Positions 1 through 64,000 of a DNA stretch of 64,000 nt are shown here, in pieces. Location: the NCBI GenBank assembly GCA_947462335.1, contig OX381720.1:63757946-63821945 (forward strand), in the 5' to 3' direction. The notes under the pieces were generated by a model that was not told where the DNA came from, ran no database searches, and saw only the letters and a program-made list of their open reading frames with translations. Source of the DNA: Harmothoe impar (Eukaryota > Annelida > Polychaeta > Phyllodocida > Polynoidae). Both the position numbers and the translations under genes were made by a program. Every line of letters begins with the position of its first letter. Positions within the stretch are counted from its first letter, which is position 1.

Positions 1-419
1 AGTACCTAACCGTACGGCCTGAACACAATGAACAACAAGTATGGTTGATCAGACTACAGCCGGATGGTTCGTATGAACCTGAAAGCCCAAATGCCACGTC
101 GGAAAATTTTTAATGATTTCCAGGTAACCAACCCCGGGAGGTAAAGTTTTCCCAAAAATACTGTGCCCAAGCTAGTCTGCTCAATCCACTACTTCCTGAT
201 TCATAACATTTCTAACCAATCAGGGGAGGGCAGTACAGGTACATCTACCTGTGCGCGCTCCTTGGTCTAATTGGTCTGTGGTAGTGAGCGGACTACGTCG
301 ATTTAACATTATTTTGTCTGCACATCACATATGTGAATAAAGACAATGATACACAAGTTATCTATACAACTTTCTCTTCTCCACTATCCAAGTTACTGTA
401 CTTCTGGATCAACGTATTC

Positions 420-1066
420 CTACTCATTCTGCTACTGTATAAAACCATTTCAACCAAAAATATCGCCTTTCTGACCCGTTAGCATGGTGATTTTAGTCCA
501 TGAGCTACTGGCATCCCTCATGCACCCCCCACCCCCCCACAATTCCCCCCATAGCATTTATTTTGTTCCTTGGGGTCCCTAGAATAAGATTCAAGATGTC
601 AACATTGAATATCTTGGGATACACTACCGGTTTTGGCTCGTTATCCATGTGCAGGGTCATGCCACTTTTGGGTCTGTTTTTACATCACAAAATTTTAAAA
701 GTATGTTCAGACTTTGAATTGTAATAGCACCTTCCCATCAAAGGATATCTGAGGTAATGGACTCATTTGAAAGAAAACATAATTTCCTAACATAGAAAAG
801 ATGGGCATTAAGAAGATTGTTTTGTTGCTATTTAATAGGATTGTGCACATAGGATGTACATGGTCAAAATCCAAGATGGCGGCTGATTAACTAGAATTCT
901 GCTTCTCAATGTATAAATAAGGAGTCTAGAATGATTCTGATGACACCTACTCCTAGTGAATCTATCCTAAGGGATACTATGGAGCGACTAGTTTTATCCT
1001 ATAACCAGTGGTTACCTAGCAACAGTAGACTTACATAGCAACCAGTCCAAAAAAGCATGCTTTTAG
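420..1066 (+). repeat. Arm A of a long inverted repeat pair
   Basis: This stretch recurs in inverse orientation at 18107-19085. Shared landmarks include the block around 480-730, the phrase CCAAGATGGCGGCTGATTAA, and the block ending in a TGGTTACCTAGCAACAGTAG-type sequence. The second copy carries about 350 extra bases. Both copies contain a matching open frame of about 73 codons, which I attribute to repeat homology rather than coding. It is probably a dispersed non-autonomous mobile element. Confidence 0.7.
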
Positions 1067-1525
1067 ACAACTTTTGCTATAGCATTTCTTATAGAGCCAA
1101 GTATGGTTAAATGTACCTGCATCTATAGACCAACTTACATCATACCATGAGTGACATAAGGTACAAAGAATACATCCATTGGAACAAGTGGTTGCCTAGC
1201 AGCTGGTAGTTTGCATAGCAGCTTGAGGGGAATATCAACCAAACCAAAATACATGCTTGCACACAATTATCAGCAATATTTCATCAGCATCTTCATCTAG
1301 ATGAATGCACTTGCATATATACCATCTGTATCATACTATCATAGTATGAGTGGCACAAGGTGCAGGTAGCATGCCTATCATAACAAGTGGTTGCATAGCA
1401 ACAGCAGATCTTCATAGCAACCAAGGATATGATATAGGGCACAGAGGATATCCAGGCTGTGGGCTGCCATGACACCTCCGCCAACCATTACATAACACTA
1501 GGTGAGGAGCCTATGCCCACATGGC
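1067..1525. other. Non-coding, degenerate internal repeats
   Basis: No gene is recognised. The phrases GTGGTTGCCTAGCAGC and GTGGTTGCATAGCAAC recur about every 200 bp, resembling the end of arm A, so this is probably more of the same dispersed repeat family. Confidence 0.4.
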
Positions 1526-2396
1526 AGCTCCCTCCCAGTGGGCACAAAACCTTGATTCAATGTTGACAACTGGTTGATATAGGGTTACAGGGTAGATCAA
1601 CATGTTTTCAACATTGATGCAATGTTACTATTTCAACGTTGTCAACCAACACTTGTTTCAACGCTGATGCAATGTTTGGATATCAACCTTGAATCAACCA
1701 TGCGTTTCCCACCTTTCCCACTAGGTGCCTCCACAACCTACTCCTGAGCAAATCTATCTACGTGCTACATCTATTTTCCCTAATTGTAAGCTCTTATTTT
1801 CTCATCAATGCATACAATTGATCAAAATCTCATTCATTTTCATTGACAACTATGGTGTGTACATTTTGGTTGACATTTGAAATTAAATGGCAAGAATAAA
1901 TGCATGGTTTCAGTAAGACACCCTTTATGTTGCTAAGCATAATAAACAAAGCCTCAGTCCTGACCAGGTCACTTTGAAATGGATATGAATTCCTCTTAGT
2001 GTGATCACCAGAGGTCATTCATGCACCCCTGCCCTGGATGGTGCTAGAATAAGCATTTGATCTTGGAGAAATTGGAGGGGGATGTTGTAATGAAAATATA
2101 TAAATTGCAAGAATGCGTCTACATATAAAGAATACTGCATTTAGCTTGAAAACATGACTATATTCTTAATCTCAAATTATCCACCAGCAGTCAATATTGA
2201 ATCAATGTAAATCATCATTTATTATATTTATTCGTTGTTGATTCATAATGACCATATCAATGTTGAATCACTGATGAATGATCAACGTTGATGACCTCAT
2301 CAATATCAACCATATGACAACCCTGTATCAACTGTTGATATCATGTCGCTACACACATTGAATCAACATTGAATCAACTAAAGTTTGCCCACTGGG
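1526..2396. mobile_element. MITE-like element with CCCAGTGGGC ends
   Basis: The left end reads CCCAGTGGGCACAAAACC and the right end reads TTTGCCCACTGGG, its inverse. Inside each end are many copies of a TTGATTCAATGTTGA-like phrase in both orientations (1550-1700 and 2180-2390). A further left end, CCCAGTGGGCACAGAACATT, starts near 28061. No clear target duplication is seen and no transposase frame is present. Confidence 0.6.
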
Positions 2397-2568
2397 CTGT
2401 GGTGTGGACATGCAAGAAGCCACTCTCATAAAGGTAGATTCCTGAGGTGGTTTTACAGTATGACCAGACAAAGTGCATGGACAGCCCATCTGCAAGCAGT
2501 TATTAGGAGCTGCCCATACAGTAATATACTATTTACCAAAAGATGAAATAACAGGTAATAAGTAGAAA

Positions 2569-2887
2569 ACTGGCCGCGGCATCACATCCAGTATTAAATG
2601 CGTTTATACAGACCCTTTTAATTATTACCCAAACTTTCCAAAGTTTCGAGTTTCTATGACAAGATTATATAAACAGTTATGTAAGAATTACAGGCACTGT
2701 CTTGCACAACTCTTCAGCCATTTTGGACTTGAACACATCATAATCAATAACATTTCTTGTTTCAGGTTTGAGGGCATTCCAGGCTTACTCTAACACTACA
2801 CAGGGGCTATTTTCATATGCTTTACAATGAATAATATTGTATTTTAATACTGGACGCATTTAATACTGGATGTGATGCCGAGGCCAG
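2569..2887. mobile_element. Short inverted-repeat (MITE-like) element
   Basis: About 34 bp at the left end, starting ACTGGCCGCGGCATCACATC, is repeated in inverse orientation at the right end, finishing GATGTGATGCCGAGGCCAGT. The interior of about 250 bp is AT-rich and has no coding capacity. The superfamily cannot be assigned. Confidence 0.65.
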
Positions 2888-3202
2888 TATACAGCTTCTC
2901 TCCTTTAAATATTTATCAGACTGAGCCCTTTTAAACGCATACAATGATATTTCCACTTAATCTAATCACAATCAAAAACAAAAATCCAACCCCCGAAAAA
3001 ATCACCACAAAAAATCCAAACAACACCAACAAATTCACCCACACCCCCAGAAAACAACACACCACCAAAAAAACAAATAATACGCTCAAGAAGTGCCAGT
3101 CCAACCTCACGTTCTAGCAGCACGAGCAGCTCAAGCTCTGACTCCGACAGTGACTCCTCCAGTGAGTCCACAAAATCAACACCACCCAAAAAAACAGTAG
3201 AC

Positions 3203-3634
3203 ATGTCTTTCATAAAAAGACCTCTTTCACCAGCCTCGGATGTAGCTAATGATCTGCCTATGTCTGCTGATGACGACCAAAATGACACCCTCACACTCAA
3301 CACCTCATTCACAAGCCTACGCCTCACAAACACCTCAGATGTGCCAGATAACACATCAGAGGGAAATCAACAAATCAACAACACCCAGGTTGAGGAATAT
3401 ATTCCTGCCCCAACCAAAAACTCATCACCACCACCTGAATACAAACCCACCCCAATCACCACAACTGAGAAAAAAAAAACACCCAGAAAAAAACGACCCT
3501 TCAGACAAAACCTTCCAGCCGGAGAGGTACTTGCTGACCTACATATGATGGTCAACAAAATTAACCAACACTGTGGACAAGCCCTGAAGAAAGCCATGAT
3601 CGCCGAAGGATACTCTTATCACCCAATGAAATAG
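3203..3634 (+). CDS. Hypothetical Ser/Pro/Thr/Lys-rich protein, 143 aa
   Basis: The frame stays open upstream of this ATG to roughly 2970 and encodes a Ser/Arg-rich then Asp/Ser-rich run before the chosen methionine, so this could be the C-terminal part of a longer product. The visible protein is low in complexity: Asn/Thr-rich, then a Pro-rich centre, a basic patch (PRKKRPFR) and a more ordered tail of about 45 residues (LPAGEVLADLHMMVNKINQH). No family is recognised. About 300 bp downstream is a CTGATGA...GAAAC tail typical of some retroelement ends, so it may be part of a mobile element. It may also not be a real gene. Confidence 0.3.
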   Translation: MSFIKRPLSPASDVANDLPMSADDDQNDTLTLNTSFTSLRLTNTSDVPDNTSEGNQQINNTQVEEYIPAPTKNSSPPPEYKPTPITTTEKKKTPRKKRPFRQNLPAGEVLADLHMMVNKINQHCGQALKKAMIAEGYSYHPMK

Positions 3635-4300
3635 ACTGAGATTTTTATAACCATACTTGTATGCTTGAAAAAATTTTTACTTGTTATTTATTACTGTTAC
3701 CATGACTACTGTGATATAATTTCTAATTATGAATTACTTGAAATCAAATATACCAAGATATTAAAAATTAATTAATTATCATCAATGAATAATTCAATAG
3801 ACTATGATTATCAATCAAATTCACCATGTAAGACTGTTACACAATGGAATTTCCCAGAATGCACCTGCTATGAATTTATGTCATCAACGACTCACGACCT
3901 ACTTAAGCAGGATTTATTAGTAGATTGATAACCCTGATGAAGGCTAATGTAGCTGAAACTGTTGGTTCATACTACAATAAAATAACGCCAGTTATATAAA
4001 ACCCAGTTGGAACTTTAGTTGTGTTGTTCTTATAGTTTTACTATAAAACCACAAAAAAATGATATTTCCTGCGTTCGATTAGAGTGGGTAGCTTTGCTTC
4101 CCCTTGTACAACCTCGGTCGAGGTCAAGTTGTACTTAAATAAACATGTCTTTAAACACTTATTTTGTAATCTTTATAATTCTTCACATGCAGTTACATTG
4201 GAATTTAAGTACAGAATATCAATTAATCTATTACCGGTAGAACATGGGTCTTATAGACCCTGAGTAAAGCATTAGAAGGCATCTTACTGACTCTATACAT
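3635..4300. other. AT-rich non-coding, retroelement-like tail
   Basis: No gene is seen. At 3934-3959 a CTGATGA...GAAAC arrangement resembles the catalytic core of a hammerhead ribozyme, followed by a repeat-like tail to about 4030. The rest is AT-rich sequence without recognisable features. Confidence 0.35.
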
Positions 4301-5016
4301 TCAGATAGATTTAAACCGAACACTATTAATTACACTTTTGACATATTTAGTGAATTTCAATTCTCCATCCAAGATGACACCCAGGTAATTGTATGAGCTG
4401 ACCGTTTTTAGAATTTTGTTGTTCAGTTTGATTTTTGGTTTTGGAAGAGTTTTTAATTTGATGTCTGAAGCAAAAGTCATTATTTTTGTTTTATTTTCAT
4501 TGATAGTCAATTTATTTTTCTTGTCCAAGATCCAAAGTTATCTAAAGCTATTGTTAATCTATTTGATAAGGTATGAGAACTTTTGCCGGAAACATATAGG
4601 ACTGAGTCGTCCGCATAGAGCATAGTCTGGTGGTCATTATGGGTGGAAATACAGTCATGAATATATAACACGAAAAATAACGGACCCAAAATAGATCCCT
4701 GAGGGACTCCACAGGTGAGGGGTAGCTCGGTTGATCTAATACTATTTGCAATACAGCACTGTTGTCTACGAGAGAGGTAATTTTCAATCAAAGTTAAATT
4801 TCTGTTTCCTATACCATATTGTTCTAATTTGTCCAAAAGTATAACATAATTTACTGAATCAAATGCTTTTCTAATATCTATAAATGCTGCCAAACTAATA
4901 TTACCTTTGTTTCTTTTATCGAATATGTCGTCCACAAAAGTCAAAATGGAATCGAGTAGATTTATTCTTTTGATACCCCCCCTGCTTAGGATTTAGAATT
5001 CCGTGTAAATTTATAT
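4301..5016 (-). pseudogene. Non-LTR retrotransposon reverse transcriptase, C-terminal half
   Basis: The minus strand encodes the palm and thumb part of a non-LTR (CR1/Jockey-like) reverse transcriptase: AAFIDIRKAFDSVNY (motif with the first catalytic Asp), GVPQGSILGPLFF, and MLYADDSVLYV carrying the YADD active site. After a frame break near 4510-4528 follow NENKTKIM and YNYLGVILDG, as in this family. The N-terminal half lies at 11178-11818. The two halves are separated by the 6.16-kb insertion at 5017-11177 and join in frame across its target duplication ATAT. The copy is dead. Confidence 0.8.
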
Positions 5017-5047
5017 GGGTCAGATCAAAAAATGATGCAGATCTGGG
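5017..5047 (+). repeat. Left terminal inverted repeat of the 6.16-kb element
   Basis: This is identical to the inverse of 11147-11177 and is flanked on its outer side by ATAT. Confidence 0.85.
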
Positions 5048-5634
5048 GGTACACATGGGCAAAACAGAAAATTCACAATTTTACTAAACAATTTTATGTC
5101 CTTGAAAGGGTAGCATCTTGGCTCCCTGAAACCGCTGTGGAACTCTGTTTTGCCAAAGATTGCAGTTTTTATTTACTGTTGACCACATGCTACTATAGGA
5201 AATATAAGAAGCAGGGCGGATTATATGAGTAAAGCGGAGGGAGAGAGAATACTCCCCCTGGTGGATCTTTGAGAACTATTCAGTAAGGACTGGTTGATCA
5301 CCACACGCCCATTTGCTCCCTCTGTGGGGGAAGGACTGAACTGCTGTGTTCACTCACCAGGGGCACACTGGATATAGAGCAGAGGCCGGGGGAGCTCGCC
5401 CTCACAACCGCCACACTGCCGCTGCACACGCCTGCTCGCAGAGACACTGAGTTACATAATAATTTTTTCTTTTTCTTTTGTTACCGAGTGATTGTGTGAA
5501 TAGTATCTCTGTCTTCCACATTGATTACTGGCCTCTACACTACCGTGAGAATCCCTGTCCTCAGGCCAACAACAGTGCCTGGTCAAAATAAGGAAACTAG
5601 CTCCTTAAAATGACCACGTCATTACCAGGCCTGA

Positions 5635-8517
5635 TCTCAATGAAAGGCCTGAAGATAGGGCATTACAATATATACGGAGTCAAAAACATAAATTTAGTCA
5701 GATGTCAGACTTAGTATCATTATTTGATATCATGTGCATAAGTGAAAGCTGGCTCCTGAAAGACTTCCCAGACCACAAATTATTTGTAAAAGGTTATCAG
5801 TTCTTCATGCATGATAGAGTTGTGGACAAGGTAGATGGAGGTCTGCTTCTATAGATTTGGAAAAAAATGGCCCCTTACTGCTCGCTGCTAACACCACTGT
5901 GTAAATCAGACGCAGACATTGAGGTAATTGTAGTAAATTATACGCAACCCAAACACCACCTGACCACATTCATTCATGCATATCACCCACCAAATGGCAA
6001 CTATATTAAATGTACTGACTCGCTACTAACCCTTTGCCAACAACCTTGTCTTCAAGACAGGGAACGGTGGCTCATTGGGGACATAAATGTAGACTTACTT
6101 CAGCCCAGTGACAGTAAGACTAAATACTACTGCCAGGCTATCTCTAGTACTAATCTTACTAACACTATTTTTACTATTACACGCCCACATCCCAATGCTG
6201 TGGGCGGTACTTGCATAGACCTCATTGCCACAGACAGTGACAAAGTGACCCACAGTGGTACTCTACTGTGTTTAATATCAGATCATCTTCCAATATATTG
6301 TGTCAAAAAGAAGGCCAAGGAAGTCTGCACACTGGTCACTGTCCGAGGCAGGTCATATAAGAATTATGACCATACTGATTTTGTAGATTATTTGCTCTCG
6401 TTAGACTGGACCACCTTCTATGCCAGCAGTAGCGTGGATGAGATGTGGTCTATCTTACTAAGCTCCATTACTAGATACCTTGACCTGACATGTCCTATAA
6501 AAGACATGACTTTCAAGGATCGAAATAAGCCATGGATCACAAGAGATATATTGGAGTCAATATTTGAACGTAACTAGTACATGACTGAATATTGCTCAAT
6601 GACTGCCTAGACCCAACTCTCCTGGAGAAGGCAAAACAGGTGCGCAGAGACATTAATGCTAAGACGCGTGCCTCTGAGGACAACTACTTCAGAGACAAGC
6701 TGACGGAATTAAGCTCTAACCCCACTAAATTCTGGAGAGAGCTAGCCTTACTGCTAGGTAAATCAGGTGAACATAAGCCTGATATAATCCTAACTGACCC
6801 CATACTGGTATTGACCTCAGAGGAGGGGCAGTCCCCCCTTACATAAACGAGTTCTTTACTAACATTGGTTCTAAGCTATTCTCTTTTTTAGGTGACCTTC
6901 CTATTGTCGCCACAGAGAAATTGCCTACTAACCATTTTTACCCCCCACCCCAAGCACCCATGTATCCTATTCAAGGGTACTTGCCCTGGTTAAGGGCATT
7001 GAGGTTCATAAATCTAGTGGTATTGATGACATCAATGCCTCAGTTCTAAAAGATGCCCTTCTTGTCCTAGAGCCTCAAGTAACAAGATTAATAAATTACG
7101 GTTTACACACTATCTCTTTCCCTCGCAAATGGGCTTGTGCCAAAGTTGTCCCGTTGCCCAAGAGTGGCAATCTAAAAGACATTGGCAACTGGCGCCCAAT
7201 CTCCCTCCTTCCTGCCCCCAGCAAAAATATGGAACGTATTGTTTATGAACGTATATATGCCTCTTTGGAAATTAGAAATATACTAAGCAAACATCAATAT
7301 GGCTTCCGTACGTCCCGAGGGACCAATGATGCAGTTTTTAAACTGATAAATGACATCTATTTGGCAAGGGACAAAGACGAATACCTCATTGCATGTTTTG
7401 TGGACGTGCACAAAGCATTTGATAGTATCCACCATCTTGAGCTCATTTCAAGAATGAAATCACTAAATTTACCCCCCCTATATACTGACTGGCTCTATGC
7501 CTACCTAGGAAACAGGAGCCAGCGAGTTACTTGTAATGGTACTGTTTCCTCGACACTGCCCATATCATACGGCGTCCCCCAAGGATCTATTCTAGGCCCC
7601 TTACTGTTCATTTGCTATGTCAATAGCCTCCCAGCTGTGCTACAAAATTGTAATATAATAGTGTACGCTGACGATGTTGTTTTCTATTTCTCATCCTCTA
7701 ATATACACATAGCCGAAGGCCGAATCCAATCAGACGCCAACAGAGTATACGACTGGTTCTCTATGAGTGGCCTAGTAATTCACACTGGTAAATCCAAAGT
7801 AGTATTATACAATACCATGTCTAACCCAAATATCACACCCAAAATCAAGACTGTGCCATCGAATGCTGCCCCTCGTATCAATATCGGGGCATCATTGTTG
7901 ATAGCAATATAACGTTTAAAAATACTATAAATAAAAATGTAAGTAGTGCTTCAAACAGATGTTATATGCTCGGTAACATGAGACGTTGTATGTCAACAAC
8001 AACGGCCATTCTGGTTTACAAACAAACCATTATGCCTGTATTGGAGTACTGCGGCTATTTGTACAATGGAGTGGTCCATGCCCAGCACAAGAGGTTGCAA
8101 CTGATCCAAAATCGTTGTCTCTGTATTAGTCAAAACATACAACGCAGATACCATATTTCAGACCTACATGCTGATGCTGGCATTGATCATCTCCATATAC
8201 GATATAACATGCAACTGCTGCTACTATTACATAAACTTGTGTATGATGGTAGCCATTGCCCTGAGGATCTTGGCCTTAGGTTCCAACAGCCGGCTGTCTG
8301 TGGACGCATAACGCGCTCAACTAACACAGGCGTTCTTATGTACCCCCCCTCTAAAACTATAGGCTATAGAAAAAGCCCTCTTTACAGAGCAATTGATCTC
8401 TGGAACACTCTAAACTCCTCATGTCGTCTAATGACCGATAGGGAATCCTTCAAGGTCAAGATCAAACCTACTTTGATCAAACTATTTCTAGCCATGACAG
8501 GCAAAAAACAAGTTTAA
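5635..8517 (+). pseudogene. Non-LTR retrotransposon polyprotein (endonuclease-RT), degraded
   Basis: In order: an apurinic-type endonuclease beginning near 5635 (MKGLKIGHYNIY, then CISESWLL, GDINVDL and SDHLPI); a linker region; a reverse transcriptase from about 7130 (WRPISLLPAPSKNMERIVYE, FVDVHKAFDSIHH, YGVPQGSILGPLLF, IIVYADDVVFYF with the catalytic YADD); and the usual C-terminal region (VLEYCGYLYNG, PLYRAIDLWNTL) ending at 8517. Frames change or stop near 5850, 6577-6592, 6846, 7100 and 7912-7966, so it is inactive. An AT-rich tail with AATAAAATAC follows near 8730. It lies inside the 6.16-kb inverted-repeat element, either as a later insertion or as cargo. Confidence 0.85.
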
Positions 8518-9000
8518 TAATAAGTATGAACTGTACCCGAGTAACTTATGATTTGTCGACCCATTTGTGTATTGTTCAATATACTATGTAAACGCCATTT
8601 CATTGATTGATGACTGTATAATTATATCAGACGATAGTAATATCAACCGTCATGTTCATATCTGATCAAACATAACCAAAGGACATATAGTCCACTTGAA
8701 TTGTATTGTGTTTTTGAAAATCACTCTGTGAATAAAATACGTTATAAACTCAAAAGATAAACCACTCTTAAATCATGCACTCAGTGTTTACAAATAAAAA
8801 AAGTTAGATTTTCACCAATTTTCACAACACAATGTGTTGGGCCATGATAATAGAAATTCGACACCACAATGGCATTTCTTCATCTCTCATCTGTGAGGCA
8901 GACCTTCTTAAAGTCATATAAAATAATAATTATGACTAAACCAGACCTCAGAGGTGAATACCAGCTGTCTGTGTGAGACCTATGCAAGAATTCATTAACG
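8518..9000. other. 3' tail of the non-LTR element and AT-rich spacer
   Basis: No gene is seen. The stretch includes the likely 3' untranslated region of the upstream retroelement (to about 8760) and AT-rich sequence. Confidence 0.4.
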
Positions 9001-10815
9001 TCACAGACGCCTCAGGTAGATATCATACATCATTAAAGCAGTTGAAACATGAAGTTTCTACTATGGCCTAAACACCTTACTGGTACTTTAGCTTTATAGT
9101 AGGGGCATGCTGTATCAAAATATGGGGAGGCTGTGTGCAGGAGTACTAGTAAATCCCTTCGCTTATAGAATAGTGAGGCGTCTGTGACGGAAATGAAATG
9201 ACCTTAAAATGTAGATAAACTTTGAAAAATAAAAGGGTTTCTTGTATTATTTACGTTCAGATTATTAGATATGATGTCCCTGAAGCATGTTGTAAACTTA
9301 CAGCATTCAATTCAATTAACTAGTCCATATATAGCAGACATTTCATTTTTCTCGGAGGCGTCTGTGACAAAAACTCATTAATGTATAAAATGACATGAAA
9401 TGGCCAGAAAAAGCACAGCCAGGTGAATCCGGCAGCCTAAAATGATAAAGGGGGCTTTGCAGGTGGTGCATAAATCATAGAATATTATGCTTGGATGCCC
9501 CTTTGGTAGGTGGGACTATACATCATGACAAAATTTCATAGATTTTCAAGAATTTGTTCTAAAAATGTCAATAGTATAAGCTTAATCACATTGGATCATA
9601 AAAAGGGCCACACAGAAGAGTAGAGGAACATCTCTCCTACCCATTACAGTCAGGGTATACCACCAGCAACCCATATTTCATGGGCCAAGACCAATTTGCA
9701 TATTCATGTATTACAGTCACAGACGCCTAAGTTAATGTCACAGACGCCTCACCAGTATACAAATACAGCGTGCACAAGATACATAGGGTATTTGTATACG
9801 GTAATCAATTATAGGGATTACGGTGATATATTCACCCACAGGACTATCCTTACTCTCATATGTTCACCCATAGTGTAGTGCCTCAATATTCCACTGGGGG
9901 AACCACCAACTCTTCAGTTGGTCTCCTCTCACGCACCTGTAAACACCTATTAATTTTTTTTTCTGGTCTTAAAATGTTTTGCTCCGATTGTACTTTGGAA
10001 TGGGATGGCAGAGTTGCTGTAAATTGTCCCAAATGTACCAAGCCAGGCCAGAAAGGCAAAGGAGGACCTGACTACAAGGTGGTCAAGTTAGGCACAAAGG
10101 ACGACGGTACCATCTTCTTTGACATCAGAGATCGCACTAAGAGTGAAGTTGATGCAGTAGAAGAAAAAATCCATCAAAATATCCTATCAAGAGTTATAGG
10201 GTACAAAAGAACTGAATAAAATAATGAATATATGCTCGAGAGGGTATAGGGTGTTAAGTGTCTGTGACAGTTTTCCAGAATTTGTTCTGAAAGTGCCCGA
10301 AATATAACCTTAATCCCATGGGTCATAACAAAACTACACAGAGGGTTAGGGTAACGTCTATTTTATTCTTTTCAGTTGATAGATACCACTAGTGACCCAT
10401 AATTCATGTGCTAGGAATAATTTGCCTTGTCCCTGCATTACTGTCACAGACGCCTCAGTTACCGTCACAGACGCCTCACACATATACAAATAAAGCAAAC
10501 ACAATAAATATGGGGTACTTATCAATGCAAATGCTGTTGATAATTCATCAACAATACCCAATAGGTATTATAGGGTACAAGAATTTTAAATAACTGCATA
10601 AATATATGCTGGAGAGGGTAAGATGTGTTGAGGCGTCTGTGACGGAAACCTGAGTTCCAAAACACTATATCGTACATATTGCAGGGAAATAGTCAATCTG
10701 ATTTTAATAGGAGAACACCCATAAGGACCCTTCAGATTGAGGGTAGTAGTATATTTAGTGAGTACAATTAATAAAGATATAGCCCCTTTTATTTCTGTCA
10801 CAGACGCCTCGGAAA
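9001..10815. repeat. Cluster of GTCACAGACGCCTCA motifs in both orientations
   Basis: The 15-bp phrase or close variants occur near 9001, 9172 (inverse), 9355 (inverse), 9715, 9734, 10259 (degenerate), 10441, 10464, 10632 (inverse) and 10796. Longer blocks also recur: 9575-9830 resembles 10310-10560, and 10188-10270 resembles 10562-10645. Similar clustered motifs near transposon ends can be transposase binding sites. That role is an inference here. Confidence 0.7.
9974..10219 (+). CDS. Small zinc-ribbon-like frame inside the 6.16-kb element
   Basis: The frame opens earlier (9860), but the plausible coding part starts at the ATG at 9974, directly after a pyrimidine-rich run, so it could also be an exon. 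It gives about 81 residues with FCSDCTLEW followed by NCPKC, a C-x2-C...C-x2-C pair that could bind zinc, then KGKGGPDYKVVKLG and a charged helix-like tail. No family is recognised. It lies between two diverged copies of an internal repeat of the transposon, so it may be a captured exon or an accessory protein. Confidence 0.35.
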   Translation: MFCSDCTLEWDGRVAVNCPKCTKPGQKGKGGPDYKVVKLGTKDDGTIFFDIRDRTKSEVDAVEEKIHQNILSRVIGYKRTE

Positions 10816-11146
10816 CATGAAGTTGCTACACATGAAGGGCACTGGTGAAATTTGCCATCAATATTAATTTGAAACAGGGTAAATTGTTCACATATAATAT
10901 ATAGCTCATTGAAAATAGTGTTTGGGAAGGGTTGTTGATCTCTCTGTTGTCATGAGGGCCCTGTAAAACATGGGATATTACCTGAAAACCATGAGTTTTA
11001 GCCATTTTTCAACTTTGGAGGCCAATAACTCAACGAAAAATCATTGTACATTTGAAATTTAATTTCTTTCTGAAAGCCTAAAGTGACCCCCCTTATATTA
11101 AACCACCAAGGACAATACTAGTCTAAAACAGACAACCTCTCCAAAA

Positions 11147-11177
11147 CCCAGATCTGCATCATTTTTTGATCTGACCC
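11147..11177 (-). repeat. Right terminal inverted repeat of the 6.16-kb element
   Basis: This is identical to the inverse of 5017-5047 and is followed by ATAT at 11178-11181. Confidence 0.85.
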
Positions 11178-11818
11178 ATATGCTCCGTTAATTTATTATG
11201 CATTTACCTCTCTAGTATTTTGCCAGGAACTGGTAACACACTTATGGGTCTCAAATTTGAAACATTTGAAGGGTCACCCCCTTTAGGAAGAGGGGTTACC
11301 ACAGCAATCTTCCATGAGTCTGGGATCTCAGAATTTTGAATACAAAAATTAATTATCTTTATGAACCTAGAGGGATTGTGTAAAACAGCGTCTCTGAAAA
11401 TATTTGTGGGTAAATAATCAATGGCTGATGATTTTGAAACATCGATATCTTTAATACACAATATAATTTTTTCATCAGTAAATGAGATTTCAGGCATATT
11501 AACAGGGCATCTGGTGCCCTCAAAGGCATAAGGGTCATGAAGCTCCGCGGCAAGTTTGGGTCCTATTTCAGCAAAAAAAGTATTTATAAAACTTGATGTC
11601 TCGTCTAATGTAACAGGTGTGTCATTATCTACTAAATTTTTATTTTTGGATTTAGACTTGTTTGAGGGTAGAATATCTTTGAGAATGGACCAAATTACAA
11701 TCATTAAGATTATTATCACATAAATTCTTTTAATAATTGTTTCTTGCATCATCAATCTTATAAAAATAAGAGAATAGTAATGGGACCTATTAGTAACAGA
11801 ATAGTAACACTTAAGCAT
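11178..11818 (-). pseudogene. Non-LTR retrotransposon reverse transcriptase, N-terminal half
   Basis: The minus strand encodes the region preceding and starting the reverse transcriptase domain: FINTFFAEIGPKLA, then DSWKIAVVTPLPKGGDP and LRPISVLPVPGKILER, typical of CR1/Jockey-like enzymes. An in-frame TAA follows immediately (about 11204). The frame then runs into the 6.16-kb element and resumes at 5012 downward. The N-terminal 60 residues look degraded and no endonuclease domain is recognised upstream. Confidence 0.8.
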
Positions 11819-13327
11819 CTACGCCTCTGACTGGGAGTGTGACAGGTGGGGTGACACAGTGGCTTCACTTAACGAAAATAGGGAGCTGTCACACCTCTAA
11901 CTCTTCACACCTATGTACATAAAGCCATCTACTGGATAGCCTGAGTACCAGGGTATCCCATCCTTGGTATAGTTTTGCGGGGGTATAGCCCTGAGTAGTG
12001 GCGCTGGTAGTTAATGCAAATGTTTAGCCATAAGACCAAATAAGAGACAAGCCTGTATAGACTGAGACTGGCACCCTGGTGTAATCAGTGTTGGCTGAGT
12101 ATTCTTTGAGTATTTTTTTCTTACTGTGCTATGCACCATCTACTCCACTGGGACACTGGCTGAGAAGGGCACAGAGGGTGGGAAGAGAAGGGGTATGGAT
12201 CAGACTGGTCTTAATAGTGTCATAGATGAATATGAGTCTTGAGGTCTTGTTGGTAGTAGTTAGTATTTATTACAAGATGAAAGCAACAGAACAATAAGTA
12301 CAAGTAGGTTCCACTAGGTTACACCCATCCACAATAGAAGGACTATAAGTATACACAAGAGGTTTTGGTCCTATGCACTGTCTTATGGTTGGGCATAGTA
12401 GAGCATAGCCTATAGCCTAGTTATCAGTCAGTGCAGTAGATCCTTCCCCTGTGGTGTCCAGTAGTCGAGTCAGGATTGAGATTCACATGGACTAGCGTCA
12501 AGGGGTCATGTACACTGTCTGATATTTTGGCATAGTAGGGCATAGCCTACAGCCTTGTTTTAAGTCAGTGGAGCAGGTCCTTCCTCAGTGGAGTCCAGTG
12601 GTAGAATGAGGTTGGTGATGTCCAGTTCTGGGACCTAACCCCTTTTAAAGCGGGTAGGCCACCAGCATGGTGCATCCCAGGCATCCAGTGTTAGAGGGTT
12701 GTAACTGTCACTTAACAATGCACCAGCATAGAAACAATGGTCCCCTACCTGTCAGCGGGATGCTTTGGTCTAAGGTAGCATCTACCACAGCAGAGGTACA
12801 CTGTCGGCGGCGAGCCCGCACCTGTCACAAAAACCTGTGCGAGGTAAGGTGTGCATGATCACTTTAGTTGGTCGGGAGATGATGGGTATGGCCAGAACAG
12901 GCATGCATTAAGGAGCAGTGTCATGTATTTCTTTCCAAGCTGCCACCTACACCCTGGCACAGGGATGGTGTTCTGTGGATGCTGGTCAGCAGACTTGCCA
13001 CAACCAAGACCTCTGGCCTCAAGTGCCACACCAGCACTACCTCCCGACATGGACTTTCACATTGCCCCACCCTGCAGCCTGAATTCAGGAGGAAGCCAAC
13101 TAACCAGACCTCCTCTCTGTAGGCATCATCTTTGTAGTCTGGCTGGCACACTTAACTCTTTAGGGGTGCACAGTACATCAAGTATGTCCTTTATCATTAT
13201 GGTGCATGAATGTAACTCATCCAGGCTGCAGGATTTAACACATTCTCATGGGGTCGTAATGATGTATAAATGCAGCCCTGGTGAGTTACTTGCCAGGCTA
13301 CAGTTGTGTCGATTGAGGGTAAAATCT
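11819..13327. other. Non-coding repeats, no gene recognised
   Basis: A block starting GCATAGTAGAGCATAGCC at 12392 recurs 138 bp later at 12530 (tandem duplication, 12392-12610). The phrase around 13265-13300 (CCCTGGTGAGTTACTTGCC) resembles sequences at 31488-31510 and 46640, so part of this is a dispersed repeat. The open frames here have no recognisable domain and overlap on both strands. Confidence 0.4.
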
Positions 13328-14011
13328 TATGGCTCAGTCTCATGAGTTTGTAACATTTCAAACGTCTTTGACCGGTGCCGTCTTTGACCGGTGCCGTCAT
13401 TGACCGGTGCCGTCTTTGACCGGGTAAGTGATTAAAATGAAAAAAGTAGTGTATAGTAAAGAAATGGGTAAATTTTTTGTATGATATGTTATAACACATC
13501 ATTTCGAGGCACTATTTAAAATTGATATATTTCATATATTTATGTTGCTATGCGCAGTACACAATAATATGATTCATTACAGCATGTGTGGCGGTACAAT
13601 TTGGTTTAATGTGACGTATAGAACAATAATATATACATACAAGAAAAATAAAACTATATGCATGTAAACTTACATATCTATATATTACATTTATATAGTT
13701 TGGTACAAAAAAAATCACAGAGTACCCCTTACTTTGGTACTTTTACCCGGTCAAAGACGTCACTTGGTATTTGACTTCAACTTTGAAAAGCTGCACTGTC
13801 CATAGTATTATGCAATAAGAAGTGCCACCAAGTACATTACATCATATACATAAAAATAAAAAATAAATCACTTTTGGACATACCCGGTCAAAGACGGCAC
13901 CGGTCAAAGACGCCACCGGTCAAAGACGGCACCGGTCAAAGACGCCACCGGTCAAAGACGGCACCGGTCAAAGACGTTTGAAATGTTACAAACTCATGAG
14001 ACTGAGCCATA
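13328..14011. mobile_element. 684-bp inverted-repeat element with CCGGTCAAAGACG arrays
   Basis: The ends TATGGCTCAGTCTCATGAGT and ACTCATGAGACTGAGCCATA are mirror images. The inverted repeat continues through GTTTGTAACATTTCAAACG. Just inside, four copies of a 16-bp unit (GGTGCCGTCTTTGACC type) lie at 13361-13428 and six inverse copies at 13883-13980. One more copy, ACCCGGTCAAAGACGTCAC, lies at 13744. There is no transposase. A degenerate relative lies at 37255-37330. The target duplication is unclear. Confidence 0.75.
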
Positions 14012-14868
14012 TTTGGTTATGCAGTACCTGGCTGCCGATGTGATTTGTAGACATGCCTCTTGGGCAGGCTGAAGCATGCTTTTAGACCGTTAATTTGGTG
14101 GTCAGAGGGCCCGGTGGTGGCATTGGAGGGGTGGTCCTATTTGAGGTATTGGTTGCATGAGTGTGTTTTTTATATATTGAAATAAACTGACAAATGGTTG
14201 GAACTTTCCACAAGTGGTCCAAATAGTGAGGGGGCCACTCTAGAGGGAATGTCAAGTTGACTGTAGTATCATCTGTAGATGGTTTAGTCTAGTGAATTAA
14301 GGGCCCGAATTGGCGTTATACCTTATTACTGGATAAAAGTGCCAAATCTTTTTACACATTGTTTGAACCAATAACTTTCACTTTTTTCCTTGCTCCAAAA
14401 AATCTGTCCATGCTATCACCGTTTTTCAGCCATTTTAAAATGTGATCACTCCTTCATGAAGATGAACGTCAGATCACATGAAGCCATAATTTTCCAGATT
14501 CCTTTAGTTGTTTCTTTGATTTGAATTAAGCCCTATTAGGGATTCATATTGCAAGATGCTGCACTGACTAAGTGCGACTGCAAATCAGCCTATTGGGGGA
14601 TCCCCCCCCCCCCACAGAAAAAAGATAGAGGAGAAGAGGATTGAAAAGAAAGATGGGGAAAACTGGCCATTGATTAACAAACAGTATTTCAGGGGAGTAG
14701 ATGGGAAATCTTTCTTGGAGGAGGGAGGCACAGACTGTATTTCCCTTTTCACATATCTTTTTCTACTATAAATATAATAGATTGTGAGTATAACATTCTG
14801 CTTCCCATACACCTCATTTCTGTTTAACATGTTTAAACCATTTTTGCATATTCGGCATTTTTTCTTTG

Positions 14869-16003
14869 CCTATCCCGTCCCTGTCCAAGCCATCATATTG
14901 ATTGATTTTACAAATGTTGCTCCACTGCCCCCTTTTTCCCGTTCCTGTCCGTTCCTGTCCGGCCATATCCCGCTCCTGTCCAGCCCTTTGCCCAGGAATA
15001 AATGATAAACCATGTAAGAACATAATTATTTTTCTTTGAAAGTCAGTTATATATGACTCTTGGCAATACATGTGGGTGCTTATGATATGTTTTACCATGA
15101 ACACAGTACATGAAACACCTACAGAAATCAAATATCCCGTTCCTGTCCAGCCATATCCCGTTCCTGTCCAGCCCTTTGACCAGGAATAAATGATAAACCA
15201 TGTAAGAACATGATTATTTTTCTTTGTAAATCGGTTAGCTATTACTCTTGGCAATACATCTGGGTGCTTATAATTTGTTTCCCATGAACACAATACATGA
15301 AACACCTACAGAAATCAAATATCCCGTTCCTGTCCAGCCATATCCCGTTCCTGTCCAGCCCTTTGACCAGGAATAAATGATAAACCATGTAAGAAAATGA
15401 TTATTTTTCTTTGAAAATCGGTCAGATATGACTCTTGGCAATACATGGGGGTGCTTATGATATGTTTTACCATAAATACAGTACATGATATACCTACAGA
15501 AATCAAATATCCCGTTCCTGTCCAGCCATATCCCGTTCCTGTCCAGCCCTTTGACCAGTGATAAATGATAAACCATGTAAGAACATTATTTTTTTACTTT
15601 GGAAATCGGTTAGATATTACTCTTGGCAATACATCTGGGTGCTTATTGCATGTTTCTAAAAAAAATTAGATTAGGCACTGATGAAATGTGTAAAAAAGTC
15701 ACATTCTGACCAGAGATAGGGAGATAAACTGATGTTTTCAACCTTTAATTACAATACAATATTACAATATTATATGCTGGCCAATTATAATTGTGGTGTA
15801 CAAAAAATACATATTGTCTGAGGGCAATTGTTTCTGGTCGGACAGGAACGGGAAATAGGCATTTTAATTAGATAAAATGGGAAAAAAATCATTAAATAAG
15901 AAAAAAAGAAAAATATAGTGCAATGCATCATCAGGACTAATATAAGCATGGTAAATATTTTCTTGATTTGAGCATATTAATGCAGGTCGGACAGGAACGG
16001 GAA
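14869..16003. repeat. TCCCGTTCCTGTCC motif cluster, direct and inverse
   Basis: TCCCGTTCCTGTCC or a one-base variant occurs near 14873, 14938, 14950, 14966, and twice per unit in the tandem array. It occurs in inverse orientation as GGACAGGAACGGGAAAT at 15841 and 15987. The opposing orientation resembles the subterminal motif layout of DNA transposons. Confidence 0.65.
14937..15660 (+). repeat. Tandem array, about 188-bp unit, four copies
   Basis: Units repeat with landmarks at 15133, 15320 and 15509 (TATCCCGTTCCTGTCCAGCC twice per unit, then CCCTTTGACCAGGAATAAAT and a CTCTTGGCAATACAT phrase). Open frames on the minus strand through the array are a by-product of the repeat. Confidence 0.85.
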
Positions 16004-18106
16004 ATGCACTGATCTCATGATACATAGTCATATATGTGTGTGTGTGAGGAGGTGGGGGAAAATGTGGAGGGTTTAGTTTTAGTTCGGACCACCAAAGTGC
16101 ACAGGGATGGCAAAAGAGTGACAAATAGGCAACAAAATGCACTAGGGTACTTTTAGTGTATAATATTCTCCTCTAAATAATCTTTGGTACAAGTGTTTTA
16201 TATTTATTGTGGGATATAATGCATCTAAAATGTATTCACAATTTTCAACTCATGTTCGGGCCCTCTTCCAAAGCACAGCCCAGAGACACAAGGTCCTTCT
16301 GGACCCCCACCCCTTTCCCTCAGGCTCCCACCCCTCCTAGTGGGCCTTATGCTACTGGCTTCCATCCCTCTGCCTGGGCCCCCATGAGTCACAGGGCTCT
16401 ACTCCTCCTGACGGGGCTGCTACCATTCATGCTACCTGCTGTATATAAGTTACTATGTTTGGATCTATGACTGCTGGAAATTGGATTTGTGTAAAAGATT
16501 ATTTTGATTACAAAAAGGACACTATGAGCTCCCACTCCTCCTCCTGCCCCCCCCTCCCCGATTCCTCTTCTCAGATGTGGGGGGGGGGCATGCTGCAGGC
16601 TGAGGGATGTGTTGAGGTTTGAGAGGGGACGGGCCCCTCCTGTACCATACACCTCCCTCACCCTAACCTTCCATCCCATGTCCACTCTCCTCTCCTTCAG
16701 GTCCCCTTCCATGTCCTGGCCTCCCCAAGTGGCCTCTCCTCCCTCCAAGACCCCTTGTACTCAAGCATATGAAGAGAGGAGCAGTTGGGATGGAAGACAA
16801 GAGAGTGGGGAATAAAGCTCCTCCTTTTTGAAAGAAAAATACCAACCCCTGACTGGTGGCTGTAAATAAATCTGTAAAGCTCTCAGAACCCACTAGAATG
16901 AACCATTTGGACTCAAAGTTTTGATTGGGGGGTACCAAGCTGGCTGTTTCTATAAAGTTGTTTCTATAAAGGTTCCACATGTTCAGTTAAGCTCTCCAAC
17001 CCCACCCTTTCTTTCCTCTAAACGTCAATCCCTCACTCTCATTGTGTTCAAATATTTTGTAAATGGGGGAGACATATCTTCAGTTGACAAAAGTAAATTG
17101 GCCAAAGAATCTCTCCCTCAATAAAAAATGTCAAACCAAATGATAGAGGCTTGATGTAGATCAGACTTTTTGATGAATTGTGTGCCGAATTTATAAAAAT
17201 ACACCATTTCAAGGCTATAAATTCAAAATTTTCTAGGGGGGGGGCATGCCCCCCAAGCCCTGCAAGTGTGACGCCTGCACTTAGTTTTCTGTAGCCGCCG
17301 TGTTTCACGCAATACACAATCCCTCTAGATTGATCACATACCCCCCGAGAGAGTCCTACTACCAATTTTATACCGTTACAGGGTATAACATACAAAGAAA
17401 TACTTTGAGTTACCCTTAAAACATAGGAGAAGTTAAAAAGGTTCAATTGATTACTGTTGAAAGCAATCAAAATAAAAGCATCAAGTCACAATTAGTTTAG
17501 CCTTTCAGCTTTAATTTTGCACCCATATTGCATTTCTTAAGGGATAATTGTTTCATATTTATAACAATATTGTCTATTGTGGCAATATTATTATGTCTTA
17601 ATACTAGAAACCTGCAAAAGATTAACTTATAAAATTGTTATTGTCATATTTCACATTTTTCAGGAAAATGACCCAAAAATGGTGTTGCAGCACTTTTTTT
17701 TTTTTTGGAGCAAGGAAAATTATATTCAATAACACATATTTATTTACCTATAAACCAACTTTGGTACTTTTATCCAGAAATAAAGTAAATTTCCTTTAAT
17801 TCACTAGACTAGTTGATCTCTGGTTGCTTTGCAGAGGCATAGGAAGCAAATCTTTATTTGGTTATTCACACAAACTAGTTTTGAGAATCCGCTTAAAAGC
17901 ATAATGGCCAATTCATACACTTATATATTTTCAGGCCTCTGTGATTCGGGGGCCTAGGCCACCCTACCCCCCTCCCACCCCCAGTGTCCTGATTGCTGAA
18001 TTCTCTGCACCCTGTGTCATTCATGGCAAGATATGAGGTTTGCAAGTACATGCAACTGCATTCATCCGTACCTAGATTTTGAGAAAATACTATGGCAACA
18101 GTTCTC

Positions 18107-19085
18107 TACAAGCATGCTTTTTGGATTGGTTTCTATGTAATTCTACTGTTGCTAGGTAACCACTGGTTATAGGATAAAACTAGTTGCCCCATTGTATCCC
18201 TTGGGGTAGATTTACTCGAGGTAGTTGTCATCAGAATAATTCTAGACTCCTTATTTATACATTGAGAAGCAGAATTCTAGTTAATCAGCCGCCATCTTGG
18301 ATTTTGACCATTTACAGCCTGTGTGCACAATCCTATTAAATAACAACAGCAATCTTCTTAATGCCCATCTTTTCTATGTTAGATTTAACCCAATTGTAAA
18401 TGGTCTAGTATGATGAAATATACTTTTACACTAGATGGAGACTCAAAAACATGAAAAAAACATAAAATGAGGCACTGTCGGTTCAATGCAAAGTCCTGAT
18501 GCAATAGATCTACTTGTGGTCATCAGAAAATGCTGTTCTATGGCTCAAATTAGTCAGAAGGGTTTATTCTATTGATATCATGGGAGATTGGGTGGCCAAA
18601 TGTGAGATAAGAGACTTATATCTATGTTTGTAGTGTCCACTGATATTTTCTCAGTGAAAACTTGCAATGTTCTCAAGCCTTTATCACAGCCAATTCTCAA
18701 TTCTGATGCACATAACAGCCACCAATCAATAGGAAATTATGTTTTCTTTCAGATGTGCCCATTACCTAAGATATCCTTTGATGGGAAGGTGCTATTACAA
18801 TTCAAAGTCTGAACATACTTCTAAAATGTTGTAATGTAAAAACAGACCCAAAAGTGGTATGACCCTGCACATGGATAACGAGCCAAAACCGCTAGTGCAT
18901 CCCAAGATATTCAATGTTGACATCTTGAATCTTGTTCTAGGGACCCTAAGGCACAAAATAAATGCTATGGGGGGAGTTGTGGGGGTGGTGCACGAGGGAT
19001 GCCAGTAGCTCATGGACTAAAATCACCATGCTAACGGGTCAGAAAGGCGATATTTTTGGTTTAAAGGGTTTTATACAGTAGCAGA
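18107..19085 (-). repeat. Arm B of the long inverted repeat pair, with inserted block
   Basis: This is the inverse of 420-1066. Relative to arm A it carries about 350 extra bases at roughly 18382-18730, between GTTAG and GAAATTATG, which are adjacent in arm A. Next to it, 19085-19210 is a tandem partial copy of 18900-19015. Confidence 0.7.
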
Positions 19086-19295
19086 AGATATTCAATGTTA
19101 ACATCTTGAATCTTGTTCTAGGGACCCTAAGGAAAGGAACAAAAAAAAATGCTATGGGGTGAGTTGTGGAGGAGGGGTGTGCACGAGGGGTGCCAGTAGC
19201 TCATGGCCTATTTGATTTTCTAGATTATACTGTTTGTTAGTACAATATTTATTTATATTTTTAAATTTCTGTTAATGCCAATCTGAGGCCATATC

Positions 19296-20050
19296 TACAG
19301 TGCCCAGAAGGGCCAACTGGAATTAAATCAAAACACAAAAAGTGAAACTCAAAACGCAAAAATTGAAACTCAAAACATGAAAAGTTGAAACTCAAAACGT
19401 CAAATTTTAAAAAAGGGTCAGATTTTTGGGTAAAGTCGATTTTGGCAATATGAATGTCACAAAAGGGTCGGATTCTTGACGAATGTCCAATTTGATGAGA
19501 AAAACACCAAATTTCACAAGAGGGTCAGTTTGGTGAGAAAAATGTCTAATTTCACAAATGGGTCTGATCTTGTGTCATGGGATTTTCTGCTTCCCTCACC
19601 TAATTGGACTTTTTTTTAAATCTGACCCTTCTGTGAAATTGGACTTTTTTTATCAGCAAATTTGACTTTTTTCACAGTTCTGACCCTTTTGTGAAATTTT
19701 ATGTTTTTCTCGCCAAATAAGACATTTTCTGAAAATCTGACCTTTTATAATTTTGACATTTTTCGGAAATTGGACCATTTTCGGAAATTTGACATTTTTG
19801 TTTCGATACTGGCCTTCTCTGGCTTATGTACCATACACAATGCTAAAAGGTACCTGTCACAAGCTATTGACAGATTGACTGTGAAAGTTGAAACGTCAAA
19901 CCTGGTATCTGAAAGCTCTTTTGCTGTTTTGTTTTTTCACTTGTCAGGTTTTGAGGTTCAACTTTTGCACTTTGAGTTTCACTTTTCACGTCTTGAGTTT
20001 CAACTTTTACGTTTTTATTTGATTCCATTTGGCCCTTCTGGGCCACTGTA
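19296..20050. mobile_element. 755-bp MITE with 6-bp target duplication CATATC
   Basis: The left end TACAGTGCCCAGAAGGGCCA and right end TGGCCCTTCTGGGCCACTGTA are inverted repeats that continue for 80 bp or more with mismatches. CATATC lies directly outside on both sides (19290-19295 and 20051-20056). Copies of GAAACTCAAAACG lie inside each end in opposite orientations. The core is a run of TTTTTGACATTTTT-like phrases. No transposase is present. Confidence 0.8.
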
Positions 20051-20056
20051 CATATC

Positions 20057-20849
20057 AATGTGCTATTTAGGAAGAAACTTATATATGATTCTGACTTAGG
20101 ATGATACGGACACAGGCCAAAAAGAATGCGCAAAAATAAATCGGTTGGAAATATATAGAAAGTAGCACGTTTCAGTGAGTTCCACGTTCATAAGAATGAG
20201 CCTCCAACGTTATCAGGCAATGATATATGCACTTTGGTAAAACAAACAACTGCATAATGAGCAAACTAGTCATATCATGTAATATCTATATGCTACTATA
20301 CCTTTATTGTGAGATGGTGGCGACGACGGACACAATTTAGAACAGCAGCACCCCATCATTGAATCCAAACGTTTTCATTGATCATGACGGTATTTTGTCC
20401 TTTGGTGAGTAATCTAGATTGTATGACCAGCTCTCATGGACCTGTGAAAGGCGACCATTTCTTCTCACAGTGCAACACGTTCAAAGGGTGTTAAGCTTCT
20501 GATAATGTGACTTGAGGACTCAATTGATCTAGTTACAACTGGAGATTAGAGAAACTATTCTTCATCTGTAGCTAGCTGTACCGCCCTATACTATTCATAG
20601 CTCGGTTTACATTACACTAGCATAATCAATATTACCAGAAATACAACCCAATATATAGTACACTGTAAAAATCATCCCATAGAATTACAGTGAATCACTG
20701 GCACTAATTAATGCCAAGCTTTCACCATTTGTTTACGGTCACTGTATTTTGCCTTCCCCCCTTACTTTATGGGTCTTTCCTGTTGTATTTTTACGGTGAT
20801 TCATTCTTTTATTCATTGACATCTAATGATGATTATCATCGTTTCTGTG
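20057..20849. other. AT-rich spacer, possible small inverted-repeat element
   Basis: No gene is recognised. CACTGTAAAAATCATCCCAT near 20661 and ATTTTTACGGTGATTCATT near 20787 could be the ends of a short degraded MITE. Otherwise featureless. Confidence 0.3.
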
Positions 20850-21042
20850 TATATAATTACCCCATAATTATATAGGTATAATGCTACCGGTATGATTAGT
20901 CATAGTTGGTTATATATGTTACTTGGGTTTATACTAAACCTACCTGGCCTGCTGGCTCTGTATGCCCCAGGTCAGGGTCAAGGTCTCCTTGTCCACTGGA
21001 CCATAACCAACCAACAGGGATCCACACCTGTGTATTTTTTCT
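20850..21042 (+). repeat. Split direct repeat A1 of the Ngaro-like element
   Basis: It is nearly identical to 26042-26234 (one visible difference, GTTGGTTATA against GTTCGTTATA). It runs from ATATAATTACCCCATAAT to CTGTGTATTTTTTCT. Confidence 0.9.
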
Positions 21043-21067
21043 GTGAGTTTTACCTTGTGCAGCCACT

Positions 21068-22231
21068 ATGTCAGGTCTGAGGGCCTGTAAAACATGCCTG
21101 CATAGACACAAGCCACCTACTGGCAAGGCCTGTGCTATGTCAGCAATGACTGAAGAGGAATTAGCAGCTCTAGGCCTGGAGAAAGTGGAGCCTGTACCAG
21201 GTGGCCAGCAGCCAGGTGGCAGCCAGGAGGAGGCCTATACTACACCCCAAGGGAGAGTCACCAGGCACACAGTGAAGGTGTCACAGTCTGCAGGTGCCCT
21301 AGGCAGAGACCAGTATGGCTCTCTATTCGGCCTTAGCGAATAGGACGACGAGGACTACCAGGAGTCTGAGGAGGACGACATCTCAGTGTCTGGGCTAAGG
21401 GACTTGGTGGAGGACCAGCAACAGGAGTTAACCAATGTGAGACAGGACATAGCCCAGTTGTCAGCCTCTGTCCAGGGGCTGAACACTGCCGTGAGCACGG
21501 GTTTCAAACGGCTGGGAGTATTCAAGAACCGACGACCACACCCGAGCCCTGGCCCTGTGTCTGGCCACCCGGTGCCTGGCCTCCCGGTGCCTGGCCTCCC
21601 TATGTCGGACAGCTCCCTGTCGTCTGAGTCGAGCGGTACCAGGCGTCACCGCAGACGACGGAGGAGGGCCAAGCGGGTGGTGAACGTGGATATCACCAGA
21701 TATCTCCCAGATGGCCAGGATAAGCCCAGGAGCTTCGCGCAGCTCAACTCCTGCCTGTGCAGTCTCCTGGAGCGGCATGTGGAGAAGGGCACCGAGGATG
21801 CCCTTAAGCTGCTGTCCCACATGCGGTACTTGTTGGACCGGTCGTCGGAAGTGATCTACGAGCTCAGTTATCTCCTAGAATATGATGCAGCGGTCCGGAG
21901 TCTGGCATCCACTGATGGGATGCAAGTGCTTACTTATGGCATCCAACCCCTGATAAATCGATTCCTCGGACTGGGTTCCCTCAAGACTGGGGGTGGGGGC
22001 GGTAGGGCCCCGCCTACCTCGGGGAAGTCCAAGTGGGCCAAGAAGAAGGCTGCCAGGTCAGGGGGAGGGGATGGAGGAGGTGATGGTTATCCATGCTGGT
22101 ACTACAACTTCAAGTCCTGTGATGGGGCCAGCTGCAAGAAACCCCATGTCTGATACTCCTGCGGATTTGGTGACCACAAGGCCCCCAACTGCCCCAACAT
22201 CGTGAAGCAGGCTCAGAAGCCTGCAGCCTGA
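21068..22231 (+). pseudogene. Gag-like protein of the Ngaro-like element
   Basis: It starts at the ATG at 21068, 26 bp after repeat A1. The order is an N-terminal CxxC...H segment (CKTCLHRHKPP), acidic and Gln-rich linkers, a basic patch (RRHRRRRRRAKR, near 21650), a helical region (FAQLNSCLCSLLERH...), a Gly-rich stretch, and a C-terminal Cys/His cluster (CWYYNFKSC...CKKPH) followed by a CCHC-type zinc knuckle (CGFGDHKAPNC). Two in-frame stops interrupt one reading frame: TAG at 21341-21343 and TGA at 22151-22153, the latter where the first Cys of the knuckle should be. It probably packages the element's RNA in intact relatives. Confidence 0.75.
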
Positions 22232-22426
22232 CTCCCAGAGTCAGCCCCAGCACCTCCAGTAGCAGCCCAGGGAGGATCAGCTGGTGAGTCTTGCTACACT
22301 CTACAAAGCAGGAAGCAGAGAAAAACAGAGGACCAGCAGGGCGCAGAGCCCCAGTGTAACCCTCCACATTCCACACATTGTTCGTCACGAAGAGTTCGGC
22401 GGCCGCGGGAGCAAAAGCTTCCGTCT

Positions 22427-25087
22427 TTGGCCGCGGAGGAGACGGGGGCGCCACTGGTCTTTGATCCGCTCAATTCGATTGAATTATTGTCAGAATTAGA
22501 CCGAAAACCGGTCAAAATGTCCGTAGTTAATACTTCTAGAGGTATATCTGAGTCGTTTGCGGCAAATTCTGGTAGTTTAGCGCCTTATAGCGAAAAAGTT
22601 GTAGCTAGTCGGTCGTCTTCACCTCCAAGCATGCTTTATTCAAAATGGCGGAGGGGTGGTGGAGAGGATCAACAAGGCGCTTCGCTGGATTGCAAATTCA
22701 TCGATTGTGGTGAATATGTACCCGGTAAGTCCGCAATAACTACTGAAATGACTTCTCCTTGTCCTCTTATGTCGGCGGGTGAGATTGCGGACAGCTCAAT
22801 GGCCCCGTTTGGTTATAGTCGTTCAATTTGTAAAATGTCTCCTCCTCGTCCTGCCTTCGCTGACGCCGAACATGGCGAGGGTTTGTTGATCGGGTCTAAA
22901 AGTGTCGCCCCTGCGACTGGTGAGGTGGTACAGGCTCTAGAAGTCACAGAAATTACTACCCATATCGAATATGACATTCCTGTGGGAGGTCTAGACCTCC
23001 AACAGGGCGCTGTTCAAGATTACAGTACTGTAAGTTCACCCGACGAACATAAGTGTTCGCCTGGCGAACATGAATGTGTTGCCAGTTCACAAGCAAAGTG
23101 TGCACTCAGTGAGGTCCCTAGGGACAAAGCATTGTTTAGCAAGCCAAATTCTCCATGTGACTTAGTGTTATTCATTGATGTGTGCACAAATGGCCTAGGC
23201 CTAGATATTGATGACAGTGTTGATGAACAGGACTTAGGTCCGGACTTTGTTACCCCTACTGGGAGGACTAGTTGTGATGCCCTAGGGCAGGTTCAAAACA
23301 GCTCTAGGGCTGTTACTGTAAATGTCAATCCAAATGATACATTGCCCTTAGGGGTGAGATCTCTGGTAGCATGTGTGTGTATTGAAGACTGTGTTGTGGA
23401 AGTATTCAGTGATTGTGTATTGGGCACCTGCAGTTGTGTTCACATGATAGGCCCTGTAGTTTCCCAACTCAAGCCTTGTAGAGTAGCGGCTGAGTATGTC
23501 TTGTTCCCCAATGCCATGTGCTCTGAGGATGATTTTGTACTGAAGGGTATAAATACTGGTTTCCATGTTGTGGATGATGTCTATATCCCGGGTTATGATC
23601 GGTCCAATTATAGAAGTACTGTCAGTAGTGAGTTCAATGTCATGATGAGTGAACTCCTGGTCTCTGAGGTGAAGGCAGGCAAGATAACTAAGGATGGAGG
23701 CATTAGGCCTATTACAGACTGCAAGCGCCCACCTCACGCTAGCATCAACAACTTCATGTCCACCACTCGTCGAAAGTTCTCTTACAAAGGGTTGGACTAT
23801 ATCATAGACATGCTACAGCCCAGTGACTATTTAGCGGTCGTGGATTTAGCCAAGGCGTACCGATCGGTGAATATATTGCCTGACCATGTGACAAATCAGG
23901 GCCTACGTTGGGACTTTGGCGAGGGCCCGGAAGTCTTAGTGGACAGATGCCTGTCATTCGGCTTAGCCTCAGCCCCTTGGCTCTTCACTCAGCTAGGCCA
24001 CTTTGTGGTGCGGTGTCTCAACCGCCGTGGTGTAGACAGAATATCCAATTACATTGTTGACTTTACGGTATTGGGTTCGTCCCAGCAAGACTGTGAGGTC
24101 AACATGAACGTGCTCATTCTGGTGCTTAGGCGCCTCGGGTTTGACATCAAGTGAGAGAAGGTACTAGGCCCTTCCCAGATCTGGACTTGTCTGGGAATAG
24201 AGGTGAACAGTGTAGACATGGAGTTGAGCCTCCCTGCGGAAAAGCTAGAAAACTTGTATTCAACGATAAGTGACTTTCTGACAAAGACCAGTGCTTCGAA
24301 GTTGGAACTCCAACAGCTATCGGGCATCTTGGCACATTGTGCCACAGTGGTGCATGGGGGCAGGACCTTCTCCAGGAGAGTGATTAATCTGACCAATTCC
24401 CTGTCCGAATCCACCGACTGAGCAAGACTGTCACCCACGTTCAAGGCAGATCTGGAGTGGTGGAGGTCATTCGCTAGTGTGTTCAATGGCAAGGCCCGGA
24501 TACTCCAGCCCTCTAATCCAGTGGCTGAGATATTCTGCGACTCTTCGCCACTGGGCTTTGGCTCTAGTCTCGGTTCGGACTGGTTGTATGGGGTCTGGCT
24601 AGACAAGTTGGCTAAGGATCTCCCTTTCTTCCCGGACCACTACTTTCCCCCACCTACGTTTGACAATCTTCTGGAGAACATCAATGTCCAGGAGGTGTGG
24701 TCAGTGGTGATGGCCTTGGCTAGGTGGGGTCGCGCCCTCAATAACAATACCATCTTGATCTGGTCTGACAACACTCAAGTTTGCCGTATTCTAGCAACGG
24801 GCAGGAGCAAGAATGTCATCGCAATGTCTCTGCTGCGTGAACTGTTCTGGATGTGTTTTGTGTTTAATATTAGAATTGTGTGTTGCTACCTTCGCTCCAA
24901 GGAGAATGTGGTGGCCGACTTCATTTCGAGGTTGTCCTACCCAGGTGTAGCCCAAATTGATCCCCCGTTCTCCCTCTGTTGTTACAGACCGACACCGGCT
25001 AGAAGCAGAGCTGGTGCGTCTCCAGGACATGGCACTGGCATCCGCCACGAAACTCACCAGGAAGTCACAGTGGAAACACTTCTATGA
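22427..25087 (+). pseudogene. Reverse transcriptase-RNase H of the Ngaro-like element
   Basis: One reading frame runs through three open segments (22427-24154, 24203-24421, 24479-25087) separated by two in-frame TGA codons near 24152 and 24419. The N-terminal 380 residues are unassigned. The reverse transcriptase starts near 23590 (GGIRPITDCKRPPHASINNF, then YLAVVDLAKAYRSV, LSFGLASAPWLFTQL). At the catalytic box the sequence reads SNYIVDF where this family has an acidic pair, so one catalytic Asp is missing. RNase H follows (EIFCDSSPLGFG, VQEVWSVVMAL, LIWSDNTQV, ENVVADFISR). The true start is uncertain because no ATG is seen before 22517. The copy is inactive. Confidence 0.85.
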
Positions 25088-25930
25088 GTTCTGCGCTCGC
25101 TACGACCTGTCACCTATACCATGTGACTCAAAAACTTTGTGCCTCTATATCACGCATATGTGCCGGAAGTTCAAATATTCTTCCACCATGCAGTATATCA
25201 GTGCGGTAGTATATCTGCAGAAGCTGCATGGCCTTGCCCCAGTATCGACCAAGGACTTTTCCGTGTCTCGCACCATGGCGGGTGCGCGGAGATCGTTTGG
25301 TGATACAGTCAAACAAGCTGTGCCTTTGTCTCCGAGGGATTTGTCTAGGATGTATAATTTGCTAGACATGTCTTTGTCTCGCAATCTGTGCTGGTGGACG
25401 GCGGCCATTATGGCCTTCAGAGGACTGTTGAGGATGGCCCATGTGACGGTTAGTGACCAGGCCATCCGGGTGTCTGACGTCACCTTCAAACCCTGGGGCG
25501 TCCTGCTGAGGTTGAGCAGAACCAAGACTATACAGTACGGGGAGAGATCATTGGAAATCCCCTTCAGCTATGCCAAAGACTCGATATTTTGTGTAGCTAC
25601 GTGAAGCATCTCATAGTAAGTCTTCATCTTCATTCGTCTGACTATTTGTTCCAGTATGGGACCGGCAATAGTCGCACACCGCAGACCTACGGTGTCTTTT
25701 CCGCACGACTGAAAAGTCTCAGCAGTCGTGTGGGCCTCAAGGATATTTCCAGTCATTCTCTGCGGAGAGGCGGGGCCTCCTTCCTATTCTCTATCGGTTT
25801 CACCCTGGTGGAGATCAAATCCAGGGGAGACTGGAGGTCCCTCGCTGTGTTATTGTATCTGACAGACACTCTGGAGAGGAAGGTCTCCAAGGATAAAACT
25901 GTCCTTGACTTTCTAGCAGTTTCTAGATAA
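24957..25930 (+). pseudogene. Tyrosine recombinase of the Ngaro-like element
   Basis: It overlaps the RNase H end in a different frame. The N-terminal SAM-like DNA-binding part (RKSQWKHFYEFCARYDL, SSTMQYISAVVYLQ) leads to the catalytic domain: MAFRGLLRMAHV with the first Arg, then HSLRRGGASF (H-x-x-R), GDWRS and LLYLTDTL with the nucleophile Tyr region. The frame changes near 25585-25604, at a run of T residues, splitting the protein into 24957-25604 and 25589-25930. In the family this enzyme joins a circular DNA copy to the target without a target duplication. Confidence 0.85.
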
Positions 25931-25960
25931 TTCCTTACCCTATTTGTGTTTGGGTGTTGG

Positions 25961-26027
25961 GTGGTTAAATCTACCCAAATTGGTCAATCAATTATCTATT
26001 GTTGTTGTTTATCATCATCGTTTCAGT
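25961..26027 (+). repeat. Split direct repeat B1 of the Ngaro-like element
   Basis: It starts 31 bp after the recombinase stop. It matches 26261-26327 at all but about one position (CTACCCAAATTGGTCAATCA shared). Confidence 0.9.
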
Positions 26028-26041
26028 TTCAGCTTTATTGT

Positions 26042-26234
26042 CTATATAATTACCCCATAATTATATAGGTATAATGCTACCGGTATGATTAGTCATAGTT
26101 CGTTATATATGTTACTTGGGTTTATACTAAACCTACCTGGCCTGCTGGCTCTGTATGCCCCAGGTCAGGGTCAAGGTCTCCTTGTCCACTGGACCATAAC
26201 CAACCAACAGGGATCCACACCTGTGTATTTTTTC
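26042..26234 (+). repeat. Split direct repeat A2 of the Ngaro-like element
   Basis: This is the second copy of A1. It lies between B1 and B2, which completes the diagnostic order. Confidence 0.9.
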
Positions 26235-26260
26235 TTTTTTTTTACATTAATAAATAAGGG

Positions 26261-26327
26261 GTGGTTAAAACTACCCAAATTGGTCAATCAATTATCTATT
26301 GTTGTTGTTTATCATCATCGTTTCAGT
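26261..26327 (+). repeat. Split direct repeat B2 of the Ngaro-like element
   Basis: This is the second copy of B1 and marks the 3' border of the element. Confidence 0.9.
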
Positions 26328-28764
26328 TAGGTCAGCTTTATTTGATTCATTGATGTATATTTCATTATCATCTTAATTCCAGGCCTGTAAATTTTAGGCA
26401 CAATTACTGTGATACACCATCAAATTTAACATCGATTCTTCATAATTTCAATGTATTATGTTAACAAAGTAGTGTGATTAGAGAAATGATAATTTCCGCA
26501 ACTTGTCTGTTTAATATTTTGTGACACATAAGTTTACATTTCAGTTGCTTACCCCTTATAGCAGAACCAATTTCCACAGTGCTAAATCTTAGCCGTTTTG
26601 ATTGTTTCCCTTGATATTTGCTCAAACTTACTTTTCAGGGGGACTTATGAATTGCATCAACTCATTGAAACCCACTTTTCACATACTTAACGTGCATGTT
26701 AATTTACAGTTCAGACTTTACCTCCCTAACCATGTAACGACAGACGTTTTATATACCACTTCAGTACAACCAAGCCATATCTGTTTGTATTGATTATTCT
26801 TAAATTGAACCTTATCTGTCATGTCTTATCATAGTCATAGTCTTGGTATTGTAGTAGGATAGCTAGCTGCTGATACCTGTTGACTCCAGCAGCGTTTTTC
26901 TTTGCTCCCGATTTTTAAATCGGGCAGAATTGAAAGCCATCCAATTGACCCTACCCATAATATCTGACTAAACTAGGTTAATTTCACCTGACTTTATCAG
27001 GCACCATCATAAACACACACTGAAAATGTCTCATCAATTATCATTTTTGAACAATTTCGGGTGGACATTGCAATATCAACTTGGGAGACTAACAAACTTA
27101 AATAGAAGACTTTAGGATTCTCAAATATATCCGATTTAACTAACTTAATTATTTTATCTTTGAACTTGGATGTCTCTACCGAATGGTTTGTTTTGTTATT
27201 CCAATCCAGAACTATAGACAGGAGCAGTTAAAATTTACACATTCCGGTTAGACCTGCAGATGCGATGTAGCTTCATGATGTAGATAGAGTATGATAACTT
27301 CACTAAGGTCTCCCATCCTTAAAGGGTTCATGACTTCAGGACGCGAGTACTTACAGACCATACCTGAATCACTGAGCTCATGCCCTGCTAGGGATTGTTC
27401 CCACCAGCCATGATCAATATCTCATACTTCAAAGTACTTAGAAGTGACATGGTTTGATGATAAGGCTATCACTTTAATGTACGATTATCTATGCTCAAGA
27501 TAAAAGCCCAAGTCTCAAGGTGATATTCCTAACGCGTAAATTCAGTAACAAATATCCGTAATGGTACATGCACATATCATCAGCTAATCAATTATAACCA
27601 ACACAAGTAACACACTTACAAATGTTAATTGCCAGTTTCTACAGAACAGTTCAAACATCATGACTAATTGCGGGCAGTTACTATGATGTCCCTGTTACTG
27701 AACCACTGGCTGATAAGTAATCTATATCACACCACTACACTCGACACAAACACTTCAACTATCAGGTAAGGTGAGAGTTCCTTAAGATAACATTGTCTGT
27801 TCAAGACCAAAGGAGGATCCCCCGTACTTCACAACACTTACACTTTACACCTGCCAGCTGAGGTAAGGCTACTGGAAGATTATATTGTCTTTACTATATT
27901 GGAGTTCAAAGTAGGATTGATAAAATCCAAACATGTTAAGTGTTTGGGAGCAAGCAGCCTATAGCAACTTATCATATGAAAACCAACACAAACAAAATGA
28001 ACATGAATTATCTGTTTCGACATTAAGAACGAATAGATCAGTGCAATAATCAGGCTCTTTCCCAGTGGGCACAGAACATTGAATCAAGAAATGGTCTTAA
28101 ATGTAGATTCAATGTTGATTCAATATTGATTCACCGTTGATGTGATTCACAAGAAAAAACATATTTGTCAATTATTTGGCCCAGATGTGTTGGAGCTATG
28201 TCTAGGACACATAAAATTGAACGTATTTAATGTGTCTTTCATCAGGTTCTCATAGCTGTGGAATCTGAATGGAACAAAAGCATTCTTTTTTAGCTTCTTT
28301 TCAGGTGAAATGCATTATAGATGTCGACTGAGGATACTAAATCCTCACAAAATCCCATTCCATTCAAAAAATGATATTACATATTATATAATATATGGTT
28401 GAACGTTAAAGTATGAATGTTGTTACATTGGCCTGGACCGGGTTAGCTAAACATACTGTCTTCTGTTTGGCCTACTGTGTGCAGGACGCATCTTTATCCC
28501 TTTCAGGGCGGCTGAGTGCTGTGTATACCATGACAACACATCCCAGAAAACAAAAGACGTTATACAACGCTATATAACGTCCCCCTATGGCTCCTATTAT
28601 GGCAAGACGTTATATGATGTTTAAAACGTTATTTTGTTGAAAATAACATATTTTTGTTAGCTTGGATGTTGTTTAAGGGAATATGCTTACTGCATCCACA
28701 AAGGGTCAAACAAGACAGAGATAAGGTTGTCAATAATGTCAGTGCACCTTATCTGGAGCTCCTT
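26328..28764. other. AT-rich non-coding DNA
   Basis: No gene, RNA gene or well-bounded repeat is recognised. A partial CCCAGTGGGCACAGAACATT element end, as at 1526, lies near 28061. The phrase ACGTTATA recurs around 28557-28640. Confidence 0.35.
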
Positions 28765-29115
28765 TGAGAATATGTAAAAGGTTAAAGCATTTTTTTGAAG
28801 AATTGTATTCTGTATTGCAATAGGGTAATTTGGGTGTGGTGAGTTCAAATCTGCAATAGGTCAAGGCGTCCGTCTTTGATACATGCTCCAAATCCAAGAT
28901 GGCTGCCACCCGGGCATAATTCTTGATTAAAATGCCAGAATTTTCATCTGGCATAATGCCCTTTTGGCGGCCATCTTTGATTTGGGACGTATGGGAAAGA
29001 CTGACATCTTCACATATGGCAGATTTGAATTTGGCCCGTCCAAAATACTCTATTCCAATACAGAATACTATTCTACTCTAAAACACCTAGTACCTTTTCA
29101 TAAGGCGTCTTTTCG
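28765..29115. repeat. Foldback (imperfect palindromic) element
   Basis: The left half read on the minus strand and the right half read on the plus strand give similar sequences and even similar translations (AAIxDLxxxxKTDxxTYxRF on both), centred near 28940. CCAAGATGGCTGCC and GGCGGCCATCTTTGATTTGG face each other. This is a MITE-like foldback; the apparent frames are not genes. Confidence 0.6.
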
Positions 29116-29559
29116 AGATTTGGCTCCTGACTATCCACATAGACAATATCTGCATCTCACTGCTTTGTGTAGTTTGTACTTTCTGCAAGAAGCATATAGG
29201 GTAGGAGGTCTCACTTAGCACCTCGCCTATGGGCATTGTGTGACAAGCCTCCCCCTCTAGCCCCATCTACCCCCCCATGAAAGTGGGCGACCTTGTGTGC
29301 TCACTATTGAAAACTATGGAGAAGACTGGGTTTTATGTGGTTCTTTTGAGTCTTTATTAGAGTGATACCAAATGAAAAGAAGGGGTTTTCTAGACCAAAA
29401 AATCCTGCTGAATCCAAATTCTGTGGTCTTGATTCCCGAAAACTGACCAAATCCACTCAAAAATGAAGTTTGATGATGCTAAGTATTAAGAAAATGTACA
29501 AAATAATGTTGAAAATGTTTGGGACATTACCTATATATAAACCTGTCAATCAAAATCAG

Positions 29560-30190
29560 TACCTCAATCTACCTATTCAAAATTGGCCTATCCCTCAATC
29601 TGACAGGCTTTCTTCCTATGTATCACTCTACCTATCCTGCACACTGCCTATCCCTCAGCCTACCTATCCCTCAAGTTACCTATCATTAGAACCTTCTCTT
29701 GGATTAGCTCATCCCCCCAAAAGCCTAAAGGCTAAAGCCTATCCCTCTCCTTGCTACTCCTGCCCACTTTCTGTGCCTACCTATCACTGAGTCTACCTAT
29801 CCCCAATATGCCTATCACCCAACCTACCTATCCCTCTTGTGACTATCCTTCACTCTGCCTATTTACCATGTTTTATCAGCCTTATCCATATTATATTTTT
29901 AACTATGCCCATCTGCTAAACATAACATTCGTCACCATGTCCACTATGATTTGTACCTATCCTAAATTTTCCTATCACCCAGCCAACCTATCCCTCATCG
30001 TGACGATCTCTCACTCTGCCTATCCCTCATGTTTAACTTGCATTATTTTTCTGTTTATTTGATCCTATCTACTAAAGATAACAGGCCTACAATTTTTATG
30101 GATAAGTTAATTTTCCTATCACCCAGTATACCTCTCCTTCATTATGCCTATGCTGGCATATCCCTCATGTCTAAACTACACATCCCTCAG
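29560..30190 (+). repeat. Degenerate CCTATCCCTCA-type minisatellite
   Basis: Variants of CCTACCTATCCCTCA and CCTATCACCCA recur every 11-25 bp through this region with interruptions. It is not coding. Confidence 0.6.
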
Positions 30191-30450
30191 ACTCCCTAGC
30201 CCCATGGCTTTTACCCTATATAATCCTTGCTTTCTGACAAACCTGGAATGCTCAGTGTGTGACAAGCTGCAGAACCGTGATGTGTATCAATGACGTGATG
30301 TGTATCAACTACACATCAAGGCTGACCATCCAAATGTGATATATTTCAAAACCATGTTATCTGTATCAATATGCCGTTATCTAGATCTGTATCAAGTGAA
30401 AATAGGACGACACTGACGTTATCTCTATCAAAACATGTTTTCTTTTTATG

Positions 30451-30552
30451 TGTAGTATTTACACATATTAAGTTCTTACAAAGAACTTAAATTTTATTTG
30501 AGGTCAATTGCCTATAATATTACGGGGAGCATCTGATATGAGCCCTTTAATA
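30451..30552 (+). repeat. 100-bp direct repeat, first copy
   Basis: TGTAGTATTTACACATATTA through ATCTGATATGAGCCCTTT is repeated almost exactly at 31312-31411. The two copies bracket the tandem array. Confidence 0.8.
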
Positions 30553-30737
30553 TCTGTATAAACAAGAATTGCGGTTGTTGCCGCGTAAAAAAAGTGCCTC
30601 AGGCATATTTTTATACGGGGCAACAACCGCAATTCTAGCATTTTAAGGAACATGATGTCTACATTTGAAGGTGACCCATTCAAGACACCAAATAAAAAGG
30701 GTGGGAGGATAATGTAACTTTGAATATGGTAGTTACT

Positions 30738-31311
30738 ATGAATTCCTTGGGTCCATGTTAGGGGGGGGGGTAGATATGATTATAATCAACCTCAGGAGCA
30801 TGGATATGTGTGTTGCTAGGCAGATAAACAATTAGAATAGCTGTTGCTAAGCAACCAGCTGCATTAGCAACAAACCAATAGAACCATTGAATTCCTTGGG
30901 TCCACTTTAGGGGGATAGGTATGATAATATTCAACCTCAGGAGCATGGAAATGTGTGTTGCTAGGCAGATAAACAATTAGAATAGCTTTTGCTAGGCAAT
31001 CATCTGTCTTAGCAACAAACCAATAGCGCCATTGAATTCTTTGGGTCCACTTTAGGGGGCGTAGGTATGATTATAATCAACTCAGGAGCATCAAAATGTG
31101 TGTTGCTAGGCAGATAAACGATGAGAATAGCTGTTGCTAGGCAACCAGCTGTCTTAGCAACAAACTGATTGAACCATTGAATTCCTGTGTCAATTTTAGG
31201 GGGGTAGGTATGACTATAACCAACCTCAGGAGCATGGGAATGTGTGTTGATAGGCAGATAAACATTTAGAATAGCTGTTGCTAGGCAATCATCTGTCTAA
31301 GTAACAAACCA
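30738..31311 (+). repeat. Tandem array, about 145-bp unit, four copies
   Basis: Units start at TTCCTTGGGTCCA-like phrases (about 30740, 30891, 31034, 31181). Each contains CAACCTCAGGAGCATGG, TGTGTGTTGCTAGGCAGATA and a GTTGCTAGGCAACC-like palindrome. Confidence 0.85.
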
Positions 31312-31411
31312 TGTAGTATTTACACATATTAAGTTCTTACCATGAACTTAAATTTTATTTGAGGTCAATTGCCTATAATATTACGGGGAGCATCTGATAT
31401 GAGCCCTTTCG
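31312..31411 (+). repeat. 100-bp direct repeat, second copy
   Basis: Nearly identical to 30451-30552. The only visible internal change is TTACAAAGAAC against TTACCATGAAC. Confidence 0.8.
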
Positions 31412-31880
31412 GGAATGTATCAGCCCTGAATGACCAGTATGGTGATTGAGATACTCACCATAGATGCATGCATTATGACGCACAAGGGCAACCCTGGTGA
31501 GTAACTCGCCATGACTGCAATGAAGCATCATACCGGCCCTACAGAGTTGAAACACTCCAGATAGGTAGGCACGATGCACCATGCATCATGGCACAGTTAC
31601 TCGCCCTTAAAGGGTTAATGGGTTGGCATCATGCTGTCCCTCCAGGAGTGCATCAACCCTCTTGTTGATTGATACAGATCACGTTCATTGATACAGATCA
31701 CGGTTGGATGTGCCTTAATGCAGTTTGCTCTAGGTTACTACACATCACGTTAGTTGCTACATATCATGGTCGCATGGTTACTACACATCACGTTTTTTTT
31801 ATACACATCACGTTTGCATAGTCAGTCGTGATGTGTAGTTGATACACATTATTCACATCATTGATACACATCACGGTTCT

Positions 31881-34800
31881 ACACATGTCTTCCAGGGACC
31901 AGCTGAATGATCGATAATTGTGGTTATATGTGGCCATGTAAGTTCTGATGGTGGAATTGCCGGTGAGGTTTAGGCGGTAACCAACTCCCATAAACTATAT
32001 ATGCCATCAACAAATTGAACCAACTTCTCAAAAGATTTTGTGTGTCGCGGTTCCCTCCTGTTTGTTTGCTATTTTTAATGCAATTGGTCAATGCCCAGGG
32101 CTCTGTTACATAAGGAATGAACAGGCACAAAAAATGGTATAGTTCAGTGTTGCAAGGCTGTGAATGAATTTGTGCAGTGTTACCATGTCCGTAAGAAGTT
32201 GGCCTTCAATAAAAAATTGTACCCTGGTACCCTTTAATATTTTATATGTGATGTTGCAAAATTCTTTGAAATGGTTTTAGAGGGGCAGTATATAAAATAC
32301 ATTCACATAATCTGTATGTCAAAAGTGTCATACCTATTGCATTTATAGAAGAAAATAGTTATATGAAATTATACTCGTACAGCCATGCTCACTAATTAAA
32401 TGCTAGAAAATAGTTACTGATTGTCAATATTTCATCATATTTGTTGTATGGGGCCATATATTATTTTCGTTTACAAATTGTTGCCTGTACCATTTCCATT
32501 AACATACTATTTTCTTTGTTGTGTGCAACCTTATTCTTATTTTTGTTGATATATAAACGTGCTGATATTCTCCGGGAACGTGATGATATCCACCGGAAAC
32601 GTGCCGATATCACTAGATATCACCACAGGGATATCACCTAAAATGCACGATAAGTGACCCGATCGTATAATAAACGTAGTTAGTCTAGCCTGAGGGGAGG
32701 GGGAGGCTCACTTTTTCCCGTGGCCATATCCAATTTTAATTTAGTTCAATTGACAATGTGATAGTTCTTGAGTATCTTGGAATCCAATAAGGAGGCCCTC
32801 GCATCTAGTTATGCTGTACACCCCCGGGCTTATTGTCAAAGAGAAAAGACTTCTATTATAAAGAGGGTCAACTTGCTGTTTTTTGTCCCCCAAAAAGCCA
32901 TGGTGCCCCCTGGTGGATGGAGTGTCTAGTTAACATAACTCACTCAAACCCTATTTAGTTTACTAGAAAAAGGTTCTTACCTCCATATATTCAATCTGTA
33001 TGTTTTCTCAATATTCATGTTGAATATGGAGGAAATATAATGAGGAATATTAGCTCATGGTTAACTTGGTCTTAGATGATAACAGCGGACCGTACGATCC
33101 ATCCACCAGGACCAGAAATCTGCAGTAATTCTTAACTCCATGGAAAAATACTTCTCAGCCATTACTCAAAAACATTCAAAGTGTAGAGAACTTTTGAGTT
33201 TGTTAGAGTATATATACTTTTTATTTCATAAATGATTTTCATAATTACAATTATAATGCATCAAGTGTACAAGGGGGCTTGTATGCACATTTTTTTCCCA
33301 GAAATTGCTTAAAATATACCCCCCACCCCCCTTGTTGCGTACCTACTTTTTGTAAGCCCCCTAACATGGATTTGCCGTGCATTTCAGCATTCACTATTTG
33401 CAGAATATTGGTTGATCATGTGTGTACATTTTATGAATAAAGTTGCATTAAGTTAATATCAAGATGCACTTAACTACTAACTATTACACAACACAGGTTA
33501 AATTCCTAAGCAGGTTAATACATGTCGGGGCTAAACTCCAAGCAATATTATCTCCTTTTTGGGTATTTTGAGGTATTCTGATTGCTGAGGGACAATGCTA
33601 ACCTGGGGGAGAACTCCTATGTGGACCCTCTTAGTATTATTTGCTCTTTGCTATTGCTTCAGAGATATGTACGTAAAAAAAGGGTATTTTTGCTATCTAT
33701 GTTGCGGTGGTTTAAGTAAACGTATATTTGCACTTTACGGTTTAAACCAGGCTTTGGTCAATTCTAATCTACCCACAATTTCTCCTAGTCACTTGGGATT
33801 ATATAAGTTTGATCTCTGTTAAAGTAATAGATGCAATTATATCAAACCCTCATAGTGCTAGATTTTGATATATATTGACATTTGAAGATTTCCTTTTTGC
33901 CATGCCCATAGGATCATATAGTATACCTCCATGTTACTTTTCTTTTGTGTCAAAACCGACGAAATGCAGGTTTTAAAAAAAATTGTTTTAATTGTATGTG
34001 ATTTATGCATTATGTTCTACTTAATCATGTTGGTGTTGAATAAACAGAAAAGTTTCAGTATCATCTTAACTCCTTTCAAAGGAATATAAATATGCGACTG
34101 TGTAATATGTAGGACATTCCATCTCAATTCCTAATAACTGATGTGAAGGCACTAGATGGGACGGTGCATGACCAACTTGGCACCTGTAGACTGATATCTA
34201 GTATGGTGTACCTAAGTATGATAAGGCAAGATGACACATCAATAGCCAGTATCAACCTTATCAAAAGGTTATCAAAGGGCACGACAAGCACAGACATTTA
34301 GATTTAAGTTTAATTTAAGATTCTAAGAATGGACTTAGCTCGGCCTTAATCACTGCTTCATAGCCTGGAAAACTTGCTTTATTTGGTACTACAGGGGGAC
34401 TGAAGCAATAACAAATTAGGAATTCCTACCCAGTGATATAGAAACCTATTTATATATGTGAGGAAACAATGTCAGTAGTTCCAGGTGCGCAGAAGTGCTA
34501 AGTAACCGCACACCCAGGGCGCCACCTGGGTGATGCAGCAGGAGCTATGTTAGGGAGTGATCACTTTTTAACAAGAGGGTGGGGGGTTCGGAGGGGGGGG
34601 GGGGGGGAATTTGGACCCCTTGACCGGGGGGGGGGGGCAAAAAAATTTGGAACCCTCTTGGGGGGACGTGGTCAAAAAAGATTAACCTGTTTTGAGCCAA
34701 AAAGCCAGCGCGTTACTATGCTTCAAAGGGCCTGCGCGTGAGCCGATTTTCGACCCTAAGGAGGGGAGGTAACAAATTTGACCCCTTGATAAGGGGGGGG

Positions 34801-34901
34801 GTGTAAACAGATTTGCGCGCTCCGTGCAGCAACCCACCACCCCCCCTGTTGTTAAAAAATGATCAATCTCTTATATGGGAACCTGCGCACCATTTAGCGG
34901 G
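31881..34901. other. Non-coding, mostly AT-rich
   Basis: No gene is recognised. Short open frames lack domains. GATATC recurs at 32545-32635. At 34570-34810 there are long G and A homopolymer runs with a TTTGGACCCCTTGACC phrase that resembles 47795-47890 in inverse orientation. Confidence 0.35.
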
Positions 34902-35757
34902 TACACTGTAAAAAAGGTGTTTAAGTTTTAAACACGTTTAGGTCTAAACATGTTTAAATTCTAAACATTTTGGGTAGGTAGGTGTATTATTGATCATGTG
35001 TTTAGGAATTAAACACTTTCATTCTAAATACCTAAACGGTTATGCTAAACATGTTTAGAAGTTTAGCATTTAAACAATCTAAAGGGTATATGTTTAGAAT
35101 GTAAACATGTGGTGTTTAGGTGTTTAGCTTTTAAAACACACACCAGGAGGCAGCACTGTTTGAAAATGTACTTTCTACAGACAGTCATACTTTATTGTCG
35201 TCTCAGATATGCTACAAAAACCTTTATAAATCAATATAACAAGATTTCATATAATAAGAGAGTCATAGAATATGTATATCATAGACAATTGACCAATTGA
35301 TCAGCTGCTAGATATACACCCATTTTGTGTTTTTTTAGGAATGGATATAGCTTTCCCTATCCTTCTAGTGTATGATCAGATGGGTGTTTTCCTCTATGTC
35401 TAATCTATGTTATTGAGACACTATGGGTACTATACTGTCTCATTTTGCTCATCCCTATCCGGGACTGGACATGGAGTGGGGGCATGAATAAAATTAATTA
35501 TCAACTTATTTATCTTTACATCAAAATGCCTAAACATAAAACTGCATATCTAAACATTTGGTGTTTAAACACAAAATCTGTAATCTAAACACTTGATGAA
35601 AATAACATTTTCTAGACCTAAGCACCTGCATTTCTAATCACTTTAGCCAATCACATAAGTAAGCTAAACATGTTTAAAAAAGTATTGTGCTTACAAATAC
35701 GTGGCAGGATTATGTTTAACATTATGTTTAGGATCTAAACACCTTTTTTACCGTGTA
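34902..35757. mobile_element. 855-bp MITE rich in TAAACA, ends TACACNGTAAAAAAGGTG
   Basis: The left end TACACTGTAAAAAAGGTGTT is mirrored by CACCTTTTTTACCGTGTA at the right end. TTTAAACA/TGTTTAAA phrases fill the first and last 200-250 bp. There is no transposase. The CACTGTAAAAA-type end is common among hAT-like MITEs, but no target duplication is evident. Confidence 0.6.
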
Positions 35758-36432
35758 TAGTTGGGCACTAGTGGTTGCCAAGGCTTGTGTTGTGTGTGTG
35801 GTTCATTGTGCAACGCTGCAGAGATGAGTCCAATAATAATCATAACACTATTGGCGTATATTATATGAATGCCAAACTAAACCCTGAATTTATTTCATCA
35901 TTCCTCAACAGGGGGAACTAGGCTATAGTCCATCCCCCACCAGCTGACATTTGGTTACTTAAATTGTATACCATTATTGGTTACATATAATTACACAATA
36001 TTGGACACATACTTTATGATGACAAAGGAGGAAGACAGTGATAATATTTGCCTTAGCCATAACGAGACAAAACTCCACACCATTGACATACATGCACATC
36101 ATACTTCACGAGTTGAAGCTGGCTCATATCACACGATGCTGAAGGCTGTGAGCTTCAACGAGTGATGTATGATGTAAGTGGGGTTTTGTGTTTATGTCAT
36201 GGCTCTACAGTCATTAAATGGGTAAGAAAATCAACAAATTTTGAGGCCATGGAGTATGGCTACACCGTACTCCATGGGGGCATGGAGTAAGGAGCTCCCA
36301 TAGGCTTAGCATAGAAAAGGCCGTACTAGCATGTAATTAGTGTTTATGGCTAAGGCAAATGTTATGTGTATAGCTGGTTTAGGGGGCCAAAGCCCAAACA
36401 AAAAACATTTGCCAACTAGAAAGTGTATATAA
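35758..36432. other. Non-coding; holds a foldback element
   Basis: At 36046-36360 the ends ATTTGCCTTAGCCATAA and TTATGGCTAAGGCAAAT are exact inverted repeats, and an inner palindrome spans 36098-36175 around CGAGTTGAAGCTGGC. The rest is AT-rich without a recognisable gene. Confidence 0.55.
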
Positions 36433-36798
36433 TCAACAAAACTCAGACAGCTTGCCTGCCACTACAGCCTCCTTTGACCTTCTAGAAGCATTAGTATCAG
36501 ACAGATAAATTACAACAGCCCAGCTTCTCCAGTCTCCATAAGTCTTAACATCATGGAGAGGGAGAAACGAAGCCAAATAAGAAGCAGCCCCCCTACGAAC
36601 ACTGTGGGTGGTGTAGTGCCCTTGAAGGTCAATGGCCTTGCATAAAGATGAAAACTTAGAAGAATAAGCTGAGTACGAGACACCAAACAGCCGGCCCGCA
36701 GGTTTACTCGTACAAGCAGCGAGCTGGTCCTTCAAAACAGAAACTAGGCACAGAACACTGCCCTTTGATGTCCCGAAACCATGATTAAAAGAACACAC
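36433..36798 (-). pseudogene. DIRS-type tyrosine recombinase fragment
   Basis: The 121-residue frame matches the C-terminal catalytic part of a DIRS/Ngaro recombinase: THSVRRGAASYLAS (H-x-x-R box), YGDWRSWAVVIYLSD with the nucleophile Tyr region. It is related to, but clearly different from, the recombinase at 25589-25930. The N-terminal catalytic Arg region is missing and a stop precedes the frame near 36800, so this is a truncated retroelement remnant lying just 3' of the GTPase gene. Confidence 0.7.
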
Positions 36799-36892
36799 AA
36801 CTTATTTTGAATCTCCAAAAATGATAACATGATCGCGGTTGCTGACATACACAAGCAAATTCTCACAAATAATCAGATAATTAAAGAGAACA

Positions 36893-39800
36893 TTATGATT
36901 TTTTGGTGAAAAATTGTGAAGCCCTTGCAAGAATTCCTGGTGGTTTATAATTGTCAATTTCAAGCTCAACAGCTCGCTGCACATCTTCACGTAGATGTTG
37001 ATCCTGCACGGCAAGCTGGCACATCACCTGTAACAGGGTTATGGTATAGGTATTACATCCTGATTCATTGTTAAAATGGTGGTATTCCCAATATATTCTA
37101 AAAATAGAAATATATACAAAGGGGGATATAACGGCTAAAGTATTTTCTTTATAATCAGATATCAGAACCTTGGTTATGTCGATCACCTAGGCCAGCAATT
37201 TAGTGTTTCAAACAACACTTGAATCACTAAGGGTTGTGTCTCACCAAATTGGGCCAAAATGAAAAACTTTGACAACGTGCCATCTCTGACAGGGTGCTAA
37301 CTTTGACCGGGAGCCTTCTTTGACCCGCTCGACAGAAAATGGTTAATTTAGGGCAACAAAAGATATAAGTTATGAAAAAGGTAATGTAGATTTTAAGGGT
37401 TTAGATGATATTCTTTTCTTTATTTTATCAAGTCACCCAGTCCAAGATGGCACCAAGTCAAAGACTTTCGCAATGGGCCATTATGGCAAGACACGGCCAA
37501 AAATGAATTAAACATAAAAATGTCAAATTCCAATACCTTGGGTAGAATTTTCAGCACGAGGGTATGACGTCCATAGAGGTCAATGTACGTTGGTAGGTCC
37601 TGTGGTAGCAACTCATACACCACCCTCCTGATGGTTGGAGTCAGACGCTGCATCTTCTCTTGGTGTTTGGCATCCCGATCACCCTTTAGCTGCCCATTCA
37701 AAACCACTCAATAAATCAGTATCTATTATGCAAATGCAATGTTTGTAGATCTTGTATAGTTAATGTGTTTCTTTATTGCTGATCACCTGGTAACTTCCGG
37801 AATATCCAGATATAAGCATGTTGGTCCATATAAGAAGATAACTAGCACAACTTATATTAATCACGTGAACATTACATAAAAATGGCCAGAAACATCGTGT
37901 TTTTACAAAATATAGATATAAACTAGAAGAGGTGTGCTAGCAGGGTAATCTGCATAACTATAGTTTTTAACAGAACTTGGTATTACATAACAGACCTGTG
38001 CTAATAATTGTGACGAGAAGCGTTTTCCCTTTCTTGCAAGTATTAATCGAATGATGTTTTGTCTCTGTAATTCCTTCCCATAGATTGTTTGGTCAGCATT
38101 GTCCACGCCTATGGCTCTCCTTTGCAGCTTAACATTTACCAAGTTTCCAAGAGGCGAATCCCCTGCCTCTTCAAGGTACTTGGTTAAAGAGAGTTTGTGG
38201 CTGACACAGTCAGAATGGGTAAAGATCATGAAACAGTTGTCAATGGCAGATTCTCCATACAGGTCCTACAAATAGAATAAAAATAAACATCACAACTGTC
38301 GTAAACTGTCCCCAATAGCAGCCCTCGGGTACACCCAACCATATAAGTACCGTTAGGGGTCAAAACTATATTGTTCTCATAGATATGCACCAAAGTCTAA
38401 ATGTCCAGTCTGTCATGTTGTGGTATGTAATACGTACTGTCATGTATTTGAAAGATTCCCTCTGCTCCATAGAGAAACGGTGACTGGCCAAATTGAACAC
38501 AAACAGCAAGGCATCGATTCCATCTTCAAATACATCAGCCAACTAGCATAAAACATTAAAAAAATATAGTTGATTAGAATGATTTGTCATTTATCTTAAT
38601 GTGCCGTTTCCAAATTCTTCCAAGATGCTCTAAACTGTTGTAATATCTTTGTGTATGTTATGTTGGATAGGCATCCTGTAAGGAAATCATAGCCATCAAG
38701 TAAAATAAAGTAATCTCCTGGTTTAATTTACTGTAAGATTTGTTACCTTGGATAATTCAGACATTATGTCTTCATGCTTGCGACTTGTGTCAAAGTAACC
38801 AGGAGTGTCGACTACCGCGACATCTATGTTGTCAATCTTACATCGCCCAATTTGAAGACTGTGAGTCTCAGCTGAAGATACAATGGACGTAGTTGTAGGC
38901 TTTTCAATTAAGACACATTGTCCTCGTGTTGCCATGTGTTTTGCAATGTTAAGGTAGCTGAACATTTAAGGGATACCCGACTCAATGGGTACAGGGGTCT
39001 TTTTTGGCTAAGAAATATTCATATGAATTGCCACAAAAGAGGGGATGCATTAACACAACGGCATAATATTATAGTTAATATAACCAAGTTACAACTTACG
39101 TCACAACTTATACAGAAGAAATGGCCAAATCTGAGAATGTCATAATTATTTAGTCAGCGTATATCTAAATATCTTTGTTGAACATATATAGGTAATGGTT
39201 TAGAGGTGGTCAATTTACAACATTACAAAGATGGTCATGCAATATATAAATAAATATGAGGTAATACAAGTTTACACGTCTCAGCAAATAAAAGAAACAG
39301 GAAGAAAAATGTCTACAGAGGTGTATAGAAGTAGTTGTACGAGTTAATTATATATGTGTCATTTTGTTATGAACATATGGTTTTGTTTTTGAGGTTGGCC
39401 ACCATGGATCTGTATCTACTCACAGTCAGGGCCACTGCCTTCCAAAAAACATGCATTTCCAAGAATCAGGTTTCCCGTAGCACTCTTTCCGGCACCTGTT
39501 GTTCCCAACAAGACAAGACTTGAAAACAAAAGTGCTATATATTATTGTCATATCAGGCCATCGTCGTCTAGTATATTTTTACTAATCTACGAGGTTGATA
39601 TGCATGACAGTAAGTGATAATACAATCTGCAATTAGGTGTGTGATCTTAGTTTATTGTATATACTAACAGCGTAGATGTTACCGCTGCAGCAATACCCAC
39701 TATGCCTGCTCAACCAGTTCTGAAGGTAGGCTGTGGTGCACGCTGCTTTATACCCAAACAGTAGAGGAGCGCCACTAGTGGTGGTTGCAGGTATAAGGTA

Positions 39801-42156
39801 ACAAGTCTAGACCTGTATTGTGAACGATGATGAATGGCAACTATATAGTATACAATGTGTAATCCTAAATATGTACAGTTTAATAATAGCAGTTTAAGTA
39901 TTCATAATGTCACATTATAGTCTAATACAAAACCATAGGTTAAAGTCCCATCGGATAAGACAAACTCATTATCATTATTTCTATATGATAATCAACAATT
40001 TTGATATAGGAACTGAGGTGTGAGGACGATAGCAATGCATCACCAATTGATTACATGCCTCACATGTGAGTTGACATGGGTGCTTTGGTCTTTTTAGTAG
40101 TAGAAAGGGAATCGGTAGTCTCCTAAATTAAGAAAACAATGATGCTGGAGATTCCATAGATAAATTACTCACAATGATTTGATTTCGCCCCATGGATACT
40201 AATAACGGTTTTAAACATACCGAATGTCCTGCTGTCCCTGCTGACTCGTGGGCTGATATTCAGAGAGCATCCACCGCCTACGGGTCATGGAGATTTTATC
40301 CTTCATCTAATGGACAAATGAAATGGTGATTTTGCATCAAATTCAGAACTTATCTCATTGTGTAATGATAACTACTGCCATTGTGGTCTTGATGTGTTCT
40401 AGAGTCACTGCAAAGCGGATCAGGTTCAGAATATTGTTCAGGATTATCTAGTTTCTAGATTGATATATTGTAATGTGTCCTTCCCAAAATCGATATACTG
40501 TTTATGAACATGTTACATTGGACGAACGAATGTGTCATATTAGACTTGTATATCACCATGTAAATGTCAAATTTCTTTTAAATTATTGGGAGCCTATATC
40601 AAAGGCATGAATGGACTTAATTCTGCGTCTCTAAATAACATTTAAATCTATGCATTTTTTAAAGACATCATGATCCATCTTTGTGGCGTACATAAGAATC
40701 TGATGATAGGATTTTATAATCTTTGTCTTGTCATATCGGGCCATCGTCAATTAGCATTGCACTAATATCAGAGATTTGATATGCACGAAAGTAAGTAACA
40801 CTACAATCAGCGGTTAGGTGTGTAGTTTGGGTTTATTGTACATTAGGTATATGATGGTATGCACCTAGTACCCTACCCAGCTCTCTCTGACTGGCTAGTA
40901 GCGCGTGCCCCTCAAATACAATAGGGTGGTGCAGCGCCACTGGTCGTAGGTGTAGGTACCAGGTAGCAGGTGTTTGTATGCTTTGTCCTCGGCTTGTACG
41001 TGGGGACAAAGCAATTGTATAAAATATTCTTGGTAAATTAATAGCGGTTTGAGCCTTCATAATACCACAGTCTAACATGTTGTTCTCTTGTCTGAGAAAA
41101 TACTAACTTGATTAATTGAGTGATATTTTGTTCATTTTTATCCTGAGGAGATTGTGTTTTTTGTATTCCACAGCATTTTTAATGAAATAACTTTGTGGTG
41201 GGGGCCACATTAGTGGGGCCCATCCATCATTTATGCAAGAGTTTACTCTTGTCATAACTATAATAATAGACTAAAATACTCACCCGCTGATTCAGGCTTG
41301 CAATATCAGTCATACCTAAATCTTCCACGTAGTCCCTGATATCTTCTGTTGTTAAAGCGGTGTATATGTTTACCAATTCCTCGGGCGTCTTATTGCTGAG
41401 AGGTGAAGCCGTCCCGGGTGTCCTAGTGGGACAAGGCTCGGTGATCTGCGGTGCCTTCTCCCTCAGAGGCAAGGCAGTTTCAGACTCTGCAGATCATAAA
41501 CAAAGCCACTTTCAGCCATTTCATGATAGAAATAAACTAAATACTATAATTCACAGATTCATTATCTATTATTGCCAAATATGACATTCAGATCTTGGTA
41601 CTAGCAGCTCTTGCTGCAGTAAAGTCGCTGATGTTGCGACAGTGTGTCTGATAGTAATGTAAGCTACTTCCACAAAAACAACAATCTTACTGTGCTGGGC
41701 CCTCAAGTCCTCGATGTCCAGGCCAAAGTCCTGTGTAACAAGGTCTCGTTTGTTGTACTTCTCACAGAGGACAAGGCAGAATGCAGTGAACTGCTGCGGG
41801 CTGACTGTGTATAAATGCATCATGAGAGCATTGCGGCTCTGACTTTGGCTTGTTTCCTAAAATTAGTTGTATAAATATACCTAGTAAATGTTAAATCCTT
41901 GGTACAATATGCATTATCACATATCCTGGACTGATTGATAGATGCAATGTTAATGTACAGTCAGATTTAAATTATTAATTTAGTCTCCTGACCAGAAATG
42001 CCAGGTCAGCCCAGCATCGATGCACGGAATAACTCATAATGTCCCCTTTTTTTAGTCCAACAACACAATAGCTATTATAGCCATTACCATTGGGTTGTTG
42101 CTTGTGATATGATTCATTTATACTCCATATTAGATTAGATCTCCATATTAGTATAC

Positions 42157-42192
<36 letters not shown>

Positions 42193-43021
42193 TGTATGTG
42201 TATCTTTATTATAGGAAGCCAACTAACCTGAACAGTTTGAGAACGATACCTGTCTATTACACCAGCCTGTACCAAGCTGGCCATGAAGAACGGCTCTACA
42301 TCTGAAAAATGTACACATTATACCATGGGGGAAGTTTGTATAGACTATGTTGCCATATAAATATGTTTTAATTAACTGCAATGTTTCCTACGTCATGAAC
42401 AATAGTTACCCTCCCCAATGTGTTTTAGCAACCCTGGAAGTGTACATGCACGCTAAGAACAGTGTGTTACGTTTACACACTTATCAACACGCTTTTCTGC
42501 AGCCACTTTTAACACACATTTTGGAGTAACACACTACTCACTACACGCTCTTTGCCAAAAGTGTGTTGATCTCAAAGTGTGTTGCAAATTTGTGTGTATA
42601 ACTCCTCATGCATGTTCCCGCAACACACTGTTCTTAGCGTGTGGTAGTTTGAAATGTCTATGAAAGGTAAGAACTATGTAGAGGTTAGCAAGGTCACATA
42701 TAGTGTGGGAGAGCTGGGTTTATTTCCTGGGAAATTTGCAGAAAGACACTTTAAGCTAACCACCACACTCAAGAGTCATTTTTTCATTCCCAATCTTTCG
42801 TTAAGGTGGCTCGATTTCTTGGTGTGAAAGTAGGTAGAGTCGGGCAGCCTGGAACATGCAATTTTTTTTAATTTAGCCTAATTAAGTTCGGTGTAACGAT
42901 ATGCGTGTGGTACATGCAGAAGTGTTTTTGGATACTACTTACGTATCTTGGCTAAAAAAGCAGGACCAGCCTTGTCCAGTATTGCTCGTATAGCAGCTGC
43001 ATCCAACTGTCGGGACGCCAT
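36893..43021 (-). CDS. CARD-AIG1 (GIMAP-like) GTPase, 11 exons, 496 aa
   Basis: Exons, in transcript order: 42943-43021, 42228-42301, 41691-41856, 41284-41486, 40221-40306, 39424-39518, 38747-38871, 38438-38542, 37996-38265, 37537-37689, 36893-37027. Every intron is GT-AG and all phases agree, giving 1,491 coding bases. Residues 1-105 look like a CARD fold (AIRAILDKAGPAFLAKI, FFMASLVQAGVIDRYRS, SPQQFTAFCLVLCEKY). A linker rich in Pro/Thr follows. The AIG1 GTPase starts near residue 203: P-loop GTTGAGKSATGN, DTPGYFDT (G3), a family box LASHRFSMEQRESFKYM, and FTHSDC (G4). About 110 helical residues end the protein. AIG1/GIMAP proteins are GTP-binding scaffolds, often on membranes; a CARD suggests signalling through death-fold contacts. 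The ATG follows a possible acceptor (CTTGCAG), so a 5' non-coding exon may exist. Confidence 0.85.
39547..39930 (+). repeat. Intronic direct repeat, copy 1
   Basis: GTCATATCAGGCCATCGTCG through TCATAATGTCACATTATAGT resembles 40731-41080 at diverged but collinear level (shared GATATGCA...AGTAAGT, TAGGTGTGT, GCGCCACT). The two copies lie in the introns on either side of exon 5 of the GTPase gene. Confidence 0.65.
40731..41080 (+). repeat. Intronic direct repeat, copy 2
   Basis: This is collinear with 39547-39930 and in the same orientation. It lies in the intron between exons 4 and 5. Confidence 0.65.
42160..42192 (+). repeat. (GT)n microsatellite
   Basis: A run of GTGTGT lies in the intron between exons 2 and 3 of the GTPase gene. 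Confidence 0.9.
42449..42641. mobile_element. 193-bp MITE, ends CACGCTAAGAACAGTGTGTT
   Basis: The 23-bp ends are inverted repeats with one mismatch. The interior is rich in AACACAC/GTGTGTT phrases. It lies in the first intron of the GTPase gene. The target duplication is unclear. Confidence 0.75.
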
Positions 43022-43558
43022 ATCTGCAAGTAACAGTTCTAAGCAATTTTGAAATAATTCAAATAGAATCATGGCTTCCAGGATTCCCTGGCATTGTATT
43101 GAAAGACTTCATATGTACTAAGATTATTTAGCCATGATAAAATTTAACAACAACAGCATCCCTCCATGAATTTGGGGGCCTTTACATATCTAACTGAAAT
43201 CTAATTAAATGGCCGTTGGCCTATTGACATAGATATAATGTTGTAATAAGGAGGATATTAGCCAATTCCTGATTTGAGCAGGGAATATTTACTCAGTCGC
43301 TCATTTACTAAAGATGTGTCTTAATCTAAATGAATTGATGGACACCGACAGTGTCCACCAGAAAATATCCAACAGTAAATGCTGAAACTTGAATTTCGAA
43401 GGTTATCTAATTTCTATATTCAAATGTATTTAAGCAAATCAGTCAAGACTGGCAGAAGTGGCCCCCTTTGTGTCGATGTTAAACAACCTGAAGTGGGTCC
43501 TCTTTTGCTGAGCATGCTCAGTGACTCCAATAACAATTTTCTTTTTAATTTGTGCATA

Positions 43559-43740
43559 CCGTATTCGACGTAATAAGCGCACAGTGCGCTTTAAAAAACA
43601 TTATGGACACCTTTTAGTAGTTAAGAGTTTAATTGGAGTCAAAAATTGAGATATCTCTGGTTATTTCTAGTATAAGAATCGGCCAAAAAACGGGGGATGT
43701 GCGCTTATTAGGGGGTGTGCGCTTATTACGTCGAATACGG
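43559..43740. mobile_element. 182-bp palindromic MITE with TA target duplication
   Basis: CCGTATTCGACGTAATAAGC and its mirror GCTTATTACGTCGAATACGG form the ends, with TA on both outer sides (43557-43558 and 43741-43742), as expected for Tc1/mariner-type MITEs. A GTGCGCTTATTA phrase recurs inside. No coding. Confidence 0.8.
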
Positions 43741-43845
43741 TAATCCAAAAGTAGCACACAGGTGTTCAGGTTGACCTGGTAGGACTGGGACTCCTTTGTT
43801 GTGATGTGCCTCATGGGCTGGTAGATGTGGGCCAAGGTGGTCTAT

Positions 43846-43914
43846 GTTGTGTGTATGTATGTATGTATGTATGTATGTATGTATGTATGTATGTATGTAT
43901 GTATGTATGTATGC
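43846..43914 (+). repeat. (GTAT)n microsatellite
   Basis: About 16 uninterrupted GTAT units. Confidence 0.95.
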
Positions 43915-44830
43915 AGACTACCTATATAATCTGATACTACAGGGAAGGCCTTCAAGGGGTGCACCTCTCTCCCTACATCATAAAGATTTCAGCCAGGCTT
44001 GTTGAGTTTATATAACACTAGTGATCCATGCAGACCACTACTACTATACTACAGACTGTTAGTGGCACAGTTAGGAACTACATGATCCACTCTCCTCCAG
44101 TCTCATATGCCTTTCAGCTATAGACTGACTATACAAACTCATACTACAGGGAAGGCCTTCAGCTATAGGATCTAGCCACGTACAATATATATATATACTA
44201 AACAGCCCAGTCCAATACACACACATATATAGATATAAATATATACATCATAGCAGACAGCTATTAGGTTTGCCTTGGTTAATTTCTCTCTATTATAGCG
44301 TGAATGGATCCTTCTGTGTGTTGATAACCTACCTTATAGTCCTGCGTCTCCTCTGTTATCAATATTAGCCCTGCACTCCTTACACCGAGTGAGGCCAACG
44401 TATGTTATACATGTATGTCACAGTAACCACTGTCGTCATGCGTCGTTGCTGTACCACAAAAGTCGCTATACTAAAAGAGGCCACATATAGCTTATACACA
44501 TACAGTCTGTAACACAGCAATCTAACTAAGCTAACTCATATATAAATAGTCACCCTGAGTGTCACACTGATGTAAACACTTACAGCTGCAATCCTACTTA
44601 AATATTAAGGAATAGATTAGATCTGAAAAACATATGAATGAGAGATTTAAGGGAAAATCATATTCCTGTATGAGTAACCCAGTTTATTTTTTTGAAATAC
44701 AGGATCTCCTATGCTTAAGCACTGGAAGGCCGTATTCAATGGTGCCATTGAATACAATGTGTCTGTATTCGATGGGCTAAGAAAAGGTTGCTTTTCCTTC
44801 ATTAAATGGCTTCAAATAAAAAAATAAACA
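43915..44830. other. Non-coding AT-rich DNA
   Basis: No gene is recognised. The phrase ACTACAGGGAAGGCCTTCA occurs at about 43937 and again at 44150, a small direct repeat. Confidence 0.35.
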
Positions 44831-44978
44831 CAAATGCCAACTACATTGATACCGCTCTGATGTATTTCACTCGTGGGGGCTGGGGCGCATCCCACTCAGC
44901 CTGCGGCTTCGTGGGATACTGCCCCAGCCCCCACTCGTGAAATACAACAGAGACGGTATCAATGGGCGTTGGCATTTG
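44831..44978. repeat. Foldback hairpin element, 148 bp
   Basis: CAAATGCCAACTACATTGAT pairs with the inverse strand of 44959-44978, and the inner arms TTTCACTCGTGGGGGCTGGG / CCCAGCCCCCACTCGTGAAA match perfectly around a short GC-rich loop. Confidence 0.75.
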
Positions 44979-45734
44979 TCTATATATATGCCTTCTTCTA
45001 AACCAGATTAAACGGAAAGAAGTAGCTTTTTATTCTGCTTGATACTGCCTTTTAAAGGGATTTTCTCATCAATGAAGTCAATAGTTACGATAACTACATA
45101 TAACTTATATTTATGACTGGTCTGCCTCATCAGATACACATACCAAAACACAGGACGTTTCAAATTTAAAAGTTCAATGAGTAGAAGCAAGTAGTGCAAA
45201 TACATTTTTCGAGAGAAAGGAATTTAGGCGGGTTCGGTCACAAACAAAATATATATATGTGCACAGTATTGTTCAGTTCATGTTTATTTAAATGGGCCGA
45301 GTCATTTTTTGAGTAAAAGCACACCTCACATCATGTCTTTGTAAAGTGGCAATGGTATTGAAAGGACCATTTTATGTATAGGCCTACATGCAGTTACAGT
45401 TTTTCTTATCCCCACCTAGTAGTAGCAATGTATGTTGCTCCCCCCCCCCCATTCCATAAACCTTTTACAAATAAATGGCCTGTCCCAAAACTTGTCAGAT
45501 ACCCATAACCTGGCTGTAGCAGGTCCACCCCTACAGGAATTTTGGGGGGAATAGGGTTCATCCTGACCAAGGAGGCTGCCCTGTCCAAGTTTTGTTGATG
45601 GTACAATGAAAGGGGCACATCTCGCTACCCCTCTCGTGACAGTCAGAGTGGAGCCTGGACAGGTACTCAGCCCTAGTTATAAGGGCGATGGGGGGTTAAC
45701 ATGTTGTCTAGTACTCATCGTACCTACAATAGAG

Positions 45735-46365
45735 GTTGGGTCAGGGTTAGTGGGGCTCCTTAGCTATATGATCGTTCATTTTGTGATAGAAGTATGAGAT
45801 TTGGTCCAGATATAGTTTGAAGTATACTTTTTCATATCAGGATGGGAGGCCTTCGGAAATTTTATTTTATCAGGTCGATTTTGACGACCAAAGTTAGGTC
45901 AAATTTAGAAGGTGTAAATATGCATATGGTATTTATAAAAGATAATTCCATACCAAATTGCATTGTATTTACCATCAAAATATGGCCCCATACATGCAAT
46001 AACATGCCCAATTGCTTGATTTATATGATGTGACCTAGTTTGCCCTAATTTGACCTAGTTTACATATTGTCCAGTAAAAGGAGTGGTCAAAGTGAACAAT
46101 GTTGTTGGAAGGAAATTGTCAGTAGTTTTCCACCCTTTGATATGTCCTCTGTCGGGAAAAAATATGTTTGCCAGTCTCTGTCCCTGAAAAGTGTCTCAAA
46201 TCAAACATGGCCACTGTTAAACTAGGTCAAAGTGGAAAATTGTCATAACTATGGAACCAATCAAGGTAGAAACATGTTTAATAAACTGATCTGGACCACA
46301 TCGCATGCTACTATCACAAAATGAACGATGGAATCTATATTTGAGGCTAAGGAGCCGCACTAGGT
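45735..46365. repeat. Inverted repeat pair, about 75-bp arms
   Basis: GGCTCCTTAGC and TCGTTCATTTTGTGATAGAA at 45750-45793 are mirrored at 46300-46350, with ATTTGGTCCAGAT mirrored near 46290. No coding frame lies between them, so this is a probable degraded inverted-repeat element. Confidence 0.5.
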
Positions 46366-46912
46366 AAAGGGAAGGGCTCTATGCTGGTAGCAGTGCCCTG
46401 ATAACTCCCACTCGTCCTGCACAGTTTGCTGAGTAGTCAGTGACAGGGTGAGGGGTACCAGCATTGAGGGAGCTCCAGTGCAGTGTGGTTGGATTTTCTT
46501 TTAGATTGTCTCTAATTAGCACACTGACCCATAAAGGCATACACAAGTTCCCCAGCTGCCATAGGTGGCACCACTGCTTTGGCATATGACCACTCCATAT
46601 CCATGTTGGTCCTGAAGTGGACCGAGTTTGCATGAGTTTAACACCAGGGTGAGTAACAATTCCGCCCTTCTCTATAGTGCAGAGGTACTATAGTGAAAGT
46701 GAAGAGGTACTACCAGCACACTCAACTGTCAGGGTGACTGATAGCCAGGGTGCAGTGGCAGCCTTATATTATACGAGTATGTTGGCCGAGTCTTGTCATA
46801 CTAGATTGGGGAGGGGGGGGGGGGGCTTGATGGATTTTCCCAAAATAGCAATTTATTCAGACCCCCTCCCCCACCTATTAGCCTTAGTATATTGAGAAAT
46901 GTCCCCCCCCCC

Positions 46913-46951
<39 letters not shown>

Positions 46952-47469
46952 CATGTGCCTGTGGAATCATGTGTGTGCGTGGGTATTTAAATGGACCGTA
47001 TTAAATTTTGACCTCCACCCCCCTATGACGTTTAATGTGTCCTTCCAAAGATCTTTTTACTATTCATGGAATGTTCTGTTGACTGATGGAATGAGAAATG
47101 TTTGGCCTGTATATCAAATAAAGCAATTAAAATATATATATATATATATATTTCCACCAAGCCCCCCAGCTAGCAATACATGACTCGGCCCTATAGAAAC
47201 CTTATTATCGGGAGGCTAATAAATAGCAGACTTACATAGAATATAGTCAGTCTAAAGTTATATATAGACTTGGCATTTTTAGTGAAAACATGAAAAAATA
47301 TTAAAAGATTAAAAATATTAAGACTAGGTATAGTTATGGTAGGCATGTCAAGCAAAAGAAAATCACTTCTGTGGTCAATCCACACCCACAGGAAGTTTAT
47401 CAAACTATGGGCCCCGAGAACCATACCTACACTGGACCTTGTAGTATAATCTGCTACTGTGTATTTTTA
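46366..47469. other. Non-coding; homopolymers and low complexity
   Basis: A C-run followed by about 38 A residues lies at 46903-46948, a G-run at 46810-46824, and a (TA)n run at 47133-47150. No gene is recognised. Confidence 0.5.
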
Positions 47470-48680
47470 TGAAACTGCCGACAAGGATCTCGATAGTTAT
47501 ATATAGACGGGTTCTTGAGTGTAGGCACAGGTCAGATTGTCACTTGGTGGGGATTGGACTTAAGACACGGTGTCAGATTGTGGGGTTATTATTGATTCCA
47601 CTACATGAAACTGGCCACGAGGATCTTGATTTACAGAGTGCTTTTGAGTGTAGGCAAAGGGTCAGATTGGCACTCGGTGGATGCTGGACACCACAGCTAT
47701 AGTCAAAAACCTAGGGAGTCACAATCTGGCAGGTTGAAATGGAGTGCAGCCGACCCCTTTAAGCTATAGTAATGCGCAGGCTTTTTTCGCTAAAAAGGGG
47801 TGCATTTCTTTTGGTCCCCCCTTAAGAAGGTTCCCCTCTGCAAGGGGTCCAAAAAAATTTGGTGCCCCTCCAAATCCCCCCGGATGTTGTTAAAAAAAGG
47901 CAACTCCCTTAGGCTTGATTGTTTAAGAAGTACAGCACGTGTTACTATAAAGTGGTTGGAAAACGTGTGAAAAACAATCCACCTTGGCCCTGTGCTGTAC
48001 TGCCCTGCTGTTGGAATGCCCATAGCCTTGTATATACTATGTAGGCCTGTATAGTACTGACAACACTGACACTTAGTTAATGCACTTGGATAAGTAGTTC
48101 CACCAGTGTAGTCTGAATAACATTCTAAAGTTGATTTTGGGCTGCAGATGATTATAAATCCACAAACATACTCGTCCCCAATACAACCACTGTGTCTAAA
48201 GTCTAAACCCCTATAAGTGACAATCTAGGCCCATGCCTACACTCAAAAATGCTCCGTATGACATTCCAGATCCTCGTCGCCAGTTTCATGTAGTGTAATC
48301 AATATTAACACCACGCCAAGCAATCATCTAACACTGAGTGTAAAGTCTGAACCCAACTCAGTGACAATCTCGGCCATGCCTACACTCAAAACCCCTCTGT
48401 ATAACAATCTAGATCCTCATCGCCAATTTCATATAGTGGAATCAATAGTAACCCGGCACCAAGAGACAATCTGACGCAGCTAATAAAGTTGAAACCCCAC
48501 CAGGAGACAAGCTGATCCCGTACATATACTCAGAAACCCCTCTGTATAACAATCTAGATCCTCATCGCCAGTTTCATGTAGTGAAATCAATATTAACACC
48601 GCGCAAAGTGACAATCAGACACCACTTCTAAAGTCTAGAGCCCACCGACATTAAAGTCTAAACCCTACAACTGACAATCT
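47470..48680. repeat. Inverted clusters of a roughly 150-170-bp repeat
   Basis: At 47470-47700 two units read GAAACTGGCCACGAGGATCT and TTGAGTGTAGGCA in the plus direction. At 48195-48680 about three units read the inverse (CTACACTCAAAA, TAGATCCTCATCGCCAGTTTC). They flank a unique stretch with the TTGGTCCCCCCTT-type repeat at 47800-47890. The layout resembles the ends of a non-autonomous transposon. Confidence 0.55.
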
Positions 48681-49307
48681 GCTCCTGTGCCTTCAAACGG
48701 GGGAGGAGGGATCAAGATTACTTTCAGCTAATCATAGGGGGGAGGTCAGGAAAAAGGGTTTTGGAAAATCCACCAAGATCCCACCCTCCCCCTGCCCATC
48801 CCAGATAGGCTGCCCATTTGATAAATGACTCAGGCTTCAGGCTTAAATATGTCTAGCAGGCCCTAATAGCAATTTTTCAGTCAATATAGGTCTGGTGGCT
48901 CAGCTTACAGGCTAGACCAAGGTGGCCTAATCAGCAATCATTTGCCCTTCTCGAGACATTGTCCAGACCTGATCTTACATTATAAGAAATGATCAACACA
49001 TGCCAACACATATTTAAAGTTTGGGGCTCCCCTAGACTCACTACCATAATACAAACAGAAGCACAAGATGCATACTCTAGGCCTACTTATAAACAATGAC
49101 AATTAACAAAATGGTTAAGCTACCTGCAAATATGTAACCCCCAAATAACAGTGGGCCAAGTTTCTCGGAGGGGGGGGCTAGTAGGTTAGGCCAAGGACTA
49201 CGGAAGGGCTATATAAGATAGGAGAGTAAAGGCACTCATTTCGGACGCTCCTTGACAATGAAGATGTGATCACTTTTGCCTGTTGAAATAAACACCTATG
49301 TAAGATG
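48681..49307. other. Non-coding host flank of the outer Polinton
   Basis: No gene or clear repeat is recognised. It ends at AAGATG (49302-49307), the presumed 6-bp target site of the outer Polinton. Confidence 0.4.
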
Positions 49308-49737
49308 AGTAGTATAGTATGTATCGGAACGGGACTATAGTTAAGTACTGTTTATTACTCAATCGACATGCAGCCAATCAGAGGCCTCCATTTGGTCACG
49401 TGACCGGAAGTGACCTACTTAGGGGATTAGTGGTGCATTCTGGGTAACCCTGCAGCCAATCAGAGGCCACCATTTGGTCACGTGACCGGAAGTGACCTAC
49501 TTAGGGGATTAGTGGTGCATTCTGGGTAACCTACTGACCTACTTAGGGGACCGGAAGTGACGTCATATGACCTCATTGAGGATCACGTGACCGGAAGTGA
49601 CCTGATTGATCACGTGAGCGGAAGAAGAAGTTTTTTGTTTAGGAAGTGAGGGTCTTTAGGATCACGTGACTGGAAGCGACGTCGTCACATGAGTGAAGCT
49701 TTAAGAGACTGCGCGACTTACTAGTAAAAGAAGACGT
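49308..49737 (+). repeat. Left terminal region (TIR) of the outer Polinton
   Basis: The first 100 bp or so match the inner element's TIR, then the sequences diverge. A 78-bp unit beginning CAGCCAATCAGAGGCC is present twice in tandem (from about 49372 and 49451). The region carries repeated CCAAT, GTCACGTGAC, ACCGGAAGTGAC and one GTGACGTCAT. The inner TIR boundary cannot be set because the right TIR is not in the window. Confidence 0.75.
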
Positions 49738-49837
49738 ATGAAAATAAAAACACAACAATATTTTTTTTTATTTATTTATTTTTCAATCTTGATAAACACT
49801 CTATTTTTGAAAAGATGCACACGCTTATTATTTTTTT

Positions 49838-51919
49838 TCATATCTCTAAAGGACTCGTTGTCACACCGTCAGAATGCACGCGACGCTTATAATACAAGTA
49901 GCGCACGCCGTCTTTCTCTATGGTGTAGGTGACCATTTTGTTTCGCACCACTTTGAAGTTTCTATTTACAGCAATGAGAGTTTTTCGTTGGCGAAGAACA
50001 TCCAAGAAGTCGTCTGGTTCCTGAGGGTTTTGTTTCTTCTGTACGCCTTTTGCACTCCATTTTTTGGATTTTCTTTCACCGGTGTCGCTGACTCGATCGT
50101 AGCAAATGTAAGTCTTAGGGTTGAGACTTAGGATCCCGTCACCTTCCCACTCCGCTTTCATAAGCCCCGAAGTTCTCAGATCGTGAAGGTACCGTCTCTC
50201 ACAACATCCGCCGGGCGGCGGACACCATTCTCGCACTCTTTCCGTTTTTGTCTTCACGAAAAGCTCTAAGTGATCGTCGCACACCGCTGTCGGAAGCCAC
50301 TTTCGTTTCTCTCTGAAGTACGTCTCTCTCAGGCGAGGTTTGACTAGGTCATCCAACGTGTCACCGCTGAGAGCCATGTAAAGACTGTCGGTGTCCATTT
50401 GACAAAGGGCATAATCGCGCCGATCGACGAATCTATCCAAGAAGTCGTATGTGAACTCTAACACTTTCAACTTTGCGTACTGGTATACCATGAACCCTAT
50501 TTGAATAGGGAGGTTGTTCTTGACTGTTTTCGGTTGTAGTTCGACTTCAAACAGATCGGAACTCAACTCGGACCCCTTTTTGAAGCGCCACGAATTGGCC
50601 AATAGTTCGAACTTCCGACTGTCAGTGTATCTCACCGCCGTGTGTTTTTCTTTGTTGCAGATTGTTTTACCGTACGTAGCGTTTCCCATTAACTTGTAAC
50701 AGTCTGACAGAATTTTCTCGTTCTCGTTCACGTCGCCACGTCTTCGCGCCGCCGTTACTTCGTCCGCGAAACCGGCAAAGGAGCGTTTAGGTAGGTATTC
50801 TACCACCAGCTGTACTTTGGTGACTATCAAACCGTGCTCTAAATACCACTTGAGAAGCGGCGTTCCCAAGAGAATATTTTTTCCGTGGTAACTCCCTATC
50901 AGACATCTCTGAGGCGTGTTCAACAGCTTTTCTTCCTGCGCAAAGTCTGACATGTGAGGTCCTATGTCCGATTTTGAAACGGTCGCGTTCTTGAAAACGG
51001 GGGTCATTTCTTCGAAGTAGTCTCGTAGGTGAGGCGGCGTAGTGATGTCCACTTGAACTAAACCGAACATTTTCTCCTCTTTCACAGCGGAAAGGATGTC
51101 GCTCTCGCTCATCGCGTTTCGAGACACTTTCAAAGCGTCAACCTTCCAGCGTTGTTGGGAGGCCTTGACCCGCTCATCTCGACGCTTCATCTCTCGCACT
51201 CCCACACGACGACCAGCTTGTGACCTAGCGCTTTCAAGTAAGCGCTTACTCTGGTCGTTCTGTCGCGTCTCTCCTCTCTCAGTGAAGCGCACTGATATCG
51301 GTGCGACGGTATGCACTCGTGAGCGTGGAACCAACACCCGTGAAACTGGAAAACCGTATTAGAGGCCGCGTGAAACCCGTCCACGCGAATTCTCCGACAG
51401 CCTACAACCATCTCGCCGCCGTTCAAAGAGTGGCGCAGTTTCACGTCGCGGTCGTGCTCTACGAAGCGTAACCACTCCAAAGCGCTGTGAGAGTTTCTTT
51501 GCCTAATTTCGGGCTTGAACTCGGTCTCGGGCCGTCTCACCGCGTAATAGCCCGTGCAGTGCGCTTCGCTCATGCAGCGCAAGTACAGAGAGTTAGCGTC
51601 TAGTCCTAGGATGTGTTGGCACCCGCTTCTTCGCCGTACTTGTGCTCCCTTATCCGCGTGGTGCCCTTCTCATGAAATCTATGGAAGATGATGGAAGGAC
51701 CGCCGACTAGATTTTCTTTGATCAGAGCGTGGAGGACGGCGTCGAACTGGGGGAACGTTGTGAACGCGTCTTCTAGGTTTTGGAAGAGGAACCGTAAAGT
51801 CAAACCGGCGAGAGAAACTCCGTCTTTCAACATGTCAGTGCCGCGATCTTGGAAAAATTTAGCGTGATTTTTCAGAGCTTCTATGAAAGGTTTGACGTCT
51901 TTGTTGTTGTAGTGGATCA
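49838..51919 (-). pseudogene. Polinton DNA polymerase B, C-terminal part
   Basis: Family-B protein-primed polymerase, used to copy the element's linear DNA. Three minus-strand segments in three frames follow one another: 51606-51920, a segment through 51187-51582, and one to the stop at 49838. Breaks lie near 51620 and 51190. Visible motifs are LDANSLYL (motif A, just past the first break), CYKLMGNATYGKT (motif B) and CQMDTDSLYMAL (motif C, with the catalytic Asp pair). The C-terminus ends 100 bp inside the outer TIR region. The N-terminal exonuclease half is at 62754-64000, displaced by the inner Polinton. With two frame breaks, a stop and the insertion, the gene is dead. Confidence 0.9.
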
Positions 51920-51925
51920 AGTAGT
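51920..51925 (+). repeat. Target-site duplication AGTAGT, left copy (inner Polinton)
   Basis: AGTAGT here and at 62748-62753 directly flank the inner element. Polintons characteristically duplicate 6 bp. The polymerase frame is continuous across the site when one copy is counted. The duplicated hexamer is the same as the first six bases of the TIR. Confidence 0.9.
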
Positions 51926-52318
51926 AGTAGTATAGTATGTATCGGAACGGGACTATAGTTAACTACTGTTTATTACTCAATCGATATGCAGCCAATCAGA
52001 GGCCGCCATTTGGTCACGTGACCCGTTGCCATGGTAACGTGACCTACTTAGGGCTCTCAGCCAATCAGAAGCCAGCATTCTGGGTGACCTACTGACCTAC
52101 TTAGAAGCTCTCAGCCAATCAGAGGCCGGCATTCTGGTAACCATGGTAACGTGACCTTCTTACGTCACGTGACCTACTTAGGCTCAGCCAATCAGAAGCC
52201 GGCATTCTGGTAACTAGGGTAACGTGACCTACTTAGGGTTTTGTTTGTAAACAACACCACGTTGCTCTCTTGTTTGTAAACAACACCACGTGACACGTGA
52301 CTGTTTGTAAACAAACAA
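51926..52318 (+). repeat. Left terminal inverted repeat of the inner Polinton
   Basis: It matches the inverse of 62356-62747 with about six substitutions and one 1-bp indel by eye. It holds four CCAATCAGA motifs (CCAAT at 51992, 52061, 52115 and 52188), CACGTG at 52015, 52166, 52287 and 52294, and RFX-type palindromes GTTGCCATGGTAAC (52025) and GTAACCATGGTAAC (52137). Confidence 0.9.
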
Positions 52319-52433
52319 CTTATATAAAGAAAAAAAAAAAAACAAGTTCCATGTTATGTTAAAATTATATTTTCAAAAAAAAGCACATCTGTTACAGCGT
52401 CTATGTGTAACTACGCGCGTTCTCATTCAAACA

Positions 52434-52976
52434 CTATAACACTATCATACCGTAGCAGCAGCAGGTAGGACTGAAAGAAAAGCAAGCGCACGAGCAGAAG
52501 CGACGACACCATTTGCACCATCCGACCATAACATCAGCAGCATCGGCAGCATCGGCAGCAGCATCGGCAGCAGCGGCAGCAGCCTCGGCAGCAGCGGTAG
52601 CAGCAGTAGCAGCAGCTGTAGCAGCAGTAGCGTGAGCATTAGCAACAACAGCAGCAGCGACAGTAGCAAGGGCGGCAGAGCGGGCACTAGCAGCGTTATC
52701 AGCGGCGACATCGGCAGCCGCAACAGCATCAGCAGCAGCAGCGTCGGCATCGGTGGCATGAGTAGCTGCATCGGCGGCAGCAACAGCAGCAGTCACAGCC
52801 GCAGCGGCAACAACAACAACGTCATCACAACCAGCGTCACTAACAGCCGCAGTAAATGCAGCAGTAGCACGCTGAGCAGCACTAGCAGCAGCAGTAGCAG
52901 AGGCTACAGCATCAGCTTCACATTCGCGCGCCGCTTCGTCATTCCGCTTCATGTCACGGTAGCAACTTTCCATCAT
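52434..52976 (-). CDS. Alanine-rich protein with Cys/aromatic tail, about 180 aa
   Basis: The start chosen is the ATG at 52976, because a TATA-like box at 53086-53094 would place the transcription start near 53060. An upstream frame without ATG adds a Leu run translated from a microsatellite. After a short charged N-terminus (MMESCYRDMKRNDEAAREC) come about 120 residues composed mainly of Ala with Asp, Thr and Val, encoded by imperfect GCT/GCC repeats, then WCKWCRRFCSCACF and a hydrophobic end. No family is recognised. The Cys-rich tail could suit membrane association. It may be a repeat expansion rather than a functional gene. Confidence 0.35.
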   Translation of the reverse strand: MMESCYRDMKRNDEAARECEADAVASATAAASAAQRATAAFTAAVSDAGCDDVVVVAAAAVTAAVAAADAATHATDADAAAADAVAAADVAADNAASARSAALATVAAAVVANAHATAATAAATAATAAAEAAAAAADAAADAADAADVMVGWCKWCRRFCSCACFSFSPTCCCYGMIVL

Positions 52977-53003
52977 GGGGATCTGCAAATTGAGGCGCGG
53001 TGC

Positions 53004-53045
<42 letters not shown>

Positions 53046-53085
53046 CGTGAACGATGACGACGATGCCGAATACGGTTTCACTCCC

Positions 53086-53094
53086 CCTTATATA
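53086..53094 (-). promoter_or_regulatory. TATA-like box upstream of the Ala-rich gene
   Basis: TATATAAGG on the minus strand, about 110 bp upstream of the ATG at 52976. Confidence 0.4.
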
Positions 53095-53595
53095 CCCTTA
53101 CTCCCCCCTTTTTTTCAAGCCACCGGCCAGCTGCCCCCTCACGGCAGGTCTTTAGATCAGCCTTAAGTCGCTTACTACGCGGCTCATCATCCCTCTAATC
53201 GCATTTTCCAGCCGCCGGCCGGCTGACTGCTGACGACAGGAGAGGGTGATTTGTTTTTCTTTAGATTTAAGCCGCTTACCACACGCGCACCCTCTAGTCA
53301 CAGACAGAGTGACAGAAAGGGAGGGGGTCGCTTTGTTCACGCTACCTGTAGTTGTTTTTCTATACACACGCTGAGCCCATGACCCGCTAATCCTTTATAC
53401 AGGTAACACGCGTTCAACTAATTACTCTATTGTATGACAGTCGGTACACGGATTTAATTTTAAACCACCTTCCCATCTGGATCCATGTCTTGCGGGGTGG
53501 AAGGATCCAGCTGAAAAGCGTGATTAGGGCTTTTGTTTCTCTTATGATAGCAGCAGGTCAGCATGCGACAGCTGAAAATGTCAGACTCGCCGCTC
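53095..53595. other. Intergenic, no gene recognised
   Basis: Two related stretches (53145-53230 and 53255-53310) share AGTCGCTTAC-, GCCGGC- and TTTAGAT-type phrases. This may be the divergent promoter region between the Ala-rich gene and the rightward genes. Confidence 0.35.
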
Positions 53596-53596
53596 C

Positions 53597-53604
53597 TATA
53601 AAAG
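53597..53604 (+). promoter_or_regulatory. TATA box for the rightward small gene
   Basis: TATAAAAG within GCTCCTATAAAAGACTGAG. It lies about 230 bp upstream of the ATG at 53832. Confidence 0.5.
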
Positions 53605-53831
53605 ACTGAGATGCGTCTCTCTTTCCACACACCCTTCTACCATCGCCGCCGACACCGCCACCGCCCATCGCCAGCCGACCGCCGCCACCGCCTGCAGTCA
53701 CCGTCATCACGCCGGCAGGGAATTTCGAGCTGAGTCTGCTTATTGCTTTTTTTTTTTTTTTTTTCTTTGAGCTTTTTGTTTTTTAAAATTTTTATTTTCA
53801 CTCAGTCTTTTTTGTTTCGGAGGAAAGAAAT

Positions 53832-54128
53832 ATGGCGCTGCAGAGGGCGCGAGTTTCTAAAAGACGGTCGCGCGAACAAAGGGCCCTCCTCAACTGCCCG
53901 GCTATTTTTTTATCTCAAAGGAGAGAGCGTCACGTAGTTGAGGTTCACGCATCGCTTGAAGCGTACCGAATTCTCGAGAAATGCAAAGCTGAGCGCCATC
54001 GTCGTTATACAAGAGCGGAAAAGGAAAACGTAGCGACATGGCCGAGAGCCGTCTTCTCAGAACAGTATTTACTCTACCATTGCATAACAGCCGCTCTCAG
54101 CGCCTCTCACTCGTTGGGCGTTTCATGA
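53832..54128 (+). CDS. Small basic Polinton protein of unknown function, 98 aa
   Basis: ATG in the context AATATGG. The first 35 residues are strongly basic (RARVSKRRSREQR), and the middle is helical and charged (LEAYRILEKCKAERHRRYTRAEKEN). No family is recognised. Support for it being real: it is preceded by a clear TATA box and followed by a second TATA box for the next frame. It lies in the gene block left of the ATPase, where Polintons carry variable genes. A nucleic acid-binding or virion-associated role is only a guess. Confidence 0.45.
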   Translation: MALQRARVSKRRSREQRALLNCPAIFLSQRRERHVVEVHASLEAYRILEKCKAERHRRYTRAEKENVATWPRAVFSEQYLLYHCITAALSASHSLGVS

Positions 54129-54168
54129 AAAGAAAGAGCGCTGCTACTCTCCTCACCCTGCCTCCTCT

Positions 54169-54175
54169 TATAAAG
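54169..54175 (+). promoter_or_regulatory. TATA box upstream of the Cys-rich small gene
   Basis: TATAAAG in CCTCTTATAAAGTGAG, only 15-21 bp before the ATG at 54190. If it is used, transcription could start at or after that ATG, which makes the start codon uncertain. Confidence 0.4.
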
Positions 54176-54189
54176 TGAGAATAAGTGCT

Positions 54190-54483
54190 ATGAAACGATT
54201 CAACAAGCCGATCGGTTTCTTGGGAGCGACTGCAGCTCCCACTCGGTGGGCGCGCGTTGTGGCCGACGTGAACACGGTCTCTAAACGTTTTGACGTCGTC
54301 ACTTGTTATCCCGCATATTGCAACGCAGCCGAATTGAAGAAGATAGGGACGCACTATTTTAAACCATTCGCTCCAATATGTATTTGTCACCGCCGCGCTC
54401 ACACGCCTTATTGCTTTTTCGACACGATCGTGTCACAACACAGAAATAGAAAAAAAAGCGGCAAAGCGACAAGCTTTGCCTAA
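54190..54483 (+). CDS. Small Cys-containing Polinton protein of unknown function, 97 aa
   Basis: The start is the first ATG after the TATA box. The protein begins MKRFNKPIGFLGATAAPT and contains several Cys and His residues towards the end (ICICHRRAHTPYCFF), followed by a basic tail. No family is recognised. The frame ends just before an A-rich stretch with AATAAA-like signals (54489-54510), consistent with a 3' end. An overlapping minus-strand frame (54097-54402) is considered a shadow. Confidence 0.4.
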   Translation: MKRFNKPIGFLGATAAPTRWARVVADVNTVSKRFDVVTCYPAYCNAAELKKIGTHYFKPFAPICICHRRAHTPYCFFDTIVSQHRNRKKSGKATSFA

Positions 54484-54838
54484 ATGATCAAAAAAATAAA
54501 AAATAAAAAAAATTAATCTCCTCCTCCTCCTCCTCCTCCTCCTCCTCCTCCTCCTCCTCCTCCTCCTCCTCCTCCTCTCCCTCTTCTTTTTTTAAAAAAA
54601 ATAAATATTTGTATCAGACTCCTCTGGAGTCTGATACAAAACATTTATGACTATTGAGTGAAAATAGAATTTTATCGCAAAAAAGAAAAAGAAAAAAAAA
54701 GACACTTCTGCCGCCGCTACTGTGACACCGGCCGGAATCAATAAAAAGGTCGGCGGACTTTTCTCCACAACCATTCACTACCGACCGTTCGAGTGAGAAA
54801 CACAGCAGACAGTCAGACACACAACCGCTCTCTCACGC
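54484..54838. other. Intergenic: CTC microsatellite, perfect hairpin, ATPase leader
   Basis: A (CTC)n run spans 54518-54577. A perfect 15-bp stem with a 3-base loop spans 54608-54640 (TATCAGACTCC TCT GGAGTCTGATA core), flanked by A/T-rich sequence, and may act at a 3' end. CAATAAAAAGG at 54736 is a weak TATA-like candidate for the ATPase. Confidence 0.55.
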
Positions 54839-55579
54839 GTGCTGAAAAAAAAAAAAAAAAAAAAATGTCGAGCAGTAGAAGCAAACTTTTCACAGAAATT
54901 CATTTCTCGACTACAAGGACCCTTTAGTTGTATCATTAGCGGTCCGTCGGGTTGTGGAAAATCGCGCTTGGTGGATCAATTTCTGAGCAACGTGAACAAT
55001 TTGGTCACGCCGCCGGTGGAAAAGACTTTTTACCATTACGGCGAGTGGCAACCTCTGTTTGAAAAAATGCAAAATCAGTACGGTGTGGAATTCAGAGAAG
55101 GTCTTCCTAGCAAAGAGACTTCAGCGGGAGACGTGGAAGTAGCAGAAGACGCCTTACGACCCCACACTCTACTGATATTGGACGATCTGATGAGCAGTTC
55201 CAATCAGCAAGTGGTAGCCGACATCTTTACTAAATACTCGCATCACTGGAACGTGAGCGTCATATACATCACTCAGAACCTATTCCAGAAATCACCCGAC
55301 TTTCGAACTATGAGTCTGAACGCTCACTACATGATCGTTTTCAAGAACCCGCGCGACATGGGGCAAATAGCTAGTCTGTCTCGCCAGGTGTTTCCGTCCA
55401 ACGCGGCGGCCCTCTCTAGTATATTTACCCATGAACTCAAGCGACCTCACTCATACCTCCTTCTGGACTTCAAGCAGTCAACACCTGACGATCTGAGAAT
55501 ACGCTCCTCTTTGACGTCCATACACTCTCAGCTAGTGTTCGTACCGCTAGACAAAAAAAAGAACAAGAGAAAGCAGTAG
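54839..55579 (+). CDS. Polinton DNA-packaging ATPase (FtsK/HerA-like)
   Basis: It powers DNA packaging into the capsid in this superfamily. Walker A is ISGPSGCGKSRLV (about residues 33-45), Walker B is TLLILDDLM (about 109-117), and the sensor-like motif is VIYITQNLF. Length and motif order fit Polinton ATPases. The start is unclear: the frame has no ATG near the beginning. A run of 21 A residues (54845-54865) leads straight into an ATG at 54865, but that ATG is in another frame and hits a stop after about 20 codons. Either the start is non-ATG (CTG 54842), a frame break separates the ATG from the body, or the homopolymer length is misread. Confidence 0.9.
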   Translation: MLKKKKKKKCRAVEANFSQKFISRLQGPFSCIISGPSGCGKSRLVDQFLSNVNNLVTPPVEKTFYHYGEWQPLFEKMQNQYGVEFREGLPSKETSAGDVEVAEDALRPHTLLILDDLMSSSNQQVVADIFTKYSHHWNVSVIYITQNLFQKSPDFRTMSLNAHYMIVFKNPRDMGQIASLSRQVFPSNAAALSSIFTHELKRPHSYLLLDFKQSTPDDLRIRSSLTSIHSQLVFVPLDKKKNKRKQ

Positions 55580-55585
55580 CAAAAA

Positions 55586-55786
55586 ATGTCTTCTCATCTA
55601 CTCGAAAGACACTTTGGTACTCTCAAGCACTTAGCTAAGTGCTCGCCAAAGGACTGCTCGCATCTAATAGACTCTGGAAGCGACGATCTGATCGCAGCGT
55701 TGAGTGAGATCTGTCACAATTTACTGGTAGGGAACATCCCGCTCAGCGACAAACCGAGATGCCGGCCGTCATCCGAGATGCTTTAG
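55586..55786 (+). pseudogene. Small conserved Polinton protein, truncated 5' copy
   Basis: It starts 7 bp after the ATPase stop (MSSHLLERHFGTLKHLAKC). Residues up to PLSDK match the first part of a small protein commonly found beside the ATPase in Polintons (pattern: LLxxL...SP...I..C..NLL.GN.PL). At 55755 the sequence switches to an inserted integrase fragment, and the frame ends after about ten foreign residues. The remaining C-terminal part is found at 56097-56373 after a 113-bp duplicated segment. Confidence 0.75.
55642..55754 (+). repeat. 113-bp direct repeat, first copy
   Basis: Identical to 56097-56209. The pair brackets the integrase-derived insert, like a very long target duplication. 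Confidence 0.9.
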
Positions 55787-56096
55787 TGTCGCTGGACGCC
55801 TACACTAAACATAAACCCATTCGGAGAAAATTCGCAAGGAACAAGACTATAACCGGCGCAATCGATCAGCAGTGGCAGATAGATCTGATGGACATGCAAG
55901 CTTTGGCGTCTCACAACGACCGCTTCCGGTACGTGGTGACGGCGATCGACGTTTTCTCTAGGTACGCGTGGGCCGTTCCCATTAAATCCAAGAGCGGCGC
56001 TGATGTCACCGAGGCCTTCCGAGAGATGACAGGCACTGGCGAGAGACGACCGCGCACTGTTCAGACAGACAAGGGGAAAGAGTTTTTGAACAAGAT

Positions 56097-56209
56097 CTCG
56101 CCAAAGGACTGCTCGCATCTAATAGACTCTGGAAGCGACGATCTGATCGCAGCGTTGAGTGAGATCTGTCACAATTTACTGGTAGGGAACATCCCGCTCA
56201 GCGACAAAC
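56097..56209 (+). repeat. 113-bp direct repeat, second copy
   Basis: Identical to 55642-55754. It restores the sequence of the small conserved gene downstream of the insert. Confidence 0.9.
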
Positions 56210-56348
56210 AACTGGACAAGCTTCGAGAATCGGCTGACGTGTTGAGGGAGGTCGGCAAAAAATCTACGCCCATCAAAAAAAAGAGACGCGTCTTGGTACA
56301 AGAGGGAGGTTTCCTCATTCCGGCTCTCATAGGGATGGCCTTACCGCT

Positions 56349-56355
56349 TATAAAG
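56349..56355 (+). promoter_or_regulatory. TATA box for the gene starting at 56457
   Basis: TATAAAG in CCGCTTATAAAGAGC, inside the end of the preceding gene. A start about 30 bp downstream places the ATG at 56457, not 56370, as first in the transcript. Confidence 0.5.
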
Positions 56356-56456
56356 AGCATTCTCCGTATATGAGACACCTCATTCGACACCTACTCGCCG
56401 ACAGCACCACCACCACCACTACCGCCACCACCAGCGTCATTGCCACCGTCGTCCCC

Positions 56457-57554
56457 ATGACGGACTCAGAGCAGCAACAACACTACAAACGCTTAGCGCT
56501 CGTGGATCCTGAGACGCTCTACAAATCATCACGAGCAGGTCTACTTCATCATGTGCCCGCTGCTGCTGCTACTACTAGCGCTGCTACTACTGCAGTCGCT
56601 GCTGCTAGTACTTCTACTGCTCCAAACCTTCCTCCTCTTCCTGATGAGCGCACTGAAAAGAACGAGAGTTCCGCTCCTGCCACCGCCGCCCGCCTACCTG
56701 CCGACATGGCCTATTACCACAAGCAGGCAGAACAGTCCCTTCATCCCGACGCGGCCTTGCACCAGGTGCTACAGTTTATCTACAGGGACTTGGATTTAGT
56801 GTTGAACGACCCCACTTTGGAATCGCGCGAGAAAATGTTGAAATACCGAAGGTTGTTGAATAGATTGCAATTTTTTCTCGCGAATCCCCACAACAGCAAC
56901 ATCTCTTCGTCCTACTCTTCTTCGCCCCCGGCTCACCTCCGTCAGTCTGCTGAAGAGGCCAGCGCGTCCCTACTCGAGCGGTTGGCGAACCAAGTTCCCA
57001 AGAGGAATCGCACCCGGACCGTGGCGCTGTACAAACAATTGGAGAAATCCGGTGTGATCAAGTGGAACGAGGACGGTGCGGTGCGCGAGATGTCGGGTCG
57101 GAGAATACCACCTGAGCATCGCATCAACATAGTGGACTTACTGAACGACGCTGCCAGGTTCAGGAAGACGGCGCCCAGACCGGCGGGCTACTCGCCGTTC
57201 ACGAAAGCGCTGCGCGAAGCAGTTCCCACAGACTCCTTGATCGGAAACCATCTGTATAAAGCGAGCGGACCTGGCCGAAGTTTGGACACACGGCTTGCTG
57301 ACAGAGGTCGGAAACGACCGAGCTTCGACTCGGAAGAAGGAGAAGCAGCAGCAGCAGCAGCAGCAGTAGCAGCAGCAGACTCTTCTCTCCAGGTGGACGA
57401 TCAATCCTCTGACGACGAGGAGGACGACAGTGAACTTTTCCAAACTCCGACTTCCTATAGGAGCGTGGCGAGTAAGAAAAGGAAAGGGCGCAACCGCCTA
57501 GCGGCGAGGTCGTCGTTCACGCCCTCAACAGGCCCACCATGGGCAAACCAGTGA
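56457..57554 (+). CDS. Conserved Polinton protein of unknown function, about 365 aa
   Basis: The frame opens at an ATG at 56370, but the TATA box at 56349 and the family-like opening (KRLALVDPETL) favour the ATG at 56457. After an Ala/Thr-rich linker come two helical blocks (HQVLQFIYRDLDLVLNDPTL, EKMLKYRRLLNRLQFFL) and a C-terminal region (YKQLEKSGVIKWNEDGAVRE, NIVDLLNDAARFRK, PAGYSPFTKALREA, SLIGNHLY) that I recognise as recurrent in Polinton and related elements. The tail is acidic and Ala-rich, then basic. It is a probable virion or packaging-associated protein with no established activity. The last 16 bp overlap the integrase start. Confidence 0.7.
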   Translation: MTDSEQQQHYKRLALVDPETLYKSSRAGLLHHVPAAAATTSAATTAVAAASTSTAPNLPPLPDERTEKNESSAPATAARLPADMAYYHKQAEQSLHPDAALHQVLQFIYRDLDLVLNDPTLESREKMLKYRRLLNRLQFFLANPHNSNISSSYSSSPPAHLRQSAEEASASLLERLANQVPKRNRTRTVALYKQLEKSGVIKWNEDGAVREMSGRRIPPEHRINIVDLLNDAARFRKTAPRPAGYSPFTKALREAVPTDSLIGNHLYKASGPGRSLDTRLADRGRKRPSFDSEEGEAAAAAAAVAAADSSLQVDDQSSDDEEDDSELFQTPTSYRSVASKKRKGRNRLAARSSFTPSTGPPWANQ

Positions 57555-58663
57555 AGAGACTGACCAAGAAGGAAAAAGAAAAGAAGCGCGTAGTAGCTAG
57601 ATATACCGACGTCAAAGCGCCCTCCAGTTTCACTAGCGTGACTAAACTCCAGAAACATCATTTTCGCCACCTGAACCCGGCCGTCATCCGAGATGCTTTA
57701 GTGTCGCTGGACACCTACACTAAACATAAACCCATTCGGAGAAAATTCGCATGGAACAAGACTATAACCGGCGCAATCGATCAGCAGTGGCAGATAGATC
57801 TGATGGACATGCAAGCTTTGGCGTCTCACAACGACCGCTTCCGGTACGTGGTGACGGCGATCGACGTTTTCTCTAGGTACGCGTGGGCCGTTCCCATTAA
57901 ATCCAAGAGCGGCGCTGATGTCACCGAGGCCTTCCGAGAGATGACAGGCACTGGCGAGAGACGACCGCGCACTGTTCAGACAGACAAGGGGAAAGAGTTT
58001 TTGAACAAGATCTTTCAAGATCACTTGAAGAGCGAGGGCATAGAGTTCTTCACTGGCGAGAACGACGACATCAAAGCTAGTCTAGTGGAGCGCTTGAACC
58101 GCAGTCTGAAGGAGAAGCTGTGGCGTTATTTCACACACAAGCGCACGTATCGCTACGTAGACGTACTGCACCATGTAGTGTCTTCTTACAATCGCACTCA
58201 CCACAAGACGTTGAAAATGGCGCCGGCTCAAGTCAGCTCGGAAAACAGCGAAACAGTTTTCTACCGACAAGATCTCCCAACTAACAAACAAATCAACGAA
58301 ATATGGAAAAAGAAGAAAAAAACAAAGACGTCCGCCATCGACGTCATCGCTCCGGGTGACAGAGTGAGGATGTTGAGAACTAAAGGCGCCTTCGACAAAG
58401 GGTACGAGGGAAACTGGCGCGAGGAAGTGGTCGACGTTGCTAAGACGTTGGGAAGCAGAGGGTTCGAGCTGAAAGACGACAAGGGCGAGGAGATAAAAGG
58501 CGTCTTCTACCCGGAAGAGGTTCAGAAGGTGTACAAGAGTCGTTACGACAACAACTACCTGATAGACGAGGTGTTGCGCCGCAAGACCGTCGACGGTAAA
58601 GAGTTAGCTTTCGTACGTTGGTTAGGTTACGACGACAAGTTCAACGAGTGGATCCCCGACTCT
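57539..58663 (+). CDS. Polinton retroviral-like integrase with chromodomain
   Basis: The ATG sits in CCCACCATGGG, a strong initiation context. Catalytic residues of the DDE core are visible: D87 (QIDLMDM), D149 (QTDKGKEF) and E184 (SLVERLNR), about 35 residues apart as in DD35E. A central SH3-like region (APGDRVRMLRTKGAFDKGYE) and a C-terminal chromodomain (YLIDEVLRR...FVRWLGYDDKFNEWIPDS) follow. It inserts the linear element DNA and makes 6-bp duplications. The frame does not stop after the chromodomain but continues without interruption into the minor capsid protein at residue 376. Confidence 0.95.
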
Positions 58664-59742
58664 ATGGAGTATTATCCTGACAACAGCTTGACGTCTTTCC
58701 GAACTCACTTCGACTCGCCGCTCCTTCTGCCCGAAGCGTACGAAGCGGCTCTGACTGAGATCATCCTCCCTACAGAATGGACTAACGTGCACAACGACGA
58801 CTTGATCATCGTTGTTCCTCTGCGCACCAAGGGTTCGCTAGAGGAGGCGATCCAGGTTTTAAAAGAAACTAAATTCGCCGAAGGAAAAAAACCACAGGTA
58901 GACTGGAGGGGGATGAAAAACGCGAACGGTCTGAGCAAGCTAACGTTCAGCTCAAAATTCCCGCTGAGCTGGAAGGAAGCGAGCTATGTAACGGTGGAAG
59001 AGATATCAGACACGTCGGAAGAGCAGCAATTGAAACCAGAAACAAAAAGGTTCAAGAGAGAGGTCGACTTGAGACAGACGAATGCCGTATACAAGCAGTT
59101 CTTGTCCCCGGCGGTGAAGAAGAAGGCGATCAGCGATCAAGCAAGACAGATGATCGAAGAGATGGAGAAAGACATGGGAGTGCGCAGTTTCATGCCAAAC
59201 ATATTCGAGATACCTCCTATTTTCACCGGAAGCAAGCACACCCTAATCGAGCGCTTGAGTGAGACGTTGCGAGATGACAGACTAGAGGGCGACAGCTTCT
59301 TGCTCAAACCGATGCGGATCTTATCGTACGACGCCAAGACGAAACGCGTCACCATCAAACCGCCGAGACACTGTGCTGTCCTGCTGAGTCAGCATGCGTT
59401 CTAGGCTTCGGAGAGAAGACGTGTTTCGCGTCGCCGACTACCGGCGCCTACTCGATGGATGTTTTAGACGTGCACTCTGTGTACATATACACCGACATGA
59501 TCCAGGAGAGACGTGTGGGCGACATGCAAGTGCCGCTGTTGCGCTGCGTGGCGGTGGACAGAGGCGGAAAGCGTCGAGGTGGCGTGCAAGCTATCAGTTT
59601 TCCCCATTTGGATTATTTCCCCTTGAAATCCAAGAGGTTTACCGAGGTCGGCATCTATTTAAGAGACCGATCCGGTCATTCCATCCCATTCGGTAGAGGC
59701 GAGGTGACCGTGACACTTCATCTGAGACCTATTGAGCGCTGA
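58664..59742 (+). pseudogene. Minor capsid (penton-like) protein, fused to integrase and frame-broken
   Basis: From MEYYPDNSLTSFRTHF onward the sequence matches the N-terminal region of Polinton minor capsid proteins, but the first dozen or so residues usually ahead of it are absent and the integrase precedes it directly. The frame stops at 59402-59404. In the next frame, from about 59395, the typical C-terminal part follows (VLGFGEKTCF, then VYIYTDMIQERRVGDMQVPL, PLKSKRFTEVGIYLRD and VTLHLRPIER) to a stop at 59742. So the gene is damaged by one frame break near 59393 and by loss of its own start. In intact relatives it forms capsid vertices. Confidence 0.85.
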
Positions 59743-59753
59743 AAGAGAGAAAA

Positions 59754-60179
59754 ATGATGCGTCAACGCGTTCCGTACTTTCCACCCAGGCGCACCGTCGG
59801 CAGAGGGTACAGCGATTACTACAACGCGCAGCTGGGCAACGGCATCAACGTGTACAGCGGGCGCTCTTTCCAGAGCGGGCACGGTTTGGGCGGCGCTCTG
59901 TTAGGTCTGATGCGCTCGGCTACCCCGCTATTGAAGTCGGTGGGAAAAACGCTGCTCCGCGCCGGTGTGGGCGTAGCTAAAGATGTGCTGGCGGGTCGGA
60001 CTTTAAAGAGCAGCGTGAAAGACCGAGGCGCAGGCGCTCTGAAGAGACTGGCGAGTACGGCGTTCTCGGGAGGAAAGACGACTGTCGCGTCTAAGAAAGG
60101 GTCGAAACGTCGCCGGCATTCTCCTCAGACGGGCGGTGGCTCTTGCAAGAGACGTAGAGGGGATGTATTCGACCGGTAA
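59754..60179 (+). CDS. Small Gly/Arg-rich Polinton virion protein (pVI-like)
   Basis: It begins 12 bp after the minor capsid stop. The N-terminus has YFPPRRTVGRGYSDYY, then a Gly-rich turn (GHGLGGALLGLMRS) and an amphipathic segment (PLLKSVGKTLLRAGVGVAKDVLAG) with the recurrent LKSSVKDRGAGALKRLAS phrase, and a strongly basic C-terminus (KKGSKRRRHSP, CKRRRGDVFDR). This order matches the small protein found between the two capsid genes in many Polintons. An amphipathic membrane-active or DNA-contacting role, as for adenovirus pVI or core proteins, is inferred. At 141 aa it looks intact. Confidence 0.75.
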   Translation: MMRQRVPYFPPRRTVGRGYSDYYNAQLGNGINVYSGRSFQSGHGLGGALLGLMRSATPLLKSVGKTLLRAGVGVAKDVLAGRTLKSSVKDRGAGALKRLASTAFSGGKTTVASKKGSKRRRHSPQTGGGSCKRRRGDVFDR

Positions 60180-60196
60180 GCGCCTAGGCGTTCAGG

Positions 60197-60209
60197 TATA
60201 AATAAAAAG
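60197..60209 (+). promoter_or_regulatory. TATA box for the major capsid gene
   Basis: TATAAATAAAAAG, 50 bp before the ATG at 60259. Confidence 0.6.
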
Positions 60210-60258
60210 ACTGGAGGCGGCCGGCGTCAGTCTGTCGGCCGCGTGAAGAGAGAACACA

Positions 60259-61566
60259 ATGGCTTACGTACACGAGAGCAGTAACGAGTGCGCGCTCTCT
60301 GAGCTCGACCTGCACACCGTAGCGCCGACTCAGACTACTATCTTAAAGTCGTCTTTCCTGGGGATAGAAACAAAAAACTCTTTAGAGGATGGAGGTAACA
60401 TAAATTTTACCATCAACAAGTCGCAAGAGTACACAGACCTGAACGAGAATTACCTTCATCTGGAATGTCAAGTGCTGAAAGCGAACGGAGCGGCGATCGA
60501 GGACACCGACGCAGTAGCTCCGGTGAACAACTTGGCTCACTCGCTCTTCAAAGACGTCCAAGTCTCCATCGGCGGTTTCAAAGTGTCTGGCAACACCGAG
60601 ACCTACCCTTACCGAGCTTACTTGGAAGGGTTACTCAACTACAACAAAGACGTGAAGGACGGCGTCATGAGCGCCCAGGGGTGGCATGAAGATACGCCCG
60701 GTCAGTTTGACAGGTTGACTGACGCGAATGCGGGGTACAAAGCGCGCAAGAAGCTAATCTCCAACAAGCGCTTTTCGCTGATGGCGCGACTGCACTTTGA
60801 CCTGGCTCATCAACCGAAGCTCATCGTTGGAGAGACAGAAATCAATCTCACTCTGAAACAGGCGGCGCCCTCTTTCTATCTGATGTGCGCCGCTGACGGA
60901 GGCTACAGCTTGAAGATCTACAAAGCAAAGCTCTACGTGCGACGCGTGTTGGTGGCGGACGCTGTAGCGGAAACGCACGAGAGAGCGGTGATAGAACACG
61001 GACCCTTCGACTACCCGGTGAACAGAGTGGAGGTGACGACGTACGCCATCCCTCAAGGTAACAGAGATCACAGCTACACGCACTCCAACACAGGCCAGCT
61101 TCCCAAGTCGATGATGATTTGCTTCCTTGACCACGACGCCTTCAACGGTAGCTACACCAAGAACCCGTTCGAGATGAAGCATTACGACATCAGCTCGCTT
61201 CAAGTGATAGTGAACGATCAGAAAGTGCCGAACGACGCCTACGTGCCCGACTTTAAGACCAAAGCGGCCGTGAGAGAGTACTTGGCGCTACACACGGAAA
61301 CGGGGATGTACGAGGGCGCGCGCTCCTGCGGTATTTCATACGATCAATTCCTGAACGGTTACACGGTGTTCCCCCTCGACTTAACCCCAGACAGATCGCA
61401 CGACGGGTGTCGCGTGAACCTTATAAGAGCGGGTCAGCTGAGGGTGGAAGTCAGTTTCCGCTCGGCGCTACAAGCGACAACAACGGTGCTACGCTACTTG
61501 GTGTACGACAACGTCGTCGAGCTGACCCGAGATCGACACCCCTTCACCGACTACCACATGAACTGA
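60259..61566 (+). CDS. Polinton major capsid protein (double jelly-roll), 435 aa
   Basis: ATG in ACAATGGCT after a TATA-bearing leader. Family landmarks are the N-terminal SSNECALSELDLHTVAPTQT, INKSQEYTDLNENYLHLECQ, PVNNLAHSLFKDVQVSIGG, ETYPYRAYLEGLLNYNKDVK, a mid-protein HFDLAHQPKLIVGETEINLT, and a C-terminal FPLDLTPDRS...LRVEVSFRSAL...LVYDN. These fit the double jelly-roll capsid family shared with adenoviruses and virophages. The length is slightly short but complete, and no breaks are visible. Together with the ATPase and protease it implies that the ancestor could form virions. Confidence 0.95.
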   Translation: MAYVHESSNECALSELDLHTVAPTQTTILKSSFLGIETKNSLEDGGNINFTINKSQEYTDLNENYLHLECQVLKANGAAIEDTDAVAPVNNLAHSLFKDVQVSIGGFKVSGNTETYPYRAYLEGLLNYNKDVKDGVMSAQGWHEDTPGQFDRLTDANAGYKARKKLISNKRFSLMARLHFDLAHQPKLIVGETEINLTLKQAAPSFYLMCAADGGYSLKIYKAKLYVRRVLVADAVAETHERAVIEHGPFDYPVNRVEVTTYAIPQGNRDHSYTHSNTGQLPKSMMICFLDHDAFNGSYTKNPFEMKHYDISSLQVIVNDQKVPNDAYVPDFKTKAAVREYLALHTETGMYEGARSCGISYDQFLNGYTVFPLDLTPDRSHDGCRVNLIRAGQLRVEVSFRSALQATTTVLRYLVYDNVVELTRDRHPFTDYHMN

Positions 61567-61595
61567 AGACAAGACAGCGGTACTTGGCGTATCGT

Positions 61596-62048
61596 ATGAA
61601 CACGCTTGAAATAAGCAGAGTGTTGAAGGAAAACGTTCACACAAAACATCGTTTCCTGGGCGTTTTCTCTTGTGACACTATTCCGAAGCACCCTATCAAA
61701 GACACTTGTTTCGTGAGCAACACAGATCCGCAACATTTACCAGGTCAGCATTGGGTGGCGTTTTACGTGTCGAGCACGGGTGAAGTGTACTACTTTGATT
61801 CCTTCGGCTTACCGCCGCTGAGTGCGGAGTTCTTGTCTTTCGTGGAACGCTCTGCTCCGTTCAAGTGGCAAAGAAACCGCATTCAACTACAAGACACTTC
61901 TGCTGACACCTGTGGACCTCATTGCGTTCATTTCCTAATTGAAGCATGTCGAACAAGAAACCCCAAGAAGTGCGTCATGCGCATGAGCAAAATCCCAAAG
62001 CTGTGCCACCGGGCCGTGAGTCAGAAGCTATCGATGATGCTGTTGTGA
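61596..62048 (+). CDS. Polinton adenain-like cysteine protease, 150 aa
   Basis: The frame is open from 61407, but that part overlaps the capsid gene. The ATG at 61596 gives the family-like start MNTLEISRVLKENVHT and lies 30 bp after the capsid stop. The catalytic His is in GQHWVAFYV, the Asp/Glu-bearing strand in VYYFDSFGLPP, and Cys in TCGPHCVHFL. The length matches adenovirus-type capsid-maturation proteases. It would process virion proteins. No breaks are seen. Confidence 0.93.
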   Translation: MNTLEISRVLKENVHTKHRFLGVFSCDTIPKHPIKDTCFVSNTDPQHLPGQHWVAFYVSSTGEVYYFDSFGLPPLSAEFLSFVERSAPFKWQRNRIQLQDTSADTCGPHCVHFLIEACRTRNPKKCVMRMSKIPKLCHRAVSQKLSMMLL

Positions 62049-62245
62049 CGGGTTGTTGCGATGGCGGCCGTTTCATGGAGGCAAAGATTCTCTGCCTTGC
62101 CGAAATGGTGTTGGATTTATCCAAAGTCGTGCAATGTCTATTGGAGAGAAGTCGTCCGGGGTGTGGTGGTGCGAGTGACGGCGGCGTGAGACTTTGCGGC
62201 CTGTTGAGTTGCTGCAAATCGAAGAAGCAAGCTAAAAAAGCATAA
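61946..62245 (+). CDS. Possible small Cys-containing protein, 99 aa
   Basis: This frame begins at an ATG inside the protease gene (another frame) and runs 200 bp past its stop, ending just before AATAAA signals. The unique part has a helical stretch (EAKILCLAEMVLDLSKVVQC), Gly/Cys-rich sequence and a basic end (CKSKKQAKKA). No family is recognised. The first third overlaps coding sequence, so it could be a chance frame. Confidence 0.3.
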   Translation: MSNKKPQEVRHAHEQNPKAVPPGRESEAIDDAVVTGCCDGGRFMEAKILCLAEMVLDLSKVVQCLLERSRPGCGGASDGGVRLCGLLSCCKSKKQAKKA

Positions 62246-62274
62246 ACTTGTGTGTTTTTTCTGATTGAAATGAA

Positions 62275-62287
62275 AATAAAGAATAAA
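62275..62287 (+). terminator. Polyadenylation signals after the late gene block
   Basis: Two AATAAA hexamers (62275-62280 and 62282-62287) lie about 30 bp after the last plus-strand frame and 70 bp before the right TIR. Confidence 0.6.
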
Positions 62288-62355
62288 ATGAAAAGAAAAG
62301 AAATTATCTTGTTGTGTTTTTATTTCTATATATAAGTTACATAACTTTTTTTTGT

Positions 62356-62747
62356 TTGTTTGTTTACAAACAGTCACGTGTCACGTGGTGTTGTTTACAA
62401 ACAAGAGAGCCACGTGGTGTTGTTTACAAACAAACCCTAAGTAGGTCACGTTACCCTAGTTACCAAAATGCCGGCTTCTGATTGGCTGAGCCTAAGTAGG
62501 TCACGTGACGTAAGTAGGTCACGTTACCATGGTTACCAGAATGCCAGCCTCTGATTGGCTGAGAGCTTCTAAGTAGGTCAGTAGGTCACCCAGAATGCTG
62601 GCTTCTGATTGGCTGAGAGCCCTAAGTAGGTCACGTTACCATGGCAACGGGTCACGTGACCAAATGGAGGCCTCTGATTGGCTGCATGTCGATTGAGTAA
62701 TAAACAGTAGTTAACTATAGTCCCGTTCCGATACATACTATACTACT
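62356..62747 (-). repeat. Right terminal inverted repeat of the inner Polinton
   Basis: Mirror image of 51926-52318 and ends ACTATACTACT at 62747. Carries the same set of CCAAT, CACGTG and GTTACCATGGTTACC-type motifs in inverse orientation. Confidence 0.9.
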
Positions 62748-62753
62748 AGTAGT
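62748..62753 (+). repeat. Target-site duplication AGTAGT, right copy (inner Polinton)
   Basis: Identical to 51920-51925. It is followed directly by outer-element polymerase sequence CTTCCAT. Confidence 0.9.
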
Positions 62754-64000
62754 CTTCCATAGTTTGCATCTTCTCGTCGGATCAAACTTTCTGACATGCG
62801 GCGTAGTCGGATTCGGACATTTTGACGCCCGTCAGCTCGCTGTCGAAAGCCGATCTCGGTGGCAGCGTTCTGTTTGCCAGTTTCCTGGTAGACGTCATCC
62901 ATTCGTAAGGAAAGTGACCTTTCTCTTCGTTCCTGGTGAAAGCTCGCAAATAGGTCGCGTAGTTGTAACCGGGTGCCAAATAGATGACTACGTCCAAGAA
63001 AACCGTGTGCTGTGTGTAAACCGCCAAGTATTGATTGCTTCTCTTTATGACGCTGAATTCTTGGTTTCTTCGGTCTCCGGAGGCGAAGAACGAGTGAAGG
63101 CGTATTTTGATCAGGTTCAAGTCGTAACGCCCCGAGTTGAAGCCCACGACTGGAGCTTGACGGATGTATCTCAGAAGACGCTTCTTCAGTTGAACTAACG
63201 GGTGTCTGGTCTGAGCCGCAGCGAAGCCGCCTGGAGAAGGGGTGAACGTCGCCTCCTCCAGCAGGAGAGCTTCACCTATCGCCGCATCTAACTTCGCTAA
63301 GGTCGGTCGGTAAAGTTCTAGCACAGCTTCCCCGATGACTTTGGCGTTCTCGTTTATGTGATTTAAAACTCGGTCCAACAAGGGGTCGGAATCTGTGTCG
63401 GATTCTCTGACGAAGCAGACGGGCCCCTCCCACCCCGGAAAGTCGGATGCGACGCTAGCCGACAAAGGGACGTGATCCCACAGCAGGGACACGTGTTCCG
63501 TCGACGGTTCTTTGCACGGTCTGAAGAAAGCCTCGAAATCGAAGGCGATCTTGTAAGGGTAGATTCCGGAATGTCCGTCGGGGGGAAAAATGGAGAAGTC
63601 TGCTAGCGCTTCGAAAATCGTTCTCGAATTTTGGTAGATGCCACCTACGTAGCGCAACTTGACTTGTCGGCAAGAGGAAAGCTGGTTCCTGTGTCTCTTC
63701 AGCAAGAACTCGGTGGTGAACGCCGCCTTACACTTGCAACATTCGTATATGCCCGCGTACGCGTTGAAGTCCGTAACGAGAGAGACGTGCAAACCGCCTT
63801 TCGCCGTCAGGTGTAGGTTGACTTTACCTCGGGCGGCCAGAGTTCTGGAAGGCGGTCTGATCAGAGTAACGCGTCTTCTCAACTTCCGCCCCGGCACTTG
63901 ACGCGACGCGGTGTAAACCGCTATTTGTACGTCAAACAAGTTCTCTAACGCGGGTAAGTCGCGGATGTTCAGACCCGGAAAGGATTCAGGTGTGGCAGCG
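62754..64000 (-). pseudogene. Polinton DNA polymerase B, N-terminal part (partial)
   Basis: The minus-strand frame is open from the window edge (64000) to a TGA at 62782-62784; coding similarity continues past this stop to the insertion site at 62753. Visible are the exonuclease motif I (YKIAFDFEAFF) and a motif II-like segment (VGFNSGRYDLNLIKI), plus a Cys/His cluster upstream (CCKCKAAF...LLKRHRNQLSSC) that may bind zinc. The start lies outside the window. Together with 49838-51919 this makes one split polymerase gene of the outer Polinton, inactivated by the stop, the 10.8-kb insertion and two frame breaks. Confidence 0.9.

Follow-up and report, generated by a model that had tools for sequence, protein, structure and literature searches.

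A capsid-encoding Polinton family lacking polB in Harmothoe impar, with one member nested in the polymerase gene of a related Polinton

Results

Nested elements at the locus

The window, the whole 64,000-nucleotide stretch of Harmothoe impar DNA that was analysed, contains a 10,822-bp element (51926-62747; the inner element) inserted in the exonuclease part of the minus-strand polB gene of a second, outer element. The inner element is bounded by terminal inverted repeats (TIRs) of 393 bp that are 98.2% identical to each other; these repeats and the exact AGTAGT duplications proposed in a first-pass annotation were both located. The features of the two elements are listed below.

49308..49740, plus strand: left terminal region (TIR) of the outer polB-bearing element; same terminus in 6 of 6 further polB copies
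49838..51337, minus strand: outer polB, C-terminal part, 499-aa frame; homologues, e.g. P0039
51187..51582, minus strand: outer polB, second frame piece; frame mapping
51606..51920, minus strand: outer polB, piece immediately after the target site; frame mapping and homologues
51920..51925, no strand: left target-site duplication AGTAGT; seen directly
51926..52318, plus strand: inner left TIR; same terminus in 37 of 40 sampled copies
52434..53081, minus strand: Ala-rich open frame, where polB sits in the outer element; no support for coding
53233..53576, no strand: non-coding stretch with inverted homology to an outer-element intergenic region beyond the window; sequence match
53832..54483, plus strand: possible small gene, split in the window copy; no Pfam match
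54839..55579, plus strand: packaging ATPase (Adeno_IVa2-like); Pfam PF02456, 1e-6
55642..56209, plus strand: rearrangement, window copy only; absent from copies compared
56370..57554, plus strand: 394-aa frame; no Pfam or PHROG match
57539..58657, plus strand: retroviral-type integrase, weak chromodomain match; PF00665, 4e-13
58664..59739, plus strand: putative penton gene, frame broken near 59,392-59,404 in the window copy; position and motifs
59754..60179, plus strand: small basic protein between putative penton and MCP; no family match
60259..61566, plus strand: major capsid protein (MCP), 435 aa; double jelly-roll model
61407..62048, plus strand: adenovirus-type protease; PF00770, E 2e-4
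62356..62747, minus strand: inner right TIR
62748..62753, no strand: right target-site duplication AGTAGT; seen directly
62754..64000, minus strand: outer polB, N-terminal side with exonuclease region; open frame continues past the window end

The outer element begins at 49308, where a Polinton terminus had been noted, and its first bases are those of the inner element. Alignment of the first 98 nt gives one difference from the right inner TIR and three from the left, which agrees with the earlier statement that the two elements have the same outermost TIR bases. An 82-bp tandem unit occurs within the outer left terminal region. The second end of the outer element lies past the window edge, and its target duplication is outside the sequence seen.

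The polB pieces flank the target and are separated by a gap of exactly 12 residues in 17 of the 18 homologues covering both flanks. The gap equals the 36 nt that remain when one hexamer is counted, a figure obtained by arithmetic with no sequence joined. The polymerase frame had been described as continuous across the target; it does agree there, but the gene as a whole is broken, by a stop codon in frame (62782-62784) and by shifts of frame around 51,620-51,660 and 51,190-51,215. The length window of the polB homologue search shut out full-length polymerases, and the best identity of 53% is uninformative on close relatives.

Gene content of the inner element

In addition to TIRs of hundreds of bp and a 6-bp target duplication, the inner element possesses the rve integrase, packaging ATPase, adenovirus-type protease and double jelly-roll MCP that characterize Polintons/Mavericks. 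Within the gene set first assigned to it, the ATPase, integrase and protease are supported by Pfam and the MCP by a structure model, whereas the other capsid gene, the putative penton, is fused and frame-broken in this copy. The AlphaFold2 model of the MCP (pLDDT 82.7) has a double jelly-roll fold and matches the PBCV-1 and mavirus MCPs in Foldseek with E about 1e-14; the MCP profile yielded no sequence match among PDB sequences. The protease match to PF00770 scores 21.4 bits, barely above the cut-off of 21.3. The ATPase of the window copy has no in-frame ATG ahead of Walker A, and a 239-aa ATPase frame is present in 25 of 40 other copies. We provisionally take 58664-59739 to be the penton gene from its position and motifs; the pLDDT of its structure model, 31.5, is too low for the model to be used for the fold.

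The inner element was originally described as having no polymerase, and homology searches gave no credible match: the outer polB pieces used as queries returned only E > 0.2, and the best match of 120 polB homologues (E = 0.005) falls within a capsid gene and was taken as chance. Pfam and PHROGs recognized no replication gene among the larger frames of the left region. Nor was a helicase gene recognized among the inner-element frames tested, the ATPase having only sub-cut-off helicase-family matches. A replication function may hide in the 394-aa and 216-aa proteins because both are without a family match. The latter, encoded by the possible small gene at 53832-54483, is weakly constrained (pN/pS 0.64-0.89); of 40 copies searched, 35 yielded the 5' motif of this gene, and 26 of these have it as a single frame. 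The Ala-rich minus-strand frame was rejected as a gene, as the second rather than the third codon position is the most variable and pN/pS is 0.85-1.02. The non-coding stretch at 53233-53576 matches the outer-element intergenic region with 74.9% identity over 195 bp (E 8e-27) and 76.7% over 90 bp (E 5e-10).

The window copy of the inner element is damaged by an insertion in a small gene, an integrase-penton fusion and the penton frame break. The insertion lies in the small gene after the ATPase, which it interrupts, and consists of a 113-bp direct duplication (55642-55754 and 56097-56209) surrounding a 337-bp integrase fragment (55762-56098) that is 99.4% identical to 57677-58013. This rearrangement is missing in all 19 plus-strand copies that hold the segment and in 2 minus-strand copies inspected. 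The integrase, in relatives a separate frame of ~378 aa, is here fused in frame to the putative penton, and the fusion replaces its last residues. Subtracting this insertion brings the window copy to about 10,367 bp.

An abundant family without polB

In the 1.51-Gb Harmothoe impar genome, all 97 scored copies of the MCP gene, the best matches among 2,815 loose candidates from a first look, are 99-100% identical and retain a 439-aa open frame. Forty copies were sampled from the best MCP matches, which biases the sample towards intact copies. The left terminus was present in 37 of them and an ATPase match in 37, and none (0/40) had polB in its left arm at E <= 1e-3. Both ends could be located for 18 of the 20 plus-strand copies, with element lengths of 10,374-10,542 bp that leave no room for polB, which is about 4.1 kb. 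Thus, the proposed check of whether other copies carry a polymerase came out negative for the 40 left arms and the 18 measured copies, and the description of a compact capsid-encoding derivative holds at the level of the family. Exact 6-bp duplications border 17 of these 18 copies, and the median TIR-TIR identity inside a single copy is 98.98% (n = 18), a sign of recency. Polymerase-bearing members of the lineage may exist, since each of the two genome lists covers a small fraction of the thousands of candidates obtained loosely.

A second MCP query gave 96 scored matches, all 38-39% identical to P0009 and with open frames of 438-439 aa; one of these copies (C19:840273) lies, as judged by eye, ~11 kb from a listed polB. 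No relatives were found in viral_contigs with the MCP, the MCP and integrase alignments or the TIR pattern, or in genome_contigs with the MCP and integrase.

The ATPase and integrase are under purifying selection between copies, with pN/pS of 0.18-0.26: 0.255 for the integrase (13 distinct frames) and 0.232 (25 frames) or 0.18 (19 frames) for the ATPase, whereas pairwise identity in the left region averages 97.4%. The putative penton is weakly constrained (0.653; 14 frames); it is full-length and ungapped in 16 of 20 copies, 3 of those 16 frames having a stop, as do 3 of 14 ungapped integrase frames. The selection signal could be partly inherited from polB-bearing ancestors.

The polB-bearing family and its termini

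The interrupted polB belongs to a second abundant family, represented in the same genome by all 86 scored polB matches out of 7,980 loose candidates. Among these, 71 are 99-100% identical over query residues 47/48-499, and a count by eye gives 49 of the 71 with frames of 1,364 aa or longer. In all 6 polB copies sampled, the left terminus agrees with that of the polymerase-less family across 98 nt, with 1-3 mismatches to the right inner terminus of the window and 3-5 to the left. Conversely, 36 polymerase-less left termini show 0-4 mismatches to one polB-copy terminus, and 11 of them show none; one additional terminus, whose first bases are altered, was left out of this comparison. Beyond 98 nt the TIRs have diverged between the families and align in pieces, mostly at 72-79%. 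The listed MCP and polB copies are unlinked, in that the MCP of the window is the only one of the 97 with any of the 86 polB matches less than 25 kb away. The 5.5 kb past the window contain PC4-like and other frames, and none of the capsid, ATPase, protease and integrase queries matched there. The terminus of another element was also noted in this stretch.

Discussion

Polintons are named self-synthesising for carrying their own polymerase. The inner element probably represents a non-autonomous, capsid-encoding Polinton lineage amplified in trans, and from the sequence comparisons we infer that the polymerase of the related family would carry out this replication. The PolB of the second family, or of a close relative, would recognize the shared ends of the polymerase-less element and copy it through protein priming. 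Insertion, here into the polB of a damaged helper-family member, would then be carried out by the integrase that the element encodes, and the element's own capsid module would package it, resulting in a satellite-like polintovirus. Replication by a helper, and dependence on a helper virus, is plausible because the termini are common to both families.

Polintons are described in PMC4028283 as having long TIRs, a retroviral-type integrase, a packaging ATPase, an adenovirus-type protease, a double jelly-roll MCP and a penton one gene away from the MCP, and in PMC8097293 as producing 6-bp target duplications. The inner element resembles these Polintons/Mavericks (polintoviruses) in all these respects, with a putative penton at that spacing, but its family is without PolB in the 40 sampled left arms and measures 10.4-10.5 kb (18 copies) rather than 15-20 kb. 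Protist endogenous viruses, as presented in PMC10120064, include integrated capsid-bearing elements with no detectable DNA polymerase gene, as is the case here; however, the present family is Polinton-type with integrase and protease, has near-identical copies and shares its ends with a candidate helper in the same genome. The Tlr elements of Tetrahymena, once proposed as non-autonomous Polinton derivatives, likewise combine capsid and integrase genes with the absence of pPolB in the account given in PMC4028283, but they have a superfamily 1 helicase and no protease, whereas the inner element has a protease. With capsid genes of its own, as in satellite viruses (all 97 scored copies keep an MCP frame), the inner element would work like a virophage if it produces its own capsid and its replication depends on another virus, although virophage helpers are giant viruses and the candidate helper here is related to the element and shares its ends.

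Several other explanations were considered. Decay of an ordinary Polinton that lost polB after inserting here would fit the several lesions that are absent from sampled copies, but the same left arm in 37 of 40 other copies, together with the 0/40 for polB and the lengths of the 18 copies, rules out a loss confined to the window copy unless the sample is unrepresentative; we give this explanation almost no credence. Nearly as improbable is a mis-assembly that joined two unrelated repeats. False stops and false consensus contigs have been reported in endogenous virus assemblies (PMC10120064), but the precise target-site duplication and the codon count there, and the flank-specific duplications of 17 of 18 other copies, argue against it.

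A cut-and-paste element, in which polB was lost, the integrase acts as transposase on chromosomal copies, host replication raises copy number and the capsid genes are passengers, is unlikely but the strongest of these competitors. It would account for the retained and constrained integrase and the 6-bp duplications, and PMC2836005 describes a Gypsy-integrase-like transposase common to Polintons and the cut-and-paste transposons TDD-4 and TDD-5. However, the ATPase is as strongly constrained as the integrase and the MCP frames are kept in all 97 scored best matches, neither of which passengers would need. We regard as rather less probable a mutually dependent pair, in which the polB family lacks some structural genes and one element contributes the polymerase while its partner contributes the capsid. 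Each family occurs in many copies and keeps long open frames; the two have common termini and, among the listed copies, are unlinked except for the nesting in the window; the 5.5 kb past the window, without matches to the structural and integrase queries, would also be expected. That stretch, however, covers only part of the polB-bearing element and holds the terminus of another element, and most published Polintons have capsid genes, the MCP being full-length or split in 46 + 13 of 72 (PMC4028283).

Trans replication of a capsid-encoding lineage remains our preferred reading. More tentatively, and less likely than not, the polymerase-free, capsid-bearing Polintons of this genome might be true satellite viruses of its polB-bearing Polintons with shared replication ends, or the two might be segments of a bipartite polintovirus. 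No report of such a polymerase-less, capsid-bearing family in an animal was recognized in CC-licensed PMC text. A high-copy lineage that has no polB and keeps packaging and integration under selection shows that a capsid module can have value even where a replicase is missing. The question of whether animal Polintons act as viruses thereby becomes testable, since elements selected for packaging are hard to explain without particles. If the element is such a satellite, insertion into the polB of a helper, as at this locus, would also allow it to damage the helper. As only about the outermost 98 nt are unchanged between the families, they form a natural pair for mapping the bases that PolB recognizes.

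Insertion of the inner element into an outer polymerase gene

The features considered here are as follows.
49308: left terminus of the outer, polB-bearing Polinton, which runs past the window end
51926–62747: inner Polinton, located in the minus-strand polB of the outer element
60259–61566: MCP gene of the inner element, 435 aa
62782–62784: in-frame stop in the interrupted polB
21344–25930: open frames that we take to resemble a DIRS/Ngaro-type retrotransposon with a tyrosine recombinase
5855–8517: open frames presumably resembling a non-LTR retrotransposon endonuclease and reverse transcriptase

The inner element is bounded by TIRs of 393 bp, 98.2% identical to one another, and is flanked on both sides by AGTAGT. 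The insertion point lies, as we assume, directly before the third exonuclease motif of polB. Of 18 homologues spanning both polB flanks, 17 place exactly 12 residues between the last residue of the upstream piece and the first of the downstream piece. The target site has the same number once the duplicated hexamer is reduced to a single copy; therefore, the insertion was precise. The TIRs, the two AGTAGT copies and the residue spacing bear out the first-pass annotation of one Polinton nested in the polymerase gene of another. Its reading of a polymerase frame continuous across the target stands in part: the spacing fits a single hexamer, but the gene is not intact, containing the in-frame stop and two frame changes. 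In a genome search, 14 further copies (91–98% identical) align to the window polB piece from residue 2 on and 71 others align only from residue 47 or 48, match start points which suggest that the second frame change is common to a subgroup of copies. The target hexamer is also the first six bases of the inner element's own TIR (51920–51931); the hexamers of 17 other polymerase-less copies differ from AGTAGT.

Gene content and lesions of the inner element

By Pfam, the inner element encodes an integrase core and a packaging ATPase, plus an adenovirus-type protease whose match only just clears the cut-off. Homologues of the MCP, from sea urchin, limpet and sea cucumber, are named F54H12.2-like and major capsid protein, and its structure model (pLDDT 82.7) matches the double jelly-roll capsid proteins of PBCV-1 and mavirus with E ~1e-14. 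The gene preceding the MCP gene by one was assigned as a putative penton from its position and from motifs that we take to be penton motifs and that support the assignment; its structure model was unusable. A penton one gene before the MCP is an arrangement described in passages of PMC4028283. No credible polB was detected in the inner element with the outer polB pieces as queries (E > 0.2) or with 120 polB homologues, whose best match was a single one of E = 0.005 inside the capsid gene.

The window's inner copy is damaged. The small gene after the ATPase is interrupted by a 337-bp integrase fragment and a flanking 113-bp duplication, a rearrangement most simply explained by a replication template switch and absent from all 19 plus-strand copies containing this segment. 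An in-frame fusion joins the integrase to the penton and has cost the integrase its final residues; in database relatives the two are separate frames (integrase P0159, 99%; penton P0167, 95%). The penton frame breaks near 59,392–59,404, the ATPase frame has no ATG ahead of the Walker A motif, and a 216-aa frame is split; among the 35 copies where the start of this frame could be located, 26 have it. The longest contig reported for P0159, at 10,510 bp, is about as long as a whole polymerase-less element.

The polymerase-less family

A search of the 1.51-Gb Harmothoe impar genome, in which the window is C20:63757946–63821945, with the MCP yielded 2,815 loose candidates, of which 97 were scored; all 97 are 99–100% identical with a 439-aa open frame. 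Left arms were examined for 20 plus-strand and 20 minus-strand copies, a sample of 40 of the 97 that favours copies with a well-matching MCP. The terminus and an ATPase match are present in 37 of them; of the remaining three, one has an internal rearrangement and two lack element sequence at that position. Right ends, examined for the plus-strand copies, gave both termini in 18 of 20, with lengths of 10,374–10,542 bp, too short to accommodate a polymerase gene of ~4.1 kb; the window copy less its own insertion would measure about 10,367 bp. Identical hexamers flank 17 of these 18 copies and the exception has inverted flanks. That the other sampled copies likewise have no polymerase was confirmed, as these 18 are too short and polB pieces and eight homologues gave no match at E ≤ 1e-3 in any of the 40 left arms.

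Full-length ungapped frames were found in 14 of 20 sampled copies for the integrase and in 16 of 20 for the penton, with three copies carrying a stop in each case. The two TIRs of a copy are identical at a median of 98.98% of positions, with a mean mismatch of 0.92% (n = 18), compared with 98.2% identity in the window copy. Pairwise pN/pS among distinct ungapped frames, in this sample with its bias towards well-matching MCP genes, is 0.255 for the integrase (13 frames), 0.232 for the ATPase core (25 frames; 0.18 for 19 ATPase frames of 239 aa) and 0.653 for the penton (14 frames). Since the left region, seen only in polB-less form, has a mean pairwise identity of 97.4%, polB loss probably preceded much of this selection.

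One sampled polymerase-less copy sits ~12 bp in from the end of a related element with which it shares its terminal bases (L009:661–748 and L029, genome stretches of that copy). A second search with a distant MCP gave 96 of 96 scored matches at 38–39% identity, with open frames of 438–439 aa. By eye, they do not coincide with any of the 97 loci from the first search; these are either more copies of the polymerase-less family or a second capsid-bearing family.

Ends shared with the polB-bearing family

The genome search with the interrupted polB piece gave 7,980 loose candidates; all 86 that were scored match the piece. The 71 copies that are 99–100% identical over residues 47/48–499 include 49, counted by eye, whose frames are 1,364 aa or longer and 22 with shorter ones. 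The window's outer terminus is present in all six long-frame copies whose left ends were examined. Compared with one polB-copy terminus over 98 nt, 36 polymerase-less left termini have 0 (11 termini), 1 (2), 2 (1), 3 (21) or 4 (1) mismatches. Beyond 98 nt the TIRs of the two families align only in pieces, mostly at 72–79%, with short pieces higher. Such conserved ends beside diverged neighbours would be expected if one polymerase and integrase recognised both families; gene conversion could also be their source. The inner left region also has a homologous stretch, in inverted orientation, in the part of the outer element that lies past the window's end (74.9% over 195 bp, E 8e-27).

A listed polB occurs within 25 kb of just one of the 97 MCP copies on the list, that of the window. 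Both lists are small samples, and one copy from the distant-MCP search lies, by eye, ~11 kb from a listed polB.

Proposed replication in trans

Judged from sequence, the polymerase-less element is most likely a putative satellite-like polintovirus replicated in trans. The polymerase of the polB-bearing family, the candidate helper, would copy linear DNA with the shared ends, and the element would supply its own integrase, packaging ATPase and capsid. Rival explanations are cut-and-paste movement of the polymerase-less element and a bipartite system.

Passages of the literature define Polintons by PolB, an rve integrase and TIRs (PMC12220804), document capsid-gene loss in some of them (PMC4028283), mention protist endogenous viruses without detectable polymerase (PMC10120064), propose that PLVs use a resident Polinton's integrase in trans (PMC4642659) and describe retrotransposons nested inside PLVs and virophages (PMC12220804, PMC8547959). 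We recognised no report, in the CC-licensed PMC literature searched, of an amplified capsid-bearing Polinton family without polymerase, which is the reverse of the known capsid loss.

Sequences beyond the window and other polymerases

Two genome stretches, L089 and L096, cover the outer-element side beyond the window. At L096:97 (C20:63826242, ~4.3 kb past the window) begins a further element terminus that has the TIR of the outer element and points the same way; a third related element therefore lies inside the outer element or next to it. A PC4-like gene near polB (L089:987–1301; PF02229, E 1e-5) apparently belongs to the outer element. The plus-strand frame at 3569–4000 of L089 has a weak Death-domain match below the cut-off (E 0.09), and a frame similar by eye is present in L096. 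A PF03175 search of the genome recovered other polB families, many of them with open frames of about 1,177–1,189 or 1,400–1,500 aa, pointing to several polymerase lineages in this genome.
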